Assembly (NCBI RefSeq): GCF_900100045.1
Contig: NZ_FNEA01000025.1
Location: forward strand, 1 to 64,000
Length of the DNA stretch: 64,000 nt
Direction of reading: 5' to 3'
DNA from: Paracoccus denitrificans
GTDB taxonomy: Bacteria; Pseudomonadota; Alphaproteobacteria; Rhodobacterales; Rhodobacteraceae
Shown here: piece by piece, positions 1-64,000 of the stretch
Position numbering within the stretch: position 1 is the stretch's first letter
How the letters are laid out: each line of letters starts with the position of its first letter
Notes under the pieces: model-generated
The model's input: only the letters and a program-made list of their open reading frames with translations
Told to the model about the DNA's origin: nothing
Databases searched by the model: none
Position numbers and translations under genes: made by a program

Positions 1-29
1 CCGGATCCGGCCCTTCAGGTCCCCGCCCT

Positions 30-1685
30 TCAGGTCATTGCCCGCGCCAGTTCCGCCGCCCGCGCACGCAGGGCGAACTTCTGGATCTTGCCGGTCGAGG
101 TCTTGGGCAGCGGCCCGAACACCACCCGCGACGGGCATTTGTAGCCCGCAAGCCCGGCGCGGCAATGCGCGATCAGGCCGGGCTCGGTCTCCTCGCCGCC
201 CTCGCGCAGCTCCACGAAGGCGCAGGGGGTCTCGCCCCATTTCTCGCTGGGCATGGCGACCACGGCGCAAAGCGCGACGGCGGGATGGCGGTAGAGCTGT
301 TCCTCGACCTCGATCGAGGAGATGTTCTCGCCGCCCGAGATGATGATGTCCTTGGAGCGGTCCTTGAGCTGGACATAGCCGTCGGGATGCATCACCGCCA
401 GGTCGCCGGAATGGAACCAGCCGCCGGCAAAGGCCGCCGCCGTGGCCTCGGGGTTCTTCAGATAGCCCTTCATCACCACATTGCCGCGAAACATCACCTC
501 GCCCAGCGTCCGGCCGTCGGCGGGCACGGGCTGCAGGGTTTCGGGGTCCATCACCGCCAGTTCGTCCAGCGACAGGTAGCGCACGCCCTGCCGGGCCTTG
601 CGCGCCGCCTGCCCGGAAGGCGGCAAGCCGTCCCAACCGGGATTCCATTCGTTCACCACGGCCGGGCCATAGGTCTCGGTCAGGCCGTAAAGATGGGTGA
701 CCCCGAAGCCGGCCTTCGCCATGGCCTGCAGCACCGTCTCGGGCGGCGGCGCGGCGGCGGTGTTGAACGTCACCTGCTGCGGAAAGCCGCGTTTCCGGTC
801 GGCCGCAGCGTTCAGCAGCGTGGACATAACGATGGGCGCCCCGCACAGATGCGTGACGCCGTGATCCGCGATGGCGTCGAAGATCGCCCCCGCCCGGACC
901 CAGCGCAGGCAGACCTGCGTGCCCGCCTGCACCGGCACCGTCCAGGGAAAGCACCAGCCGTTGCAGTGAAACATCGGCAGGGTCCACAGATAGACCGGAT
1001 GCCGGCCCATCCCGGCATGGATGACGTTGTTCAACGCCATCAGCGCCGCACCGCGATGGTGGTAGACGACGCCCTTGGGATTGCCGGTGGTCCCCGAGGT
1101 ATAGTTCAGCGAGATCGCGTCCCATTCGTCGCCGGGCGGGGTGGCGGCGAAATCCGGGTCGCCCTCGGCCAGCAGCTGCTCATAGTCGAGGCTGCCGATG
1201 GGTTCGCCCTTGGGATGGGGGGCATCGTCGGGATATTCGGCATCGTCGAAGTCGACGACCAGCGGCCGCACCCCGGCCAGGGCCAGCGCCTCGGCGGCCA
1301 TTGCCGAGAACTCGCGATCCACGATCAGGACGCGGCTTTCCGCGTGGTCCAGCTGGAACGCCACGGTGGCGGGATCGGAGCGGGTGTTGATCGAATGCAG
1401 CACCGCGCCCCCGGCCATCGGCACGCCGAAATGGGCGTGGATCATCGGCGGCGTGTTCGACAGCAGGACCGAGACGGTATCCCCCCGGCCGATCCCCCGG
1501 CCCAGCAGCGCCGAGGCCAGCCGGCAGCAATCGGCCCAGAGCCGGGCATAGCCGTGGCGCTGGCGGCCATGGATCACCGCCGGGTGGTCGGGATGGATCC
1601 GCGCCGTCCGCCGCAGATAGGATATGGGCGTCATCGGCTGGTGGTTGGCCGCCGCTCGTTCCAGCCCCTCGTCGTATTCGGTCAT
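30..1685 (-). CDS. Acyl-CoA synthetase (AMP-forming), DmdB/fatty-acyl ligase type
   Basis: This 551-residue adenylate-forming ligase would convert a carboxylic acid, ATP and CoA into an acyl-CoA in the cytoplasm. The phosphate-binding loop YTSGTTGNPKG lies near residue 195, GLTETYGP near 332, the SGDLA hinge near 428, GGENISS near 452 and the C-terminal catalytic lysine in STGK near 533. All core motifs of the family are intact and the length is normal. I start at the ATG at 1685, which has a GGGGGA ribosome site, rather than at in-frame codons upstream. It is the last gene of the long leftward operon, 39 nt after the rhodanese gene. It resembles the clade holding 3-methylmercaptopropionyl-CoA ligase (DmdB), but the substrate cannot be read from sequence. 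Confidence 0.9.
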   Translation of the reverse strand: MTEYDEGLERAAANHQPMTPISYLRRTARIHPDHPAVIHGRQRHGYARLWADCCRLASALLGRGIGRGDTVSVLLSNTPPMIHAHFGVPMAGGAVLHSINTRSDPATVAFQLDHAESRVLIVDREFSAMAAEALALAGVRPLVVDFDDAEYPDDAPHPKGEPIGSLDYEQLLAEGDPDFAATPPGDEWDAISLNYTSGTTGNPKGVVYHHRGAALMALNNVIHAGMGRHPVYLWTLPMFHCNGWCFPWTVPVQAGTQVCLRWVRAGAIFDAIADHGVTHLCGAPIVMSTLLNAAADRKRGFPQQVTFNTAAAPPPETVLQAMAKAGFGVTHLYGLTETYGPAVVNEWNPGWDGLPPSGQAARKARQGVRYLSLDELAVMDPETLQPVPADGRTLGEVMFRGNVVMKGYLKNPEATAAAFAGGWFHSGDLAVMHPDGYVQLKDRSKDIIISGGENISSIEVEEQLYRHPAVALCAVVAMPSEKWGETPCAFVELREGGEETEPGLIAHCRAGLAGYKCPSRVVFGPLPKTSTGKIQKFALRARAAELARAMT

Positions 1686-1724
1686 GCTTTTCCCCCTGAT
1701 CCGCCCGGATGCGTCGGACAATGC

Positions 1725-2117
1725 CTATCCCCTTGCCGGGCGTTCGGCCACCGGTTGGCCGGCCCTGCGCCATTCCCCGAAGCCGCCGCGCAGGGACCGC
1801 GCGTCCAGCCCCATCTCCTGCGCCACCCTCGCCGCCAGCAGCGAGCGCCAGCCCGAGGCGCAGTAGAACACATAGGTCCCGCCCTCGGCAAAGCGAGGCT
1901 TGTGATAGGGGCTGTCGGGGTCGATCCAGAACTCCAGCATCCCCCGCGGCGCGTGAAAGGCGCCGGGGATCAGCCCTTCGCGCTCAAGCTCGCGCGGGTC
2001 GCGGATATCGACCAGGACCACCTGCGGATCGTCCCGCATCCGGGCCGCCTCATCGACCGTGACCGATTGCACCACGGCCTCGGCCTCGGCCAGCAGCTGC
2101 TTGTAGCCGACAGCCAT
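1725..2117 (-). CDS. Single-domain rhodanese-like sulfurtransferase
   Basis: A 130-residue rhodanese-fold protein, likely moving sulfane sulfur through a persulfide on a cysteine. The fold is shown by VVLVDIRDPRE near residues 33-43 and the active loop CASGWRS with Cys86. No signal peptide is visible, so it should be cytoplasmic. Its ATG at 2117 lies 2 nt after the stop of the AhpD-like gene, so the two are co-transcribed. Together with the upstream S-oxide-reductase-type molybdoenzyme it suggests that sulfur chemistry takes part in this pathway, which is inference. Confidence 0.88.
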   Translation of the reverse strand: MAVGYKQLLAEAEAVVQSVTVDEAARMRDDPQVVLVDIRDPRELEREGLIPGAFHAPRGMLEFWIDPDSPYHKPRFAEGGTYVFYCASGWRSLLAARVAQEMGLDARSLRGGFGEWRRAGQPVAERPARG

Positions 2118-2119
2118 GC

Positions 2120-2698
2120 TCAGCGGCCCATCGTGTAGAATTCGTCGTTGGGCCGCATGCTGGACACGTTGGCCAGCCGGTTCGACATGCCGAAGAAGGC
2201 GGCGATGGCGGCGATGTCCCAGATGTCGTCCTCGTCGAAGCCGTGGCCGCGCAGGGTGGCGAAGTCGTCGTCCCCGACCTCTTGCGCGCGGGCCGAGACC
2301 TTCATGGCGAAATCCAGCATCGCCTTTTGCCGGGGCGTGATGTCGGCCTTGCGATAGTTGATCGCCACCTGGTCGGCGACCAGCGGGTTCTTGGCGCGGA
2401 TGCGCAGGATCGCGCCGTGGGCGATGACGCAATACTGGCACTGGTTCACGGTCGAGGTGGCCACCACGATCATCTCGCGCTCGGCCTTGGTCAGGTTGCC
2501 GGGGCGGTCCATCAGCGCGTCGTGATAGGCGAAGAAGGCACGGAATTCGTCCGGACGATGCGCCAGCGTCAGGAACACATTGGGGATGAAGCCGGATTTC
2601 TCCTGCACCGCCTCGATGCGGGTGCGGATATCCTCGGGCATGTCGGCAAGGCGGGGAACGGCAAAGCGGCTGACGGGGGTGTCGGCGGTTTCGGTCAT
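2120..2698 (-). CDS. AhpD-like peroxidase-related protein (CMD family)
   Basis: A 192-residue alpha-helical protein of the carboxymuconolactone decarboxylase/AhpD superfamily, in the group usually called uncharacterised peroxidase-related enzymes. It carries the redox motif CxxCxxxH as C87-Q-Y-C90-V-I-A-H94. In AhpD the two cysteines are the redox pair and the histidine assists. The start ATG at 2698 overlaps the stop of the molybdoenzyme gene by 4 nt, showing translational coupling. Its exact role is unknown; a thiol-disulfide or peroxide-handling function next to an oxotransferase is plausible. Confidence 0.87.
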   Translation of the reverse strand: MTETADTPVSRFAVPRLADMPEDIRTRIEAVQEKSGFIPNVFLTLAHRPDEFRAFFAYHDALMDRPGNLTKAEREMIVVATSTVNQCQYCVIAHGAILRIRAKNPLVADQVAINYRKADITPRQKAMLDFAMKVSARAQEVGDDDFATLRGHGFDEDDIWDIAAIAAFFGMSNRLANVSSMRPNDEFYTMGR

Positions 2699-5010
2699 GG
2701 GGTCTCCTCCAGGTCGGGCAGGATGTCTGCCAGTTGCGATTGATAGGTCCGCATCGGGTCGCGGTTGTCGCCGGCATGGGGGGCGACGCGGATCAGGCAG
2801 GTATGGGCGGAGCAGCCCTGCCCAAAGGCCGAGGTGCCGATGTCGAGCGTCAGCACATTGGGGTTGCCCGAGATTTCCGGGCCGTCCCCGACGGGCGTGA
2901 ACCAGGCCCCGGTCGGCAACACCGCAACGCCCGGCGCGGTGTCGCTGCTGATGCAGGCCGTGGCAAGGCAGGCGCCGCGCGCGTTCCACAGTCGCACCGT
3001 GGCGCCATCCACGATGCCGCGCGCCTGCGCATCGGCGGGGTTCAGCCGCAATTGCTCGCGCCCGTGGCGCTTGCCGGCCATGCTGGCGGCGCCGGTCTCC
3101 AGTTGGCTGTGCAGCCGCCCGGCCGGCTGGTGCGAGATCAGGTGCAACTCGTCCCCCCTTGCCTCGCCCAACCATTCGGCGGGCGGCAGCCAGGCCGGAT
3201 GCGCCGGGCAGTCGTCATGGTCCAGCCGCGCCAGCGTCTTGCTGCCCAGCACGATCCGCCCGCTTTCCGTGTCCAGCGCATTGCCCGCCGGGTCATGGCG
3301 AAAGCCGGCCAGATAGACATGGTTGCGCTGCACCGGAACCGGGGCATGGCCGCGTTCCCAGAAGGTCTCGAAATCCGGCATCAGGAAGCCATGCGCGCGC
3401 AGGGCATGGGTGCGGCTTTCATCGTAGAGATGCCGGATCCAGCCCATCTCGTCCCGGCCCTCGTTGAACTCGGGGCCGACGCCCAGCCGCTGGGCCAATG
3501 CGTCGAAGATGTCGAAATCCGAGCGCGACTGGCCCAGCGGCGCGATGGCCTGCCGCATGGCCAGGATCAGGTCGCAGCGCTTGTTGCCGGCCAGGTCGTT
3601 GCGCTCGATCGAGGTCGAGGCCGGCAGCACGATATCCGCCCGGCGCGCGGTCGCGGTCCACATCGGATCCTGGACGACGATCGTTTCTGGCCGGGTCCAT
3701 GCCTCGGACAGCCGGTTCAGGTCCTGATGGTGGTGGAAGGGATTGCCGCCCGCCCAATAGACTAGCCGGGTGTCGGGATAGTGCCGCGTCTCGCCCTGAT
3801 AGGTGAAGGGCGCGCCGGGGTTCAGCAGCATGTCGCTGATCCGTGCCACCGGGATGAAGCTGTCGATGGGCTTGACCCCCTGCGACATGCCCGGCGACTT
3901 GCCGACGGAAAAGGGCGCACCCACGCCGCCGAGTGAGCCGTAGCCGTAGCCGACCCCGCCGCCCGGCAGGCCGATCTGGCCCGCCACGGCTGCCAGCCCA
4001 AGCGCCGCCCAGAAGGGCTGCTCGCCATGATGGGCGCGTTGCAGGGCCCAGCTGACGGTCAGCATGCTGCGGCTGTCCACCAGCCGCAGCGCCAAGGCCC
4101 GGATCGCATTGGCGGGCAGGCCGGTGATGGCCGCGGCCCAGGCGGCGTCCTTGCGCTGTCCGTCCGGCTTGCCGCGCAGATAGGCCAGGAACTCGTCCGA
4201 GCCGCTGGTGCAGCGGGCAAGGAAATCGGCATCGTGCCGCCCGGCCATCACGATTTCGCCTGCCAGGCCCAGCATCAGCGCCGCGTCTGTATTGGGCCGG
4301 ATCGGCCACCATTCGGCGCCCACCCAATCCGGCAGGTCGTCGCGCAGCGGCGAGACATGGATCACCCGCACCCCGCGTTCCGCGATCCGGCGCAGATAGC
4401 CTTCCAGGTAATGTGCGCCGATGCCGCCGGCCTCGCTTTGCGCGGTGCGGGGCGACATGGCGCCGAAGACCACCAGCGTTTCCGTATTCTCGGCGATGTC
4501 GTCCAGCGTATTGGCCTGCCCGCCGCAGGCACGGTCGTCGCCCAGCACATGGCGCAGGATCACCGGCCCGGCGGCGATGGAATAGGTATCGACATGGCCG
4601 GTATAGCCGCCTGCCAGGTTCAGCATCCGTTTCAGCAGCGAAGAGGCATGATGGAACCGCCCGCAAGAGGTCCAGCCGTAGCTGCCGGCAAAGATCGCGG
4701 CATTGCCGAAGCTGCCTGCGACGCGCGCGATCTCGCCGGCGACCAGATCCAGCGCCTCGTCCCAGGGAACGGCCAGGAAACGCTCGCGGCCCCGGCCATG
4801 GCGGTCGCTGCCCTCGCGTTTGGCCAGCCAGCCTTCGCGCACCATGGGGCGCAGCACGCGGCGGTCGGGTTTCGCCCATTCGGCGACGGAATGGATGATG
4901 GCCGAGGGCGCGGGGTCCAGGGCCAGCGGTTCGACGCCTGCGATCCGCCCGTCCTCGACCAGGATCGTATAGGCGCCCCAATGGCTGCAATGCGGGATGC
5001 GGCGGATCAT
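2695..5010 (-). CDS. bisC: Molybdopterin S/N-oxide reductase, BisC/DMSO-reductase type
   Basis: A 771-residue bis-MGD molybdoenzyme, similar end to end to biotin sulfoxide reductase. It would reduce an S-oxide or N-oxide, or run as an oxotransferase on such a substrate. The motif SYGW gives Tyr111 and Trp113, and Ser144 in DTYS lies 31 residues after the Trp, the same spacing as the Mo-ligating Ser147 after Trp116 in Rhodobacter DMSO reductase. The C-terminal MGD-binding domain (HPAGRLHSQ-like, then NPADAQARGI and VRLWNARG) is complete. No twin-arginine signal or N-terminal iron-sulfur motif is present, so it should be cytoplasmic like BisC. It lies 12 nt after the ThDP enzyme gene and overlaps the next gene by 4 nt. 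The true substrate is unknown. Confidence 0.9.
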   Translation of the reverse strand: MIRRIPHCSHWGAYTILVEDGRIAGVEPLALDPAPSAIIHSVAEWAKPDRRVLRPMVREGWLAKREGSDRHGRGRERFLAVPWDEALDLVAGEIARVAGSFGNAAIFAGSYGWTSCGRFHHASSLLKRMLNLAGGYTGHVDTYSIAAGPVILRHVLGDDRACGGQANTLDDIAENTETLVVFGAMSPRTAQSEAGGIGAHYLEGYLRRIAERGVRVIHVSPLRDDLPDWVGAEWWPIRPNTDAALMLGLAGEIVMAGRHDADFLARCTSGSDEFLAYLRGKPDGQRKDAAWAAAITGLPANAIRALALRLVDSRSMLTVSWALQRAHHGEQPFWAALGLAAVAGQIGLPGGGVGYGYGSLGGVGAPFSVGKSPGMSQGVKPIDSFIPVARISDMLLNPGAPFTYQGETRHYPDTRLVYWAGGNPFHHHQDLNRLSEAWTRPETIVVQDPMWTATARRADIVLPASTSIERNDLAGNKRCDLILAMRQAIAPLGQSRSDFDIFDALAQRLGVGPEFNEGRDEMGWIRHLYDESRTHALRAHGFLMPDFETFWERGHAPVPVQRNHVYLAGFRHDPAGNALDTESGRIVLGSKTLARLDHDDCPAHPAWLPPAEWLGEARGDELHLISHQPAGRLHSQLETGAASMAGKRHGREQLRLNPADAQARGIVDGATVRLWNARGACLATACISSDTAPGVAVLPTGAWFTPVGDGPEISGNPNVLTLDIGTSAFGQGCSAHTCLIRVAPHAGDNRDPMRTYQSQLADILPDLEETP

Positions 5011-5022
5011 GGCTGGCCCCCT

Positions 5023-6567
5023 TCAGACCACGGCTTCGATCAGGAACGGTCCCTTGCGCGACATGGCGGAACGCAGCAGGTCGAAGAAGGCTTCGGCGGT
5101 ATCGGCCCGGGCCGCCTCGACCCCCATGCCGTTCGCGATGCGCACCCAGTCCAGCGCCGGATCGTCCAGGTCCAGCATCCGCCGGGCATTTTCGCCGGGG
5201 GCACCCGCGCCGACGTTCTGCAACTCTCCATGCAGGATCTTGTAGAGGCGGTTGGCAAAGACGATGGTCACCACGTCCAGCCGCTCTCGCGCCTGCGTCC
5301 ACAGGCCCTGCACCGTATACATGCCGCTGCCGTCGGCTTGCAGCCCGATCACCTTGCGGTCGGGGCAAGCCACGGCGGCGCCGGTGGCCATGGGGATGCC
5401 CTCGCCGATGGAGCCGCCGGTCAGTTGCAGGAAATCATGCGGCGCGGCGCCATGGGTCGAGCGGAAGAAGTCCCGCCCCGAGGTTATGGATTCGTCGCAG
5501 ACGATGGCGTCTTGCGGCATCAGATGCGCCAGCGCGATGGCGATGGCGTCCGGGGTCAGCGCGCCGCCGGGCATGTCCGGCGCGCCGTGTTCCGCCAGTC
5601 GCGGGGCAGGGGCCAGGCCGGTTTCCCCGGCCAGCGCGGCGATGGCGGCGGGCAGGTCATCGTCTGCGTCCGCCATGGCGATCACCCGGCAACCTTCGGG
5701 CAGCATCGAGCCGGGCTTGCCGGGATAGGCGAAGAAGCCGACCGGGGCATTGGCGCCGATCAGCACCAGTTGCTCGGTTTCGGCGAAGGTCGCCAGCGCC
5801 TGGTCGATGACATACGGAACGCGGTCCAGCGCCACCCGGCCCGCGCCGCGCTGCATCCGGGCATTGGCCTGCTGCGCCATGACGCGGGCATCGGTCTTTT
5901 GTGCGATACGGTCCAGCATCTCGGTCTGTGGCGCGCGCAGGGCGCGGCCGGTGACGAGGATGGTGGTGCGCTTGCCATTGCGCAGTGCCTCGGCCGCCTC
6001 GCGGATGCGGGCGGGATCGGGCGCGGCGGGGGCGGCGGGAACCACCGCTGCCGGGACCGGGGCCGAGGTCTCGGTCCAGGCGGCGTCGGCATGCAGGATC
6101 AGCGTGGCGATGCCGCCCGCGCCGGCCCGCGCCGCCGCGATGGCCTCGGCGGTGCGTTGGCCCACGGCCTCGGCGGTCTCGGCCCGGCCGATCCAATGCG
6201 ACATCGGCCGGGCGAGGCTGTCGATGTCGCTGGTCAGCGGCGCGTCGAGGGCCAGGTGGCAGGTCGCATGGTCGCCCACCACGTTGACCATGGGCGAGCG
6301 CGCGCGCCGCGCGTTGTGCATGTTGGCAAGCCCGTTCGCCAGGCCGGGGCCGAGATGCAGGAGGGTCGCTGCGGGTTTCTCGGCCATGCGCGCATAACCG
6401 TCGGCGGCGCCGGTCACCACGCCCTCGAACAGGCCCAGCACGCAGCGCATCCGCGGCTGGCGGTCCAGCGCCGCGACGAAATGCATCTCGGAGGTGCCGG
6501 GATTGGCGAAGCAGGTGTCGATGCCGTTCGCCAGCAGGGTTTCGCACAGAAGATCGGCGCCGTTCAT
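5023..6567 (-). CDS. Thiamine-diphosphate-dependent enzyme, acetolactate synthase/benzoylformate decarboxylase-like
   Basis: A 514-residue ThDP enzyme with the three-domain layout of acetolactate synthase and 2-keto acid decarboxylases. The catalytic glutamate is Glu48 in LFEGVVTGAADGYARM, and the cofactor motif runs from ADGSGMYT near residue 410 to an Asn about 27 residues later. FAD-binding residues cannot be judged by eye. The ATG at 6567 overlaps the kinase stop by 4 nt. It is somewhat shorter than acetolactate synthase (about 560-590), which favours a decarboxylase or lyase of a 2-keto acid made by the neighbouring dehydrogenase. Databases often label this clade acetolactate synthase large subunit; no small subunit is nearby. 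Confidence 0.87.
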   Translation of the reverse strand: MNGADLLCETLLANGIDTCFANPGTSEMHFVAALDRQPRMRCVLGLFEGVVTGAADGYARMAEKPAATLLHLGPGLANGLANMHNARRARSPMVNVVGDHATCHLALDAPLTSDIDSLARPMSHWIGRAETAEAVGQRTAEAIAAARAGAGGIATLILHADAAWTETSAPVPAAVVPAAPAAPDPARIREAAEALRNGKRTTILVTGRALRAPQTEMLDRIAQKTDARVMAQQANARMQRGAGRVALDRVPYVIDQALATFAETEQLVLIGANAPVGFFAYPGKPGSMLPEGCRVIAMADADDDLPAAIAALAGETGLAPAPRLAEHGAPDMPGGALTPDAIAIALAHLMPQDAIVCDESITSGRDFFRSTHGAAPHDFLQLTGGSIGEGIPMATGAAVACPDRKVIGLQADGSGMYTVQGLWTQARERLDVVTIVFANRLYKILHGELQNVGAGAPGENARRMLDLDDPALDWVRIANGMGVEAARADTAEAFFDLLRSAMSRKGPFLIEAVV

Positions 6568-8054
6568 GGGGTCTCCATCAGTTTTTCGGCCTGTTCGCGC
6601 AGATCGGAGAGCGGTTCCCAGAACGGGGACACGGCCTCCAGCAGGGTGGCGAACAGACGGTATTTGTCTTCGGCATAGGCTGCGACGGGGCCGGGGTCGG
6701 GCGCAAGGCCGTGCCCGGTCAAACCGACCCATGGCGCGGGGTCGCGGGCGTCCAGCAGGAAGCGCGCGGCGATGGCGGCAAGGCCGCGCAGGCCGGCATG
6801 GCTGCCGGGACTGCGCTGCACCGTGCAGCCGGTGACGGTCGCAAGGAACTGGGCGAAATGTTCGTCGCCCGCCAACCCGCCGCCCAGCGACAAGGCACCA
6901 CCGGGCGCGCCCATCACCGCGTGGCTGGCGCGGGTGACGAAGGCCAGCGCCTCGCGCCCCGCCCAGGCAATTTGCGCGGGCGTGGCGGCTGCGGTCAGGC
7001 CGATGATCGCGCCCGAGGCATGGGGGTCGGTCCAGGGTGCGCGCTCTCCGCCCGGTTCAAGGAAGGGGTGCAGGATCAGGGCGGAATAATCCGGCGCGGG
7101 TGCGGCGGGCAGGTCGGCAAAGCGGCGCGACAGGTGATGCAGCAGCGTGGCGCCATTGAAGCAAGGATGAAAGCACAGATAGCCCGACCCCAGAGCGAAT
7201 TGCTGGATCATCGCGCCGGCGGGAGCCTGCGGCATGGCGGTCGGGTCGTCCAGCAGGCAGGCATGGATCGCGCTGGTGCCGAAGATCGAGGCGCGGCCGA
7301 CGCCGGCCCGGCTGCCCAGCCCCAGCCCGATCAGTGTCGCCTGCACATCGCCCGGTCCCAGCAGCACCGGCAGGCCCGGCGGCAGGCCGGTCGCTTCGGC
7401 AGCGGCTTGGGACAGCTCGGCCCGTGCCGCGCCGACGGGGGTCAGGTCGGGCAGCAGATCGGCTCCGCGCGACAGGCCAAGGCTTTCCGCCACCACCGGC
7501 GCCAGCGCGCCGCTGCGCCAGTCGCCCCAGACCGGCAGCAGCGCCGTCGGCTCGGCCATCAGCCGCCCGGTCAGCGCCAGGAACAGCCATTCCTTCGCCC
7601 GCAGGGCATGGGCGATGCGGGCATGGCGGGTGGGGTCGTTTTGCTGAAGCCACAGAAGCTGCAGGCTGGCCGAGGCGGCGGTCGGCCGCGTCCCGGTCGC
7701 CGCCTGCACCGCGTCCAGCGCCGGCGCCATCGCGGCCACCAACCCGCGCGCCCGTCCGTCGAGCCAGGTCAGCGCCCGTCCGACCGGCTGGCCACCCGCA
7801 TCCACCGGCCAGAGCCCGTCGCCCTGCCCGGTGACGATCAGCCCCGCGAAGGGCTCCGTCACCTGCGCCGCGCAATCGTGCAGCACGGACAGCGCTTCGG
7901 CGCGCGTGCGGTGCATGTCCTGTTCGACCCGCGCGCCCTCGCGTTGCAGCGCGCCGTTCGGGCGCTCGGCCTGGGCCAGGAGGCGCCCGCCGCCGTCGAA
8001 GGCCGCCGCCTTGACCGAGGTCGTGCCGGAATCGAGGCAAAGCAGAACAGCCAT
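6564..8054 (-). CDS. FGGY-family carbohydrate kinase
   Basis: A 496-residue sugar or polyol kinase of the xylulokinase/LyxK type. The N-terminal phosphate motif LCLDSGTTSVK (residues 5-15), the substrate/ATP region GPGDVQATLIGLGLG and the adenosine loop SLGGGLAGDEHF are all visible, and the length is typical. It should phosphorylate a small sugar or sugar acid for the class II aldolase whose gene it overlaps by 1 nt (TGATG). The ATG at 8054 is favoured over an upstream in-frame alternative because it begins the conserved MAVLLCLDSGTT segment and gives the tight overlap. Confidence 0.9.
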   Translation of the reverse strand: MAVLLCLDSGTTSVKAAAFDGGGRLLAQAERPNGALQREGARVEQDMHRTRAEALSVLHDCAAQVTEPFAGLIVTGQGDGLWPVDAGGQPVGRALTWLDGRARGLVAAMAPALDAVQAATGTRPTAASASLQLLWLQQNDPTRHARIAHALRAKEWLFLALTGRLMAEPTALLPVWGDWRSGALAPVVAESLGLSRGADLLPDLTPVGAARAELSQAAAEATGLPPGLPVLLGPGDVQATLIGLGLGSRAGVGRASIFGTSAIHACLLDDPTAMPQAPAGAMIQQFALGSGYLCFHPCFNGATLLHHLSRRFADLPAAPAPDYSALILHPFLEPGGERAPWTDPHASGAIIGLTAAATPAQIAWAGREALAFVTRASHAVMGAPGGALSLGGGLAGDEHFAQFLATVTGCTVQRSPGSHAGLRGLAAIAARFLLDARDPAPWVGLTGHGLAPDPGPVAAYAEDKYRLFATLLEAVSPFWEPLSDLREQAEKLMETP

Positions 8055-8731
8055 CAGGACGCCTGGCGCAGCCCTTCCAGCGCGGCGCTGCTTTGCTGGC
8101 CATAGGTCTTGAACTTGACCAGGACTTCGGCGATCTGCTCGTCCGACAGCACCGGCGGCTCGCCCAGGGGCAAGCACAGCAGGTATTGCCTGGCCAGTTC
8201 CTCGACCGTGACGGCCAGCGCCAGTGCACGGGCGATAGTGGCATGGGCGGCGATGACGCCGTGATGCGCCATCAGGCAGGCGCGGCGCCCCTCCAGCGCG
8301 GCGACCACGCGGTCGGCCAGTTCCTGCGTGCCGAACAGTTCATAGGGTGCGCAGCGGATGCTGTTGCCGCCGGCGGCGGCGATGACGTAATGGATCGCAG
8401 GGATTTCGCGCCCCAGGATCGACAGCGCCGTGGCATGGGTCGAATGGGTATGCACCACCGCGTTCAGGTCGGGCCGCGCCTGCAGGATGTCGCGATGAAA
8501 GCGCCATTCGGACGAGGGCTGGACCGCGCCTTCATAGGTCGCGTCCCAGTTCATCGCCACGACATGTTCCGGTTGCAGCTTGTCATAGGGGATGCCGGTG
8601 GGCGAGATCAGGAAGCCGTCGCCGTAACGGACGCTGATATTGCCCGAGGTGCCCTTGTTGATGCCCAGCCGGTTCATGGCGCGGCAGGATTCGATCAGCT
8701 CAAGACGCAGGGCGCGTTCTTCGTCGGTCAT
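8054..8731 (-). CDS. Class II aldolase/adducin family protein (FucA-like)
   Basis: A 225-residue zinc aldolase or epimerase close in layout to L-fuculose-1-phosphate aldolase. The zinc histidines His94 and His96 (VVHTHSTHA) and His156/157 (MAHHGV), and the acid/base Glu75 (PSSEW), match FucA in order and position. GTSGNISVR near residue 27 is the phosphate-binding loop. With the adjacent FGGY kinase it forms a kinase-aldolase pair for a phosphorylated sugar or sugar acid. I start at ATG 8731; a GTG four codons upstream would overlap the preceding gene by 4 nt and is possible. Confidence 0.9.
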   Translation of the reverse strand: MTDEERALRLELIESCRAMNRLGINKGTSGNISVRYGDGFLISPTGIPYDKLQPEHVVAMNWDATYEGAVQPSSEWRFHRDILQARPDLNAVVHTHSTHATALSILGREIPAIHYVIAAAGGNSIRCAPYELFGTQELADRVVAALEGRRACLMAHHGVIAAHATIARALALAVTVEELARQYLLCLPLGEPPVLSDEQIAEVLVKFKTYGQQSSAALEGLRQAS

Positions 8732-8739
8732 GGGATGCC

Positions 8740-9786
8740 TCACTTGCAGGGATAGAGCGGCGGCTTGCCGTCAAGGATCAGCGCGATGTCGCCGGCGATC
8801 ATGGCGGCGGCCTTGATCGCGGAATAGCGCGAGGCGCCGGCGATATGCGGCGAAAGCGTGACGTTGGGCAGCCTCAGCAGCGGCCAGTCGGCGGGCGGCG
8901 GCTCGGGCTCGAACGTATCCAGCGCGGCGCCGCGCAACTGTCCCGAAACCAGCGCGTCGTAAAGCGCGTCATAGTCCAGCACCTGCCCGCGCGTGGTGTT
9001 CACGATATAGCCGCCGGGCTTCATCATCGCGATCCGTGCGCGAGAGATCATGCCCCTGGTCTGGGGCGTGACGCGGGGGTGCAGCGTCACCACGTCGGCG
9101 CGGGCCATCAGGTCGTCCAACTCGGCCTTTTCGAAGCCGGCGGCCGTTTCCTCGGGCGTCAGCTCCTTGAACGGGTCGTAGATCAGGATGCCGCAGCCAA
9201 AGGGTTGCAGCAGCCGCGCGACCCGTGTGCCGATGTCGCCATAGCCGACGATGCCGACGGTCAGCTCGCACAGTTCGGGGCCGGTATTGGCGTAGTGATA
9301 GAATTCGCGCCCGAACCGGCCGCTGGCGACGGCCATGTGGCCGCGGATCAGGTTGCGGGTTTCCGCCAGCAGCGAGCCGACGGTGAATTCCGCCACCGCC
9401 GAGGCATTGCGGCCGGGCGTGTTCACCACCGGGATGCCGCGCGCGCGGGCCGCCGCCATTTCGATATTCACCGGCCCGCCGCGCGACACGGCGATGGCCT
9501 TGAGCCGCGGGGCGTGGTCGAGGCTTGCTGCGGTGATCGGCGCCAGGTGAGTGATGAGGATGTCGAGATCGGCGAGGAAGTCGAAATAGTCCTCGGGCCG
9601 GCCGACGAACTCGCCCACCGGCAGGGTGGGGTCGTATTTGGTGGATTTCAGCCGCAGCGGCCAGTCGATCTCCATGCTGCGGATGGTCAGCTCGCGGCCG
9701 GGCAGTTTCTCGCGCAGTGCGGTTTCAAAGAAGCCCGGCTGCATGAAGCCGTCGCCGATGATGCCGATGGTCAGGCTGTCCGTCAT
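8740..9786 (-). CDS. D-2-hydroxyacid dehydrogenase family protein
   Basis: A 348-residue NAD(P)-dependent dehydrogenase of the D-3-phosphoglycerate/2-hydroxyacid family, interconverting a 2-hydroxy acid and a 2-keto acid. The Rossmann motif is VGIVGYGDIG, the catalytic Arg is in AVSRGGP, the Glu in DTFEPEP and the His in SPHIAGAS. No ACT domain follows, so it is not a standard SerA. The ATG at 9786 overlaps the CaiB/BaiF stop by 4 nt. The downstream ThDP enzyme could act on its keto-acid product, which is inference. Confidence 0.9.
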   Translation of the reverse strand: MTDSLTIGIIGDGFMQPGFFETALREKLPGRELTIRSMEIDWPLRLKSTKYDPTLPVGEFVGRPEDYFDFLADLDILITHLAPITAASLDHAPRLKAIAVSRGGPVNIEMAAARARGIPVVNTPGRNASAVAEFTVGSLLAETRNLIRGHMAVASGRFGREFYHYANTGPELCELTVGIVGYGDIGTRVARLLQPFGCGILIYDPFKELTPEETAAGFEKAELDDLMARADVVTLHPRVTPQTRGMISRARIAMMKPGGYIVNTTRGQVLDYDALYDALVSGQLRGAALDTFEPEPPPADWPLLRLPNVTLSPHIAGASRYSAIKAAAMIAGDIALILDGKPPLYPCK

Positions 9787-10982
9787 GCTTTCCTCGCGGC
9801 GTTCTGTTCGGGGTCCGGACCCGGCAGCACCTCGCGATAGCTGTCGGGGTCCAGCGCGCGTTCCGCCATGACTTCGCCCGTGTGCTGGGCAAAGCCGGGC
9901 GGCGCGCGGCGATAGCTGGCGGGCGTGCGCGACAGCTTGATCGGGCTGCCAGTGCCGCGATACTCGCCGATATCCACCACCATCTCGCGGTGGATCGTAT
10001 GCGGGTCGGCGATCACCTGGTCGATGCTGCGCACCGCACCGCAGGGCACGCCGGCCTTGATCAGCCGGTCGGAAAGCCCGGCGCAATCGAAGGCGGAAAG
10101 CGCCGCTTCCAGCGCCGCCTTCAGCGCGTCTCGGTGGATGTTGCGCTGGCTGTTGCTGGCAAAGCGCGCGTCCTGCGGCAGGTCGGGCCGGCCGATCATG
10201 GCGCAGAGCGTGGCGAATTGCCGATCGTTGCCGACGGCGAGAAAGATCGGCTCGGTCCCGGTGGCGAATGTGTCATAGGGGCAGATGTTGGGATGCGCAT
10301 TGCCCGAGGGCCCCGCCACCCTGCCCGAAAGGTAGTAGTTGGGCAAATGCGGATGCAGCAGCGAGACGCCGCAATCGTAAAGGCTGGTCTCGACGAACTG
10401 GCCCTTGCCGCTGGTCGCGCGCTCGCTCAGCGCCATGAGGATGCCGATGGTGGCGTTGAGGCCCGTCACCATGTCCACCACCGGCAGGCCCACGCGCAGC
10501 GGCTGGCCACCCGCCTCGCCATTCACGCTCATGATGCCGCAAAGCGCCTGGATCGCGGCGTCGTAGCCCGGCAGCCCGCCCATCGGCCCGTCCGCACCGA
10601 AGCCCGAGACGCGGCAATGCACCAGCCGCGGGAAGCGCCTTGCAAGTTCGTCCTGGCCCAGGCCCCAGCGTTCCATCGTGCCGGTCTTGAAATTCTCGAT
10701 CAGCACATCGGCGTCTTCCAGCAGCGCCAGCAGCAACTCGCGCCCCATCTCTTGCGACAGGTCCACGGCGATGCCGCGCTTGTTGCGGTTCAGGCCCAGG
10801 AAATAGCTGGCCGCATCGCCCAGGAAGGGCGGGCCCCAGCCGCGCGTCTCGTCGCCTGCAGGGGGTTCCAGCTTGACGACATCGGCGCCGTGATCGGCCA
10901 GTATCTGGCCGGCATAGGGACCGCCCAGCACGCGGCTGGCGTCGATGACCCGAAGATTGGCGAGCGATCCGGGATTGATCAT
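9783..10982 (-). CDS. Family III CoA-transferase (CaiB/BaiF)
   Basis: A 399-residue class III CoA-transferase that moves CoA between two carboxylic acids through an aspartyl-acyl intermediate. Family features are RVIDASRVLGGPYAGQILADHGADVVK at the start, NRNKRGIAVDL near residue 82 and the likely catalytic Asp in LPGYDAAIQA near residue 140. It overlaps genes on both sides by 4 nt. A family III enzyme in the same operon as a two-subunit family I enzyme suggests two CoA-activation steps or two acids in the pathway. Confidence 0.92.
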   Translation of the reverse strand: MINPGSLANLRVIDASRVLGGPYAGQILADHGADVVKLEPPAGDETRGWGPPFLGDAASYFLGLNRNKRGIAVDLSQEMGRELLLALLEDADVLIENFKTGTMERWGLGQDELARRFPRLVHCRVSGFGADGPMGGLPGYDAAIQALCGIMSVNGEAGGQPLRVGLPVVDMVTGLNATIGILMALSERATSGKGQFVETSLYDCGVSLLHPHLPNYYLSGRVAGPSGNAHPNICPYDTFATGTEPIFLAVGNDRQFATLCAMIGRPDLPQDARFASNSQRNIHRDALKAALEAALSAFDCAGLSDRLIKAGVPCGAVRSIDQVIADPHTIHREMVVDIGEYRGTGSPIKLSRTPASYRRAPPGFAQHTGEVMAERALDPDSYREVLPGPDPEQNAARKA

Positions 10983-11746
10983 GCGGGGCTTCCTTCGCGG
11001 GTCAGGGCCGCCAGGTCGCTGCGCCATTCGGCGGCGAAGGCGGGGTAGGTTTCGGCAAGCTCATCCAGCACCCGGCCGCGCAGCAGCGACAGGGTGGCGG
11101 TGTCGGGGGCAGGGGTGGCGGCGGGCGTTTCCGCATGGTCGAAGGCAAAGCCGGTCGCCGCGCGGATCTCGTCCAGGTCATGGCCGGGATGGACGCTCTC
11201 CAGCGTGAAGCCCGGCCGCGCCTTGTCGAAGCGGAACAGCGCCTTGCCGGTCAGCAGCGCGACCGGCCCGCCGGTGCGATAGACGCCGGGGGCGCTGGTG
11301 CCGGGGGCGCTGATGAAATCGACCTTGTCCACCAATACGCGCGGCGAATGCTCTTCGCGGAACAGAATCACGCGCGGCACGGTGAAATACAGATAGGCCG
11401 AGCCGAACGAGCCGGGCCAGCGCACCTTGACCTGCGGATAGTCGCCGACGCCGACCAGGTTCACATTGGCCTGGCCGTCGATCTGGCCGCCGCCCAGGAA
11501 AAAGGCATCCAGCCGGCCCTGGCCCGCGCTGTCGAACAGTTCCGCCGAGCCGTTGGTGAAGAAATTGTGCTCGACCGAGCCAAGGATCGACAGCCGCACC
11601 GGACGCTGTCCGTCGTCCAGCGCCCGGCGCAGCATCGCGCCGGCGGCAGGCATGGGGGAGGAGGCGCCGACCGCGACATGGCGCACGCCGTCGAGCAGCC
11701 GGGCGATGGTGCAGATCAGGATCTCGCGGGGCAGGGCGGCGCTCAT
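10979..11746 (-). CDS. CoA-transferase subunit B (glutaconate/3-oxoadipate type)
   Basis: A 255-residue beta subunit of a family I CoA-transferase. It has the GxGxx core region, and a likely catalytic glutamate in GSVEHNFF. The segment PVALLTGKALFRFD is typical of the glutaconate CoA-transferase beta fold. It overlaps the alpha-subunit gene and the CaiB/BaiF gene by 4 nt each, so the subunits should be made in a fixed ratio. The acid accepted is unknown. Confidence 0.88.
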   Translation of the reverse strand: MSAALPREILICTIARLLDGVRHVAVGASSPMPAAGAMLRRALDDGQRPVRLSILGSVEHNFFTNGSAELFDSAGQGRLDAFFLGGGQIDGQANVNLVGVGDYPQVKVRWPGSFGSAYLYFTVPRVILFREEHSPRVLVDKVDFISAPGTSAPGVYRTGGPVALLTGKALFRFDKARPGFTLESVHPGHDLDEIRAATGFAFDHAETPAATPAPDTATLSLLRGRVLDELAETYPAFAAEWRSDLAALTREGSPA

Positions 11747-12552
11747 GCCGGCACCTCCTGCCCCACGAAGCCCGCCATGTATTCGGCAAAGCCCTTGGCC
11801 GTGCGGGCGGCGGCGGCATAGCGCATCAGCTCATCCGTGTCGGAGGCATATTCGCCCCAGAGGCCATAGGGCCAGGCGCCGCGCGGCGCCTGCGCCACGG
11901 CGCTGACGTAAAGCGCGGGCAGGGTGCCGGCGGCGGTCATCTCGTCGGCCAGCAGGCTGCGGTCCACGATGCGTTCCACCGTGACCAGCGTTTCGCTCGC
12001 GGCATAGGCCATGGCGGCCAACTCGCGCCGGCGGCCGATCCAGACATTGCCTTCTCGGTCGGCCATCGGCGCATGAAAGATCGCCACGTCGGGCCGGATC
12101 GCCGGGATCAGCGCGACGGGATCGCTCGCTGCAAAGGGATTGTCGATCACCCGCCAGTCGGGGCGGTTCGCCAGCACGTCCGAGCCGATCAGCCCGCGTA
12201 TCGGCAGGAAGGGCACGCCCTTCTGCGCCGCCATCAGCCCGGCATGGATCGCGGGGCAGGTGGCGTCGAGGATACGGATATCGCCCTGTCGCACGGCATC
12301 GTTGAACCGCGGCGCGCCCCCGGCCTCGCCCAGCGACACGGCGCTGGTCTCGACCGTGGCGACCAGCCCGGCACCGATCAGCATGTCCACCTGCAGGCCG
12401 CCGGTCGGCACGCAGACCAGGTGCAACCCGCCCGCGCCATGCTCGATCAGCGGCCGGGTCATCGCCATCGAGACCCCGGCGTAATCCACCGGCAGCGCCA
12501 GCGACATGCCCGGCGTGACGCGACGGGCCATGTCGCGCAGATCCTGTGCCAT
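11743..12552 (-). CDS. CoA-transferase subunit A (glutaconate type)
   Basis: A 269-residue alpha subunit of a family I CoA-transferase, partner of the next gene. The fold is shown by GGLHLVCVPTGGLQVDMLIGAG, then GLIGSDVLA and ADREGNVWIG. It is the first gene of the leftward operon. The ATG at 12552 has a strong GGGAG site and follows the conserved family start; reading further upstream would run through the promoter and operator. It is shorter than classical GctA (about 320 residues). Expression should be controlled by the operator 19 nt upstream of the start codon. Confidence 0.88.
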   Translation of the reverse strand: MAQDLRDMARRVTPGMSLALPVDYAGVSMAMTRPLIEHGAGGLHLVCVPTGGLQVDMLIGAGLVATVETSAVSLGEAGGAPRFNDAVRQGDIRILDATCPAIHAGLMAAQKGVPFLPIRGLIGSDVLANRPDWRVIDNPFAASDPVALIPAIRPDVAIFHAPMADREGNVWIGRRRELAAMAYAASETLVTVERIVDRSLLADEMTAAGTLPALYVSAVAQAPRGAWPYGLWGEYASDTDELMRYAAAARTAKGFAEYMAGFVGQEVPA

Positions 12553-12570
12553 GTCGCTCCCTTCTCTTAT

Positions 12571-12589
12571 TGTTCCAAAATACGGAACA
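12571..12589. promoter_or_regulatory. Inverted-repeat operator 1 (likely IclR site)
   Basis: The sequence TGTTCCAAAATACGGAACA is a perfect 6-bp inverted repeat around a 7-base centre. It lies between the predicted leftward promoter and the start codon of the CoA-transferase operon. A second, nearly identical copy precedes the divergent ABC operon. Assignment to the IclR regulator at 16885 is inferred from location and from the GTTC/GAAC arms that many IclR-family operators have. Confidence 0.7.
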
Positions 12590-12603
12590 TAGTTCTGAAA
12601 ATT

Positions 12604-12633
12604 ATGATAGGCAGAGCCAAACCGGCAAGTCAA
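12604..12633 (-). promoter_or_regulatory. Predicted promoter of the leftward catabolic operon
   Basis: On the minus strand TTGACT (12633-12628) is followed after 18 bases by TATCAT (12609-12604), good matches to -35 and -10 elements. Transcription would begin roughly 10 bases before operator 1, so a bound repressor would block escape or elongation. Confidence 0.55.
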
Positions 12634-12685
12634 TCCATTCCCATCGCGGCATTTTGCGGAAATTTCTTCAGTCGGTCGGAAATTC

Positions 12686-12713
12686 TTGACAAGCGAAGCA
12701 GAGCGCTGACAAT
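12686..12713 (+). promoter_or_regulatory. Predicted promoter of the ABC transporter operon
   Basis: TTGACA at 12686-12691 is a perfect -35 element; GACAAT at 12708-12713 with 16-base spacing is a fair -10 element. Operator 2 lies about 15 bases downstream, mirroring the arrangement on the opposite strand. Confidence 0.5.
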
Positions 12714-12727
12714 AAAATACAGAATAG

Positions 12728-12746
12728 CGTTCTACAATACGGAACG
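12728..12746. promoter_or_regulatory. Inverted-repeat operator 2 (likely IclR site)
   Basis: CGTTCTACAATACGGAACG shares the core GTTCYAMAATACGGAAC with operator 1 and lies immediately upstream of the ribosome site of the ABC ATPase gene. The centres of the two copies are about 157 bp apart, so one regulator dimer or tetramer could control both divergent operons. Confidence 0.7.
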
Positions 12747-12755
12747 AAAGGGGAG

Positions 12756-13903
<1,148 letters not shown>

Positions 13904-13907
<4 letters not shown>

Positions 13908-15679
13908 GCGACGCGACCCTTGCCGCCTCCCGCACGCCCCTGGCACAGCGGCTGAAAAGCCCGGTGCTGCTGCTGGTGCCGGCGGTGCTGTTCCTGGCGG
14001 TGATCTACCTGCTGCCGCTGATCGACCTGTTCCGGGTCAGCATGTCCGGCCCGACCTGGTCCACGCATTTCGAGCGGGTGTTCTCGGTTCCACTTTACTG
14101 GGAATCGCTGATCCGCACCATGCAGATTGCCTTTACGGTGGCCTGCCTCTGCGCGCTGCTGGGCTATCCCACGGCGCTGCTGATCCATCGCACGCGCGGC
14201 ATCGCCCAGATCCTGATCGCGACGGCGGTGGTCCTGCCCTATTTCATCGCCATCCTGATCCGCACCTATGCCTGGATGGTGCTGCTGGGGCGCAACGGCC
14301 CGATCAACAAGCTGCTGCAAACGCTGGGGCTGATCGACACGCCGCTGGCGCTGCTGTTCAACCGGGGCTCGGTGCTCTTGGGCATGACGGCGGTGCTGTT
14401 GCCGCTGATGGTGCTCAGCATCTATGCCTCGGTGGCGCGGCTGGACACCAGCCTGACGCGCGCGGCGCTGGCCTCGGGCGCGGGGCCGCTGGCGGTGTTC
14501 TGGCGCGTGCTGCTGCCGCTGACGCTGCCGGGGATCGGCGCGGGTTTCCTGCTGGTCTTCGTGGCCGGGCTGGGGTTTTTCATCACGCCGACGCTGCTGG
14601 GCGGTCCGGGGGACCAGATGTTCGCCATGCACATCACCCAGCAGGCCGATTCCATTACCGGCGAGGGTTTCTTGCAGGCCCTTGCCGTGGTGCTGCTGGT
14701 CATCACCCTGGTCGTGGTCGGCATCGCCGGCCGGATCATGGGGTTCGAGTTCATCTGGGGCGGCGGCAAGCTGGGCGATGGCAAGCCCAGGCCCGTCGCC
14801 ACGGCAGCCCGCGTGCAGGCGCCGCGCCGGGGGTTCGGCATGGTGCTGGCCGATCTGCTGGGCTGGCCGCTGTTGCGGCTGATGGGGCTGCTGTCCGCCG
14901 GCTGGGGACGCTGGACGGTGCGGATCATGGGCGGGGCGGTGATCGTCGCGCTGGTCGTGCCGATCATCGTCGTCATGGTGATTTCCTTCAGCAAGGCCAG
15001 CTACCTGACCTTTCCGCCGCCCGCCTGGTCGCTGCGCTGGTACGAGAAATTCTTCAGCGACAGCAACTGGATGAACGCTTTCCGCAACTCGCTGCTGATC
15101 GCCCTGCTTTCGGCGACGATCTCGGTCAGCCTGGGCGCGACGGCGGCCATGGGCATCGTGCGCAGCAATATCCGCTACAAATCCGCGCTGATGCTCTTGC
15201 TGGTCAGCCCGATGATCGTGCCGCCGGTGGTGTTGGGCCTGTCGCTTTACGCGCTGTTCCTGAAGCTGGGGCTGGTCGGCACCTATCTCGGCCTGGCCGC
15301 CGCCCATGCCATCGGCGGCATCCCGATCGTGGTGGTGATCGTCGCGGCGTCGCTGCAGGCGGTGGACCAGCGGCTGGAGCAGGGGGCCGCGGTGCATGGC
15401 GCCTCGCCGCTGACGGTGTTCCGCACGGTGACGCTGCCCGCCATCGCGCCGGGCCTGGCGGCGGCGGTGTTCTTTGCCTTCCTGCATTCGTTCGACGAAC
15501 TGGTGCTGTCGCTGTTCCTGTCCAGTCCGCGGATGAAGACCCTGCCGCTGATGCTGTGGGCGGACATCAACTATCAGCTGAACCCGGTTCTGGCCGTCGT
15601 CTCGACGCTGGAGGTGCTGCTGGTCGTGGGCGGGATCATCCTGGCCCGGCCGGTCCTGACACGCGGCAAGCCCGCGTAA
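13904..15679 (+). CDS. Fused double permease of a PotB/PotC-type ABC transporter
   Basis: A 591-residue inner-membrane protein holding two complete binding-protein-dependent permease units in one chain. The first half resembles PotB, with hydrophobic helices from residue 20 and a coupling loop around SGAGPLAVFWRVLLPLTLPG near residue 190. A polar linker of about 60 residues follows, then a PotC-like half with the loop GASPLTVFRTVTLPAIAPG near residue 505. Each loop carries the conserved G of the ATPase-contact motif. PotB and PotC are usually separate proteins, so this is a natural fusion that fixes the heterodimer. The start overlaps the ATPase stop (ATGA). Confidence 0.9.
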
Positions 15680-15710
15680 CCACAAGAACGTTCCAATGGA
15701 GGAGGATGGA

Positions 15711-16787
15711 ATGCTGCGACTGAACAGACTGACCGGCGCGGTCTCGGCGCTGGCCCTGGGCACGCTGTTGGCCGGCCCCGCGCTGGCCCAAGGCGAGGTG
15801 GTGATGCAGGATCCCGGCGGCGCCTATGGCGACGCGTTGCGCGAGGTCATGTATGACCCGTTTGAGAAGGAAACCGGCATCGACGTGGTGACGGTGCAAG
15901 AGGCGCGTTCCGGCCCCCGCATCAAGGCGCAGGTCGAGGCGGGCAAGACCGAATGGGACCTGACCTTCATCTTCGACCAGGAAACCAGGCTGCTGGGCGA
16001 TTGCTGCCTGGCGGACATCGACTATGCCAAGCTGTCGCCCGAGGCGCAGGAGACGCTGGCGACCATGCCCGACAACCTCAAGCGGCCCAAGGGCGTGGCC
16101 TTGCAGGTGATCGGCGTCGCCATGGTCTATAACACCGACACCTATGCCGATGCGCAGCCGAAAAGCTGGGCCGACTTCTGGGATACCGAGAAATTCCCCG
16201 GCAAGCGCTGCATGCCCGCCTGGCCGCGCTTTGTCATGGAGGCCGCGCTGATGGCCGACGGCGTTCCCAAGGACCAGATCTATCCCATCGACATGGACCG
16301 CGCGCTGAAGAAGATCGCCGAGATCAAGCCGCATGTCTCGAAATGGTGGACCACCTCGGCCCAGGCGCCGCAACTGCTGCTGGATGGCGAGGCGGACATG
16401 TGCATGGCCTATACCGGCTCGTCCTCGGTCCTGGCGCTGGAAGGCGCGCCGCTGGAAGTCGAATGGAACCAGGGCTTCGTCTATTACGACTTCTTCTCGA
16501 TCCCCAAGGGCGCGCCGCATTACGACAACGCGCTGAAGCTGCTGTCCTGGCGGCTGGATGCCAGGCGGGCGGCGGAACTGACCTCTGCCTATCCGGTCGC
16601 GCTGCCCTCGCCCCTGGTCTATGAGCAGGCCGATCCCGAGATCAGCAAATACTGGGCCAACAACCCCGAGAACCTGGCCAAGGCCATCGAATGGAGCCCG
16701 GATTACTGGGGCGCCGCCTCGGGCCACGGCACCACCACGAACGAGGAATACGGCCAGGAACAGCTGAACGCGCTTTTGGCGCAGTGA
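15711..16787 (+). CDS. Periplasmic substrate-binding protein, PotD/opine type
   Basis: A 358-residue extracytoplasmic solute-binding protein. The first 26 residues form a Sec signal peptide with likely cleavage after GPALA. The mature part shows the family 1 binding-protein fold with VNTDTYAD-like and WADFWDTEKFPGKR segments typical of spermidine/putrescine and opine binders. I choose ATG 15711, with the site AGGAGG just upstream, over ATG 15696, which would put five acidic codons before the signal peptide. It lies 31 nt after the permease gene and delivers the substrate of this uptake system. Confidence 0.92.
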   Translation: MLRLNRLTGAVSALALGTLLAGPALAQGEVVMQDPGGAYGDALREVMYDPFEKETGIDVVTVQEARSGPRIKAQVEAGKTEWDLTFIFDQETRLLGDCCLADIDYAKLSPEAQETLATMPDNLKRPKGVALQVIGVAMVYNTDTYADAQPKSWADFWDTEKFPGKRCMPAWPRFVMEAALMADGVPKDQIYPIDMDRALKKIAEIKPHVSKWWTTSAQAPQLLLDGEADMCMAYTGSSSVLALEGAPLEVEWNQGFVYYDFFSIPKGAPHYDNALKLLSWRLDARRAAELTSAYPVALPSPLVYEQADPEISKYWANNPENLAKAIEWSPDYWGAASGHGTTTNEEYGQEQLNALLAQ

Positions 16788-16884
16788 TGATGCCTGGGCT
16801 GGCCTGTTCGGTGCGGCCTGGGGCATATATGACAAAAGGGCGGGCCGCGCCGGCCCGCGCCAGCAAGGGAAGACCAAGCCGGAC

Positions 16885-17640
16885 ATGGACAAGGCATTCA
16901 TCAAGGGGTTGCGGCTGATCGAGGCGCTTGCGCTCAGCGATCAGCCGCGGGGCGTGACCGACCTGGCCAATGCGCTGGGGCTGACGAAAAGCAATGTCCA
17001 CCGCCTGCTCGCGACGCTGATCGCGCAGGGCTATGTCCGGCAGGTGCCGCCGCAAAGCCATTACGAGCTGACCACGCGGATCTGGGAACTGGGCAGCCAT
17101 GTCATCCGCCGCATGGACCTGACCCGCATCGCCCGCCCCGCCATGGCCCGGCTGGCCGAGCAGACCGGAGAGACGGTGCATCTGTCGGTTCTGGACGGCA
17201 GCGAGGTGGTCTATCTCGACAAGATCGAAAGCGCCCACCACATCCGCGCCCATACCAGCGTCGGCGCCCGCGCCCCCGCCTATACCGTCGCCACCGGCAA
17301 GGCGATGCTGGCGCAGATGCCCGACAGCTATCTCGACCGCTTCGAGGGCCGGATGCAGCGCTATACCGACACCACCCGCATCACGCTTGCCGAACTGCGC
17401 GAGGATATCCGCATCGCGCGCGAGCAGGGTCATGCCCTTGTCCCCGAGGGTGAATGGCGCGAGGGCATCGCCGCCTGCGCCTGCGCGATCCTGAACCGCT
17501 CGGGCGAGCTTGCCGGTGCCATCGGCATGTCCGGCCCGGATTCGCGCATCAAGCGCAAGCAACTGCGCGAGATCGCGCCGCTTGTGATGGAGGCCGCCCG
17601 CGCCATTTCCCTGGCCCTGGGCTATGCCCCGCGCGTCTGA
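16885..17640 (+). CDS. IclR-family transcriptional regulator
   Basis: A 251-residue regulator with an N-terminal winged helix-turn-helix (VTDLANALGLTKSNVHRLLATL, residues about 24-45) and a C-terminal effector-binding IclR domain (AYTVATGKAMLAQ near residue 132, then an EGIAACACAI segment near 192). It lies 97 nt after the binding-protein gene on the same strand. The paired inverted repeats at 12571 and 12728 are its likely targets. The effector is probably the transported compound or a breakdown product; this is inferred from context. Confidence 0.92.
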   Translation: MDKAFIKGLRLIEALALSDQPRGVTDLANALGLTKSNVHRLLATLIAQGYVRQVPPQSHYELTTRIWELGSHVIRRMDLTRIARPAMARLAEQTGETVHLSVLDGSEVVYLDKIESAHHIRAHTSVGARAPAYTVATGKAMLAQMPDSYLDRFEGRMQRYTDTTRITLAELREDIRIAREQGHALVPEGEWREGIAACACAILNRSGELAGAIGMSGPDSRIKRKQLREIAPLVMEAARAISLALGYAPRV

Positions 17641-17659
17641 AGCAGCAAAAGGGAATGGC

Positions 17660-18171
17660 ATGACCGCCGCCTATCCCGACACGCTTCTGTTCATCCATGG
17701 CCAATGGCGGCCGGGTGCCGAGGCCGCAGCATCGCGGTAACCGATCCCGCCAGCGGCGCTGTAATTGGTCGGCTGGTCCGTGCCGAACGCACGGATCTGG
17801 ACGCGGCGCTGGCCGCCGCCGCGCGCGGCTTCCGGGTCTGGAGCGTGAGCGGTGCCTTCGACCGCTATCGCATCATGCGCCGATGCCATCGCCGCCATCA
17901 TGGTCCGCGAACAGGGCAAGCCGCTGGCCGAGGCCAAGGGCGAGGCCATGGCCGCTGCCGATGTCATCGACTGGTTCGGCAAAGAAGGTCGCCGCGCCTA
18001 TGGCCAGATCATCCCGCGCGTGCCGGGTGTCACGCAGATGACGATCAAGCTCCCGGTCGCGGCCTTCACGCCCTGGAACTTTCCGATCAGCCAGATCGTG
18101 CGCAAGCTGTCGGGGGCGCTGGCCGCCGGCTGCTCGATCATCGTCAACCCTGCTGACATGGCTACCGCATG
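17660..18171 (+). pseudogene. Decayed NAD-dependent aldehyde dehydrogenase (N-terminal third)
   Basis: Three reading frames in turn carry pieces of one aldehyde dehydrogenase of the succinate/ketoglutarate-semialdehyde type. The first frame starts at ATG 17660 (LLFIHGQWRPG) and stops at 17738. The second holds VTDPASGAVIGRL to FDRYRIMR. The third, from about 17880, holds [24 protein letters not shown] and [29 protein letters not shown]. The reading then ends after about 165 residues, whereas the family has about 480 and its catalytic Glu and Cys lie further on. It was probably once part of the preceding operon and cannot make an active enzyme. Confidence 0.85.
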
Positions 18172-18305
18172 AGGACAATCATCCGCTCGGGTGATTTCAG
18201 CCCGAACGGGTTTCCCGGCCGATGCCATGGCAGGCACCGTCGAATCTGAATGTCCGTCCTCGTGGCCGGTTGACGAACATATCATGAACATGCGATGCCT
18301 TCGCC

Positions 18306-19538
18306 ATGGCGGGACGATCACTTCAGGACAAGCTGGCCATCCTTTCGGACGCGGCGAAATACGACGCGTCCTGCGCCTCCAGCGGGGGTGAGCGGCGGGA
18401 CGCGCACAAGGGCGGGCTGGGCTCGTCCGGGGGCAGCGGCATCTGCCATGCCTATACGCCGGATGGGCGCTGCATCTCGCTGCTGAAGATCCTGATGACG
18501 AATTTCTGCATCTTCGATTGCGCCTATTGCATCAACCGCGTGTCGTCGAATGTCGAACGCGCGCGCTTTTCGGTCGAAGAGGTCGTGTCGCTGGTGCTGG
18601 AATTCTATCGGCGCAACTATATCGAGGGGCTGTTCCTGTCCTCGGGGATCATCCGCTCGCCGGACCAGACCATGTCCGACATGGTGCGGATCGCCCGCAG
18701 CCTGCGCGAGGACCACCTTTTCAAGGGCTACATCCACCTCAAGACGATCCCCGACGCCGCACCCGAACTGGTCCGCGAGGCAGGGCTGTGGGCCGACCGC
18801 CTGTCGATCAATGTCGAGCTGCCCCAGGATGCCAGCCTGCGCCGGTTTGCGCCCGAAAAGCGGCCCGAGACGATCCGCGGCGCCATGGCGCAGGTGCGGC
18901 TGGAGGGCGAAGCGGCGAAGGAAAAGACCTTCACCGGCCGCAAGCCGCCCCGCTTCGCGCCGGCGGGGCAAAGCACGCAGATGATCGTCGGTGCGGACGG
19001 GGCCGACGACCTGACCATCCTGAACAGCGCGACGCGGCTTTATTCCGGCTACCGGCTGCGGCGGGTCTATTATTCGGCCTTCAGTCCCATTCCCGACGCA
19101 TCCTCGGCGCTGCCGCTGGTCAAGCCGCCCTTGCTGCGCGAACATCGGCTTTATCAGGCGGACTGGCTGCTGCGCTTTTACGGCTTCACGGCCGAGGAAA
19201 TCGGGCAGGGCGCGACCGGCGGCCATCTGGACCTGGAGCTGGATCCCAAGCTGGCCTGGGCGCTGAAGAACCGGGGGCTGTTTCCGCTGGACGTGAACCG
19301 CGCCAGCCGCGAAATGCTGTTGCGGGTGCCGGGCTTGGGCACGCGCAGCGTGGATCGCATCCTGGCTGCACGCCGCCACCACAGCCTGCGGGTCGAGGAT
19401 CTGGCCCGTATGGGCGTGCTGGTAAGGAAGGCGCGGCCTTTCATCTGCGCACCGGGCTGGACACCGCGCGGGCTGACGGACAGCGCCGGCCTGCGCGCGC
19501 GCTATGCCCCTGCGCCCGTGCAGCTTGCGTTGATATGA
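18306..19538 (+). CDS. Putative DNA modification/repair radical SAM protein
   Basis: A 410-residue radical SAM protein. The cluster motif is CxxxCxxC at C68-C72-C75 (FCIFDCAYC). A C-terminal helix-hairpin-helix, LLRVPGLGTRSVDRILAAR near residues 335-355, would bind DNA. The whole protein matches the family annotated as putative DNA modification/repair radical SAM protein, which is nearly always paired with the next gene type. The stop overlaps the next start by 4 nt. The chemical reaction has not been established; action on damaged or modified DNA is inferred from the DNA-binding domain and the partner. Confidence 0.88.
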   Translation: MAGRSLQDKLAILSDAAKYDASCASSGGERRDAHKGGLGSSGGSGICHAYTPDGRCISLLKILMTNFCIFDCAYCINRVSSNVERARFSVEEVVSLVLEFYRRNYIEGLFLSSGIIRSPDQTMSDMVRIARSLREDHLFKGYIHLKTIPDAAPELVREAGLWADRLSINVELPQDASLRRFAPEKRPETIRGAMAQVRLEGEAAKEKTFTGRKPPRFAPAGQSTQMIVGADGADDLTILNSATRLYSGYRLRRVYYSAFSPIPDASSALPLVKPPLLREHRLYQADWLLRFYGFTAEEIGQGATGGHLDLELDPKLAWALKNRGLFPLDVNRASREMLLRVPGLGTRSVDRILAARRHHSLRVEDLARMGVLVRKARPFICAPGWTPRGLTDSAGLRARYAPAPVQLALI

Positions 19539-20974
19539 ACTATGCCGTCGCGCTGCCCGACCAGGCCGTGTTCGAGGCATGGCGCGATGCAGCGCGTTGC
19601 GCCATCAGCCATCGCATCGCGCCGGAGCGGATCGACTGGACCGACGGCGGGCTGTTCAAGGCCGCGCCCTTGCCCGACGCCCCCGATCCGCACGAAATCC
19701 GCGTCTCGAAGCAGTTCCTTTCGCTTGCGCGTTCGGTCGTCTGGCACAAATCGCCCGAACGCTTCGCGCTGCTTTACCAGGCGCTGTGGCGGCTGGACCG
19801 GGGCGACGGCGCTCCGTTGTCGCCCGCCGATGCCTTGGGCCGCCGGTTGCAACTCATGGCAAAGGCCGTGGGCCGCGACATCCACAAGATGCATGCCTTC
19901 GTCCGTTTCCGCGAACTGCCTGCCGAGGGGCCGCGCCGCAGCTTTGCCGCTTGGTTCGAGCCGGAACACAACACGCTGGAACCGGGCAGCGCGTTCTTTG
20001 CCGGGCGCTTTGCCGACATGGACTGGCTGATCGCGACGCCGCGCCTGACGGCGCGCTTTCGGGCGGGCCGGCTGAGTTTCGCCCCCGGCGGGGCGAAGCC
20101 CGACTTGCCCGATGATGCGTCCCAGGCGCTATGGGCCACCTATTTCGCCAATATCTTCAACCCGGCTCGGATCAAGCTGGACGCGATGCGGTCGGAAATG
20201 CCCAAGAAATACTGGAAGAACCTGCCCGAGACGCGGCTGATCCCGGCGATGCTGGCCGATGCCGAGGCGCGCGTGGAACGCATGCGCGCGGCGGGGGCCT
20301 CGATCCCGCGGCCGGGGGCCGGGCCCGTCTCGACCCGCTATCGCAATGCGATGCCGCAAGCCGTCGAACCTCCCGCGACGCTGGACCAGGCCCGGCAGGC
20401 GGCGCTGCAATGCCGCCGCTGCAAGCTCTGCGAGGCGGCGACGCAAACGGTCTGGGGCGAGGGGGCCGCGGATGCGGCGGTGATGATCGTCGGCGAACAG
20501 CCGGGCGATCACGAGGACCTGACGGGCCGGCCCTTTGCCGGTCCTGCCGGACAATTGCTGCGCGGGATGATCGCGGATGCCGGGCTGGACGGTGCGCAGA
20601 TCTGGCTGACCAACGCGGTCAAGCATTTCAAGTTTGCTCCGCGCGGCAAGCGCCGCCTGCACCGGAACCCCGCCCGCGACGAGATCCGGCATTGCCGGTG
20701 GTGGCTGGGGCTGGAACTGGCCTTCGTCCGGCCGCGCGTCACGCTGGCGCTGGGTGCCTCGGCGGCCTTTGCCCTGACCGATGACGACCGCCCGATGCAT
20801 CGGCGTCGCGGCACGGTCGAGACGGGGCTGCATGGCGGTCCGGTCCTGATATCCTGGCATCCCGCCCATATCCTGCGTCTTCCCGACCCCGACCGGCGGA
20901 ACCATGCCCGCCTGCAACTGGCCGAGGATCTGGCCAGGCTGGTGTCCCTGGCCGAAGAAGGAAGGCAGCGATGA
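19535..20974 (+). CDS. udgX: UdgX-type uracil-DNA glycosylase fused to a TIGR03915/DUF4130 domain
   Basis: A 479-residue two-part protein. Residues 1-250 form the putative DNA metabolism domain (MHAFVRFRE, WFEPEHNTLEP, PKKYWKNLPET). Residues from about 285 form a family 4-like uracil-DNA glycosylase with cluster cysteines CRRCKLC, the motif GEQPGDHED near 318, the insert KRRLH near 372 and SWHPAH near 441. KRRxH is the signature of UdgX, in which the histidine forms a lasting covalent bond with the uracil site in DNA. The 4-nt overlap with the radical SAM gene indicates a common repair role. It is not a conventional turnover glycosylase if UdgX chemistry is conserved. Confidence 0.9.
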   Translation: MNYAVALPDQAVFEAWRDAARCAISHRIAPERIDWTDGGLFKAAPLPDAPDPHEIRVSKQFLSLARSVVWHKSPERFALLYQALWRLDRGDGAPLSPADALGRRLQLMAKAVGRDIHKMHAFVRFRELPAEGPRRSFAAWFEPEHNTLEPGSAFFAGRFADMDWLIATPRLTARFRAGRLSFAPGGAKPDLPDDASQALWATYFANIFNPARIKLDAMRSEMPKKYWKNLPETRLIPAMLADAEARVERMRAAGASIPRPGAGPVSTRYRNAMPQAVEPPATLDQARQAALQCRRCKLCEAATQTVWGEGAADAAVMIVGEQPGDHEDLTGRPFAGPAGQLLRGMIADAGLDGAQIWLTNAVKHFKFAPRGKRRLHRNPARDEIRHCRWWLGLELAFVRPRVTLALGASAAFALTDDDRPMHRRRGTVETGLHGGPVLISWHPAHILRLPDPDRRNHARLQLAEDLARLVSLAEEGRQR

Positions 20975-20997
20975 TCCGCCCGCCCGACATGCCTTCA

Positions 20998-21022
20998 GGA
21001 ACATTTCCCGATGTCCCTCGTT
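20998..21022 (+). promoter_or_regulatory. Exact EcfG-type stress promoter before the FMN-barrel gene
   Basis: GGAAC at 20998-21002 and CGTT at 21019-21022 are separated by 16 bases, the consensus reported for EcfG sigma factors. The start codon at 21047 follows 24 bases later. Confidence 0.75.
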
Positions 21023-21046
21023 GACCGGCAGCAACAGGAGGCGAGC

Positions 21047-21529
21047 ATGACCGATCATGACGATCACGTCGAGAAATTCTGGAGCCGGCTCGGCGGCATA
21101 AATTCCGGCATGCTGGGCTTGACCGAGGACGCCCGGCTTGTGCCCATGTCGCATTATGCCGAAGCCGAGACGGGCAGGCTGTGGTTCATCACCGCCAAGG
21201 GGACGGACCTGGCGCGCTCGCTTGCCGCTGGCGGCAAGGATGCCGTGCATGTGGTCGGCGACGAGGGGAAGGGGCTTTTCGCCCGCATCCACGGCACGCT
21301 GGCCCTGTCGGACGACCGCGCCAAGCTTGACGAACTGTGGAATGCCGTGGCCGCGAGCTGGTTCGAGGACGGCCAGCAGGACGAGGATATCCAGCTTCTG
21401 CGTTTCGATCTTGCCGAGGCCGAGGTCTGGGCGACGGGGGGCAGCCTGTCCTTCATCTACCAGATCGCGAAGTCCAAGGTCACCGGCAACAAGCCGGATA
21501 TGGGCGAGCATTTCACCCTCTCCTTCTGA
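21047..21529 (+). CDS. Pyridoxamine-phosphate-oxidase-like general stress protein
   Basis: A 160-residue split-barrel flavin-binding protein of the general stress protein 26 type. Family segments are RLVPMSHYAEAETGRLWFITAKGTDL (barrel strands) and ARIHGTLALSDDRAKLDELWNAV. It probably binds FMN or a related cofactor and is cytoplasmic; the reaction is unknown for this group. ATG 21047 is chosen because a perfect AGGAGG precedes it by five bases; an upstream in-frame ATG at 21011 lies inside the predicted promoter. The promoter at 20998 supports stress induction. Confidence 0.88.
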   Translation: MTDHDDHVEKFWSRLGGINSGMLGLTEDARLVPMSHYAEAETGRLWFITAKGTDLARSLAAGGKDAVHVVGDEGKGLFARIHGTLALSDDRAKLDELWNAVAASWFEDGQQDEDIQLLRFDLAEAEVWATGGSLSFIYQIAKSKVTGNKPDMGEHFTLSF

Positions 21530-21752
21530 ACCTCGCCCCGGCGGCTTGCCCCATGGATCATGTGCGACAGCGCCGTGTCGTGATCGGTCGCCGGCGACGG
21601 AAACGGGGCGGACGACCGGTCCGCGACCCGATGGCCAGCTTGCCGGCATGTGTTGTGAGATCAATGGCAAGAAGCCCGCCGGAGCCCTGATGAGAGCTGT
21701 TACCCCGCCGATGCGTTGTTCATCCATTCCGTCCCTCGTGGTTTGCCGCCGA

Positions 21753-21777
21753 GGAACCCGCAGGCCATTTCCGCGTT
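21753..21777 (+). promoter_or_regulatory. Exact EcfG-type stress promoter before phospholipase D
   Basis: GGAAC at 21753-21757 and CGTT at 21774-21777 with a 16-base spacer. The phospholipase D start lies 31 bases downstream. The 280 bases between the two genes hold no other supported feature. Confidence 0.75.
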
Positions 21778-21808
21778 CCCAAACAAGCTCGTGCTGGAGT
21801 GAGGCCAC

Positions 21809-23284
21809 ATGACAGAAGACCGCTTGCTTCAGCCCGGTCGCAATTGCTGGCGCGTCGAACCTGCAGATCGCTTCGCCTTCATCGTGGATGCGGCCGATTA
21901 TTTCGTGGCCGTCCGGCAGGCCATGCTGAAGGCGCGGCATTCGATCATGCTGGTCGGCTGGGATTTCGACGCGCGCATCGGGTTTGGCCCCGGCGGGGAC
22001 GATGGACCGGAAAGGCTGGGCGACTTCATCCTGTGGCTGGCCGATCGCACACCCTCGCTTGAGCTTCGGTTGCTGCGTTGGGATACCGGCGCCCTCAAGG
22101 CGATGCTGCGCGGAAATACGCTCTGGACCATCCTGCGCTGGAAGGCGCATCCGCGTATCACTCTGCGCCTTGACGGGGCGCATCCGCCTGCCGGCTCGCA
22201 TCACCAGAAGATCGTGGTGATCGACGATTGCATCGCTTTCTGCGGTGGCATCGACATCACCATGGAGCGCTGGGATACGCGCGAGCACCTTGACGACGAC
22301 CCGCGCCGTGTCAGCCCGGGTGGCCGGCCGCACGACCCGTGGCACGACACGACCAGCGCTTTCGACGGGGCGGCCGCGCGCGCCATCGGCGATCTTGCCC
22401 GTGATCGCTGGAATGCCGCGACGGGTGAGACGTTGCCGTCCTGCGACGAATGCCACGACTGCTGGCCCGAGACGCTGACACCGAGCTTTGCCGATATGCG
22501 TCTGGCCATCGCCCGCAGCATTCCCAGGATGGACGGCGTTGCCGCCGTGCATGAGATCGAGGCGGCCTATATCGACCTGATCGCGGGAGCGCGGCGGATG
22601 ATCTATGCCGAAAGTCAGTATTTCGCCTCGCGCAAGATCGCCCATGCCATCGCGAAGCGGCTGGCCGGGGACGACCCGCCCGAGATCGTCCTGATCAACC
22701 CCCATAGTGCGAACGGCTGGCTGGAGCCCCTGGCGATGGACACGGCGCGGGCGAAGCTGGTCGAGGCGCTGCGGCGCATCGACCGCCACGGGCGCCTGCG
22801 CATCTATCACCCGGTGACGCAGGGCGGGGCCGATATCTATGTCCATGCGAAGGTGATGGTTGTGGACGACCTGGTGCTGCGGGTGGGGTCGTCGAATTTC
22901 AACAACCGCTCGATGCGGCTCGACACGGAATGCGACGTGATCCTGTCGGCGGACGAGCCGGGCAACGAACATCTGGCCGAAAAGATCGCCGCCCTGCGCG
23001 ACGACCTTCTGGCAGAGCATCTGGGCGTGACGGCGGCGGATGTGGCGGCGACGCTGAAGGAAACCGGCTCGCTGATCGCTACCGTCGAGGCGCTGCGCGG
23101 TCCGGGCCGTGGGCTGGTGCCTTATCGGATCCCAGAGCTTTCCGATTTCGAGGAGTGGCTGGCCGAGAACGAGATCCTCGATCCCAACGGCCCGGATGAG
23201 ATATTCGAGTCCACGACCAGGCGCGGGCTGTTCAAGGGGTGGGAGCGGCTGCGGGGCGGGTTCCGGCGCCCGGCCCGGCAATAA
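21809..23284 (+). CDS. Phospholipase D family protein (two HKD motifs)
   Basis: A 491-residue phospholipase D/cardiolipin synthase superfamily enzyme. Both catalytic HxKxxxxD motifs are present: HQKIVVID near residue 131 and HAKVMVVDD near residue 345, the latter followed by the usual GSSNFNNRS. There is no signal peptide or clear membrane helix. It could hydrolyse phospholipid head groups or transfer phosphatidyl groups. Its own stress-type promoter suggests membrane remodelling under stress. The C-terminal 80 residues beyond the second HKD are acidic and lack recognised motifs. Confidence 0.9.
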   Translation: MTEDRLLQPGRNCWRVEPADRFAFIVDAADYFVAVRQAMLKARHSIMLVGWDFDARIGFGPGGDDGPERLGDFILWLADRTPSLELRLLRWDTGALKAMLRGNTLWTILRWKAHPRITLRLDGAHPPAGSHHQKIVVIDDCIAFCGGIDITMERWDTREHLDDDPRRVSPGGRPHDPWHDTTSAFDGAAARAIGDLARDRWNAATGETLPSCDECHDCWPETLTPSFADMRLAIARSIPRMDGVAAVHEIEAAYIDLIAGARRMIYAESQYFASRKIAHAIAKRLAGDDPPEIVLINPHSANGWLEPLAMDTARAKLVEALRRIDRHGRLRIYHPVTQGGADIYVHAKVMVVDDLVLRVGSSNFNNRSMRLDTECDVILSADEPGNEHLAEKIAALRDDLLAEHLGVTAADVAATLKETGSLIATVEALRGPGRGLVPYRIPELSDFEEWLAENEILDPNGPDEIFESTTRRGLFKGWERLRGGFRRPARQ

Positions 23285-23287
23285 CGA

Positions 23288-23301
23288 GCGGCCTCTGCCG
23301 C
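23288..23301. terminator. Small GC-rich hairpin between convergent genes
   Basis: GCGGC and GCCGC flank a CTCT loop in the 20-base gap between the convergent phospholipase D and oxidoreductase genes. There is no T-run, so a terminator role in both directions is only a suggestion. Confidence 0.3.
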
Positions 23302-23304
23302 GCT

Positions 23305-24534
23305 TCAGCGATAGCGAAAGATGTCCGCGTCGGGATCGGGCTTGCCGGCGATGGCGGCGGCGGCGATCTGCGCGGCGATCATCGAGAAGGTGATGCCGTT
23401 GCCGCCGAAGCCCATCACCGCGAAGATGCGCTCATGTCCCGGCACGCGGTCGATGATCGGCAGGCCGTCGTCGGTGACGCCGAAAGGCGCGGACCAGGCA
23501 TAGGCGGGCCGGCCGATACGGATGCCGGTCAGGGCGTGCAGCTTGCCGGCGATCACCTTTGCCTTGGCCGCCAGCTTGGCCGGGTCGGCATTGGTGTTCG
23601 CCGCGTCTTCGTCCTCGCCCCCGGCGATGACCCGGCCCGACCCGTCGGTGCGGAAATAGAGATAGGGGTCTGCCGCCTCCCAGACGATCGTCTCTTGCAT
23701 CCAGCCGGGCAGGCCGGCCACCGGCCTTGATGCCAGCGCCCAGGTCGAGGTGACGTGATGCGACTTCGTCCTCATCTGCGGCAGGTATTCGTAGCCGGTG
23801 CAGAAGACTGCGTGCTCCGCCACCAGCACCTCGCCCTTGTGCGTGGCCAGCGCCACGCCCGAGGGCAGTTCGGCCATGTCGGTGATCTCGACCGGCGAGA
23901 CGATCTGCGCCTTGCGCGCCAGCGTCGCACCAAGCAGCCCGGCCGTCAGTTGCGCGGGATTGGCCGAGGCCGAGGCATCGGACAGGATCGCCGCCGGACG
24001 GTCCATGCCGAAGCGGCCGATCAACTCGCCGCGTGCCAGATATTCGGCGCCGATGCCGATTTCCTGCCGCGCCTTAGCCTCGTTCGACAGCGCCCTTGCG
24101 CCCATCTCGTCTCCGGCCAGATAGATCGCGGGTTTCGGGCGCATTCGGCAATCGAGCCCCAGCTTTCCGGCCAGCGCGACCAGATCCGCCACCGCCCTGG
24201 CCGAGCGCAGCCAGGCGCGGTCGGCATGGTCCTTGCCGATCCTGCGGCGCAACCGGGTCAGGGGCACGTCGATCTCGTGCTGGATCATGGCCGTCGAGGC
24301 GGGGGTCGAGCCGCGCACCGGCGGGCGGCGGTCCAGGATCAGGACGGATTTCCCCGCTTGCGTCAGCGCCTCGGCCACCAGCGCCCCCGAGATGCCCGCG
24401 CCCACCACGATCACGTCGAAGCGGTCGCCGGTCAGGCGGGGCAGGGGCTTTACCGTCGAGTTCGGCGTCCTGACCCAGAAGGGCGTCCCGGTGCGCAGGT
24501 CGTCCTTGCGGGTGTCGGCGTCGAGGTCGGGCAT
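23305..24534 (-). CDS. FAD-dependent oxidoreductase (DAO family)
   Basis: A 409-residue flavoprotein of the glycine-oxidase/D-amino-acid-oxidase-like family. The dinucleotide motif GAGISGALVAEALTQAGKSVLILDRR lies near residues 42-67, and the C-terminal FAD segment VMGFGGNGITFSMIAAQ near 385. A GGEDEDAANTNADP segment in the middle is typical of a gamma-glutamylputrescine oxidase-like subgroup annotated only as FAD-dependent oxidoreductase. It follows katE by 31 nt on the same strand and is probably co-transcribed, so its hydrogen peroxide could be removed by the catalase. The substrate is unknown. Confidence 0.87.
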   Translation of the reverse strand: MPDLDADTRKDDLRTGTPFWVRTPNSTVKPLPRLTGDRFDVIVVGAGISGALVAEALTQAGKSVLILDRRPPVRGSTPASTAMIQHEIDVPLTRLRRRIGKDHADRAWLRSARAVADLVALAGKLGLDCRMRPKPAIYLAGDEMGARALSNEAKARQEIGIGAEYLARGELIGRFGMDRPAAILSDASASANPAQLTAGLLGATLARKAQIVSPVEITDMAELPSGVALATHKGEVLVAEHAVFCTGYEYLPQMRTKSHHVTSTWALASRPVAGLPGWMQETIVWEAADPYLYFRTDGSGRVIAGGEDEDAANTNADPAKLAAKAKVIAGKLHALTGIRIGRPAYAWSAPFGVTDDGLPIIDRVPGHERIFAVMGFGGNGITFSMIAAQIAAAAIAGKPDPDADIFRYR

Positions 24535-24565
24535 GGTCGAGGCTCCGTCGCTGAAGGCTCGCAGG

Positions 24566-26614
24566 TCAGGCCAGGTCGCGGACCTTGGGCTCGCGGTCCC
24601 AGTAGCGGCGGGAGGCGGTCTTGGGCAGGGCGGCAAGGTCGGTGACGCCCTCGTCCGGCTCGATCCCCGCGCGGTCCAGCAGCGGCTGCGCGCCCGGCGT
24701 ATGGCCGATGGCCTTGAGATGGGCGAAGGCGTCCATGACGAAGCCGACCGCCGCGCCGTCCCGCGCCAGCTTTTGCGCCGCCTGTTCGGTCAGGACCAGC
24801 GCCACCGCGTCGAACAGCACCGAGGGCGAGCCGGCGAGTTGGCCGTCGGCCCTGGCCTCGCCGCCCGACAGCGGGATGCCGCCGACCTTCGGGGCGATGG
24901 TGAAGGGCGTGCCGCCGGCCTTTTCGACCGCCGCGACCAGCCCGTCGAGTTCCGCCTTGTCCGTGCCTTCGGCGAACAGGATGCCGACCTTGCGCCCCTT
25001 CAGCGTCTGCTGCCAGTTCTTCTGGATCGACAGCGCGTCGGAAGGCTCGATATCGACCGGCTTGCGAAACGGCTTCGCCGCCTTGGGCAGGTCGAGCGCA
25101 AGCCCCGCCGCCACCCGCCTGGCCAGATCCTCGTCGATATTGCGCAGATGGCTGACCACGCGGCTGCGCACATGGTCCAGCCCCACCTTGGACAGCTCGA
25201 ACACGAAGGCCGAGGCGATATGCGCCTGCTCGTTTTCGGTCTGCGAGCGCCAGAACAGGCGCGGCTGGCTGTAGTGATCGCCGAAGCTTTCGGCCCGGAT
25301 CCGCAGCTTGTCGCCGGAGACCTGCTGCGGCGCGGTGGCGAAGCCTTCGGCGCTGGCACGGGGGCCGGGATCTTCGCCCGCCTGGTCCAGGCTGTTCGGC
25401 TCGTAATTGGCGCGGCCCTTCGGCACCTGGGTCTGCATCATCCCGTCGCGCATCATGTTGGCAAAGGGGCATTTCGGCGCATTCACCGGGATCTGGTGGA
25501 AATTCGTCGTGCCCAGCCGCGATTTCTGCGTGTCGAGATAGGAAAACAGCCGTCCCTGCAACAGCGGGTCGTCGGAAAAATCGATCCCCGGCACGATGTT
25601 GGAGGGCAGGAAGGCGACCTGCTCGGTCTCGGCAAAGAAATTGTCGGGATTGCGGTCCAGCACCAGGCGGCCGACCATGCGCAGCGGCACGATCTCCTCG
25701 GGGATGATCTTGGTCGCGTCCAGCACGTCCCAGGGCAGGCTGTCGGCCAGTTCCTGGTCGAAGATCTGCAAGCCCAGATCCCATTCGGGATGGTCGCCGG
25801 CCGCAATCGCCTCGTATAGGTCGCGACGGTGATAGTCGTTGTCGGCGCCCTGCATCTTGGCGCTTTCGTCCCAGACCAGCGACTGCATGCCCAGCCGCGG
25901 CCGCCAGTGGAACTTGACGAAATGCGTCTCTCCCCCGGCGTTCACCAGCTTGAAGGTATGGACGCCGAAGCCCTGCATCATGCGATAGCTGCGCGGGATG
26001 GCGCGGTCGGACATGGCCCAGATCACCGTATGCAGGCTTTCGGGCATCAGCGAGACGAAATCCCAGAACGTGTCATGGGCCGAGGCAGCCTGCGGATAGC
26101 CCCGGTCGGCCTCCATCTTGACCGAATGCACGAGGTCGGGAAACTTGATCGCGTCCTGGATGAAGAAGACCGGGATGTTGTTGCCGACCAGGTCCCAGTT
26201 CCCTTCGTCGGTATAGAACTTGACCGCGAAACCGCGCACGTCGCGGGGCGTATCGACCGAGCCCGCCCCGCCCGCGACGGTGGAAAAACGCACGAAGGCG
26301 GGGGTCCGCTTGCCCTTCCTGGCAAACAGGCTGGCGCGCGTCAGCTCGGGGATCGGGTCGGTGCATTCGAAATAGCCATGCGCGGCCGAGCCGCGGGCAT
26401 GCACGATGCGCTCGGGGATGCGCTCATGGTCGAAATGAAAGATCTTTTCGCGCAGAAGGAAATCTTCCAGCAGCGTCGGGCCGCGATGGCCCGCGCGCAG
26501 GCTGTTCTGGTTGTCCGAAAACGGGATGCCGTGATTGGTGGTCAGGGTCTCGCCGCCGCGCTGCTGCGTTTCGCCGGCATTGCCTTGTTCGGTCTTGTCG
26601 GGGATCGGTGCCAT
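24566..26614 (-). CDS. katE: Large-subunit catalase, clade II (HPII type)
   Basis: A 682-residue haem catalase that splits hydrogen peroxide into water and oxygen in the cytoplasm. The distal histidine is His72 in [12 protein letters not shown], the active-site Asn lies in [13 protein letters not shown] near 145, and the proximal tyrosine in RLFSYLDTQ near 360. A C-terminal domain of the DJ-1/flavodoxin-like type ([17 protein letters not shown], about residue 525 on) identifies clade II. I start at ATG 26614 with AGGAA upstream; earlier in-frame codons lie in the promoter region. An exact EcfG-type promoter lies 67 bases upstream, fitting katE as a general stress gene. Confidence 0.95.
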
Positions 26615-27036
26615 CGTTCCTTGCCTGCCGTGAAGGTGGGTGGGCACTGGCACACCGACCAGCGCCGCCGGAGATGGTGCAACGTCGGGCAAGGGCAACG
26701 GTTCCCCGCAGGGCATCGTCATGCGCCGGCAAGGCGCGATGGCGCCGAGGCTGCGCAGAGCGGTTTCAGGCAGGCGGCCGCCGCGACCGACAGCTTGGGG
26801 CCGAAGGTCGCAGGCCGGCCGCCGCGGGCCTTCGCCAAGGCCGGGATCGTCCGGGCAGAAGCTGCGACCCCCAGGACCTCGGCAGAGCCCGACCCGCTTC
26901 GGCCCGTCATGGCGAGACCATCCATCGCATCACCGCTGCGGCCAGCGGTGGAACTTCGTCGGGAACCGGCGGCCCCCCGACCACGCTATATATTCAAGCG
27001 TTCCCATCTGGAGTATGAGAAAAGGGGGACCATCCG
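26615..27036. other. Divergent intergenic region with stress promoters
   Basis: These 420 bases separate katE from the peptidoglycan-binding gene. They hold the EcfG-type katE promoter at 26681-26705 and a weaker candidate towards the right (GGAAC at 26962-26966, then CGCT at 26984-26987). No reading frame here looks like a gene. Confidence 0.5.
26681..26705 (-). promoter_or_regulatory. Exact EcfG-type stress promoter of katE
   Basis: Read on the minus strand, GGAAC (26705-26701) and CGTT (26684-26681) are separated by 16 bases. It is the third exact match within 6 kb, each in front of a stress-type gene. Confidence 0.75.
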
Positions 27037-27771
27037 ATGGTCAGAACAATACTTGCCGGAGCCTTTGCGGCCGCTCTTGTCGCCGCGCCGGTGCAGGCGC
27101 AGGACAACGTCCGGGACATCGTGGGTGGGATCGCCCGCGAGTATCTGCAACAGGAACAGGACCGTGCCGCCTTCTCACAGGCGCAGAATACCAACACGCT
27201 CTCGGCCTATCAGTCCTATTTGCGGCAGTTCCCGAACGGGATGTATGCCGCACAGGCGCGTGATCGCGTGGAACGGCTGGGTGGGGCGACGTCCCGTCCC
27301 GAGACCCCGAGCGCCGCGGATACGGCTTCGCTGACGGCCCAGCAGCGCCTTGAGATCCAGCGCCGCCTGAATGCATTGGGATATGAGACCAACGGCGTCG
27401 ACGGAAGCTTCGGACCGGGGACTCGCCGCGCCATCGCGCTGTGGCAGCGGGACCGCAACTATTCGCAGACCGGCGCGCTGAACGCGGCCCAGGCGAACGA
27501 GATCCTGCGGGGAACGACCAGCGGCAGCCGCACCGACAGCGCGGATTCCGCCAGAGGTCCGGCGCAGGTCGAGGCGGCGCTGAACCTCAGCCGCCAGCAG
27601 CGCAGCGCGGTGCAGGCGGGATTGACGCGGCGCGGCTTCGACACTCGCGGTGTGGACGGGGTGTTCGGGCAAGGCACCCGCAACGCCATCGCGGCGTGGC
27701 AACGGGCCAACGACGAATCCGTCACCGGCTACCTGACCGGAGCACAGGCGGAACGGCTGATCGCCCGCTGA
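27037..27771 (+). CDS. Secreted protein with two peptidoglycan-binding domains
   Basis: A 244-residue exported protein. Residues 1-22 are a Sec signal peptide with likely cleavage after VQAQ. A helical segment with a SAYQSYLRQFPNGMYAAQAR repeat-like motif follows, then two peptidoglycan-binding type 1 repeats: IQRRLNALGYETNGVDGSFG...RRAIALWQ (about 108-145) and VQAGLTRRGFDTRGVDGVFG...NAIAAWQ (about 190-230). No catalytic domain is present, so it probably anchors to the cell wall in the periplasm. Partner and role are unknown. Confidence 0.88.
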   Translation: MVRTILAGAFAAALVAAPVQAQDNVRDIVGGIAREYLQQEQDRAAFSQAQNTNTLSAYQSYLRQFPNGMYAAQARDRVERLGGATSRPETPSAADTASLTAQQRLEIQRRLNALGYETNGVDGSFGPGTRRAIALWQRDRNYSQTGALNAAQANEILRGTTSGSRTDSADSARGPAQVEAALNLSRQQRSAVQAGLTRRGFDTRGVDGVFGQGTRNAIAAWQRANDESVTGYLTGAQAERLIAR

Positions 27772-27895
27772 ACGGCACGTCTCGATGAGCGCCCGATAAC
27801 CGTTCTGGCGCTGGAAATCGTGCCGGCAAGCTCACGGCGTCGCGGCTGGCACTATCCTTGCGGCGCCGGCAGGCGGGTTGTGTCGCAGCGATGCG

Positions 27896-27921
27896 GGAAC
27901 AATTCCGCCCTCTTGCGGGTT
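27896..27921 (+). promoter_or_regulatory. Near-consensus EcfG-type promoter
   Basis: GGAAC at 27896-27900 and GGTT at 27918-27921 with a 17-base spacer differ from consensus by one base. It lies 63 bases before the glycine-rich stress-like gene. Confidence 0.5.
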
Positions 27922-27984
27922 CATGCTTCCGACCGAAAGCGGGAGCGCGCCTGGGCCGGGCAGTTTGTCCGGATGGAGGAAACC

Positions 27985-28542
27985 ATGCCCGTGATCACCA
28001 GACTTTACGAAACCTGCAATGACGCCGCCGCCGCGGTGGAGCGGATCGAGGCGCTGGCCCTGCCCGGCGTGGAGCCCTCCGTCATGGGCGGCGAAAGGTT
28101 GCGGGACTATCGCGACATGCGCGTCGAGTGCGACCCGGCGACCGGCAGGCGCATTCAGGTGCCCGATCCCGCGCCGGCCACGACAGCCGGTGCAGCGCTT
28201 GGTGCGGCGGTCGGCGGCGGGGCAGGGCTGCTTGCGGGGCTTGGCCTTGTCGCCGTTCCCGGCTTCGGCCCGATGATGGCCGCCGGCTGGCTGGCCTCGG
28301 CCCTGACCGGCGCTGCCGGGGGTGCGCTTGCCGGCGGCACGATCGGCGCCTTCGTCGATCTGGGCATCCCCGCGGATGACGTGCCGCTTTATGCCGAAAC
28401 CTTCCGGCGCGGCGGCGTCGCGCTCAGCGTCCGCTTTCCCGAGGAGCACCGGACCGTGGTCGAGGATACTCTGGCCGCGACCGCCCCCTTTGCGCTGCCG
28501 GACCTGCGCCGGCGCTATGAGGCCGAGGGCTGGCGCGGCTGA
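27985..28542 (+). CDS. Glycine-rich membrane-associated protein, stress YflT-like
   Basis: A 185-residue protein. The N-terminus (VITRLYETCNDAAAAVERIEALALPGVEPSVMGG) resembles the N-terminal part of general stress proteins of the 17M/YflT kind. Residues about 65-120 form a glycine/alanine-rich hydrophobic hairpin (GAALGAAVGGGAGLLAGLG, then AAGGALAGGTIGAFVDLGIP), which probably inserts in or packs on the membrane. The C-terminal part resembles the EYRRGGVALSVR segment of the same family. ATG 27985 follows GGAGGAAA. Function is unknown; promoter and neighbours suggest stress expression. Confidence 0.75.
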   Translation: MPVITRLYETCNDAAAAVERIEALALPGVEPSVMGGERLRDYRDMRVECDPATGRRIQVPDPAPATTAGAALGAAVGGGAGLLAGLGLVAVPGFGPMMAAGWLASALTGAAGGALAGGTIGAFVDLGIPADDVPLYAETFRRGGVALSVRFPEEHRTVVEDTLAATAPFALPDLRRRYEAEGWRG

Positions 28543-28579
28543 GGCGAATGTGGGTAAGCTGAAGGGGCAAGAAGGGGAT

Positions 28580-28984
28580 ATGCCGATGAATCGCGTCACC
28601 CTCGCCATCATATGCGTCGCCTTGTTCGGGCTGGCGTCCTGCGGCACGCCGGCCGAGCAATGCGAGGCGCGCGTCGCGGCCGAGCAAAGGAACGTCTCGC
28701 GGCTTCTGCAAGAGGTCGAGGCGAACATCGCGCGCGGATATGCCTGGGAGAGCACGGTGAACGACACCGGCTTCCGCCTCTGCGCGGGCGGCTTCCGCGG
28801 CGGCTACGGCCGGTTGGGCCTGGGCTATTCCAGTTGCTACGGCGGTCCCGATACGGCGCGCCAGCGGGTGGCCATCGACCCCGCCGCCGAAATGCGCAAG
28901 CGCGATGCCCTGCAAAAGCGCCTTGCCGCGCTGTCCTCGCAGGGGGTGCCGCAATGCATCGCGCGCTATGGTGCGGCGAGGTGA
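28580..28984 (+). CDS. Small predicted lipoprotein
   Basis: A 134-residue protein with a lipoprotein signal peptide: a hydrophobic stretch ending in the lipobox LASC, with the lipidated Cys at residue 21. The mature part has a short coiled-coil-prone segment (AAEQRNVSRLLQEVEANIARGY) and a Gly/Tyr-rich patch with a Cys pair. It starts 37 nt after the preceding gene with GAAGGGG upstream, so it is probably in the same operon. I do not recognise a characterised family; it is unlikely to be an enzyme. Confidence 0.75.
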   Translation: MPMNRVTLAIICVALFGLASCGTPAEQCEARVAAEQRNVSRLLQEVEANIARGYAWESTVNDTGFRLCAGGFRGGYGRLGLGYSSCYGGPDTARQRVAIDPAAEMRKRDALQKRLAALSSQGVPQCIARYGAAR

Positions 28985-29030
28985 GCCCGGACACCGCAAG
29001 CGCGTTCCCCGATCAGCCGTCCCAGGTCAT

Positions 29031-30047
29031 ATGACCAGCACCCCCAAACGCCGAAGACATGGCACCGGCAGACGTCGCACGCGCAAGGCGTCATCGACGC
29101 TGACCCGCGGGCTGAAGCTTGCCATGCGCCTTGCCTCGATGGCCTCGACGGCGCTGAGCGCGATGACGCCCAAGGTCGCGAAACCGTCCCGAACTCCGAC
29201 GAAACCCGCGAAACGTGCCGGCAGGGTCCAGGGCAAAGCGCGGCAGGGGTCAAGCTTTCGGGCTGGCACGCATGACTGCGACCATGGCAGCAGGCGCTAC
29301 AAGCTGTTCACGCCCGGCCTCGCGGCGGACGCAAAGCCCCCGCCCTTGCTGGTGATGCTGCATGGTTGCGGCCAGACGCCCGACGATTTTGCCAAGGGCA
29401 CGCGCATGAATGCGCTGGCCGGCGAGTTCGGCTTCATCGTGGTTTATCCGGCGCAGCCGCGCGATGCGCATCCCAACCGCTGCTGGAACTGGTTCAGCCG
29501 CGACGATCAGGCCCGCGGTTCGGGCGAGCCTGCCTTGCTGGCCAGCCTGACCCGCCACATCGTCGACCGGCACGGCGCCGACCCCGGCCGCGTCTATGTC
29601 GCGGGCCTTTCGGCCGGAGCCTCGGCGGCGCTGATCCTGGCGGGGGCCTATCCCGAGATCTTCGCGGCGGTCGGCGCGCATTCCGGGTTGCCTGCGGGCG
29701 CTGCGCAGGATCAGGCTTCGGCGTTGCTGGCGATGCAGCGAGGCAATCCCGGCCGGCGGCTGGAACATCCGATGCCGACCATCATATTCCATGGCAGCCG
29801 CGATCATGTGGTTCACCCCCGGAACGGACGGCTGGCTGCGATCCGGGCGCGCGAGCCCTACGCATCCTTGCGCGCGACCGAGTTTGCAGGCCAGATCCCG
29901 AACGGCCACCGCTATGTCAGGACCGTGCATCGGATCGGTTCGGGCCGCCCGCTGGTCGAGCATTCGGGTGCGGCATCCTCGAATTTCGCGGCGAACTCGA
30001 TCCCGGCGAGAGTGACTTTCAGACTGGACATGGTTTCTCCTTGTTGA
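29031..30047 (+). pseudogene. PHB-depolymerase-family esterase, 3-prime end lost at a rearrangement
   Basis: This alpha/beta-hydrolase of the PHB depolymerase/LpqC family has a basic N-terminus, the oxyanion segment LVMLHGCGQTPDDFAKGTRMN, the nucleophile elbow GLSAGAS and the acid Asp in FHGSRDHVVHP. Homologues continue after RPLVEH with a segment holding the catalytic His (GHAW). Here, after position 29963, the frame reads unrelated sequence to a stop at 30047. That tail is the reverse strand of the start of a different gene, so the catalytic histidine is missing. Without it the 338-residue product should be inactive. Confidence 0.75.
29963..30031 (-). pseudogene. 5-prime remnant of a DUF3830 (cyclophilin-like) gene
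   Basis: On the minus strand, GGAGAA followed by ATG at 30031 opens a frame reading MSSLKVTLAGIEFAAKFEDA and then APE, which matches the beginning of DUF3830 proteins. After about 23 residues the frame runs into esterase sequence. It is the last gene of the leftward hydantoinase operon, 122 nt after hydA, and has been cut off by the same event that truncated the esterase. Confidence 0.65.
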
Positions 30048-30153
30048 GTCAAGCTGGGCATGCGGGGCATGGGAGGCGCTGATCCTTGGCCATGACTTGC
30101 CTTACGGGCTTGTGGACGGGTTGGCAGCGGATCGCCTCGATGGGTTCCTTCGC

Positions 30154-31554
30154 TCAGGCGTGGTCGCTGATGCGTCGCGCGACATGCGCGCCTGCGCGGA
30201 TCCCGGTCAGCACGCCGTCCCGCATGATGGTCTGTCCGCGCAACATGGTCAGCACCGGCCAGCCAGTCAGTTCCATTCCCTCATAGGGTGTATAATCCGC
30301 CCCATCGTTCAGCATCGCATGGGTCAGCCGGTTCTTCGCCCCGGGGTCCCAGATGGCGATGTCGGCATCCGCGCCGACCGCGATGGTGCCCTTTTTCGGG
30401 TAAAGGCCATAGGTCCGGGCATGGTTGGTCGCGGTAAGGGCAACGAAGCGATTGATATCGATGCGCCCCTTCACGACCCCTTCCGAGAACAGGATCGGCA
30501 GCCTTGCCCCGACGCCCGGAATCCCGTTCGGCACCCAACGGAAGCTGGTGCGACCCTTGGGAGTCAGCTTGCCCTGCGGATCGTCGTAGCGGAACGGGCA
30601 ATGGTCCGAGGAAAACACGTCGAAAACGCCCTGTTGGAGCCCCTCCCAGCAGGCTTGCTGACTCTCGTGATCGCGCGGCGGGGGTGAGCAGACGTATTTC
30701 GCCCCCTCCATGTTCAGCCCTTCCAGGTCACCTTCGGTTAGCGTCAGATACTGCGGACAGGTCTCGCCGAAGATCCTGAGGCCCTTCTGCCGGGCACGGC
30801 GGATTTCCTCCATCGCCTCGCGATTCGAGACATGAACGACCATCAGCGGCACTTCGGACAGTTCGGCCAGCGAGATCGCACGATAGGTCGCCTCGCGCTC
30901 GGCGATCACGGGGCGCGACGTGGCATGGAAAAAAGGCGCGGTCCTGCCCGCCTGCTCAAGCTGGTCGGTCAGATAGCGGATGACGTCGTAATTCTCGGCA
31001 TGAACCATGACGAGGGCGCGTGTCTCGCGCGCGACGGCCATCACCTTCAGCAGTTCCAGATCGCTCAGTGCCAGCCCTTCATAGGTCATGAAGACCTTGA
31101 ACGAGGTATAGCCCTCATGCACCAGCGCGGGCAGGTCCTGCCCCAGAACCTGTTCGGTCGGATCCGAGATGATGAGATGAAAGGACACGTCCGTATGGCA
31201 GCTACCCTCGGCCTTGGCGTGATAGTCTTTCAGGCTTTCGCGCAGGGGCACGCCGCTTTCCTGAAGGCAGAAGGGCAGCACCATCGTATTGCCGCCAAGC
31301 GCGGCGGAACGGGTGGCGCTTTCGAAATCGTCGGCCATCACGACCCCCTCGCCGGAGGGCTGCGAGATATGGACGTGGCTGTCGATGCCGCCGGGCAGAA
31401 CCCATTTTCCGGTCGCGTCGATCGTTTCGTCCGCGATGCCAAGGTCGTGGCCAAGCGCGGCGATACGCCCCTCGCGAATGCCGATATCGCATTGGAAGGT
31501 ATCCGAAGCGGTGGAAATGCGGCCGCCCGTGATGATCGTGTCGAAGCGGGTCAT
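30154..31554 (-). CDS. hydA: Dihydropyrimidinase/D-hydantoinase
   Basis: A 466-residue cyclic amidohydrolase that opens hydantoin or dihydropyrimidine rings. The binuclear metal site is complete: His60 and His62 in SHVH, the carboxylated Lys in TSFKVFMTYEG near 150, His in MVHAEN near 185, His in VVHVSN near 240 and Asp in SSDHCPF near 316. Length and order of motifs are normal. It overlaps the GntR gene by 4 nt. With the racemase-like enzyme and TRAP transporter nearby, it likely acts on an imported hydantoin, dihydropyrimidine or related cyclic amide. Confidence 0.92.
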   Translation of the reverse strand: MTRFDTIITGGRISTASDTFQCDIGIREGRIAALGHDLGIADETIDATGKWVLPGGIDSHVHISQPSGEGVVMADDFESATRSAALGGNTMVLPFCLQESGVPLRESLKDYHAKAEGSCHTDVSFHLIISDPTEQVLGQDLPALVHEGYTSFKVFMTYEGLALSDLELLKVMAVARETRALVMVHAENYDVIRYLTDQLEQAGRTAPFFHATSRPVIAEREATYRAISLAELSEVPLMVVHVSNREAMEEIRRARQKGLRIFGETCPQYLTLTEGDLEGLNMEGAKYVCSPPPRDHESQQACWEGLQQGVFDVFSSDHCPFRYDDPQGKLTPKGRTSFRWVPNGIPGVGARLPILFSEGVVKGRIDINRFVALTATNHARTYGLYPKKGTIAVGADADIAIWDPGAKNRLTHAMLNDGADYTPYEGMELTGWPVLTMLRGQTIMRDGVLTGIRAGAHVARRISDHA

Positions 31555-32270
31555 GCGGATTTCTCCTTCTTGCTTCGGGGATTGTGTTCGGCGATTTCGG
31601 CGAAGGCGCGGATCATCGCCTCGCCCGTCAGGCGGTTGTGTTCCTGCAGGCGCTCGGCCAGATCGAGACGAGCGCGGGCGCGCAGCGCCACCATGATGTG
31701 TTCGTGTTCCTGGTAGGACGTGACCAGACGCTCGTCGAATTCGTTGACGGCGAAACGGTAGCGCCAGATCTTCTGTTGCAGCGCCTCGTAATTCTGCGCC
31801 AGCAGGGGATTGCCGGTTGCCTGCGCCAGAAGCTGGTGAAAGGCGTAGTTAAGTCGCGTATAGGCATTCTGATCGCGGCGGGACAGCGCTTCGCCAAGCG
31901 CGTGGTGATGTTCCTCAAGCGCGGTCATGGCCGCATCGTTGGCGCGTAGGGCGGCCAGGGTGCCGATCAGCCCCTCCAGCGCGCCCTTCAACTCGAAAAT
32001 GGGACCGATGGCCGTGGCATCGATGGGGGTGACGACCGCACCGCGATTGGGGCGCAGCGTCACCAGCCCCTCGGCGGCCATGACCTTGAGCGCCTCGCGC
32101 AGGGGGGTGCGCGAGATGCCGAAACGTGCGCAAAGCTCGGCCTCGGGAATGCGGCGACCCGCGGCGAATTCGCCCTCAAGCAGGATGTTGCGCAGCTGCC
32201 CGACGACCAGATCGTGAAGCGTGGCCGCACTTTCAGGCGCTTCCGGCTCATTTCCGGCTGGTCGTATCAT
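31551..32270 (-). CDS. GntR/FadR-family transcriptional regulator
   Basis: A 239-residue regulator: N-terminal winged helix (PEAELCARFGISRTPLREALKVMAAEGLVTLRPNRGAVV, about residues 42-82) and an all-helical FCD effector domain with the usual His/Asp pattern (NYAFHQLLAQATGNPLL). It lies between the racemase-like gene and hydA in one operon and overlaps hydA by 4 nt, so it is probably autoregulated and controls both this operon and the divergent TRAP genes. ATG 32270 has GGGAGG about 10 bases upstream; an earlier in-frame start is possible. Confidence 0.88.
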   Translation of the reverse strand: MIRPAGNEPEAPESAATLHDLVVGQLRNILLEGEFAAGRRIPEAELCARFGISRTPLREALKVMAAEGLVTLRPNRGAVVTPIDATAIGPIFELKGALEGLIGTLAALRANDAAMTALEEHHHALGEALSRRDQNAYTRLNYAFHQLLAQATGNPLLAQNYEALQQKIWRYRFAVNEFDERLVTSYQEHEHIMVALRARARLDLAERLQEHNRLTGEAMIRAFAEIAEHNPRSKKEKSA

Positions 32271-32311
32271 GATCGATGGCCCTCCCATTCCTGCCAATGT
32301 CCTCGATATGA

Positions 32312-33079
32312 TCATTGGGCCGGGACGGCGCACAATCCTTGATCGCGCCCTGATACGAACATCTGCCCATAGCCTGCCAGCCTGTCCATCGGCACGCCGG
32401 TTTCGCGCAGGCATCCCCAGAGCGTAAAGGCCACCGAGTCCAGGATCGGGATGCCGGTCTGCCGTTCAAGCTCGGGTGCGATCAGCGGGCCGCGCATGTT
32501 GGTGCAGACGATGGCGATCGCATCAGGGCGGGCCTGCGCCACATCGAGACACATCTCGCGGATCTCCTCTTCGGTCACCTCCGCGAAAGAATGATTGTCG
32601 GACCGCCCGCTATGGCGCTCGGCCACGGTCTCGATGCCGATGGCCGCGTAGTTTGCGATGATCCGCTGCTGCACGTCCCGCGTGTAGGGCGTCACGAGGC
32701 CAAGACGCTTGACCCCCATCTCGGCCAGCAGCCGGTTCAGGCTGAGGATCGCGCTGGTCGCGGGAATACCGGTGCGCTTGGTGATCGCAGCGCACAGCCG
32801 GTCGTCGGTGTCGAAACCCAGCCAGCTTGCCGAGGTTCCGTTCCAGGCGATGATCGCGGGTTTCGCATCGGCCAGCAGATCCGCGGCCGCGAGGATCGGT
32901 TCAAGCGTGAACTGGCTGTTCGAGCCTTCGTCCAGCGCGATTCTGGTCACTCGGAAACGTCCGAAATGCACGCTCACATCTGGATAGAGCGGCCAGGCCA
33001 TCGCGCTGGTCAAGGGTTCCACAACGGTGTTCGACGAAGGGGTAAGCATCGCGAGCCCGACATTGCCGTCATTTTGCAT
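32312..33079 (-). CDS. Asp/Glu racemase-superfamily enzyme (maleate isomerase/arylmalonate decarboxylase type)
   Basis: A 255-residue enzyme of the Asp/Glu/hydantoin racemase superfamily. The C-terminal catalytic cysteine is present (Cys192 in IVCTNMRG). At the N-terminal catalytic position, where racemases and maleate isomerase carry CTS, this protein has Gly81-Thr82-Ser83, as arylmalonate decarboxylase does. It may therefore be a decarboxylase or other one-cysteine enzyme rather than a racemase. It is the first gene of the leftward operon, 41 nt before the GntR gene, and diverges from the TRAP genes. Confidence 0.82.
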   Translation of the reverse strand: MQNDGNVGLAMLTPSSNTVVEPLTSAMAWPLYPDVSVHFGRFRVTRIALDEGSNSQFTLEPILAAADLLADAKPAIIAWNGTSASWLGFDTDDRLCAAITKRTGIPATSAILSLNRLLAEMGVKRLGLVTPYTRDVQQRIIANYAAIGIETVAERHSGRSDNHSFAEVTEEEIREMCLDVAQARPDAIAIVCTNMRGPLIAPELERQTGIPILDSVAFTLWGCLRETGVPMDRLAGYGQMFVSGRDQGLCAVPAQ

Positions 33080-33110
33080 TCATTTTCACCAAAAGATTCT
33101 GCTGTCTCAT

Positions 33111-33130
33111 CGAAGCTTAGGCCAGCTTCG
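33111..33130. promoter_or_regulatory. Perfect inverted repeat between divergent hydantoinase and TRAP operons
   Basis: CGAAGCT and AGCTTCG are separated by TAGGCC, a perfect 7-bp repeat in the 281-base region between the two operons. It could be the operator of the GntR regulator, but it does not match the usual TNGTNNNACNA pattern of FadR-type sites, so the assignment is tentative. Confidence 0.4.
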
Positions 33131-33360
33131 GCCTTGACCGCAAGCCTGTCATGGTGCGCCGCATCCATCCCTTTCTGGATCTCATGGGTCAAACTCCTTC
33201 TTAAAATGCTGATTTTTCATGCGTATTTTGGGGAAATTTCTGAAGATGCACAATCTTTCACCCGACGCACTCGTTATTTCTTGCAATGAACATTCGAATC
33301 CGCAACAGTCGTGGAAAACAGAGAACCCTTAAAAATGAATTCAAACAGGGAGAAATCAGC

Positions 33361-34404
33361 ATGAAACTGTCGCATACCCTCGCAGCGGCTGGCATGGTGC
33401 TGCTTGCCGGCGCCACGCTGGCCGCATCCGATACGCCCCTGCGCGTCGCAGGTAATTTTTCGCAGAACATCACGCAGGTCGAGATCGAGCGGACCTTCTT
33501 CAACGGGCTGAGCGAGGCCACAGGCGTTGGTATCTCGATGAACTACAATCCAATGGATGTCGTTGGCGTGAAAGCCCCCGATGCCCTGCGGATGTTGCGC
33601 GGCGGGTCGTTCGACGTGATGTCGGTGCAGATCGGCATGGCCTCACGAGACGATCCGTTCTTCGAGGGCATCGACCTGATCGGCGTCGCCCCGGATATGG
33701 AAACGCTGCGGAAAGTCGTGGACGCCTATCGCGAACCCTTCGATCAGCGCCTGCAAGAGCGCTTCAACGCCAAGGTGCTGACCCTCTGGCCGTTCGGGCC
33801 ACAGGTGTTTTACTGCAACCATCCGCTTGAAAGCGTGAACGACCTGCGCGGTCTGAAGGTGCGTTCCTTCACGCCGTCGATGTCGGCGATGCTGGAAAGC
33901 TTCGGCGCAACGCCCGTGACCCTGCAATTCTCCGAGGTCTACCCCGCCTTGCAGCGCGGCGTGGCCTCTTGCGGGGTCACCTCGCCTACGTCGGGCAATA
34001 CCGGCAACTGGCCCGAAGTGACCACTCATTACCTGCCGATGGCGGTATCTGGCTCGGTTCAGGGACATTTCATCAATCTTGCCGCCTGGAACCGCTTTTC
34101 GCCCGAAGAGCAGGAAAAGCTGCTGGCCGAGTTCGCAAAACTGGAAGGCGAGATGTGGGATCTCGCCACCAACTCCAGTTCCAACGCCGACGCCTGCAAC
34201 ACCGGGCAGGACGAATGCACGGACTACCGCAAGTTCACGATGCAGATGGTTCAGGTGACCGACGCCGACCGCGAGCGGCTGAAAAAGATCGCGGAAAGTT
34301 CGGTCCTGCCGATCTGGAAGCAGACCTGCAACGCAGTGGACCCGCAATGTTCGGAGATCTGGAACGAAACCGCCGGTGCCGCCGCTGGGCTGCGGATTGA
34401 TTGA
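33361..34404 (+). CDS. dctP: TRAP transporter substrate-binding protein, DctP type
   Basis: A 347-residue periplasmic solute-binding protein for a TRAP carrier. Residues 1-22 form a Sec signal peptide (cleavage after TLAA). The DctP fold is shown by LRGLKVRSFTPSMSAMLESFGATPVTLQFSEVYPALQRGV near residues 165-205, including the conserved Arg that binds a substrate carboxylate. The mature protein has six cysteines, four in two close groups near the C-terminus, unusual for DctP and probably disulfides. ATG 33361 has GGGAG upstream. It should bind a carboxylate related to the hydantoinase pathway. Confidence 0.92.
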   Translation: MKLSHTLAAAGMVLLAGATLAASDTPLRVAGNFSQNITQVEIERTFFNGLSEATGVGISMNYNPMDVVGVKAPDALRMLRGGSFDVMSVQIGMASRDDPFFEGIDLIGVAPDMETLRKVVDAYREPFDQRLQERFNAKVLTLWPFGPQVFYCNHPLESVNDLRGLKVRSFTPSMSAMLESFGATPVTLQFSEVYPALQRGVASCGVTSPTSGNTGNWPEVTTHYLPMAVSGSVQGHFINLAAWNRFSPEEQEKLLAEFAKLEGEMWDLATNSSSNADACNTGQDECTDYRKFTMQMVQVTDADRERLKKIAESSVLPIWKQTCNAVDPQCSEIWNETAGAAAGLRID

Positions 34405-34410
34405 GGTCCT

Positions 34411-34434
34411 GGCGCGCCTCGGTAGAAGCGCGCC
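34411..34434 (+). terminator. Stem-loop between dctP and dctQ
   Basis: GGCGCGC and GCGCGCC flank a 10-base loop directly after the dctP stop. There is no T-run. Such hairpins after binding-protein genes commonly protect the upstream message or attenuate the downstream genes, giving more binding protein than membrane protein. Confidence 0.5.
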
Positions 34435-34454
34435 CATCAACAAAGGTCTTCCCC

Positions 34455-35054
34455 ATGACTTCTGACAATCCAGTCACGCAGGCGGCCACTCCTCTTGCCC
34501 GTTCTTTCGCCCTGATTGCAGGATACATGCTGTTGGGCGTGGCACTTTTCGTGACCGCCGAGATCCTGGCCCGCCGATTCTTCAACATCTCACTGCAAGG
34601 CGGCGACGAACTGGGCGGCTACATGCTGGCCATCCTTGCGGCCTTCGGCTTTTCCTATGCGCTGATCGAGCGCGCCCATACCCGCGTCGAGATCTTGATC
34701 GAGCGGGTGGGCCCGCGCATCCAGGCGGTGCTGAACATCTTTTCGGCATGGTGCATCGCGCTGATGGCGGTTTTCATGGCGTGGCGCGCCTGGGCAACCC
34801 TGATGGAAAGTGTGGAATACCGCTCGCTTTCCGGCACACCGTTGATGACGCCCCTGTGGCAACCGCAATCCTTGTGGTTCGCGGGGCTTCTGCTCTTTGC
34901 GGGAGTGGCGCTGGCGGCAGCAGTCCATGCCACCCTTCTGATGCTGCACGACCAGCACAGGCTGAACCGCTTTTACGGCGTCAAGACCCTCGAAGAAGTG
35001 ATCGAGGAAGAAACCCTCACCTCGGAATCCGGCATGGAGAGTGCAGCAAGATGA
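34455..35054 (+). CDS. dctQ: TRAP transporter small membrane subunit, DctQ type
   Basis: A 199-residue inner-membrane protein with four predicted helices (about residues 17-37, 53-72, 91-110 and 135-157). It carries the DctQ-type segments ARRFFNISLQGGDELGGYML and HTRVEIL. It forms the complex with DctM and is needed for sodium-driven uptake. Its stop overlaps the dctM start by 4 nt. The polar tail of about 40 residues is cytoplasmic. Confidence 0.9.
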   Translation: MTSDNPVTQAATPLARSFALIAGYMLLGVALFVTAEILARRFFNISLQGGDELGGYMLAILAAFGFSYALIERAHTRVEILIERVGPRIQAVLNIFSAWCIALMAVFMAWRAWATLMESVEYRSLSGTPLMTPLWQPQSLWFAGLLLFAGVALAAAVHATLLMLHDQHRLNRFYGVKTLEEVIEEETLTSESGMESAAR

Positions 35055-36352
35055 TCGGTGTTTTCGGAGCCGCGGTCGGCTTTCTCATGATGCTGGGCCT
35101 GATGCTGACGGGCTTGCCGGTGGCGGTCGCGCTGTTTCTGACAGCATTCATCGGCGCCTGGGCCTTTCTGGGTCTGCCTACGCTTCTTTCCTTCGGCAAC
35201 CAGATGTGGAGCGGACAGAACGACTTTATCCTGACCGCTATCCCGCTTTTCATCTTTCTGGGCGAAATCCTGGTGCGCTCGGGCGTGACGGACGGACTTT
35301 ATCGCTGCCTTTCGGATTGGCTGCGGCGCCTTCCGGGCGGGTTGCTGCATACGAACATCGGGGCAAGCACCTTCTTTTCGGCGGTTTCCGGTTCGTCGGT
35401 GGCAACGGCCGCCACCATCGGCACGGTGGCCATGCCGATCATGAAACAGCGCGGCTACGATGCCCGGCTGACCACGGGCTCCATCGCCGCTGGGGCTACG
35501 CTGGGCATCCTGCTGCCACCCTCGATCAACATGATCATCTACGGCTCGATGACGAATACCTCGATCGGGCAGCTTTTCGCGGCCGGTGTGGTGCCGGGAC
35601 TGATCCTTGCCGGGCTGTTCATGGTGCTGATCGCCGGGGTCTGCATCCTGCGGCCCGAACTTGCCGGGCCGATGCTGCCCGCGCGGTCCTGGCCCGAGAA
35701 AATCGCGAGCCTCGTCGATATCATCCCGCCGATCGTGATCTTCCTGATCGTGATGGGGACGATCTATCTGGGCTGGGCCACGCCGACCGAATCGGCGGCC
35801 ATCGGGGTCGTCTGCGGTCTTGGGGTCGCCATCGCCAAACGACGTCTTTCGCTGTCGATGATGCATGAATGCATGATATCGACCGTGCGCATCTCGGCGA
35901 TGATCCTGCTGATCATGGTGGCGGCGCACTTCCTGAACTTCGTGATCGGGGTGCTGGGCATTCCGCAGGCACTGACGGGCTTTGTCGCCGACGTCGGGGC
36001 GGGACCGCTTCAGATCATCCTGCTGCTGATGGTCTTCTACCTGGTCCTCGGCTGCTTCATGGAGACGCTGTCGATGATGATCGCCACGCTTCCGGTCGTC
36101 TTTCCGCTGGTCCTGCATCTGGGGATCGACCCGGTGTGGTTCGGGATCTTCCTTGTCGTGATGATGGAGATCGGGCTGATCACACCCCCCATCGGCATGA
36201 ACCTCTATGTCGTGCAGGGCGTGCGGGGGCATGGCTCGATCATGGACGTGATCTATGGCGCACTGCCCTTCGTGCTGCTGATGCTGGGCTTTGTCGGCCT
36301 GCTCATCGTGTGGCCGCAGATGGCCCTTTGGCTGCCGCAGAGGCTGTTCTGA
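35051..36352 (+). CDS. dctM: TRAP transporter large membrane subunit, DctM type
   Basis: A 433-residue polytopic carrier with about 12 hydrophobic segments. Family motifs include GLPVAVALFLTAF near residue 20, the SGSSVATAATIGTVAMP loop near 115, GSIAAGATLGILLPPSINMIIYG near 140 and ETLSMMIATLPVVFPL near 335. ATG 35051 overlaps the dctQ stop; a longer frame upstream is out of register with the family. It imports the substrate delivered by DctP with sodium ions. Confidence 0.93.
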   Translation: MIGVFGAAVGFLMMLGLMLTGLPVAVALFLTAFIGAWAFLGLPTLLSFGNQMWSGQNDFILTAIPLFIFLGEILVRSGVTDGLYRCLSDWLRRLPGGLLHTNIGASTFFSAVSGSSVATAATIGTVAMPIMKQRGYDARLTTGSIAAGATLGILLPPSINMIIYGSMTNTSIGQLFAAGVVPGLILAGLFMVLIAGVCILRPELAGPMLPARSWPEKIASLVDIIPPIVIFLIVMGTIYLGWATPTESAAIGVVCGLGVAIAKRRLSLSMMHECMISTVRISAMILLIMVAAHFLNFVIGVLGIPQALTGFVADVGAGPLQIILLLMVFYLVLGCFMETLSMMIATLPVVFPLVLHLGIDPVWFGIFLVVMMEIGLITPPIGMNLYVVQGVRGHGSIMDVIYGALPFVLLMLGFVGLLIVWPQMALWLPQRLF

Positions 36353-37825
36353 ATGCTGATCATCGAGGCGGATCACCTGATCGCCCATGCCGCCGCGCCC
36401 CAGCAATCGGGTGCGGCGGTCGTCGTCATCGACGGGCTTGTCCACGCAATAGGGCCGCGGGCCGAGTTGCGGGCGCATTATCCTTTGGCCCGACGTCTTG
36501 ATCTGGGCGGATCGCTGCTGCTGCCCGGCCTGATCAATGCGCACCAGCACGGGCGCGGGCTGAGCCAAATTCAGCTTGGTTATCCCGACGACCAGCTTGA
36601 ACCATGGATTGCGCGCAGGCGCGGGAGGGGTGCGCCCGATACCTATGCACTGACCCGGCTTGCCGCGCTGCGAATGCTGGCAAATGGGGTCACCGCGACA
36701 CTTCACGCCAATTATAGCTACGCTTCGGGCGATTACGAGGCCGAACTGCGCGCAGCGATCCGCGCCTATGCGGATACCGGACTGCGGGCTACCATCGCGG
36801 TCGGATATGCCGACCGTGGCGCGCTGATATATCCGCCCGACGATGAGGCGGCTTTCGTCTCCACGCTTTCGGCCAAGGCACGCGAGCTTATTCGCGCCGG
36901 GCGCCCCGCCTATCTGCCGCTGACCGAAACGCTTGACCTCATGGCACGGCTTTGCGCCGAATATGCCGGGCATCCGACGCTGAGTTTCGCCTATGGTCCT
37001 GCAGGACCGCAATGGGTCAGCGACGAGGCCTGGCGCGTATTGGCGGGCGATGCCGCACGGCGGGGCCTTGGGTTGCATTTTCACCTGCTGGAATCGCCTG
37101 CGCAGGCAGCGTGCGCACGACAGCTTTATCCCTCGGGCGTACTTGCGCATTTGGAAAGGCTCGGTGTGTTTCAAGCGGCGGCCAGCGCCGCGCATTTCGT
37201 CCATGCGACCGAACGCGATATTGCCGATGCCGCACGGCTTGGCATCGCGATCGTGACCAACCCGGGTTCGAATATGCGTTTGGGCAATGGCCCACCGCCG
37301 CTTGACGCGCTGCACCGGGCGGGGGTGTGCATCGCCATTGGCAGCGACAACTGCACCTTGCAGGATGACGAGGATCTGCTGGCCGAACTGCGCCTTGCCG
37401 ATGCGCTGACGCGACGGGGTCGCGCCGATGATGTGACGGGCGGAATGTGGATGCTCGACGCCGCGACAGGTGCTGGGACGCAGGCGGCTTTCCTGAACGG
37501 GGCCGGCGCAATCGCACCAGGAATGAAAGCAGACCTGATCGCACTTGATCTTGATCCCACGCAAGGCGCTTTTCTCGACCCCGATATGGGGTTGTTGGAC
37601 GCCACCATGGCCCGCGCCAAGGGGCGTGACGTGACGCTGACGATGGTTGCTGGGCGCATCCTTTATCATCAGGCCAAGTTTCCCGGCGCTGATCTGGCGC
37701 AAGCCCGCCGTGCCGCCTGCCGGACGGCATATGCGTCCCGATCAGTGGGACCCGACACCCAAGCTGCAGCCGAAGAAATCGCCGAAACCCTACGCCGTCA
37801 TTACACGCAACCAGTCAGGACCTGA
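36353..37825 (+). CDS. Amidohydrolase (cytosine/guanine-deaminase-like)
   Basis: A 490-residue metal-dependent hydrolase or deaminase of the ATZ/TRZ/guanine deaminase superfamily. Metal ligands are His64 and His66 in INAHQHG, a His in HFHLLES near 242 with its general-acid Glu, a His in HFVHATE near 283 and an Asp in IGSDNCTLQDD near 329. Its ATG directly follows the dctM stop (TGAATG), so it belongs to the transporter operon. It probably deaminates or hydrolyses the imported compound or an intermediate of the hydantoinase route; the substrate is not identifiable. Confidence 0.87.
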   Translation: MLIIEADHLIAHAAAPQQSGAAVVVIDGLVHAIGPRAELRAHYPLARRLDLGGSLLLPGLINAHQHGRGLSQIQLGYPDDQLEPWIARRRGRGAPDTYALTRLAALRMLANGVTATLHANYSYASGDYEAELRAAIRAYADTGLRATIAVGYADRGALIYPPDDEAAFVSTLSAKARELIRAGRPAYLPLTETLDLMARLCAEYAGHPTLSFAYGPAGPQWVSDEAWRVLAGDAARRGLGLHFHLLESPAQAACARQLYPSGVLAHLERLGVFQAAASAAHFVHATERDIADAARLGIAIVTNPGSNMRLGNGPPPLDALHRAGVCIAIGSDNCTLQDDEDLLAELRLADALTRRGRADDVTGGMWMLDAATGAGTQAAFLNGAGAIAPGMKADLIALDLDPTQGAFLDPDMGLLDATMARAKGRDVTLTMVAGRILYHQAKFPGADLAQARRAACRTAYASRSVGPDTQAAAEEIAETLRRHYTQPVRT

Positions 37826-37999
37826 CCTTGTTGGACGGGAGTGCAGCCGTGAAGCGGAAACGTAAAGGGACATGCCCGTGATCGAGCGGCCAACAAGACC
37901 GAAGTCGGAGGCACTTTCTATTTTGCGCTTGGTTGGGAGGTCGCCATTTTCATGCTCTGTCCTGATCCGCATGATCGTGTGTGACCGTCCAGGCCGGCT
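37826..37999. other. Region without a supported gene
   Basis: Between the amidohydrolase and the dipeptidase remnant I see no gene-like reading frame and no hairpin with a T-run. The sequence is less GC-rich than its surroundings. Confidence 0.4.
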
Positions 38000-38371
38000 C
38001 GCCGTCAGCAATCCCGGCTATGCGTTTCTGGGCGAGGTGATCGCCCGGCTGACCAGCGGCAGTCGGCAATGGTGCTGCGCTGTTCGCATACAGGCGGCCG
38101 GACTGTGCGCGAGGCAATGGATGCGTCCGCCGATCCGGTGATCTTCTCGCATTCCAATGCCCGCGCCGTCTGGGATCATCCGCGCAACATCCCCGACGAC
38201 CTGATGCGCGCCTGTGCCGAACGGGGCGACGATCTGCGGATGATCGCACCCCGGCGCCTGCCGGCGCTGGCCCAGCGACTTGTCGACCGGGGATACGGCG
38301 CCGCTGCGCTGGCGAAGATCATGGGCGGCAATCTTGAACGCATTGCGCGGCAGGTCTGGAAGACGGGCTGA
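38000..38371 (+). pseudogene. Remnant of a membrane dipeptidase (peptidase M19)
   Basis: From 38069 one frame reads HTGGRTVREAMDASADPVIFSHSN and DHPRNIPDDLMRACAERG, the middle of a renal-dipeptidase-type M19 enzyme including a metal-binding region. It then jumps straight to the C-terminal segment RLVDRGYGAAALAKIMGGNLERIARQVW. About 100 residues between these are missing. A short matching piece (LGEVIARL) lies upstream in another frame at 38010-38060. The N-terminal half with the first metal ligands is absent. This is a dead gene. Confidence 0.75.
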
Positions 38372-38440
38372 CGAGCGGAACCACCCTGGGCAACCCGTCG
38401 CGCCACCCGTTCGGGCGAAGGTGCGACGGGCGTCGCGCTG

Positions 38441-38902
38441 TCAGGGAATGCGCGGCCGGTCGATGAACTTGCGCAGCGCGAAATGCGTGCGCACGCTGCG
38501 CACCCCGGCAATCTTCAGCAGCTTGCCTTGAAGGAAATCCTGGTAATCCTCGAGGCTGCCGACGACGACTTCAAGCAGGAAGTCCTGCGAGCCGGTCATC
38601 AGCATGCCGGCCACCACCTCGTCGAACTGCGCGACCTTCTGTTGCACCAGCTCGATCTCGTCGCCGTCCTGTCGCTCCAGCTCGACCGAGACGAAGGCGG
38701 TGATCCCGAAACCGGCGGATTTGTGGTCGATGCGGGCGGCATAGCCGGCGATCACGCCGCCCTCTTCCAGCCGTTGCAGCCGCCGCTTGCAGGGCGTGGC
38801 CGAGAGACCGACACGATCGGCCAGCTCGACCACGGGAATCCGGCCCTCCTGACCAAGAACGCGCAGTATCCGGCGATCAATCGAATCGATGGTGATATTC
38901 AC
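38441..38902 (-). CDS. Lrp/AsnC-family regulator
   Basis: A 153-residue Lrp-type regulator: helix-turn-helix PVVELADRVGLSATPCKRRLQRLEEGGVI (about residues 24-52) and an AsnC ligand-binding domain from about residue 65. It diverges from the branched/aromatic amino-acid dehydrogenase gene. The arrangement matches BkdR-like or Ldh regulators that sense an amino acid and switch on its catabolism. The inverted repeat at 38926 lies in the shared promoter region and is a likely binding site. Confidence 0.92.
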   Translation of the reverse strand: MNITIDSIDRRILRVLGQEGRIPVVELADRVGLSATPCKRRLQRLEEGGVIAGYAARIDHKSAGFGITAFVSVELERQDGDEIELVQQKVAQFDEVVAGMLMTGSQDFLLEVVVGSLEDYQDFLQGKLLKIAGVRSVRTHFALRKFIDRPRIP

Positions 38903-38925
38903 GCAAATATCCCTGAACCATAGAG

Positions 38926-38943
38926 ATAATCACTCAAGATTAT
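38926..38943. promoter_or_regulatory. Inverted repeat in the lrp-dehydrogenase divergent promoter region
   Basis: ATAATC-ACTCAA-GATTAT is a perfect 6-bp repeat with a 6-base centre inside an AT-rich 120-base region between the two start codons. AT-rich dyads of this kind are typical Lrp-family sites. Confidence 0.55.
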
Positions 38944-39022
38944 GCCATAAAGCTTTCATATAGGAGAGTTTCACCGGGTAAAAGCGCTATAATCGCCCAA
39001 TCATCAAGGCGAGGAGGAAATC

Positions 39023-40090
39023 ATGGCGCTTGTGATCACGGATGAAACGCCGCCGGCGGGCTATGAACGGCTTGTCCATGTCGAAGATGTCGAAAGCGGC
39101 CTTGACGCTTTTATCTGCATCCACTCCACCGCTTGCGGTCCCGCGGCGGGAGGATGCCGGATGTGGAACTATGCCTCGCTTGACGATGCACGCCGCGATG
39201 TGCTGCGGCTGGCGGAGGGGATGACCTGCAAGAACGCCATCGCCGATCTGGGCCTTGGTGGCGGAAAGTCGGTGATCATCGGCAATTCGCGCACCGACAA
39301 GTCGGAGGCGCTGTTCCGCGCCTTCGGCCGCGCGGTCGACAGTCTGGGCGGGCTTTACTACACCGCCGAGGACGTCGGGATCACGCCCGACGACATGGCC
39401 ATCGTGGCAAGCGAAACCCCCTATGCGGTCGGGCTGAACAGCGGCGCCCATGCCAGCGGCGATCCGTCGCCCTTCACCGCCGAGGGCGTGTTTCAATGCC
39501 TCCGGGTCGGGGCCGAGCAGGTCTTCGGCAGTGCCGATCTGACCGGAAAGCGGGTGTTGGTGCAGGGGCTGGGCCATGTCGGCATGGCGCTGGCCGAAAA
39601 GCTGCATGCGGCAGGGGCCGTGCTTATCGTGTCCGATCTGAACCAGAATGCGGTAAAGCGTGCGCAGACCGATCTGGGCGCAGAGATCTGCAGCCCGGAA
39701 GAGGTGTTTTCCCAGCAGATGGATATTTTCGCGCCCTGCGCCCTGGGCGGTATCCTGACCGCCGAGACGGTCGCGCGGCTGACCGCGAAGGTCGTCTGCG
39801 GGGCGGCGAACAACCAGCTTGCCACCCCGGACATCGCCGGGCATCTGCGTGCCCGCGGCATCAGCTATCTGCCCGACTACGTCGTCAACGGCGGCGGCAT
39901 CATCAGCGTCGCGGGCGAGATACACCGCCGCGGCGAAAACTATCGCCGCGAACGGCTTGCAGGCATCGCCGAGCGTATCCGCCGCATCCTGGCGCTGAGC
40001 CAAAGCAGCGGCAAGACCACCACCGAGGTCGCGAGCGACATGGTCGCGGATATTTTGGCGCAGGCGTCCTCCCGCCGGGTCCTGGCCTGA
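39023..40090 (+). CDS. Leucine/phenylalanine/valine dehydrogenase
   Basis: A 355-residue amino-acid dehydrogenase catalysing reversible NAD-dependent oxidative deamination of a branched or aromatic amino acid. Catalytic lysines are Lys70 (MTCKNA) and Lys82 (GLGGGKSVI). The NAD motif is VQGLGHVG near 178, and GAANNQL near 270 is typical. Length matches leucine dehydrogenase (about 360). The ATG at 39023 has AGGAGG upstream. It is probably regulated by the divergent Lrp gene. Specificity between Leu, Val and Phe cannot be told by eye. Confidence 0.92.
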   Translation: MALVITDETPPAGYERLVHVEDVESGLDAFICIHSTACGPAAGGCRMWNYASLDDARRDVLRLAEGMTCKNAIADLGLGGGKSVIIGNSRTDKSEALFRAFGRAVDSLGGLYYTAEDVGITPDDMAIVASETPYAVGLNSGAHASGDPSPFTAEGVFQCLRVGAEQVFGSADLTGKRVLVQGLGHVGMALAEKLHAAGAVLIVSDLNQNAVKRAQTDLGAEICSPEEVFSQQMDIFAPCALGGILTAETVARLTAKVVCGAANNQLATPDIAGHLRARGISYLPDYVVNGGGIISVAGEIHRRGENYRRERLAGIAERIRRILALSQSSGKTTTEVASDMVADILAQASSRRVLA

Positions 40091-40172
40091 TCCTCGGGAC
40101 AGCAGCTCCTGCATCGCACCATCCCCTGAAAGCAGGGGGTGGCGCCGCAATTTCTATCGAAAGGGGGCCCCG

Positions 40173-40892
40173 TTGAGCCAGGCCTTGCCAGAGGTTTCCG
40201 CGTCTGCGGGACGAAGTGCCGATCCCTTGCCTGATCGCGATCCGGTTGTCGCCGGGGCAGCGCCGGCGTCTGCGCATCTGTCAAGGCTGGCGCGGGCGGC
40301 CACCGATCACAGCCCCCTGGAGGATATGCAGGGCATTTTCACGGGCGCATTGCTGGGGGCGCTGGGGCTGGCGCTGCTGTCGCATCTGGGGTTGCTCACC
40401 AGCGGCGCCGCCGGGCTCGCGCTGATCGTTTCATATGCGTCGGGCCTTGATGTCAGCCTGTCGATGCTGCTGGTGAACGCGCCGTTCCTGGTGCTGGCCG
40501 GTCTGCGGATGGGGCGGGCCTTTACGATCAAGACCCTTGTGTCGGTCGGTCTCTTGTCCTTTCTCACATCGCTGCAACCCCACCTCGTCAGTTTCGGTCG
40601 TATCGAGCCTGCGGCGGGCGCGGTGATGGCGGGTCTGTTGCTGGGCTTCGCCGTTCTGGCGCTTTTCCGGCACCGGGCCAGTTTTGGCGGTGCCGGCATT
40701 CTGGCGATCCTCTTGCAGGATCGCCGTGGCTGGCGCGCAGGCTATACCCAGCTTGCCATGGACCTGGTGGTCCTGGCGGCGGCGCTGGCGGTCGCAGACC
40801 GCAGTTCGGTCGCTTACTCGCTGATCAGCGCGATGGTGCTGAACCTGTTTCTGGCGATCAACCACCGCACTGACCGCTATGTCGCGCGGTAG
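40173..40892 (+). CDS. YitT-family integral membrane protein
   Basis: A 239-residue membrane protein with five to six hydrophobic segments beginning at residue 52 (HSPLEDMQGIFTGALLGALGLALL). This is the hallmark opening of YitT/DUF161 proteins and is followed by GLTSGAAGLALI-like and MGRAFTIKTL segments. I use the TTG at 40173, which has AAGGGGG upstream, because the next ATG (40326) lies inside the conserved region. YitT proteins are thought to be transport-related but uncharacterised. It follows the dehydrogenase by 82 nt and may export or import a related compound. Confidence 0.8.
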   Translation: MSQALPEVSASAGRSADPLPDRDPVVAGAAPASAHLSRLARAATDHSPLEDMQGIFTGALLGALGLALLSHLGLLTSGAAGLALIVSYASGLDVSLSMLLVNAPFLVLAGLRMGRAFTIKTLVSVGLLSFLTSLQPHLVSFGRIEPAAGAVMAGLLLGFAVLALFRHRASFGGAGILAILLQDRRGWRAGYTQLAMDLVVLAAALAVADRSSVAYSLISAMVLNLFLAINHRTDRYVAR

Positions 40893-41459
40893 TTCGCGTA
40901 TTCGCGCGCCGGAATCGGCCGGCATCGCTCTCTGACAAAATGAAAACAGAGAAGTCATTTTCTAACAGTGCATATTCGTCCTTGGCATATCGACGTCGGG
41001 GAAGAGAGAAGGTCGGCCCGACCATCTCTACAGCGACCAGCATCTCAACCTTGTCGCTTTGGGATCGTCCGGGCGGACCTGGCGGAACGAACTGGAATTT
41101 CCGCTGGCCGAGACGGCGCTGGACGACCGTGTGACCCGCCCTCGCTCCATGTCGGCCTGGATCTTGCCAAGGTGTTCTCGCAGCCGCGCCTGCGCATCGA
41201 GGGGGCGGAAGGTGCCGGGGCGGTCATCGGCATGAGGGGGCGGTCGGAAAGGGCACGCTGGATTTCGGATATGCCATGTTCGTGCAAGCATCGGACAATA
41301 TCGCCATGCCAGGCGGCCGGTTCTACTTATTGCTGAGCCTTCGGATGTGAACGGCCATCCTTCCGCCTTGCACCGGCGGGCCGCTTCGCGCCGCATCGGC
41401 GATGCTGCCGCGTTTGATCAGCCATAGGAATGTCGGCCGCGGCGGCGAATGTGCTTCCG
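40893..41459. other. Gene-poor region with possible coding debris
   Basis: These 567 bases hold no frame I can support as a gene. Short coding-like stretches in different plus-strand frames (LYSDQHLNLVALGSSGRTW near 41020 and ASDNIAMPGGRFYLL near 41290) suggest a decayed gene of unknown family. Confidence 0.35.
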
Positions 41460-42698
41460 TCAGAACCCATACCTTGCCGGCAGAAACGGTTCCGGCGCTG
41501 TCGCAGGAGGTTCGCTCGACATCAGGGCAGCCAGGTGTCGGCCGCTGGCGGGGCCGAGCGTCAGGCCCTGGTGGCCGTGGCCGAAATTGACCCATAGCCG
41601 TGGAAGCCTTGTGGATTCCCCGATCAGCGGGATCATGTCGGGCAGGCAGGGGCGGGTGCCTGTCCATGGCTGGATCTCATCGGCCCGCCCGATGTCCAGG
41701 ATACCGCGCGCCGCCGTTTCGGCGCTGGCCAGTTGCGCGTAGTCCGGCGGAAGGTGCAGCCGGGCAAGATGCGCGCCGGTGGTGATCCGCAGCCCCTGTT
41801 CGACCGGGGTGGCGACGTATCCGTGGTCGGTGTCCAGCATCGGCACGTTCAGCGGAACCGGCGCGGTATAGTGGCGATGATAGCCGCGCTTGTAGACCAT
41901 CGGGACGCGGATTTGCAATCCGGCCAGCAATCGCGGTGTCCACGGGCCGGCGGCAAGCACCAGATGCGGCGCCGACCAATCGCGCCCTGCCGTCTTTGCC
42001 GTCCAGCCGGTGGCGGTTGCCCGGATCGCGGTCACCTCGGCCCCGACGATATGCCCGCCTCGGGCGACGAGGGCAGCCGCATAGGCCGTGGTCAGGCGAC
42101 CGGGATTGCTGACGCTCCAGGGATCGAGCCAGTGGATGGCGCCTGCACCGGGCTCCGTGATGGCCGGTTCGGCCGCCTGAAGCGCCGCCGCATCCATCAC
42201 CGCCAGGTTCAGGCCATGACGCGCGGCCATCTCCTTGCTGCGGCGGGCGGCAGCCTCGAACACGCGCGGGTTGCGGAAGTATTCGCGGTATCCGGTGCGA
42301 CGGACCAAGCTTCCCGCGCCGGAGGCGTCGATGAAATCCCGATGCGCCGCCAGCGAGGTTCGGATCAGGCTTTCATAGGCCGCCGACAGGAGGGCATGGC
42401 GCGCGGGGGTCGAGTGGAACCCGTAGCGGACCAGTGCGCCGGCCTGCCATGCCAGTTCGCGCCATCGCGCGCGGACATCGTTCCTGCGGCCCAGAAGCAC
42501 CCCCAGCAGGAAACCGGGCCCAAGCGGCATCGCATAGGGGGCGACGGCCTCGCGCTGGAGGATGCCGGCATTGCCGAAACTGGTTTCGCAGCCCGGCTCC
42601 TTGCGGTCGATGACGGTCACGGTCCAGCCGCGCTCCTGCAGTGCCAGGGCGGTAGAGACGCCGACGATGCCGGCACCGATGACAAGGGCCTCGTTCAT
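41460..42698 (-). CDS. dadA: D-amino-acid dehydrogenase (DadA-like FAD oxidoreductase)
   Basis: A 412-residue FAD enzyme of the DadA type, converting D-amino acids to keto acids and ammonia with electrons passed to the respiratory chain. The dinucleotide motif GAGIVGVSTALALQERGWTVTVID spans residues 8-31; CETSFGNAGILQ near 39 and VNFGHGHQGLTLGPASG near 378 are typical DadA segments. The ATG at 42698 lies 16 nt after the S9 peptidase stop, so both share a message under the operator at 45006. Its job is likely to handle D-residues freed from peptides. Confidence 0.9.
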   Translation of the reverse strand: MNEALVIGAGIVGVSTALALQERGWTVTVIDRKEPGCETSFGNAGILQREAVAPYAMPLGPGFLLGVLLGRRNDVRARWRELAWQAGALVRYGFHSTPARHALLSAAYESLIRTSLAAHRDFIDASGAGSLVRRTGYREYFRNPRVFEAAARRSKEMAARHGLNLAVMDAAALQAAEPAITEPGAGAIHWLDPWSVSNPGRLTTAYAAALVARGGHIVGAEVTAIRATATGWTAKTAGRDWSAPHLVLAAGPWTPRLLAGLQIRVPMVYKRGYHRHYTAPVPLNVPMLDTDHGYVATPVEQGLRITTGAHLARLHLPPDYAQLASAETAARGILDIGRADEIQPWTGTRPCLPDMIPLIGESTRLPRLWVNFGHGHQGLTLGPASGRHLAALMSSEPPATAPEPFLPARYGF

Positions 42699-42714
42699 TG
42701 CGGATAACGGCCTC

Positions 42715-44958
42715 TCATTCCCGACCTGCAAGGTGACGCAGGAAATAATCGACAGTCCGGCGAAGGGCATAGGGGTGAAAGGCAACGCCATGGCCGGCGC
42801 CCGGCACGATGAGCATGTCGAAATCGGCATCGGCCTTCACCAGCGCATCGACAAGGCGCAGCATCTGGCTGGGCTGGACATTGTCGTCCATCTCTCCCTG
42901 AACCAGGAACAGCTTGCCGGCGATCCGGTCGGCCACATCGGCGCTGGCCAGGCCGCGGCGGGAACCGGCATCCATGCCCTGGAACATCTCTGCCCAGTTG
43001 GCGATATACAGCGAAACATCGTGGTTGCCGCAGATCGACACCCCGACGGTGAAGAAATCGGGATGGACCGCCATCCCGCGAACCGTCGCGTAGCCGCCGC
43101 CCGAGAACCCGGTCAAACCGACGCCCTCTGCAATGTCCATCCAGGGGCGATCTGCCGCCAGGGACCTGATGGCCGTCACATGGTCGGCAAGGCCCCCGCA
43201 GCTTTCCATCCTTCCATGGGAATGCAGCCAGAAATCCCGGGATCGTCCCGGTGTTCCGGGGCCGTCAAGCAGAAGCGTGACGAAGCCCGCCGCGGCGAGG
43301 CCCTCGGCATATCGGGCATAGGTTGTCTGGCCGAACGATTTCGGCGCCATGAAGACCTGCGGACCGCCATAGATGACGTCGATGACCGGATAGGATTTCT
43401 CCGGATCGAACCCCGGGGGCTTGTAGAGCACCCCCCAAAGCTCCGTTTCGCCGTCCAGGGCCTGGACATGAAACGGCTCGGGCAGCGGCATGTCGGCGGG
43501 CCAGGCTGCCCCGGCATCCGCATGTTCCAGCGTCGTGACCACCCTGCCGTTCCGGTCATACAGGGCCGAGACGGGCGGCCGGTCCGGCGCTTCATGGGCG
43601 GCGACGAAAAACGTTCCGTCGGGGCTGGTCCCGTTCGGATATCGCCCGCTGCCGGCCGGGACTTGCGTCAGCGCGCGTGACGGCAGGGACAGGTCATGGT
43701 TGAGATCCTGATGGGTCAGGCGGCGCAGATCCGTTCCGTCGAAGCGGATCGAATAGACCTGGAGGTAATAGGGATCCAGCCGCGGCTCACGGCCTGCGGC
43801 AGCGAAGAGGACGGTTTCGGCATCCTCGTCGACATGGAGGATCGAAACGACGTTCCATCCGCCCGCGGTGATGCGGCGGCGGCTGCGCGGATCGCCGGGC
43901 TCGACGAAATAGAGATGGCGCCAGCCGTCAGCCATCGACGACCAGAGGATGCGGCCGTCGCGCAGCACCTGTGGTTGCGGGCTCGGGCTGAAACATGGCC
44001 TCCCCGCCGCGGGGCCCTCCTCGATGACCAGTCGCCTGGTGTCGCCGGTTGCGGTGTCCACCTGCCAGAAATCCAGCCGATCTCCGTCGCGCGATCCTTC
44101 ATGCAGGTAGAAGTGACCTCCGTTGTCGGACCACCAGGCGGGATAGCTGATCAGCGGATTGGCGCCAAAGCTGACCAGTCGATCCATCCTGGCCGGCACC
44201 CGCTGTCCGTTCCTGTCGATGAACCACAACTCGCTCAACGCGCCATGTTCATCGCCGGGAACGGGATAGGGAAAGCTGTGAAGCCTGGGACGCGATCCAT
44301 CCGGCGGGATCGCCTCGATCAGATGGGCAAGGGGAACCTGGCGCAGATCGGTGCGCAAGGTTGCGATCCGGCTGGAATCCGGCGACCAGAGCGCAATCGG
44401 CGGACAGCGGGCTTCCGCGAGGTTGTAGTCGAAACCGAGAAAGCCGCCGTAGCCGTTCCCGGCTTCGCCGTCGCTGGTCAACGGACGCTTGCCCGAATGA
44501 TCGACCAGCCAGAGATTGTGATCCCGGATTACCAGACGCGCCGAATGATCCGGCGCCACGTTTTCGGCCGGTGCCGCCACGGGGCCCAGATCGGTCAAGA
44601 CCAGCCCATCGCGCGTGGCTCGCCAAAGGCGCTCGTCCAGGCGGAATTCGATTGCCGTGGCATCGCGGGCAAGCCGCACATCCACAGGCTCGGCCGCCTC
44701 CGGCGCGACCGGCAATGCGGCGATCCGCGCGGCAAGCGCCTTTCGGTCGAAAAGGGGCGCGACCCTTCCCGTCCCGGCCTCGACCAGCAGGTAGTCCGTT
44801 CCGTCCGGCGTGCGGCGGCAATAGGAAAAGAGCTTTCCGTCATCGGACCAGAACGGGCGAACCGTGTCGTTGAAGACCCGGACATTGCGCAGTCCCGAGG
44901 CAAGGTAACGTGCCCGCTCGTGCGGGTCGGTTCCGGTCGAACTCCCGTTCGCGAGCAT
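42715..44958 (-). CDS. S9-family serine peptidase (dipeptidyl-peptidase IV-like)
   Basis: A 747-residue prolyl-oligopeptidase-family enzyme. The N-terminal two-thirds form a beta-propeller with a DPP-IV-type region; the C-terminal alpha/beta-hydrolase has the nucleophile in GFSGGGYAT (Ser near residue 617), Asp in EMDDNVQP near 690 and His in GAGHGVAFHP near 722. No signal peptide is present, so it should act on imported peptides in the cytoplasm. Its start lies 48 nt after the TetR-type operator at 45006. It likely removes dipeptides or cleaves small peptides; specificity is unknown. Confidence 0.9.
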   Translation of the reverse strand: MLANGSSTGTDPHERARYLASGLRNVRVFNDTVRPFWSDDGKLFSYCRRTPDGTDYLLVEAGTGRVAPLFDRKALAARIAALPVAPEAAEPVDVRLARDATAIEFRLDERLWRATRDGLVLTDLGPVAAPAENVAPDHSARLVIRDHNLWLVDHSGKRPLTSDGEAGNGYGGFLGFDYNLAEARCPPIALWSPDSSRIATLRTDLRQVPLAHLIEAIPPDGSRPRLHSFPYPVPGDEHGALSELWFIDRNGQRVPARMDRLVSFGANPLISYPAWWSDNGGHFYLHEGSRDGDRLDFWQVDTATGDTRRLVIEEGPAAGRPCFSPSPQPQVLRDGRILWSSMADGWRHLYFVEPGDPRSRRRITAGGWNVVSILHVDEDAETVLFAAAGREPRLDPYYLQVYSIRFDGTDLRRLTHQDLNHDLSLPSRALTQVPAGSGRYPNGTSPDGTFFVAAHEAPDRPPVSALYDRNGRVVTTLEHADAGAAWPADMPLPEPFHVQALDGETELWGVLYKPPGFDPEKSYPVIDVIYGGPQVFMAPKSFGQTTYARYAEGLAAAGFVTLLLDGPGTPGRSRDFWLHSHGRMESCGGLADHVTAIRSLAADRPWMDIAEGVGLTGFSGGGYATVRGMAVHPDFFTVGVSICGNHDVSLYIANWAEMFQGMDAGSRRGLASADVADRIAGKLFLVQGEMDDNVQPSQMLRLVDALVKADADFDMLIVPGAGHGVAFHPYALRRTVDYFLRHLAGRE

Positions 44959-45005
44959 GTGTTCCTCCCTCTCCCAGCGCCATCATGTCATAGGGCAGGA
45001 ATGCA

Positions 45006-45023
45006 ACTACACAATTGTGTAGT
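45006..45023. promoter_or_regulatory. TetR operator copy 1 (before S9 peptidase-dadA)
   Basis: ACTACACAATTGTGTAGT is a perfect 18-bp palindrome in the 92-base gap between the tetR and S9 peptidase genes. The same sequence recurs at 49927 and, with one changed base, at 45807. Confidence 0.85.
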
Positions 45024-45050
45024 CAATGGTCAATGTAAACGGGATGCGGG

Positions 45051-45671
45051 TCAGGTGCTGCGTTTTCCACCTTCTTCCGATGCCAGGCCCGCCAAAATCA
45101 ATTGCATGATCCGCTCTTCCTGCAAATTGCGGCGCTTCAGTTCCTCGACCGAGAAGAGATTGCGATTCAGCAAGGTTTCGAATTGCGGCGCCAGCAGAAG
45201 ATAGCCGATTCGCTGGGCGACCATCCGGATCGAATCCCAAAGGGCAGGTTCATCCGGAAACCGGGCGCGGAGATCCGCGTTCAGCATCTCGGTCGTGCCC
45301 AGAAGTTCGCGCAGGAATTCAAGCGCGATGGGCCTTTCCTCCATGATCGCGCGGCGCAGATAGCGGACGATCCCCGACAGGCTGCCCGTCTGGCTCTCTA
45401 TCATCGAGGAAAGCTCTTCGGGGGATGTGGCACGGTTGGCGACCTGCACCAGTTGCAGATAGTCGGTCATGACACGCTTTTCCACCGCGTCGCGCAGACC
45501 CTCTTTCGACTGGAAATAGAAGCGGACGAGCCCCCAGGATACGCCCGCTTCGTCGGCAATCGCCCTGACGGATGTGGCATCGAAACCGTCGCGCCCGAAC
45601 AGCATGATGGCTGCCTCCAGCAGGCGTTCGCGTCCGTTGGTCTGTTCGGCTGGCGGGTCTTTCTGTGTCAT
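45051..45671 (-). CDS. TetR-family regulator of the peptide-degradation cluster
   Basis: A 206-residue TetR repressor. The N-terminal helix-turn-helix is RERLLEAAIMLFGRDGFDATSVRAIADEAGVSWGLVRFYFQSKEGL (residues about 14-59); the rest is a helical ligand domain. It sits between two of three copies of one palindrome, one upstream of its own gene and one downstream before the peptidase gene. That placement makes it the likely repressor of all three units and of itself. The inducer is probably a peptide or amino acid released from it, which is inference. Confidence 0.92.
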   Translation of the reverse strand: MTQKDPPAEQTNGRERLLEAAIMLFGRDGFDATSVRAIADEAGVSWGLVRFYFQSKEGLRDAVEKRVMTDYLQLVQVANRATSPEELSSMIESQTGSLSGIVRYLRRAIMEERPIALEFLRELLGTTEMLNADLRARFPDEPALWDSIRMVAQRIGYLLLAPQFETLLNRNLFSVEELKRRNLQEERIMQLILAGLASEEGGKRST

Positions 45672-45806
45672 GGCGGCAATCTAGGCGAAGGCCGGTGCGA
45701 AGGCAATTTCCGCTGCCTCTGCCGGATCGGCATGCGTCCTGGGACTCCTGCACATGTTCCATTCTCCAGGTGCTTGAGGGCCCGGGATTCAATCCTCTGG
45801 ACTGGA

Positions 45807-45824
45807 ACTACACAAATGTGTAGT
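45807..45824. promoter_or_regulatory. TetR operator copy 2 (tetR-MFS divergent region)
   Basis: ACTACACAAATGTGTAGT differs from the other two copies by one base at the centre. It lies between the divergent tetR and MFS transporter start codons, 37 nt before the latter, so it can control both. Confidence 0.85.
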
Positions 45825-45861
45825 AACCTTGAACTCAGGAAAGCCGGGGGAGTCGCGCAAG

Positions 45862-47244
45862 ATGGATACCGAAAACAAGCAGCATGCACGGGCGTGGTTG
45901 GCGGCCGTCGTCCTTGCCATGGCCGCGATGATCGCCATGGCGGACAAGACGCTGCCGATGCTGCTCATGGAACCGATCAAGCATGCCATGGCGCTGACCG
46001 ACGTGCAGATCGGCATCTTGACCGGCTTCACCTTCGCGATTGCCATGGCGGTCGCCGCCCTGCCGCTGGCATGGCTGGCGGATCGCTATGACCGGACGCT
46101 GCTGCTGGCGATCGCCATCACCGTCTGGTGCCTGCTGACCATCGCCAGCGGCTTTGCCACGAACTTCACCGCCTTGTTCCTGTGCCGGCTTGGGGTCGGC
46201 CTGGGCGAGGCGGCGCTGATGCCGGCCGCATTGTCGTTGATCGCCGATCTGTTTCCGCTTCGGCGCGTTGCCAGGGCGTCGGGGCTGTTCTTCTTTGGCG
46301 TGACCTTCGGCGGAGTCGTGGCCATGGTCGGCGGTGGCGCAGTTTACGGATATCTTCATGCCGCCGCGCTGGAAGGCACGCTGCCCCTGGCAAGCGACGA
46401 TGCCTGGCGCTGGACCACCATCGCATTCGGCGCCGCCGGTCTTGTCGTCGCCGCCCTCGTCGCCACCGTCCTTCCCGAACCGCGCCGCCGCAATCCCGCC
46501 ATGGCTGCCGCCTCGATCGGCATGCCCGAGGCGGCTGGATTTCGCGAATACCTGACGGCGACGCTGCCCTTCATCGTGCTTCTGGTCACCTGCCTGGGCA
46601 TGAGCGCGATCTTCACCGTTGGCTTCAACGGCTGGCTGGCGCCGTTCTTTACCAGAACCTATGGCTGGTCCATCGAGAGGACGGGCAGCACGCTGGGAAC
46701 GATCCTGCTGGTTGCCGGCCTGCTTTCTCCTTTCATCGGGGTGTTCTTCAATCGGATCGTCCGCCGCTGGATGGACCGCGAAGCGCCGCTGGCTGCGATT
46801 TCCCTGATGCTGCTTGTGACGCTGCCCTTCGTGATCGGCGGCCCGCTGATGAAGGACGGGCTTTGGGCGGCGGCAGCAGTCGGCATCGTCATCGCGATTT
46901 CCGGGGGGTGCTCGATCGTCATGTCGGTCATTTATGTCAGCATCGCACCGTCCCACCTGCGCGCCCGGATCACTGCCGTCCTGTTGCTCGTGCTGGGGCT
47001 GATCTCTGGTGTCGGAACGGTGGTCTATGCAGGCTTTACCGATATCGTGCTGGGGGATCCCGCCCGAATCCACCTGACGATGTCGCTGCTGTCGGGCCTG
47101 CTGATCCTGTTTACCGCGATCACAAGCTTCTTCGTCGACCGCCGCTATCCGGCCGTCGTCGCCATGGCGAAACAGGCAGAGCTGCGGCATCTCGAAAGCG
47201 GCGCAGCCGACCCGCGGGGGCACGAGCTTTCCGCGACCAACTGA
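45862..47244 (+). CDS. Major facilitator superfamily transporter
   Basis: A 460-residue transporter with 12 predicted membrane helices. The loop 2-3 signature of the superfamily is present as ALPLAWLADRYDRTLLLA near residue 65, and RLGVGLGEAALMPAALSLIADLF near 110 is typical of the spinster/hexuronate-like branch. The ATG at 45862 has GGGGGAG upstream. It is the first gene of the rightward unit under operator 2 and probably imports the peptide or its fragments. In microcystin degraders an MFS-type protein, MlrD, holds the same place. Confidence 0.9.
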   Translation: MDTENKQHARAWLAAVVLAMAAMIAMADKTLPMLLMEPIKHAMALTDVQIGILTGFTFAIAMAVAALPLAWLADRYDRTLLLAIAITVWCLLTIASGFATNFTALFLCRLGVGLGEAALMPAALSLIADLFPLRRVARASGLFFFGVTFGGVVAMVGGGAVYGYLHAAALEGTLPLASDDAWRWTTIAFGAAGLVVAALVATVLPEPRRRNPAMAAASIGMPEAAGFREYLTATLPFIVLLVTCLGMSAIFTVGFNGWLAPFFTRTYGWSIERTGSTLGTILLVAGLLSPFIGVFFNRIVRRWMDREAPLAAISLMLLVTLPFVIGGPLMKDGLWAAAAVGIVIAISGGCSIVMSVIYVSIAPSHLRARITAVLLLVLGLISGVGTVVYAGFTDIVLGDPARIHLTMSLLSGLLILFTAITSFFVDRRYPAVVAMAKQAELRHLESGAADPRGHELSATN

Positions 47245-47258
47245 ACGCCCGGGCGTTC
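47243..47258. repeat. 16-bp palindrome after the MFS gene
   Basis: GAACGCCCGGGCGTTC is a perfect palindrome overlapping the MFS stop, 34 nt before the serine hydrolase start. It may form a hairpin in the message or be a protein site. Confidence 0.4.
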
Positions 47259-47292
47259 GCGCCACACATCCATCGGCAATACAGGTGAAACA

Positions 47293-48405
47293 ATGACCTC
47301 TCACGGCGCTGTCGAGCGTTTGCAACTCATGCTCGACGACCATGTCGAGAATTTCGGCGCAATCGGCGTGATTGTCGGGATCGACCTGCCCGACGCCGGG
47401 CGCATCTGCCTTACCGCCGGATCGCGCGCGCAGGGCGAGGCGGCGCTTGGGGCATCGGATCTGTTCCAGATCGGCAGCCAGACCAAGACCTTTGTCGCCT
47501 TGTCGATCCTTCTTCTGTGCCGCGACGGCCTGCTGGATCTCGACGACCCGGTCGTCCGCCACATCGACCTGCCGATCGACGGGCGGATCACGCTTCGCCA
47601 CCTGATCATGAACACATCGGGGTTGCCCGAATATCTTTCGCTCATCGATCCGACCTCGGCCGGTCGGATGGCTCCGCGGGACATGGTGATCCCGGCGCTC
47701 GAGCAAGGCGTGCTGTTCGCTCCGGGGCAGCAATTCGACTATTCCAACACGGGCTGGGTGATCGCCGCCATGGTGATGGATGCGACGGCCCCGGGAGGCT
47801 ATGCCGGTTACGTGAAAGAGCGGATTTTCGGCCCGCTCGGCATGCAGGATTCCTGGGTCGGCAGCGGCTACCCGGAGGAACGGCTTGCGCAGGGCTATCT
47901 GAAGCGCGCCGGACGGCCGGCAATCAGTGCCGCCAGGGGTTTTTCCCTGGCCTGGGCCTATGGCGCCGGGGACATCATCTCGAATTGCGCCGACATGCTG
48001 GACTTCTATCGGGCCTTGGCACGGCCCGACAATCCGCTGGGCGTGACGATGCAGGACATGACCGCGCATTGGGCGCTGCCCGCCGAGAAGCCTTTCCACC
48101 CGCTCAGCCTTGGCGCGGCTTACGGCTTTGGGCTGGAAAGGCGGCGCTGGGGCGGGCTGGAGGTCTGGGGCCATCCCGGCCGGACGGTGGGATACGGCGC
48201 ATCGTCGTGGTTCGTGCCCTCGACCGGAGCGATCGTGACGACGGCCTTCATGTATGTGGAGGACGAATCCGAGCCGCCCCATATCGCCGCGCAGCGATAC
48301 AACCCCTCGATGCTGTTCACGCAGGTATTGTGCACCGCCCATGCCCTTGCCGATCTTCTGCCCGCGGCGGTCCCGGCACCCGTCCCGGTCGCCGGCAACC
48401 GATAA
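47293..48405 (+). CDS. Beta-lactamase-fold serine hydrolase (MlrB/D-aminopeptidase-like)
   Basis: A 370-residue serine hydrolase of the class C beta-lactamase/DD-peptidase fold. The SxxK motif is Ser62-Gln-Thr-Lys65, the second motif YSN lies near residue 150 (FDYSNTGW), and the third is HPG in WGHPGRTVGYG near 294. There is no signal peptide, so a cytoplasmic peptidase acting on imported peptides fits better than a beta-lactamase. Enzymes of this fold include D-aminopeptidases and the microcystin linear-peptide hydrolase MlrB. It is flanked by the transporter and the M81 peptidase. Confidence 0.88.
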   Translation: MTSHGAVERLQLMLDDHVENFGAIGVIVGIDLPDAGRICLTAGSRAQGEAALGASDLFQIGSQTKTFVALSILLLCRDGLLDLDDPVVRHIDLPIDGRITLRHLIMNTSGLPEYLSLIDPTSAGRMAPRDMVIPALEQGVLFAPGQQFDYSNTGWVIAAMVMDATAPGGYAGYVKERIFGPLGMQDSWVGSGYPEERLAQGYLKRAGRPAISAARGFSLAWAYGAGDIISNCADMLDFYRALARPDNPLGVTMQDMTAHWALPAEKPFHPLSLGAAYGFGLERRRWGGLEVWGHPGRTVGYGASSWFVPSTGAIVTTAFMYVEDESEPPHIAAQRYNPSMLFTQVLCTAHALADLLPAAVPAPVPVAGNR

Positions 48406-48414
48406 GGCCGCCCG

Positions 48415-49917
48415 ATGCGCTTCTTCATCGCCGGCCTCGCGACCGAAACCAACAGCTTCTCTCCGATCCCGTCCGGCGCGCTGGCCTTTTCGCTCGACCA
48501 TGTCCGCCGCGTCCGGGCGGGCGAAATCGCACCGCCCAAGGACGAGATGCTGGCGGTCTTCCACGAGCTGTGCAGCACCGACGGCCACGAGGTCGTGCAG
48601 GGCATTGCCGCCGGGGCGGAGCCCGGAGCCCCGGTCGTGCGCGCCGTCTATGAGGAACTGCGCGACATGATCCTGGACGATCTGCGCGCTGCGGGCGATG
48701 TCGATGTCGTCCTGCTTGCGCTTCACGGAGCGATGATCGCGCAGGGATACGACGATTGCGAAGGCGATCTGCTGGCCCGTATCCGCGAGATCGCGCCCCG
48801 GGCGATCATCGGCGCCCAGCTGGACCCGCATTGCAGCCTGACCGAAATCATGGTCGCCAATGCCGACCTGATCACCATCATGCGTGAATATCCCCATACC
48901 GATTTCGCCGAACGGGCAGCGGATCTGCATCGGCATTGCCTGCGGGCGGCGCGGGGGGAGATCCGCCCGGCGGCGGCGCTGATCGACTGCCGGATGATCG
49001 GTTTCTTTCCGACCACGGACGGCGCGATGAAGCAGGTTGTCGGGGCCTTTCGCCACAGCAGCGCCGAGCCGCGCATCGTTACCGCGGAATTCGCGCATGG
49101 CTTTCCCTGGGGCGACGTGCCGGAGATGGGCGCGCGCGTGCTGGTTTACGCGGATGGCGATCTGGAAATCGCCAAGGCAGAGGCCCTGCGGCTGGCGCGG
49201 CTGGTCCATGACAGGCGGCGGGAATTGCAGGCCGCATTCCCCGACCTCGCGTCCTCGCTCGACCGGGCGGAGGGGCTGGACGGCCTGGTCGTGCTGGGCG
49301 ACTTTGCCGACAATCCCGGCGGCGGGGCGCCCGGCGACAGCACCTTTGTCCTGCGTGAACTGCTGGATCGGGGCATTGCCGATGCGGCGATTGGCGCTTT
49401 CCACGACCCGGAGGCGGCGCGGCTTTGCGCCGATGCCGGGCCGGGCGCCACGATCCGGCTGCGTCTGGGCGGCAAGCTGGGACCGGAATCCGGCGACCCG
49501 GTCGATCTGGTGGCCGAGATCGTCGCGGTGGCCGAGGACCATGCCTGCACGGCCTTCGGCATGCGCGTGCCGCTGGGCCGTTCTGCCGCGATCCGCTGCC
49601 GGGGCATCGATATTCTGGTCGTCTCGTCCCGTAGTCAGCTCTATGGCGTCGACGGCTTCACCGGGCTTGGCATCTCGCTGCGCGACAAGCGGTTGGTCGT
49701 CGTCAAGTCCAGCAACCATTACGTTGCCAGCTTCGGCCCCCTGGCCGATCACACCTGGCATATGGCGACGCCCGGCGCGATGAACCTGGATTTCGCGTCG
49801 ATTCCCTATCGGCGGCTGGATCGCCCCGTCTTTCCGCTGGTCGAGGACCCCTGGCCCGGCGAAGACATGCAGGCCGCGATCCGCATCGCGAAAAGACCTG
49901 CACCCGGCGGCATATAG
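48415..49917 (+). CDS. M81-family metallopeptidase (MlrC family)
   Basis: A 500-residue zinc metallopeptidase of family M81, whose named member MlrC cleaves the last peptides of microcystin breakdown. The family opening is TETNSFSPIP near residue 11; LLALHGAM near 101, GAQLDPHCSLTEI near 137 and REYPHTDFAERA near 158 hold likely zinc ligands. GDFADNPGGGAPGDST near residue 297 opens the C-terminal domain. It starts 9 nt after the serine hydrolase stop, so the genes are coupled. M81 proteins are common in soil proteobacteria, so microcystin itself need not be the substrate. Confidence 0.9.
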   Translation: MRFFIAGLATETNSFSPIPSGALAFSLDHVRRVRAGEIAPPKDEMLAVFHELCSTDGHEVVQGIAAGAEPGAPVVRAVYEELRDMILDDLRAAGDVDVVLLALHGAMIAQGYDDCEGDLLARIREIAPRAIIGAQLDPHCSLTEIMVANADLITIMREYPHTDFAERAADLHRHCLRAARGEIRPAAALIDCRMIGFFPTTDGAMKQVVGAFRHSSAEPRIVTAEFAHGFPWGDVPEMGARVLVYADGDLEIAKAEALRLARLVHDRRRELQAAFPDLASSLDRAEGLDGLVVLGDFADNPGGGAPGDSTFVLRELLDRGIADAAIGAFHDPEAARLCADAGPGATIRLRLGGKLGPESGDPVDLVAEIVAVAEDHACTAFGMRVPLGRSAAIRCRGIDILVVSSRSQLYGVDGFTGLGISLRDKRLVVVKSSNHYVASFGPLADHTWHMATPGAMNLDFASIPYRRLDRPVFPLVEDPWPGEDMQAAIRIAKRPAPGGI

Positions 49918-49926
49918 GAATTGCAA

Positions 49927-49944
49927 ACTACACAATTGTGTAGT
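49927..49944. promoter_or_regulatory. TetR operator copy 3 (before M17 aminopeptidase)
   Basis: ACTACACAATTGTGTAGT is identical to copy 1. TTGCAA ends just before it at 49926, and TAAATA begins at its last base, so the operator fills the space between a plausible -35 and -10 of the aminopeptidase operon. Confidence 0.85.
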
Positions 49945-50014
49945 AAATATTTCATCACCCTCCGCGCCTGGATTCGGACGGTAGAACAGCGGGTTCGCCC
50001 CTTCGGGAGTTGGC

Positions 50015-51493
50015 ATGACAGCCTGGACACAAATCGACATTCTGCAATCCGATGAGCCCGCGGCGGAATTCGTTCTTGCCTTCGCCAGCAAGGACGGCGC
50101 GATACCCGAACAGGACGAGGCGCGACTTTCGCTGGCGATCCGCCACGCGGGCTTTGCCGCCCAGCCCGGCCAATGGCTCGACGTTTCGCCGGCGAAGGGC
50201 ACCGATCCCCGCATCATCCTGATCGGCGCGCCCGAGATCGGCACGGCGACGCCGCATGACTGGGCAAGCCTGGGCGGCAGCATCGTCGAGGCTATGGCGG
50301 CGCTTCGGCTGGAAGCCGCCCGGCTGTCCGACGGGGCGGCGCTGGCCGACGATGCCCGCCTGTCCGGGGTCCTGCTGGGGGTTCTGCTGCACGGTTTCCG
50401 CCCCGACACCGGGCGCAAGCAGCCCGATCCGACGCCATGGCCGCAACGCCTGTTGATCCCGCAGGGACGGAACGGCGCGTGCGACCAGGCGATGCGCACG
50501 GCGCGCGCCGTCAACCGCGCCCGCGCCTGGGTCGAGGCGCCGGCCAACCGGCTGACTCCGCAGGTCTGGGCGGCGGAACTGCCGGCGATCTTCGAGCCGC
50601 TGGGCGCGACCTTGCGGATATTCGACAGCGGTGCCCTGCAGGAGATGGGCGCATCGGCCCTGTTGGCCGTCGGCCGCGCCTCGGAGTTTCCGCCGCTGCT
50701 GGCGGTGGTGGAATGGCGCGGCGCGCCTGCGCGCAAAGGTTGGGATGCGGTGCTGGTCGGCAAGGGCATGACCTTCGACAGCGGGGGGCTGAACCTCAAG
50801 ACCGCGGCACCCGTGATCGCCCGGATGGGCTTCGACATGGGCGGTGGGGCCGCCGTGCTGGGCGCGGTGGAACTGGCGGCATCGCGCAAGGCGGGCTGCA
50901 ATGTCGCGGCCATCGTGCCGATGGCCGAGAATGCCATCGACGGGAAAAGCTTTCGACCGGGCGACGTGATCGAATCCCTGGGCGGCCTGACCATCGAGAT
51001 CCGCAATACCGATGGCGAGGGGCGGCTGGTCCTGGCCGACGGCATCGCCTATGGGTTGCAGACCTACCGGCCTGCCCATGTCATCGACATCGCCACGCTG
51101 ACCGGCATGATCGCCGTGGCGTTGCTGGAGGAATTCGCCGGGCTCTATTCCAACGACGATGCGCTTGCCGCCGAACTCGACGAAGCGGGTCGGGCAACGG
51201 GAGAGTTTTTGTGGCGCATGCCCTGCCAGTCCAACCAGGACCATGTGGTCGAGACCCCGGTTGCGGACGTGGCCAACATGAGCACCTTTCCGGGGCTGCT
51301 GGGCACCGGCCTGTCCGCGCCGGTTTCCGGGCCGAAGCTCTTGCAGAAATTCGTGGGCGATACCCCCTGGGCGCATATCGACATCGCCGGCACCGTCTGG
51401 GCCACGCGCCGCTCGGCCTATGGCGGCAATAACGCCACCGGCTACGGGGTCCGCCTGCTGGACCAGTGGCTGCGCCGTTTCGAAAGAGGGTGA
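50015..51493 (+). CDS. Leucyl aminopeptidase family protein (M17)
   Basis: A 492-residue M17 aminopeptidase that removes N-terminal amino acids in the cytoplasm. The two-metal site is shown by VGKGMTFDSGGLNLKTA near residue 248, FDMGGGAAVLG near 272 and the signature NTDGEGRLVLAD near 330; the second catalytic Arg is in that signature. The N-terminal domain is shorter and more divergent than in PepA. It opens the third unit of the TetR regulon and is followed 5 nt later by the M42 gene. Together they would finish peptide breakdown. Confidence 0.93.
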   Translation: MTAWTQIDILQSDEPAAEFVLAFASKDGAIPEQDEARLSLAIRHAGFAAQPGQWLDVSPAKGTDPRIILIGAPEIGTATPHDWASLGGSIVEAMAALRLEAARLSDGAALADDARLSGVLLGVLLHGFRPDTGRKQPDPTPWPQRLLIPQGRNGACDQAMRTARAVNRARAWVEAPANRLTPQVWAAELPAIFEPLGATLRIFDSGALQEMGASALLAVGRASEFPPLLAVVEWRGAPARKGWDAVLVGKGMTFDSGGLNLKTAAPVIARMGFDMGGGAAVLGAVELAASRKAGCNVAAIVPMAENAIDGKSFRPGDVIESLGGLTIEIRNTDGEGRLVLADGIAYGLQTYRPAHVIDIATLTGMIAVALLEEFAGLYSNDDALAAELDEAGRATGEFLWRMPCQSNQDHVVETPVADVANMSTFPGLLGTGLSAPVSGPKLLQKFVGDTPWAHIDIAGTVWATRRSAYGGNNATGYGVRLLDQWLRRFERG

Positions 51494-51498
51494 CCGCC

Positions 51499-52545
51499 AT
51501 GGATCGCGACAGCGAATTGTTCGACCTGATCGGCGACCTGATCATGTGCCATTCGCCCAGCGGGGTCGAGGCGCGGATCGACGCCTTCCTTCTGCAGCGG
51601 CTCTCGGAACTGGGTATCGAGGCGGCGCTGGACGCCGCCGGGAACGTCGTCGCACGCATTCCCGGCAGCGGGGCGGGCAAGCTGGCGATCACCGCCCACA
51701 AGGATGAGATCGGCGCATCGGTCAGCACCGTCGGGGACGATGGCCGGCTCAGGCTGCGCGCCTTGGGATCGTCCTTCCCCTGGGTCTATGGCGAGGGAAT
51801 CGTGGATATCCTGGGCGACAACGAGACGATTCAGGGCGTCCTCAGCTTCGGATCGCGCCACATCACCCGCGCCTCGCCGCAATATCCGCAGCAAGAGACC
51901 GCGCCGGTCAAATGGTCGGATGTCTGGGTCGAGACCAAGTGCAGCTGCGACGACATCGCCAAGGCGGGCGTGCGGCCGGGCTCTCGCGTGCTGGTCGCGA
52001 GGCATCGCAAGGCGCCCTATCGGTTGGGCGACCATATCGCCGGCTATACGCTGGACAACAAGGCCTCGGTCGCGGTCCTGATCGAGCTGGCCAAGCGGAT
52101 CCGCAACCCGGTCTCGGAGATCTGCCTGGTCTTTTCGTCCATGGAAGAGGTCGGTGCCTGCGGCGCGCTGTATTTCACCAGAAACGAGCCCGTGGATGCG
52201 ATCATCGCGCTGGAGATCGCCCCCCTGTCCGATGAATACGACATCGTGGATGGCCCGGACCCGGTGATCTATGCGCAGGATGGCTATGGCCTTTACCATG
52301 AGGGGCTGAACGGCCGGATCGCCGCCGCGGCCGCGCGGGCGGGGGTCGGACTGCAACGCTCGGTGGTCCATGATTTCGGCAGCGACGCCTCGATCGTGAT
52401 GCGCAACGGGCATGCGCCGCGCGGGGCCTGCCTGGCCTTCCCGACGCAGAACACCCACGGATACGAGATCGCGCGCCTTGCCGCGATCGGGAACTGCGTC
52501 GCCGTCCTCGATGAACTTTGCAAGGGGGATCTGTCGCAATGGTGA
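51499..52545 (+). CDS. M42-family metallopeptidase (deblocking/glutamyl aminopeptidase-like)
   Basis: A 348-residue M42 peptidase, a tetrahedral cytoplasmic aminopeptidase family. Metal ligands and catalytic residues visible are His67 and Asp69 in TAHKDEIG, Asp in YTLDNKAS near 185, Glu-Glu in MEEVG near 217 and His in NTHGYE near 320. A Cys pair in ETKCSCDD near residue 148 is unusual. The ATG at 51499 lies 5 nt after the M17 stop; earlier in-frame codons overlap that gene. It would complement the M17 enzyme on other N-termini. Confidence 0.92.
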   Translation: MDRDSELFDLIGDLIMCHSPSGVEARIDAFLLQRLSELGIEAALDAAGNVVARIPGSGAGKLAITAHKDEIGASVSTVGDDGRLRLRALGSSFPWVYGEGIVDILGDNETIQGVLSFGSRHITRASPQYPQQETAPVKWSDVWVETKCSCDDIAKAGVRPGSRVLVARHRKAPYRLGDHIAGYTLDNKASVAVLIELAKRIRNPVSEICLVFSSMEEVGACGALYFTRNEPVDAIIALEIAPLSDEYDIVDGPDPVIYAQDGYGLYHEGLNGRIAAAAARAGVGLQRSVVHDFGSDASIVMRNGHAPRGACLAFPTQNTHGYEIARLAAIGNCVAVLDELCKGDLSQW

Positions 52546-52771
52546 TGCCGGACCACCTGACGCGGGCCCTTGCAGGCGGACGGCATCGCGAACGCCTGAC
52601 GCGATAGGCCAGGGACCGGCCGCCAACCACCCTGACCGGCGGGCCGCAAGAAGGTTGCGGCGCCGGGCGGAAGCCTGCGCCCGAACGCAGGCCAGGCGCA
52701 GATACGACCAACCCAAGGGTCCGAAGAAGACCCGGCGACAAGACGCCAACGAACCAACAGGAGATGATATC

Positions 52772-54118
52772 GTGACCGACACGCAAAGTCCCAACCCGCA
52801 GAAACCTCGCCACCTCGGCGAGCGTGCTCTGGCCCTGATGCTCAGCGGCCTGTTCGCCACGGTCCTTCTCGGCGGCACGGCGCCGGCCGTCGCGCAGGCG
52901 CTGCCGAACTGCGCCAAATACGACCAGCTCAATCACCGGGGGTCCGAGGTCCCTTATCCATCGAATTGCGAAGCAATCGACCCCGAATTGGGCGGCCTGC
53001 GCGAAAAGCTTTTCAGCCGCGGCTGGAATCTGCAGGTCGTCACCACCCAGGGCCTGACCTATGACCTCCGCGGCAACGATGGCGGGCCGCAAATCTATAC
53101 CGGCCAGAAACCGACCGCGAATGCCTCGGTCTCGCTGGTGTTCACGCATGATCTCAGCCGATACGGACTGCCAGACGGATCGCTTCTGACCTTTGCCCCC
53201 GTGGCCGGCTACACATCCTTTTCAGGTGCAGGGCTTTCCCACGCCTATATCAACCAGCTTTCCGCCATGGTGCCGCTGAACGACGGGCAGGTGGTCCTGC
53301 AAGCCGGGCAATACAACATGGCATCGCAATTCTACGGGCAGGCCATCGGCAACAACCTTGCCGCTTCGGCGCTTGGTCCGCAGAGCTTCATCCTCTACGG
53401 GCTGGGCGTCGGCGGGTTGAAACCGACGCCGGCCTTCGACATTCGCCTGTCCTCCGCGGACAAGCGCTTCTACACTCATTTCGGTGTCGCCCGAAGCATC
53501 AGCCCCGACGGACTTTTCGCCGATGGCGAGGAAAACCATTCGGGCCTGAAATTCTCGACCCGCGGGGCGAAGGCGGTCTTCATCAACGAGGTCGGCTACA
53601 GGGTCCAGCCGGACGTGAACCAGCGCAACATCTGGCTGCGGGCAGGCGCCGTCTACAACACTTCCGACTTTGCCCATCTCGACGATCCGGCGACGACCGG
53701 CAAGAATTACGGCGGCTATGTCGTCGCGACCTACCAATTGTCGCAGCCCGACATGTCCGCTCCCTACCGGGGCTGGTATTTCACCGGCAGCGTGAACTTC
53801 GCCAGGAAACAGGTGAACGCCTTTTCGCATGATGCAGGGCTGGTCTTTTATCGCATCGGGACGTTCAAGAGCCGGCCCTATGACGTGTTCTCGATCGGTG
53901 CCGCCAAGACCTATTTCAGCGACGTGGTGGTGCAGAACGCGACCGATCTGGGGCTGGAGGCGGCTTCCAGTTCGACCAGCTTCCTCGCCTCCTATACCTA
54001 CCGGCTGCAACAGGGCGCCTATCTGCAATCGGCCATCACCTATATCGACAACCCGACGCTGGCCCCGGTCCGGCCTTCGGCGCTCAACGCAAGCGTCAAC
54101 CTGACGCTGGTATTCTAG
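52772..54118 (+). CDS. Outer-membrane porin, carbohydrate porin OprB-like
   Basis: A 448-residue outer-membrane protein. A long N-region and hydrophobic stretch end in APAVAQA, a clear Sec signal with cleavage near residue 42. The mature part is rich in alternating beta strands with aromatic girdles and ends in NLTLVF, a C-terminal phenylalanine typical of porins. Segments such as RGWYFTGSVNF and ETALEASYS-like strands match the OprB family. The start is GTG 52772 with GGAG eight bases upstream; an ATG nearer the site stops at once. It follows the peptidases and could admit the peptide to the periplasm. Confidence 0.85.
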   Translation: MTDTQSPNPQKPRHLGERALALMLSGLFATVLLGGTAPAVAQALPNCAKYDQLNHRGSEVPYPSNCEAIDPELGGLREKLFSRGWNLQVVTTQGLTYDLRGNDGGPQIYTGQKPTANASVSLVFTHDLSRYGLPDGSLLTFAPVAGYTSFSGAGLSHAYINQLSAMVPLNDGQVVLQAGQYNMASQFYGQAIGNNLAASALGPQSFILYGLGVGGLKPTPAFDIRLSSADKRFYTHFGVARSISPDGLFADGEENHSGLKFSTRGAKAVFINEVGYRVQPDVNQRNIWLRAGAVYNTSDFAHLDDPATTGKNYGGYVVATYQLSQPDMSAPYRGWYFTGSVNFARKQVNAFSHDAGLVFYRIGTFKSRPYDVFSIGAAKTYFSDVVVQNATDLGLEAASSSTSFLASYTYRLQQGAYLQSAITYIDNPTLAPVRPSALNASVNLTLVF

Positions 54119-54124
54119 GGCGCC

Positions 54125-54147
54125 GGGCATCTTCGTGCCTGATGCCC
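54125..54147 (+). terminator. Hairpin after the porin gene
   Basis: GGGCATC and GATGCCC flank a 9-base loop seven bases after the porin stop, followed by an A-rich rather than T-rich stretch. It could be a partial terminator before the ornithine cyclodeaminase gene. Confidence 0.35.
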
Positions 54148-54240
54148 TGAAATAAAAGCCTTCCCGATGACCATGCGACGGGCCATCGGGACAGTTTTCA
54201 AGATCGCTCGCCATCGATCAAATCCGAAACCCATCCCAGG

Positions 54241-55299
54241 ATGATGTTCGCCATGCTCTTGCCGGATCGTGCCCGTGTCCCCTTCGTCAGCGTCGAAAAC
54301 ATGGCGAGGCTGGTGCATTCCATCGGACTGCCGCTGGCACTCGAGGAACTGGCGGCCTGCATCGAGGCCGACTTCCTGCGCTGGGACGAGTTCGACAAGA
54401 CGCCGCGCCTCGCCTCCCATTCCGTGGACGGGGTGATCGAGCTGATGCCGATCTCGGACCGGCGGCACTATGCGTTCAAATATGTGAACGGACATCCCGT
54501 CAACCAGCGGCGGGGGCTGCAGACGGTGGTGGCCTTTGGCGTCCTGTCGGACGTGGCATCCGGCTATCCGTTGCTGATGGCCGAGATGACGCTGCTGACC
54601 GCACTTCGGACGGCGGCTATGTCTGCCGTGGCCACGCGCGCGCTGGCGCGCAAGGACGCACGGGTTCTGGCGCTGATCGGCAACGGCGCCCAGGCCGAGT
54701 TCCAGGCGATCGCCCTGCAGACGATCTGCGGCATCGAGCGGGTTCGGCTCTACGACATCGACCCTGCGGCAACCCGCAAGGCGGCAGGGAACCTGCGGGC
54801 CGCGGGGCTTTCGGTGACCGAATGCCGCACCGCCCACGACGCCATCGAGGGCGCCGACATCGTCACCACCTGCACTGCGGACAAGAAATACGCGACCATC
54901 CTGTCGGACAACATGATCGGCGCGGGGATACATGTGAACGCCATCGGCGGCGATTGCCCCGGCAAGACAGAGTTGCACCGCGACATCCTGCTGCGCTCGG
55001 ACGTTTTCGTGGAGTTTCCCGAACAGACCCGGATCGAGGGCGAAATCCAGCAGATGCCAGAGGACTTCCCGGTGACCGAGCTATGGCGGGTTCTGTCCGG
55101 CCGGCGTCCCGGTCGCGTATCCGATCAGCAGATCACGCTGTTCGACGGCGTCGGGTTTGCCATCGAGGATTTCAGCGCCTTGCGCTATGTATATGATCGC
55201 ATGCAGGGCACCGATTTCTTCGACCGGCTCGATCTGCTGGCCGATCCCGACGATCCCCGCGATCTCTATGGCATGTGGCGACGCTTTGGCACCGGATAA
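54241..55299 (+). CDS. ocd: Ornithine cyclodeaminase
   Basis: A 352-residue enzyme of the ornithine cyclodeaminase/mu-crystallin family that turns L-ornithine into proline and ammonia with bound NAD. Substrate-binding Lys lies in YAFKYVNGHPVN near residue 82, RTAAMSAVATRALA near 121 and the NAD motif LIGNGAQAEFQA near 147; the Asp in NAIGGDCPGKTEL near 239 is the proton acceptor. Full length is close to the Agrobacterium enzyme (about 354). It lies 122 nt downstream of the porin gene and could be part of the third unit. It points to arginine or ornithine as a product of the peptides. Confidence 0.9.
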   Translation: MMFAMLLPDRARVPFVSVENMARLVHSIGLPLALEELAACIEADFLRWDEFDKTPRLASHSVDGVIELMPISDRRHYAFKYVNGHPVNQRRGLQTVVAFGVLSDVASGYPLLMAEMTLLTALRTAAMSAVATRALARKDARVLALIGNGAQAEFQAIALQTICGIERVRLYDIDPAATRKAAGNLRAAGLSVTECRTAHDAIEGADIVTTCTADKKYATILSDNMIGAGIHVNAIGGDCPGKTELHRDILLRSDVFVEFPEQTRIEGEIQQMPEDFPVTELWRVLSGRRPGRVSDQQITLFDGVGFAIEDFSALRYVYDRMQGTDFFDRLDLLADPDDPRDLYGMWRRFGTG

Positions 55300-55740
55300 A
55301 ATCGGGCCGTGGCGGATGCCCGGGGGGCTGGCCACGCGTCCTTCCCGCCGGGCAGACGCTGCGCGGCAGAGGCCATCCACGTCGACCGCGAATGGTCGCG
55401 GATCATGAGGGAACGCCCCGAAACCGGCGAGGCTGCCGCGGGCGAGGCGTCCAAGTCCCAACGCCATCTCATCCGGCCCGGCCGAGAGGGGCTGGCGGCG
55501 GGTTTTCCCATCGACGCCGGTCGTGCGGCTGGCGGATGCCTGCCATCGGAGCTGGGCCATACCGTCAGCGCCGACAACCGCAGGCGGGTCTTTGCCTTTT
55601 GCCCGGACGAGGATCCGGCGGCTGTGCGATTGTCTTTATGTCTCGCCACAATCGCCGGTGTCCCGGTTCACCGCGCCGGGCGCGGATCGTGACACGGTGA
55701 TCGACCTGCGCGCGATCTTCCAGCAGCGATCACCCAACTG
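55300..55740. other. Region without a supported gene
   Basis: About 440 bases with several open frames of shadow-like composition and no recognisable protein. The last 50 bases are in frame with the aldolase fragment and read DLPAAITQLV, so some of this may be decayed upstream coding sequence. Confidence 0.35.
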
Positions 55741-56743
55741 GTGATGACCAATCGCATCTTCGCACGCGAGTCGATCATCGACAATCTCGGCCATGTCAGC
55801 CTTCACCATCCGCTGCATCCCGACCGCTATCTGCTGTCGCGTTCGCGCAGCCCCCAGAACGTGACCAGCGACGACATCATGGAGTTCACGCTTGACGGCG
55901 AGCAGGTCGGGGACGATCCGCGCACGCCCTATTCCGAGCGGCATATCCACGGCGCACTCTACGAGTTGCGCCCCGATCTGAATGCGGTGGTCCATCACCA
56001 TGCCCGGCCGGTGCTGCCGTTCACCATACTGGACATCCCGCTCAGGCCGGTGTTCCACATGGCGGCGGTGATCGGCAACCGGCGTCCGGTCTGGGAAAGT
56101 CAGCACGAATTCGGCGATACCAACATGCTGGTGGACAGCATGGACATGGGCCTGTCACTGGCGCGCAGCATGGGACAGGGCAATTCGGTGCTGATGCGCA
56201 TGATGAACGACGCCGAGCACCGGCTGCGCCACAAGCTGGAACATGCGCCCGACGGCGCCTGGTCCGCCTCGAGCGATCTCGAGCAGTCCGGCGTCGGCGA
56301 TCGCAGCGTGCACCGGATCGCCCTGACCATGACCAAGAAGGGTGGCCATCTGACCTTCGATTTCACCGGGACCGATCCGCAGGCGGGCGTGATCAACTGC
56401 ACCCATGCGGGGTCGCGCGGCGGGGTGATGGTGGCGCTGCTGCCCATTCTGGCCGGCGACATTCCGTGGGCCGCCGGCGGCATCCTGCGCCTCTTGCACG
56501 ATCACGCCCTTGGGCACATCGGTGCCGATGGCCATGGTGATCTCGACCTTGGGCATGGCGATGGCGCAGAACCAGGGCCTTGCCGGCGGGCATCCCGGCA
56601 ATACCGGGCATAATGTGGTCATGCGGAACGCCGGGCTGGACGAGCTGTTCTCCGCGGGACGGATGCCGGCTGATCTCGATGAACTGGGCGATTGCGCCGA
56701 GGTGATCCAGTGCATGGCCGGCGGGCTGCTGAACCCCGGGTAG
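55741..56743 (+). pseudogene. Chimeric remnant: class II aldolase joined to hydantoinase B (HyuB)
   Basis: The frame from GTG 55741 first reads the N-terminal half of a class II aldolase (NRIFARESIIDNLGHVSLHHP, then NAVVHHHARPVLPFTI with the metal histidines), up to about 56200. It then reads without a stop into a HyuB/acetone-carboxylase-like segment (DGAWSASSDLEQSG, HLTFDFTGTDPQAGVINCTHAGSRGG). After GGILR near 56490 the HyuB similarity moves to another frame (GLAGGHPGNTGHNVVMRNAGL) and ends near 56740. The aldolase lacks its third metal histidine and HyuB lacks both ends. It looks like a deletion fusing two former neighbours, followed by frameshift. Confidence 0.75.
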
Positions 56744-56791
56744 CCGGGACGTTTCGGGCGCGATCTCGACAGGCCATAAGCCTGTCGCCGC

Positions 56792-58300
56792 TCATGGAAC
56801 AAAGTCGCGGGATATGAACAGGCCCGGCAGTTTCGTGGCGCTGGACGCGGTCGAGAACAGGAAGGAAAAATCCGACGCCAGCGTTGCGCTGTTGGCGATG
56901 GTGGCGCCCTTGTGGCAGGCGGTGCAGGACGGCCCCAGACCGGGGGTGAATTGCTGCGCATAGGTCTCCATCGTCGTATTGGCGACCGGCACGCTGCCAT
57001 CCGTCTGGAAGGTGCCATAGACCAGCGGAACCTGGGCATTCGCGCCGGGTTCCGGTGACGGCGGGGTCGGTGCGCCGTCCCACAGCACGTTCACGAGCTG
57101 GTAGTACTGGAACACCGACTTGCCCCCCGTCCGGTCCGCAAGCAACTGCTGCACGTCGCGGTTGGTCTGCGCCACACCGGCCGGGATCGCGACTTCGCGC
57201 GTGACCTGGATGGGGAGGGAATAGTCGCAGACACCATTCACACAGTGCGGCATCTGGTTCGGCTTCGCATTCGAGGCCGGGTTGTTGAAACTGAAATCCA
57301 CTTCCGGCGCGGACGCGCCCGGAACATTGTCGATCTGCTCGAAGGTGGACCAGACGAAATCTGGCATGGAGGCGGTCTTGTGAATGATATGGAGACCGAC
57401 CAGCCCGACGACAGCCTTTTCGCAAGAGCCGTCGGGATACAGCAGATAGACCGTGGAGGTCAGATAGCGGCCATAAAGGTCATCCAGCCCGGTCAGGTTC
57501 CGCCAGGCGGCCTTCAGCTCGAAGGCGCCAAGCTCATCCTGGTTCTGAACGGCCGATCCCGGTGGCGTGCCTTTGGGCAGGGACAGGCCTTCGGGGGTGG
57601 CTCCGTCGGCATTGGTCGCCACTTTCAACTGGTTGGCCGCGTCATACAGGCCCTTCGCGACGATATAGTCGTATTCGGCCTTGCCGATCATCCGTTCGAA
57701 AAACACCAGCTTGCCCTTCTGATCGGTCAGCCAGCCACCCGTAGCCTCTTCGATTTCGTCCGATATGGATGACATCGTTCCGGTGTCGAGGTTGAAGCCG
57801 TGACGCGGGCTCACGGCGGATTTGGAGACCGCGTTCAGCATGCGGATCGACCCGGCCGAGGCTGCCAGCGAGGCGGAGCCGCAACTGGCGGGCGGCGGCG
57901 AGGTTTCTCCCCAGCCGGTCGGCATGGCCGCAAAGGGCTTGAATATCTCGGGCGCCGGCATGAAGCTTTGCCAGACCGTGGGTCGCTGCATCGGCTGTCC
58001 CGCCGGGCCGGGCAGGCCGAAATCGGCGATTGTCGCGCTGCGATCCGGCTCGCCGGCCATGGCGGGCGTTTGCGGCCATCCGGGATCGGCCGGCCAGTTC
58101 AGCGACAGGAACATCTGCCATCCATAGCAGTTCATTCCGTCCTGGGTATGGCCGAAGGGCGTGTCTCCGGTCAGGAAATCGGCCGAGGTCGGATCGGTGA
58201 TGAGCATGGCGCTGCAGGCGGTCTGGGCCTTGCCGCCGGATGCGGCAAAGGCAAGCATGACGCCTGCGACCAGTGCGATGAGGATCTGACCTGTGCGCAT
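56792..58300 (-). CDS. Secreted protein with one haem-c motif, partner of the tyrosinase cluster
   Basis: A 502-residue exported protein. The first 25 residues are a Sec signal peptide (cleavage near GGKA). Near the C-terminus a single CTACHKG motif (about residue 458) could bind haem c. The middle has a pattern of WQMFLSLNWP, ATGGWLTDQKGKLVFFERM and AAWRNLTG segments that I recognise only from uncharacterised proteins. It is the last gene of the leftward three-gene unit, 58 nt after the unknown 577-residue gene, with GGAG before ATG 58300. An electron-transfer role for the copper oxidase is a guess. Confidence 0.75.
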   Translation of the reverse strand: MRTGQILIALVAGVMLAFAASGGKAQTACSAMLITDPTSADFLTGDTPFGHTQDGMNCYGWQMFLSLNWPADPGWPQTPAMAGEPDRSATIADFGLPGPAGQPMQRPTVWQSFMPAPEIFKPFAAMPTGWGETSPPPASCGSASLAASAGSIRMLNAVSKSAVSPRHGFNLDTGTMSSISDEIEEATGGWLTDQKGKLVFFERMIGKAEYDYIVAKGLYDAANQLKVATNADGATPEGLSLPKGTPPGSAVQNQDELGAFELKAAWRNLTGLDDLYGRYLTSTVYLLYPDGSCEKAVVGLVGLHIIHKTASMPDFVWSTFEQIDNVPGASAPEVDFSFNNPASNAKPNQMPHCVNGVCDYSLPIQVTREVAIPAGVAQTNRDVQQLLADRTGGKSVFQYYQLVNVLWDGAPTPPSPEPGANAQVPLVYGTFQTDGSVPVANTTMETYAQQFTPGLGPSCTACHKGATIANSATLASDFSFLFSTASSATKLPGLFISRDFVP

Positions 58301-58358
58301 GGCGATACTCCTTTCAGGAAAAGCGCGGCGAATCCGCAATCGACCGGGGCGCCACGAC

Positions 58359-60092
58359 TTACCGAGACGAGATGACCGCAAGGCCCGCTTCCCAGGGGTG
58401 CTGCTCGGGCGTCGGCGCCGGCCCTTCGGACGGGTTCAACGCCCGAACCGAGACCGGACCGGGTTGCGCGTTCGCGCCAACGGCGATGTCCATGACATAA
58501 CCCTGCGTGCCGCCGCCATTGGTCTGCCCCGGCACTGCCGAGGCGTTTTTCAGGAACTGCTCGACCGTGACGGTGATATTCGGATCGGAGAATTCGACCC
58601 TTGCGGTTGCGGGCGTGGTGTTCTCATCCGCCCCCTGCACGATCAGGACAAAGCGGAACTTGCTTCCGGGCCGCAGAAGCGCCGGCAGATCCGAGGGTGA
58701 TTCACCATAGAACAGGCTCTCCGGCACCATCTGCACCGGCCAGGGTTGTGTGCCGTCGGTTCGGTCGGTCACGCAGGCGAATGCGGTCGTGTCCGGGGCG
58801 GCATTGTTCGGCGTGACCGCCAGCGCGACCTTCATCTGGTCCAGAATGACGCCGACATGCGAAATCGGCAGGCCGTAGATGGTGCAATCCTCGATCGAAT
58901 AGCCGGCGCTTTCGGGGATGGCAAAGACCGCGTGCAGGATCTGGTCGGACCCGTTCGGCCCGGTGCCCGCCGTCCCGCGCAGGATTTGCCAATAGCCTGA
59001 GACATCTTCGCCATTCGGACCGCTCCAACCCTGAAAGTTCTGCGGCTGCTGGATGTAGAGGCCGACCGGATCGGTCAGCGTCAGCCTGGCGGTCCGCGCG
59101 GCGACATTCGCGCCATAGCCGATATTGGGATCCGAGTTGCGGAAGTTCTGGCCGTATTGCGCGCAGCAGATCAGCGATTGCGGATTGCCATTGACCGAGG
59201 AGGGGCGCTGGATCGTCGCGGCGGCGGCAAGATAGATCTCTGCCGACAGCGTATTGGGCGGCGACGTCAGATGCATCGCTCCCCCGAACGAACCGGGCAC
59301 CCGTGCGGGGCCCCTGTTCCATTTGTTCGTCGGGTCATAGGCCGGATTGCCCGTTGTCGGATCAAGGACCGGATCGCCCTTCTTGCCCGTCGGCTGATCG
59401 TATTCATAGCGCAGGAACAGATCCTCCAGCTGCACCGCCGGGTCGATATAGCGCTGATAGATGCCCAGCACCGCCTTCGGGTTCTGCCGCCACATGGTCA
59501 GGTAATAGGCCGGATTCTCGCAGGTGAAGGCGATGGACTGCATTTTTCCCTGGGCATTGCGCAGGATCGACCATTCGCAATATTCGTCCTGCCAGCCGCG
59601 CGGCCCCGAGGGCGAGAAGTCGACATACTTGCCGTCCCAATCGATGGCCGGGCAGCGGTCGGCGGGGATCTTCAGCAATACCTGACCCGGTTCTGGATCG
59701 AACAGCACGAAACTCGTCCCGCCCTGGGTGATCCGGCCGCTATCGGCCAGTTCCTGCACCGCATCCTGGCTAAGCGGTGCCGTCAACTGCCCGCCCTTGA
59801 CGATGCCGGGATTGGTTAGGAACTGGATCAGCCGGTTCGGAAAGGGCGGCCAGCTGATGACGGCCGCCGTGGCCTCGCCCATCCCCTCGACCAGCGGATC
59901 ATAGTAGTTGTCGCGCGGTGTGTCGTTCAGGTTGGACCAGGGATTGCCGATGATCGACATCTGGGTCCAGCCGGCGATATTCGCGCTCCAGTCCGCCTCG
60001 AACGCGGCCAGATCGGCGGCTGGCAGGCCGAGAAGCTGGTAATCCTTCGGGCCCTGCTGTGCGGGGGTCGAAAATTCCGTGAATATGGTCAT
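58359..60092 (-). CDS. Uncharacterised 577-residue protein of the tyrosinase cluster
   Basis: A 577-residue soluble protein without signal peptide or membrane helix. Noticeable segments are CEWSILRNAQGKMQSIAFTCENPAYY near residue 185, GAMHLTSPPNTLSAEIYLAAAATI near 285, with a close cysteine pair in ICCAQY and a beta-rich C-terminal third. The even spread of Cys, Trp and His could reflect metal or cofactor binding, but no known motif fits. It lies between the copper oxidase (26 nt upstream) and the haem-c protein, with AGGAT before ATG 60092. Function unknown; conserved co-occurrence would be informative. Confidence 0.7.
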   Translation of the reverse strand: MTIFTEFSTPAQQGPKDYQLLGLPAADLAAFEADWSANIAGWTQMSIIGNPWSNLNDTPRDNYYDPLVEGMGEATAAVISWPPFPNRLIQFLTNPGIVKGGQLTAPLSQDAVQELADSGRITQGGTSFVLFDPEPGQVLLKIPADRCPAIDWDGKYVDFSPSGPRGWQDEYCEWSILRNAQGKMQSIAFTCENPAYYLTMWRQNPKAVLGIYQRYIDPAVQLEDLFLRYEYDQPTGKKGDPVLDPTTGNPAYDPTNKWNRGPARVPGSFGGAMHLTSPPNTLSAEIYLAAAATIQRPSSVNGNPQSLICCAQYGQNFRNSDPNIGYGANVAARTARLTLTDPVGLYIQQPQNFQGWSGPNGEDVSGYWQILRGTAGTGPNGSDQILHAVFAIPESAGYSIEDCTIYGLPISHVGVILDQMKVALAVTPNNAAPDTTAFACVTDRTDGTQPWPVQMVPESLFYGESPSDLPALLRPGSKFRFVLIVQGADENTTPATARVEFSDPNITVTVEQFLKNASAVPGQTNGGGTQGYVMDIAVGANAQPGPVSVRALNPSEGPAPTPEQHPWEAGLAVISSR

Positions 60093-60118
60093 TGTCCGAT
60101 CCTTTCGGTTGGGGGCCG

Positions 60119-61918
60119 TCAGTGGCAACAGGGTGACTGCGACGACCGCCTGACTGGTGCCGCGCGCAGGTCCCCCCAATGAAATTCAGGCTTGAAACCC
60201 GGCAATTCGCCATACTCGTCCTCACACAATTCAGCGCCTCCATGCAGGTTGGTGACCCGGATGCGCAGTCCGGGATCCTGCCCCGCAGATAGGCCCAGTG
60301 CCGCCGCTGCGCGCGAGGCGTCCAGCACCCGGCTGACGCCGTGCCGGATGCAACGGCCCTTGTCGTCCGCGATCCCCATGCCGATGCGGCTGAACCGTCC
60401 GACATAGGCGGCATTGTCGGCCCGCGCTTCGCCTGCCGTGCCGCCCAGGAACACGTCGATCGCATAGCTGTCATGGGTGCAGCGCACGCCGTCGAAGATC
60501 ACCCAGGCCCCCATGGCGGCATGGGCGGCGCCCATCGGGCGCCCGGCGCCGTTACCCGACCCCAGTAACGGGACGGCGCCGGACAGGTTGACCGGGGCGC
60601 GGCCCCGGAATTGCGGTGAAGCCGGAGGGCCGTAATCGTATCCCAGACGGCGGCTGTCCTGGGCCAGATCGCCTATCGTCGTGTAACGCCAAAGCTCTGG
60701 CGTCACCTCGTCGATTTGCGCCGCAGCCGGCCCGACAAAGGGCTGCAGCGCCACTCCGGCGGTGTATTGCGCCACCGGATGGGCCCGGATCCAGACCTCC
60801 AGCATCCGGTCGATATTGGCGTGGTAGCAGAGAAAGATCGGATCGAAGGCGGTATAGGCATTGTCGGCCATGTCCGGCCCGATCCAGCCATGATAATTGT
60901 CATGCGGCTGTTCATAGGCACCGTCGAAATTCTGGTCGCGATAGGGATAGAGATCGTCGGGCTGCGGCGGGTCGAAGGCCGGAATGTTGGCCCAGGGAAA
61001 GCCGGGCGAGCCCTGCGGCACGCTGAAGCTGTCGAATTGAAGCGCATCGACCACCTGCTGCTGGAAGATCTCGGTCATTGCGAACAGGGCCTGACGCTCG
61101 GCACGGTGATCGTCGCCGGTGGTATAGAACAGCGGGTTGCGCTGCACGTAACGGCAATCCGGCCCGGGCTGACTGTCCTTTGCGCAGAGTTTCGACTGTC
61201 CATCCTTCGCCGCGGCATAGCGCAGCGGGTTCGGCCGCCGTTCGCCGGTGCCGGGATGGATATAGGTCTGGTCCAGGAAACACCGCGGCAATCCGGCCGA
61301 GGGGCTGCCGTCCTTGCTGGCATCCTCGGCCATCCAGTCCCAATAGGGCACCGGGCAGCCCAGCATGGCCTCCAGATACAGAAGAAAACCGCGATGCCAG
61401 AACGCGAAGGCTTCCTGGTAATGCAGGCACCAATTGGTGTGGACATAGGCCCATTTCTGCCAGGGCGAGGAGGGTGAGGGGTCGGTCACCCGCATGATGT
61501 CGTCCAGACGGGCACGGAAATCGTCGATCTCGGCAGGACTCATCGACGCCAGATCGTGCCGCAGATAGGGTGGCGGATAGGGCGAGCTTGGCTTTGGCAG
61601 GCGCGTGGCATTGTCGAACGGATCCGCCGGTGTCCGGCGCCAGCCCTGATTGACCCAGAGGCGAAAGGTTTCCAGCGCGTCGAGGGGCCAGAACTGCCGC
61701 GCATCCGTGGTCAGCGGTATCGAGCGCGAGGCAAGGTGGTTGTAGATCGTCTCGGACCAGGTGCGGACCGACGCATAGTCGGCCAGATCGACGAAATACG
61801 CGGTCATGCAATTCCGCCAACGGTCGGCGATCCGTGCTCGATCCTCTGCCGGAAGCCAGTAGGGTGCCCCAAAGAGCGGCCGGATATCGTTGTCCCATGT
61901 CGGTTGCGCCACAATCAT
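60119..61918 (-). CDS. Tyrosinase/polyphenol-oxidase-type dicopper enzyme
   Basis: A 599-residue type 3 copper protein. CuA ligands are His160, His166 and His175 (the last in FAFWHRGFLLYLE), with Cys164 two residues before His166, where tyrosinases form a Cys-His thioether. CuB is shown by PHDNYHGW near residues 338-342 and FLCYHANIDRMLEVW near 362. A 140-residue N-terminal extension and a C-terminal beta domain with extra cysteines, ending CCH, flank the core. There is no signal peptide. It would oxidise phenols or act as an o-aminophenol-type oxidase. It opens the three-gene unit and faces an AsnC-type regulator. Confidence 0.88.
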   Translation of the reverse strand: MIVAQPTWDNDIRPLFGAPYWLPAEDRARIADRWRNCMTAYFVDLADYASVRTWSETIYNHLASRSIPLTTDARQFWPLDALETFRLWVNQGWRRTPADPFDNATRLPKPSSPYPPPYLRHDLASMSPAEIDDFRARLDDIMRVTDPSPSSPWQKWAYVHTNWCLHYQEAFAFWHRGFLLYLEAMLGCPVPYWDWMAEDASKDGSPSAGLPRCFLDQTYIHPGTGERRPNPLRYAAAKDGQSKLCAKDSQPGPDCRYVQRNPLFYTTGDDHRAERQALFAMTEIFQQQVVDALQFDSFSVPQGSPGFPWANIPAFDPPQPDDLYPYRDQNFDGAYEQPHDNYHGWIGPDMADNAYTAFDPIFLCYHANIDRMLEVWIRAHPVAQYTAGVALQPFVGPAAAQIDEVTPELWRYTTIGDLAQDSRRLGYDYGPPASPQFRGRAPVNLSGAVPLLGSGNGAGRPMGAAHAAMGAWVIFDGVRCTHDSYAIDVFLGGTAGEARADNAAYVGRFSRIGMGIADDKGRCIRHGVSRVLDASRAAAALGLSAGQDPGLRIRVTNLHGGAELCEDEYGELPGFKPEFHWGDLRAAPVRRSSQSPCCH

Positions 61919-62040
61919 CGATTGTCTTTCCCTAACGTCAGCATTTCCTTAAGATTGTAGCTGAGGCCGGTGAAAGCCCGTTTCAAAGTTTGAGCGTTTC
62001 CGAACTGATTTTTTCAGATTCCAGGCTTGGGGGATAAGTT

Positions 62041-62499
62041 TTGCGTGACGCCGACCTTTTGATTCTCAAGCTGCTTCAGGAAGATTGCTCTCTTTCGCTT
62101 GAAGCGATCAGCGCGCGCGTGAACATGTCGATCACAAGCTGTCATCGCCGGATCAAGGCGTTAGAGGCGCGGGGGGTGATCAAGGGCCGTCGCGTGACGC
62201 TGGATCCAGAGAAGCTGGGATTTCAGGTCACCGGCATTTTCCTGATCAAGCTTGGTCAGGATGTGTTTGACGTGGACCGCCGTCTGGCAAAGATACTTGA
62301 GCGCGAATCGGCGGTCGTCGCCAGCTATCTCGTCGCGGGAGAGTTCGATTTCGTTCTGATCGCGAAATTTCGGACAGCGGCCGAATACACCGACTATATC
62401 TACAGTTTCCTCGAAACCTACGCGGATATCCGCATTCAGAGCTATACGTCGCAGTTGGTCGTGCGGACTCTGCGAGAGACGGCGGCGCTGCCGCTGTGA
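62041..62499 (+). CDS. Lrp/AsnC-family regulator, divergent from the tyrosinase unit
   Basis: A 152-residue AsnC-type regulator with helix-turn-helix SLEAISARVNMSITSCHRRIKALEARGVI (about residues 19-47) and a C-terminal ligand domain. The start is TTG 62041 with GGGGGAT upstream; no ATG fits the family N-terminus. It diverges from the copper oxidase gene across 122 AT-richer bases and so probably controls that unit in response to an amino acid. If so, an aromatic amino acid such as tyrosine would be a natural signal, which is inference. Confidence 0.88.
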   Translation: MRDADLLILKLLQEDCSLSLEAISARVNMSITSCHRRIKALEARGVIKGRRVTLDPEKLGFQVTGIFLIKLGQDVFDVDRRLAKILERESAVVASYLVAGEFDFVLIAKFRTAAEYTDYIYSFLETYADIRIQSYTSQLVVRTLRETAALPL

Positions 62500-62716
62500 T
62501 GCGAGTTGGTTGCCATGGCATGTCTGAACCGAAATGCCGGAAAAAGCCTGCGGTCCGGTCCAAGGGGTTCGTTCCCGGCCCGGGCCAACCCTCAGCGGCA
62601 TTCAACAGCCTGGTGTCATGGTTCCACGCCGTAGATCCTCACGCTCGTAAGCGGTGTATTGGCAATGTTGGAGCACGGGGCATCGCTGCGGATCGCTGCC
62701 CCGTGCTGGAAAGCCG

Positions 62717-63376
62717 TCAGCCCTTCGCCGGATCATCGCTTGAAAGGATCGCGTCGGCGCCGCCGGTGCAGAAGTCGATCAGGTGGCGCGTCATGTTTTC
62801 GGTGTCGGTGGATTGTTCCTCGCCGCTTTCATGGGCGCCCAGGCGCGCGAAGCGGCTGCCCGAGACCAGCGTCATCACCAGCGCGCCGACCATGAACAGA
62901 TAAGCATCGGCGACGCTCTGGCGCGGCGCGTCTGGATAAAGCCGCGAGAGGGCGGCGATGAAACGCAGCGCGGTGGGGTCGTAATGCTGCGCCAGGATGC
63001 CACGCTCGGCCTCGCGCGGGTCCGAGGCCTCGAAGGCTGTCAGCAACGCGAAGGCCGCCCCTTGCCGGTTGCCGGAATAGCGCATGGCGACCGAGGGGCG
63101 CACGAAGGCCTCGGCCAGATCGCTGATGCCGAAGTCGGGATGCTCCATCGCCTTGTCCAGCGCATCGCTGCGGGCATCGGCCAGTTGGCTGGCCCGGCGC
63201 GCGAAAACCGCGCGATAAAGGCCCGCCTTGCCGCCGAAGTGGTAACTCAGCAGCGACAACTTCACGTCGGCTGCCGCCGCGAGTTCGCGCATCGATACGC
63301 CGTCTTCGCCGCCATGTTCGGCGAACAGGCGTTCGGCGGCGTCGAGGATGCGGTCGGGGGTCGGTTTCTCTGTCAT
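62717..63376 (-). CDS. TetR-family regulator
   Basis: A 219-residue TetR regulator with N-terminal helix-turn-helix RILDAAERLFAEHGGEDGVSMRELAAAADVKLSLLSYHFGGKAGLY and a C-terminal domain of the type seen in the CerR/C-terminal TetR_C group (GNRQGAAFALLTAFEASDP). The ATG 63376 starts the conserved region; a longer frame upstream would cover the operator-like repeat. It diverges from the cyclase-family gene and is its likely local regulator. Confidence 0.9.
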   Translation of the reverse strand: MTEKPTPDRILDAAERLFAEHGGEDGVSMRELAAAADVKLSLLSYHFGGKAGLYRAVFARRASQLADARSDALDKAMEHPDFGISDLAEAFVRPSVAMRYSGNRQGAAFALLTAFEASDPREAERGILAQHYDPTALRFIAALSRLYPDAPRQSVADAYLFMVGALVMTLVSGSRFARLGAHESGEEQSTDTENMTRHLIDFCTGGADAILSSDDPAKG

Positions 63377-63393
63377 GGCGGCGGATCTCAAAT

Positions 63394-63409
63394 TTGGACG
63401 AACGACCAA
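63394..63409. promoter_or_regulatory. Operator-like imperfect palindrome between tetR and cyclase genes
   Basis: TTGGACGAACGACCAA fits the symmetric pattern TTGGNCGNNCGNCCAA, 17 bases before the tetR start codon. It is the best operator candidate in this divergent region. Confidence 0.45.
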
Positions 63410-63619
63410 TCAAATTCTTTACGGATCGTCGATTCTTTGCTATCAGCAGCAGGGTCGGGCCAAAAGCCGCGATTTGCGCGCCGGTCCGGGCCGAGGGAGG
63501 AAAGAGCCTGCGGGCTCTGGTTCGAGGACATGCATATCTGCCGCCTTGACGGCACCGCGTCGCGGATCCATTCGCGGCGACCGGCCTGTCATGTCCTGCG
63601 ATTGAGGGAGGAAAAACGC

Positions 63620-64000
63620 ATGGCCGCAGGCCGCCGCATAGTCGATCTGTCGGTTCCCATCGAGAACACGGCCCATGCCGATCCGCCGGGGATGGGGCCC
63701 AGCATCGAATATTTCGCCCATGATGCCACGGGGCAGGACATCGTCGCCTTCTTTCCCGGCATGACGGTGGACCAGTTGCCGGGGTCGGAGGGCTGGGCGC
63801 TGGAGAAGGTCCGGCTGACCACCCATAACGGCACCCATGTCGATGCGCCCTATCACTATCACTCCACCATGGATGGCGGCGTTCCCGCGGCAAAGATCGA
63901 CGAATTGCCGCTGGACTGGTTCTTTGGCCCCGGCGTCAAGCTGGACTTCCGGCACCTGCCAGACGGGCATGTGGTCTCGGGCGCCGAGATCGAGGCCGAG
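63620..64000 (+). CDS. Cyclase family protein (kynurenine formamidase-like), cut by window end
   Basis: The first 127 residues of a metal-dependent hydrolase of the cyclase/kynurenine formamidase (KynB-like) family. The metal motif HNGTHVDAPYHYH lies at about residues 68-80, and the family opening IVDLSVPIENT is at the start. ATG 63620 follows a strong GGGAGGAAAA. The gene continues past the window edge. It likely hydrolyses a cyclic or N-formyl amide; the substrate is not known. It is divergent from the TetR gene at 62717. Confidence 0.88.
   Translation, partial: MAAGRRIVDLSVPIENTAHADPPGMGPSIEYFAHDATGQDIVAFFPGMTVDQLPGSEGWALEKVRLTTHNGTHVDAPYHYHSTMDGGVPAAKIDELPLDWFFGPGVKLDFRHLPDGHVVSGAEIEAE

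Follow-up and report, generated by a model that had tools for sequence, protein, structure and literature searches.

The operon and its divergent importer

The window, a 64,000-nucleotide stretch of Paracoccus denitrificans DNA, opens with eleven leftward genes between positions 30 and 12552, all of them present as open reading frames and annotated by RefSeq at the same positions. From right to left, and all on the minus strand, these are ctA (11743–12552) and ctB (10979–11746), the alpha and beta subunits of a GctAB/AibAB/IpdAB-type pair; caiB (9783–10982), a family III CoA-transferase; hdh (8740–9786), a D-2-hydroxyacid dehydrogenase-family oxidoreductase; ald (8054–8731), a FucA-type class II aldolase; kin (6564–8054), an FGGY-family carbohydrate kinase; thdp (5023–6567), a ThDP-dependent enzyme; bisC (2695–5010), a molybdopterin S/N-oxide reductase; ahpD (2120–2698), an AhpD-like peroxidase-related protein (TIGR01926) with a CxxC-x3-H motif; and two accessory genes, rho (1725–2117), a single-domain rhodanese, and lig (30–1685), an acyl-CoA synthetase of the PRK08162 type. 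Family searches agree with the assignments made in an earlier, sequence-only reading, and the leftward operon claimed there is borne out by the open reading frames, the RefSeq calls and the close spacing, adjacent genes overlapping by 1–4 bp or lying 2–39 bp apart. The eleven genes probably form one transcription unit. A long open reading frame at 1725–2777 is misleading, since AhpD and the rhodanese are encoded separately, each in its own frame.

The start of the window is also a contig end (G000:C68:1), and bases 1–2009, covering the ligase and most of the rhodanese, are a perfect repeat of G000:C36:1–2009. Over its first 12.8 kb the window is identical to plasmid 1 of P. denitrificans PD1222. 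In the closed sequence NC_008688 the left neighbours of the ligase are an opposite-strand hypothetical gene and groES/groEL (the next listed in an incomplete gene table), so that the ligase is apparently the last gene of the operon. A scan of positions 1–18300 gave four sigma70-like matches against 1.6 expected, three of them at 12601–12713, with the operon itself free of any. Terminator-like matches numbered 10 against 7.9 expected; four fall within operon genes on the coding strand, a number not above chance.

On the plus strand, divergent from the operon, lie an ABC importer ATPase of the PotA/PhnT type with a TOBE domain (12786–13907), a fused permease of the PotB-PotC type (13904–15679), a solute-binding protein (15711–16787), an IclR-family regulator (16885–17640) and an aldehyde dehydrogenase remnant of about 175 N-terminal residues (17672–18145); in ten other loci this aldehyde dehydrogenase follows iclR. 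The nearest model for the regulator is BhcR, but its score against NF045644 (172.4 bits, cut-off 350) rejects that identity. Between the two gene sets lie two unstranded palindromic operators, GTTCCAAAATACGGAAC (12572–12588), just downstream of a minus-strand -35/-10-like pair at 12633–12604, and GTTCTACAATACGGAAC (12729–12745), just downstream of a plus-strand pair at 12686–12713. Their pattern, GTTC-N9-GAAC, is present in all 48 comparable ctA/ATPase intergenic regions, with 87 sites against 0.21 expected. In the 5.19 Mb of the organism's own genome a refined form of the palindrome matches only the two window sites, and its reversed control matches nowhere. We infer that the IclR protein acts at these two palindromes. 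The iclR gene, the operators and the partners AcuI, GlcD and ALDH were absent from the sequence-only reading.

Conservation and a sister version

The block, together with its divergent importer and IclR regulator, recurs at 32 loci in Rhodobacterales and Hyphomicrobiales. The kinase is present in all 32, its presence being fixed in 27 by the choice of query, as kin was the query that found most loci; ald is likewise in 32, hdh, ctA, ctB and the ABC ATPase in 31, bisC and the solute-binding protein in 30, thdp and caiB in 29, ahpD in 28, rho in 26 and lig in 20. Several absences are contig ends, including both of those of bisC and part of those of ahpD. The ligase and rhodanese, by contrast, are missing from loci that otherwise keep the block and are thus dispensable. 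Twelve of the 32 loci have an AcuI-like gene, either within the block or next to it. Pairwise identities of seven genes across 27 loci correlate with r of 0.61–0.91, a range from which species relatedness has not been removed.

The earlier reading had called for a neighbourhood search, taking a lack of conservation together with independent transcription of the genes as a sign of chance assembly. Varied enzyme families, a plasmid location and a duplicated, rearranged segment at the ligase end would suit catabolic genes gathered by chance, but synteny across families and two orders, the common operator motif and the close gene spacing contradict this, and we consider it extremely improbable. 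Synteny and the shared operator motif argue for a coherent catabolic unit, as had been claimed.

A sister version, found in 16 genomes of one family, keeps the importer, the CoA-transferase-like pair, BisC, AhpD and a FucA-type aldolase; it has neither caiB nor thdp, and a PfkB kinase replaces the FGGY kinase and an SDR the hydroxyacid dehydrogenase. In 5 of the 16 the sister operon closes with an AcuI-like gene (53–57% identity). Both versions therefore retain an oxidoreductase, a kinase and a FucA-type aldolase, unrelated dehydrogenases and kinases having been exchanged around a constant aldolase step.

Could the locus house two pathways, a deoxysugar route (dehydrogenase, kinase and aldolase) and an acid route (ctAB, caiB, thdp, BisC and AhpD), that share one regulator and one importer of exudates from plants or algae? 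Two TRAP variants point this way. One (L107) retains ctAB, caiB, bisC and ahpD, but neither an aldolase nor a kinase was found in it, implying that reduction and the CoA steps do not depend on the sugar branch; the other (L049) has hdh-ald-kin-bisC and is cut by a contig end right after bisC. Against this, both halves in either version adjoin one divergent importer and at least one operator at 48 loci, a count qualified by the absence of caiB and thdp from the sister version. We regard two joined pathways as unlikely.

Active sites and a candidate substrate

The window aldolase shares 58% identity with E. coli FucA across 202 residues, and the alignment keeps GTSGNISVR, PSSEWRFH, HTHSTH and HHG. 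It carries the FucA/Ald2 class II signature, in which we take the His motifs to bind Zn, the Glu of SSEWRFH to be catalytic and GTxGN to form the phosphate loop. The sugar-phosphate aldolase branch proposed earlier is upheld. The predicted reaction is cleavage of a 5-substituted ribulose-1-phosphate to DHAP and an aldehyde; since identity is only 58% to FucA and 55% to the Rhodopseudomonas-type aldolase, the aldehyde part may differ.

By gene count, the sister-locus aldolase appears to be Rhodopseudomonas palustris Ald2 (RPA4655), for which the available text of one study describes deletion, complementation and labelled-MTA feeding that identify it as 5-(methylthio)ribulose-1-P aldolase (PMC5893883). 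The apparent presence of this sulfur-sugar recycling enzyme in the matching set of a well-studied relative gives a first functional clue to the locus. The same text describes no appreciable regulation of ald2 by MTA in Rhodospirillum rubrum and the use of Ald2 by R. palustris in MTA salvage (PMC5893883), so its place in the operon may reflect recruitment. The P. denitrificans locus is not one of MTA salvage, by a search that covered MtnA and MTAP: the MtnA model finds no match in its genome (control positive in 9 of 14) and the MTAP match, at 100.2 bits, lies below the cut-off of 274.85. MTA phosphorylase does not track the locus either, as the MTAP cut-off is passed in 6 of 10 locus-bearing genomes, of both versions. 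No isomerase occurs among the eleven operon genes.

BisC, aligned with 1eu1, keeps the Tyr-Gly-Trp and Ser of DMSO reductase, presumably the active-site residues and the Ser ligand, in agreement with the S/N-oxide reductase already proposed for the operon; it scores 1017.3 bits against TIGR00509, 0.25 below the cut-off of 1017.55, and inspection of the sequence by eye shows no evident export signal. The ligase scores 902.7 bits against PRK08162 (cut-off 677). It had been called DmdB-like, an identity rejected by the 3-(methylthio)propionyl-CoA ligase model (NF005426, 265.4 bits, cut-off 822). The organosulfur hints drawn from rhodanese and ligase are not supported, both genes being dispensable; the guess that the substrate combines organosulfur with sugar is nevertheless reasonable, given that the R. 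palustris counterpart of the aldolase is apparently Ald2, which acts in thio-pentose metabolism. The nearest solved relatives of the ThDP enzyme are benzoylformate decarboxylases.

Those of ctAB are IpdAB, a steroid ring hydrolase, AibAB, a decarboxylase, and GctAB, a CoA-transferase. Cys99, invariant in 11 of 11 ctA sequences, occupies the column of an IpdA Glu, mutated in one solved form, that we take to be the catalytic Glu105; this speaks against an IpdAB-type hydrolase, and the earlier label of family I CoA-transferase holds for the fold only. As for the beta-subunit Glu that forms the acyl-enzyme in family I transferases, Glu59 of ctB is not conserved and Glu69 is invariant with its alignment place unsettled; opposite the variable residue of AibB the alignment has a gap.

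What compound would require such a combination of enzymes? Our preferred reading, tentative and just short of evenly balanced, is an inducible, IclR-controlled import-and-degrade locus for small acidic or sugar-like compounds in which an oxidised sulfur (or nitrogen) stands beside a pentose-like or polyol part. It builds on direct observations: the gene set, its conservation, the operator motif, the conserved residues and the positions matching Ald2 and RPA4648. The predicted reactions, their order and the substrate, like the pairing of regulator and operator, go a step further. The compound would be taken up by the ABC importer and its S- or N-oxide reduced by BisC, possibly paired with the CxxC protein AhpD for electron transfer. 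The dehydrogenase (hdh, or the sister's SDR) and the kinase (FGGY, or PfkB) would yield a ketose-1-phosphate, which the FucA/Ald2-type aldolase would cleave to DHAP and a 2-substituted acetaldehyde. The aldehyde dehydrogenase, a remnant here, may oxidise the aldehyde, and the ligase and CaiB may activate the product; the ctAB pair would act on a CoA ester, AcuI, in the wider set, would reduce an acrylyl-CoA-like product, and the ThDP enzyme would supply 2-keto acids to the CoA branch. Some soil and sea bacteria seem to import and degrade one sugar-like compound through this locus.

The binding protein bears on two other substrates. Its closest solved relatives are 3rpw, a homologue of RPA4648 (76% identical to the window protein), and 4i1d, followed by mannopine, agropine, GABA-sensor and polyamine binders. 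An opine- or amine-type substrate, an alditol or sugar N-linked to a short acid, would be taken up by a mannopine/GABA-type protein, with BisC reducing an N-oxide or N-hydroxyl. The eleven genes include no amidase, opine dehydrogenase, deglycase or aminotransferase, however, and the Ald2 link indicates sulfur, making such a substrate rather improbable. A plant-derived conjugate, in which an aromatic or phenylpropenoid-type acid is attached to a polyol or sugar, would have its aryl-propenoate read by the binding protein, its side chain handled by AcuI and the CoA enzymes and its polyol by kinase and aldolase. It could account for the recurrent AcuI-like reductases and for a PF01494 flavoprotein in L107, from a family that includes aromatic hydroxylases. 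RPA4648, which corresponds by gene count to the sister-locus binding protein, was stabilised in a thermal-shift screen by p-coumarate-type aromatic acids, the only ligand class found in print (PMC3223731). Such ligands are not obviously thio-sugars. The ligand set of that screen was limited, however; no ring-cleaving, aromatic-hydroxylating or demethylating family occurs among the eleven genes or in the core of the sister version, marine-type Rhodobacterales also carry the locus, and BisC is left without a role. An aromatic conjugate is accordingly a doubtful candidate.

Comparison with known systems

Several known systems share parts of this chemistry. DMSP cleavage (acuR-acuI-dddL; DmdB) shares the AcuI-like acrylyl-CoA reductase that recurs near the locus; the window ligase is not DmdB by model, and the annotations of five locus neighbourhoods include no DMSP lyase. 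Variovorax catabolism of 3,3'-thiodipropionate and 3-mercaptopropionate likewise involves a thioether acid and CoA activation, but the available text of its account mentions no aldolase or kinase, and describes deletion of an acetolactate-synthase-like gene as causing no change on thiodipropionate (PMC6370202). The window locus, for its part, has no dioxygenase or desulfinase; in Diaphorobacter, a gene annotated as a cysteine dioxygenase and a 3-sulfinopropanoyl-CoA desulfinase lie 5–6 kb from a ctA-ctB-caiB trio. L-fucose/L-rhamnose catabolism (FucI-FucK-FucA) shares the FGGY kinase and FucA-type aldolase, whereas the window operon lacks an isomerase and adds CoA, ThDP and molybdenum enzymes.

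The DHAP, or DHAP-methanethiol, shunt of R. rubrum, R. palustris and some E. coli proceeds through MtnP or MtnN and MtnK, then MtnA and Ald2 (PMC5893883, PMC10986504). In both, a FucA-like class II aldolase cuts, or here would cut, a ketose-1-phosphate to DHAP and a substituted acetaldehyde, and Ald2 matches the sister aldolase in position. MtnA is not found in the P. denitrificans genome, however, and the window adds the FGGY kinase, the hydroxyacid-dehydrogenase-type enzyme, the ABC importer, IclR, BisC, AhpD and the CoA enzymes; no importer, BisC, AhpD or CoA enzyme is mentioned in the available text of the shunt accounts (PMC5893883, PMC10986504). The locus would then be, in effect, a version of the shunt for externally acquired material.

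In the available text of the 2018 study, the R. palustris enzymes leading from 2-(methylthio)ethanol to methanethiol had yet to be identified, and the only remark on the position of ald2 was that it is separate from mtnP and mtnA (PMC5893883). The placement of ald2 inside a conserved operon with importer, regulator, sulfoxide-type reductase and CoA enzymes points to a small set of candidate genes, along with a binding protein. A more specific proposal, speculative and improbable, is that the operon family serves as an outward-facing DHAP shunt for oxidised thio-pentoses, such as methylthioribose sulfoxide or a pentose-thio-propionate, and that the ald2 neighbours ctAB, BisC, AhpD, PfkB kinase, SDR and AcuI include those enzymes in aerobic R. 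palustris. Should the substrate prove to be an oxidised thio-sugar, the locus would add a new pathway to the organic sulfur cycle of soils and seas, and its products might be methanethiol or acrylyl-CoA.

Organisation and regulation of the operon

The sequence-only reading had proposed a leftward catabolic operon of eleven genes at 30-12552, and open reading frames, start sites, Pfam and NCBIfam matches and the RefSeq annotation confirm the eleven genes. From 12552 down to 30 the genes encode a GctAB/AibAB/IpdAB-type pair (ctA, ctB), a family III CoA-transferase (caiB), a D-2-hydroxyacid dehydrogenase-family protein (hdh), an aldolase (ald), an FGGY kinase (kin), a ThDP-dependent enzyme (thdp), a BisC-type molybdoenzyme (bisC), an AhpD-like protein (ahpD), a rhodanese and a ligase. 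Adjacent genes overlap by 1-4 bp or are separated by 2-39 bp. Three of the four sigma70-like matches in window 1-18300 fall at 12601-12713 and none lies within the operon, where terminator-like matches show no excess over chance. Judged from these features, the eleven genes are likely to form one transcription unit. The opposite strand carries a three-gene ABC importer, including its solute-binding protein (SBP, 15711-16787), and an IclR-family regulator (iclR, 16885-17640).

The intergenic region between ctA and the ATPase gene contains a palindrome with a consensus near TGTTCYAYAWTRTRGAACA. A divergent ctA/ATPase pair is present in 48 of 49 loci, the exception being L049, and all 48 of these regions contain GTTC-N9-GAAC, 39 of them two or more times; the 87 sites observed compare with 0.21 expected from Markov shuffles, a test that is partly circular for the window's own species since the pattern was derived from the window sequence. 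In the 5.19-Mb own genome, a refined pattern has two matches only, both at this locus, and a reversed-pattern control has none. The palindromes lie ∼16 bases beyond promoter-like hexamers on both sides of the region, a placement that fits repression, and we infer that the IclR protein is their binder.

Over bases 1-12,800 the window matches plasmid 1 of Paracoccus denitrificans PD1222 (NC_008688.1) without a difference. At the ligase end, bases 1-2009, comprising the ligase and most of the rhodanese gene, recur with 0 mismatches at positions 1-2009 of contig 36 of the same genome, followed there by a purine/cytosine-type permease, an amidohydrolase and an M20 peptidase-family gene. Contig 75 shares only window bases 1-275 and continues into an acuI-gntR pair (83% and 73%); acuI-gntR likewise stands beside the ligase in P. 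versutus. At the other end, 17672-18145 is the remnant of an aldehyde dehydrogenase gene, its N-terminal part. Ten other loci have copies of this gene, cut by the region edge, after iclR; L048 has a complete copy between iclR and the SBP gene. A radical-SAM DNA-modification/repair gene and then a UdgX uracil-DNA-binding gene are annotated in RefSeq at 18306-20974.

Conservation of the gene neighbourhood

Because our kinase-alignment scan of the genome collection demands exact peptide patterns and took the best 80 of 268, the 27 loci at least 55% identical (L029-L055), out of 77 retained, are a lower bound; the remaining loci reach 35% at most. Together with five plasmid loci (L024-L028, of which L024 is the window's own region) they make a set of 32, in which certain plasmid and genome loci belong to the same species. 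Presence was scored at 50% identity for the core genes and acuI, and at 58% for gntR, glcD and aldh. On this basis ald and kin occur in all 32 loci (for kin a consequence of its use as the query), the ABC permease, ABC ATPase, IclR, ctA, ctB and hdh in 31 each, SBP and bisC in 30, caiB and thdp in 29 and ahpD in 28, followed by rhodanese (26), ligase (20), a glcD-like gene (15), and an acuI-like gene and gntR (12 each); contig ends account for part of the absences in L029, L041, L043 and L049. The ligase is missing from the Cereibacter KD131 locus, and both ligase and rhodanese from that of Sagittula, which places these two genes outside the core. Bradyrhizobium LMTR 3 is without caiB and thdp, and in a Bradyrhizobium MAG a TRAP transporter replaces the ABC system.

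Across 27 loci the pairwise identities of seven genes covary (r 0.61-0.91, species relatedness included), as common descent of those genes would give. A chance assembly of catabolic genes, the alternative to a genuine operon in the sequence-only reading, is rejected on the synteny and the operators shared across loci.

The locus is rare. Among 385 genomes of the class, only the own genome yielded an SBP orthologue (E <= 1e-70), and the distribution was therefore traced through ctA and through the family of genome G939. Matches to ctA (E <= 1e-50), several of them in other gene settings, occur in 10 of 341 genomes of the order and 10 of 398 of the phylum. Low-identity homologues of the FGGY kinase, class II aldolase and hydroxyacid dehydrogenase also cluster in L056-L105, many of them Clostridia and Actinobacteria loci, which were left out of all counts; these clusters may represent an older sugar module.

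A sister version and other settings of ctA-ctB

In the family of G939 the SBP search was positive in 21 of 248 genomes, 17 of which were surveyed. A contig end cuts the locus in one, G1353; the other 16, all of one family (f171), carry a sister version with the same importer and ctA, ctB, bisC and ahpD, followed by a FucA-type aldolase (53-55% identical to that of the operon described here), a PfkB kinase and an SDR. No FGGY kinase, hdh, thdp or caiB was found in the regions of these 16 genomes. The aldolase step is thus accompanied by either of two unrelated dehydrogenase and kinase sets. The iclR gene is present in 15 of the 16, the sixteenth region stopping short of its position, and five of the rows close with an acuI-like gene; in one locus, L160, the bisC alignment is in two pieces. 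Between ahpD and the aldolase, three sister loci (L136, with the gene at 15216-15977, L137 and L153) encode a 254-residue protein that matches no family in NCBIfam at E 1e-15 and none in Pfam at E 1e-4.

Elsewhere ctA and ctB keep other company. Sulfitobacter THAF37 has ctA-ctB-caiB with bisC, ahpD, IclR, a TRAP transporter and a PF01494 flavoprotein, and no kinase or aldolase match in that setting. Pseudorhodobacter turbinis combines a TRAP transporter, thdp, ALDH, ctA-ctB-caiB-ald and a truncated second thdp; L141 has consecutive ctA-ctB-bisC-ahpD-acuI; and in Diaphorobacter HDW4B ctA-ctB-caiB lies 5-6 kb away from a 3-mercaptopropionate-type sulfur cluster. Partial scans of five further settings (L132, L140, L142, L143 and L144), and of one ORF of L134, found no clear pathway. 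In L132, from the window's family, a ketol-acid reductoisomerase-like gene (18265-19305) adjoins ctA, ctB, caiB, thdp, ahpD and a TAXI-TRAP transporter.

Proposed route and apparent link to R. palustris Ald2

The simplest account of the locus is an inducible uptake and degradation route centred on the aldol split of a ketose-1-phosphate, to which the reduction of an oxide and a CoA branch would be joined; we hold this general architecture with moderate confidence. The window aldolase retains the motifs of FucA, and AhpD has a CxxC-x3-H motif. The DMSO-reductase residues Tyr-Gly-Trp and Ser are conserved in BisC, which scores 0.25 bits under the TIGR00509 cut-off and shows no export signal on inspection by eye. 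Where ctA has an invariant Cys, IpdA has a Glu, a residue at which the solved forms 6co6 and 6coj differ.

Several known pathways were considered and rejected. MTA salvage fails since a search of the own genome gave no mtnA. DMSP/DMSOP catabolism, as the main reading, has no lyase annotated nearby and leaves the sugar branch unexplained. Catabolism of L-fucose, L-rhamnose or D-apiose lacks an isomerase here and gives no role to the CoA enzymes or the molybdenum enzyme. Also weighed, and unsupported, were arsenosugars, riboflavin, pterins, ergothioneine and glucosinolates. Literature searches found no paper on the gene combinations of the locus and nothing related on 3RPW.

In G1300 and G1329 the locus adjoins two chemotaxis receptors and five genes (RuBisCO, fructose-bisphosphate aldolase, transketolase, phosphoribulokinase and fructose-bisphosphatase), followed by an alpha/beta-hydrolase gene (its family tested in G1300), IclR and SBP. 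The G1329 SBP equals PDB 3rpw, a protein of R. palustris CGA009, at 354/354 residues; our own attribution of numbered genomes to Rhodopseudomonas and Bradyrhizobium draws on this identity. The genes rpa4638/4639 of CGA009 encode chemotaxis receptors, and the cbbII operon spans rpa4641-4645 (PMC2643473). Counting genes onward from that operon makes the hydrolase 4646, IclR 4647 and SBP 4648, and PMC3223731 gives RPA4648 as a COG0687 binding protein. With the next seven genes (permease, ATPase, ctA, ctB, bisC, ahpD, aldolase) the count reaches 4655, and Ald2 is RPA4655 (PMC5893883). One mismatch is that rpa4645 is called phosphoribulokinase in PMC9431616, whereas the count puts this gene at 4644. 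The MTA phosphorylase gene lies near the genome end in both G1300 and G1329, the position expected of RPA4821.

The Ald2 link, the Diaphorobacter setting and BisC favour sulfur in the substrate, a proposal in which we place less confidence than in the general architecture; against it, the sole ligand class found in print for a corresponding SBP is p-coumarate-like (PMC3223731), and the own genome gave no MtnA match. For R. palustris, PMC5893883 leaves the conversion of 2-(methylthio)ethanol to methanethiol without known enzymes, places ald2 separate from mtnP/mtnA, and reports that labelled MTA gave no 2-(methylthio)ethanol once ald2 was deleted.
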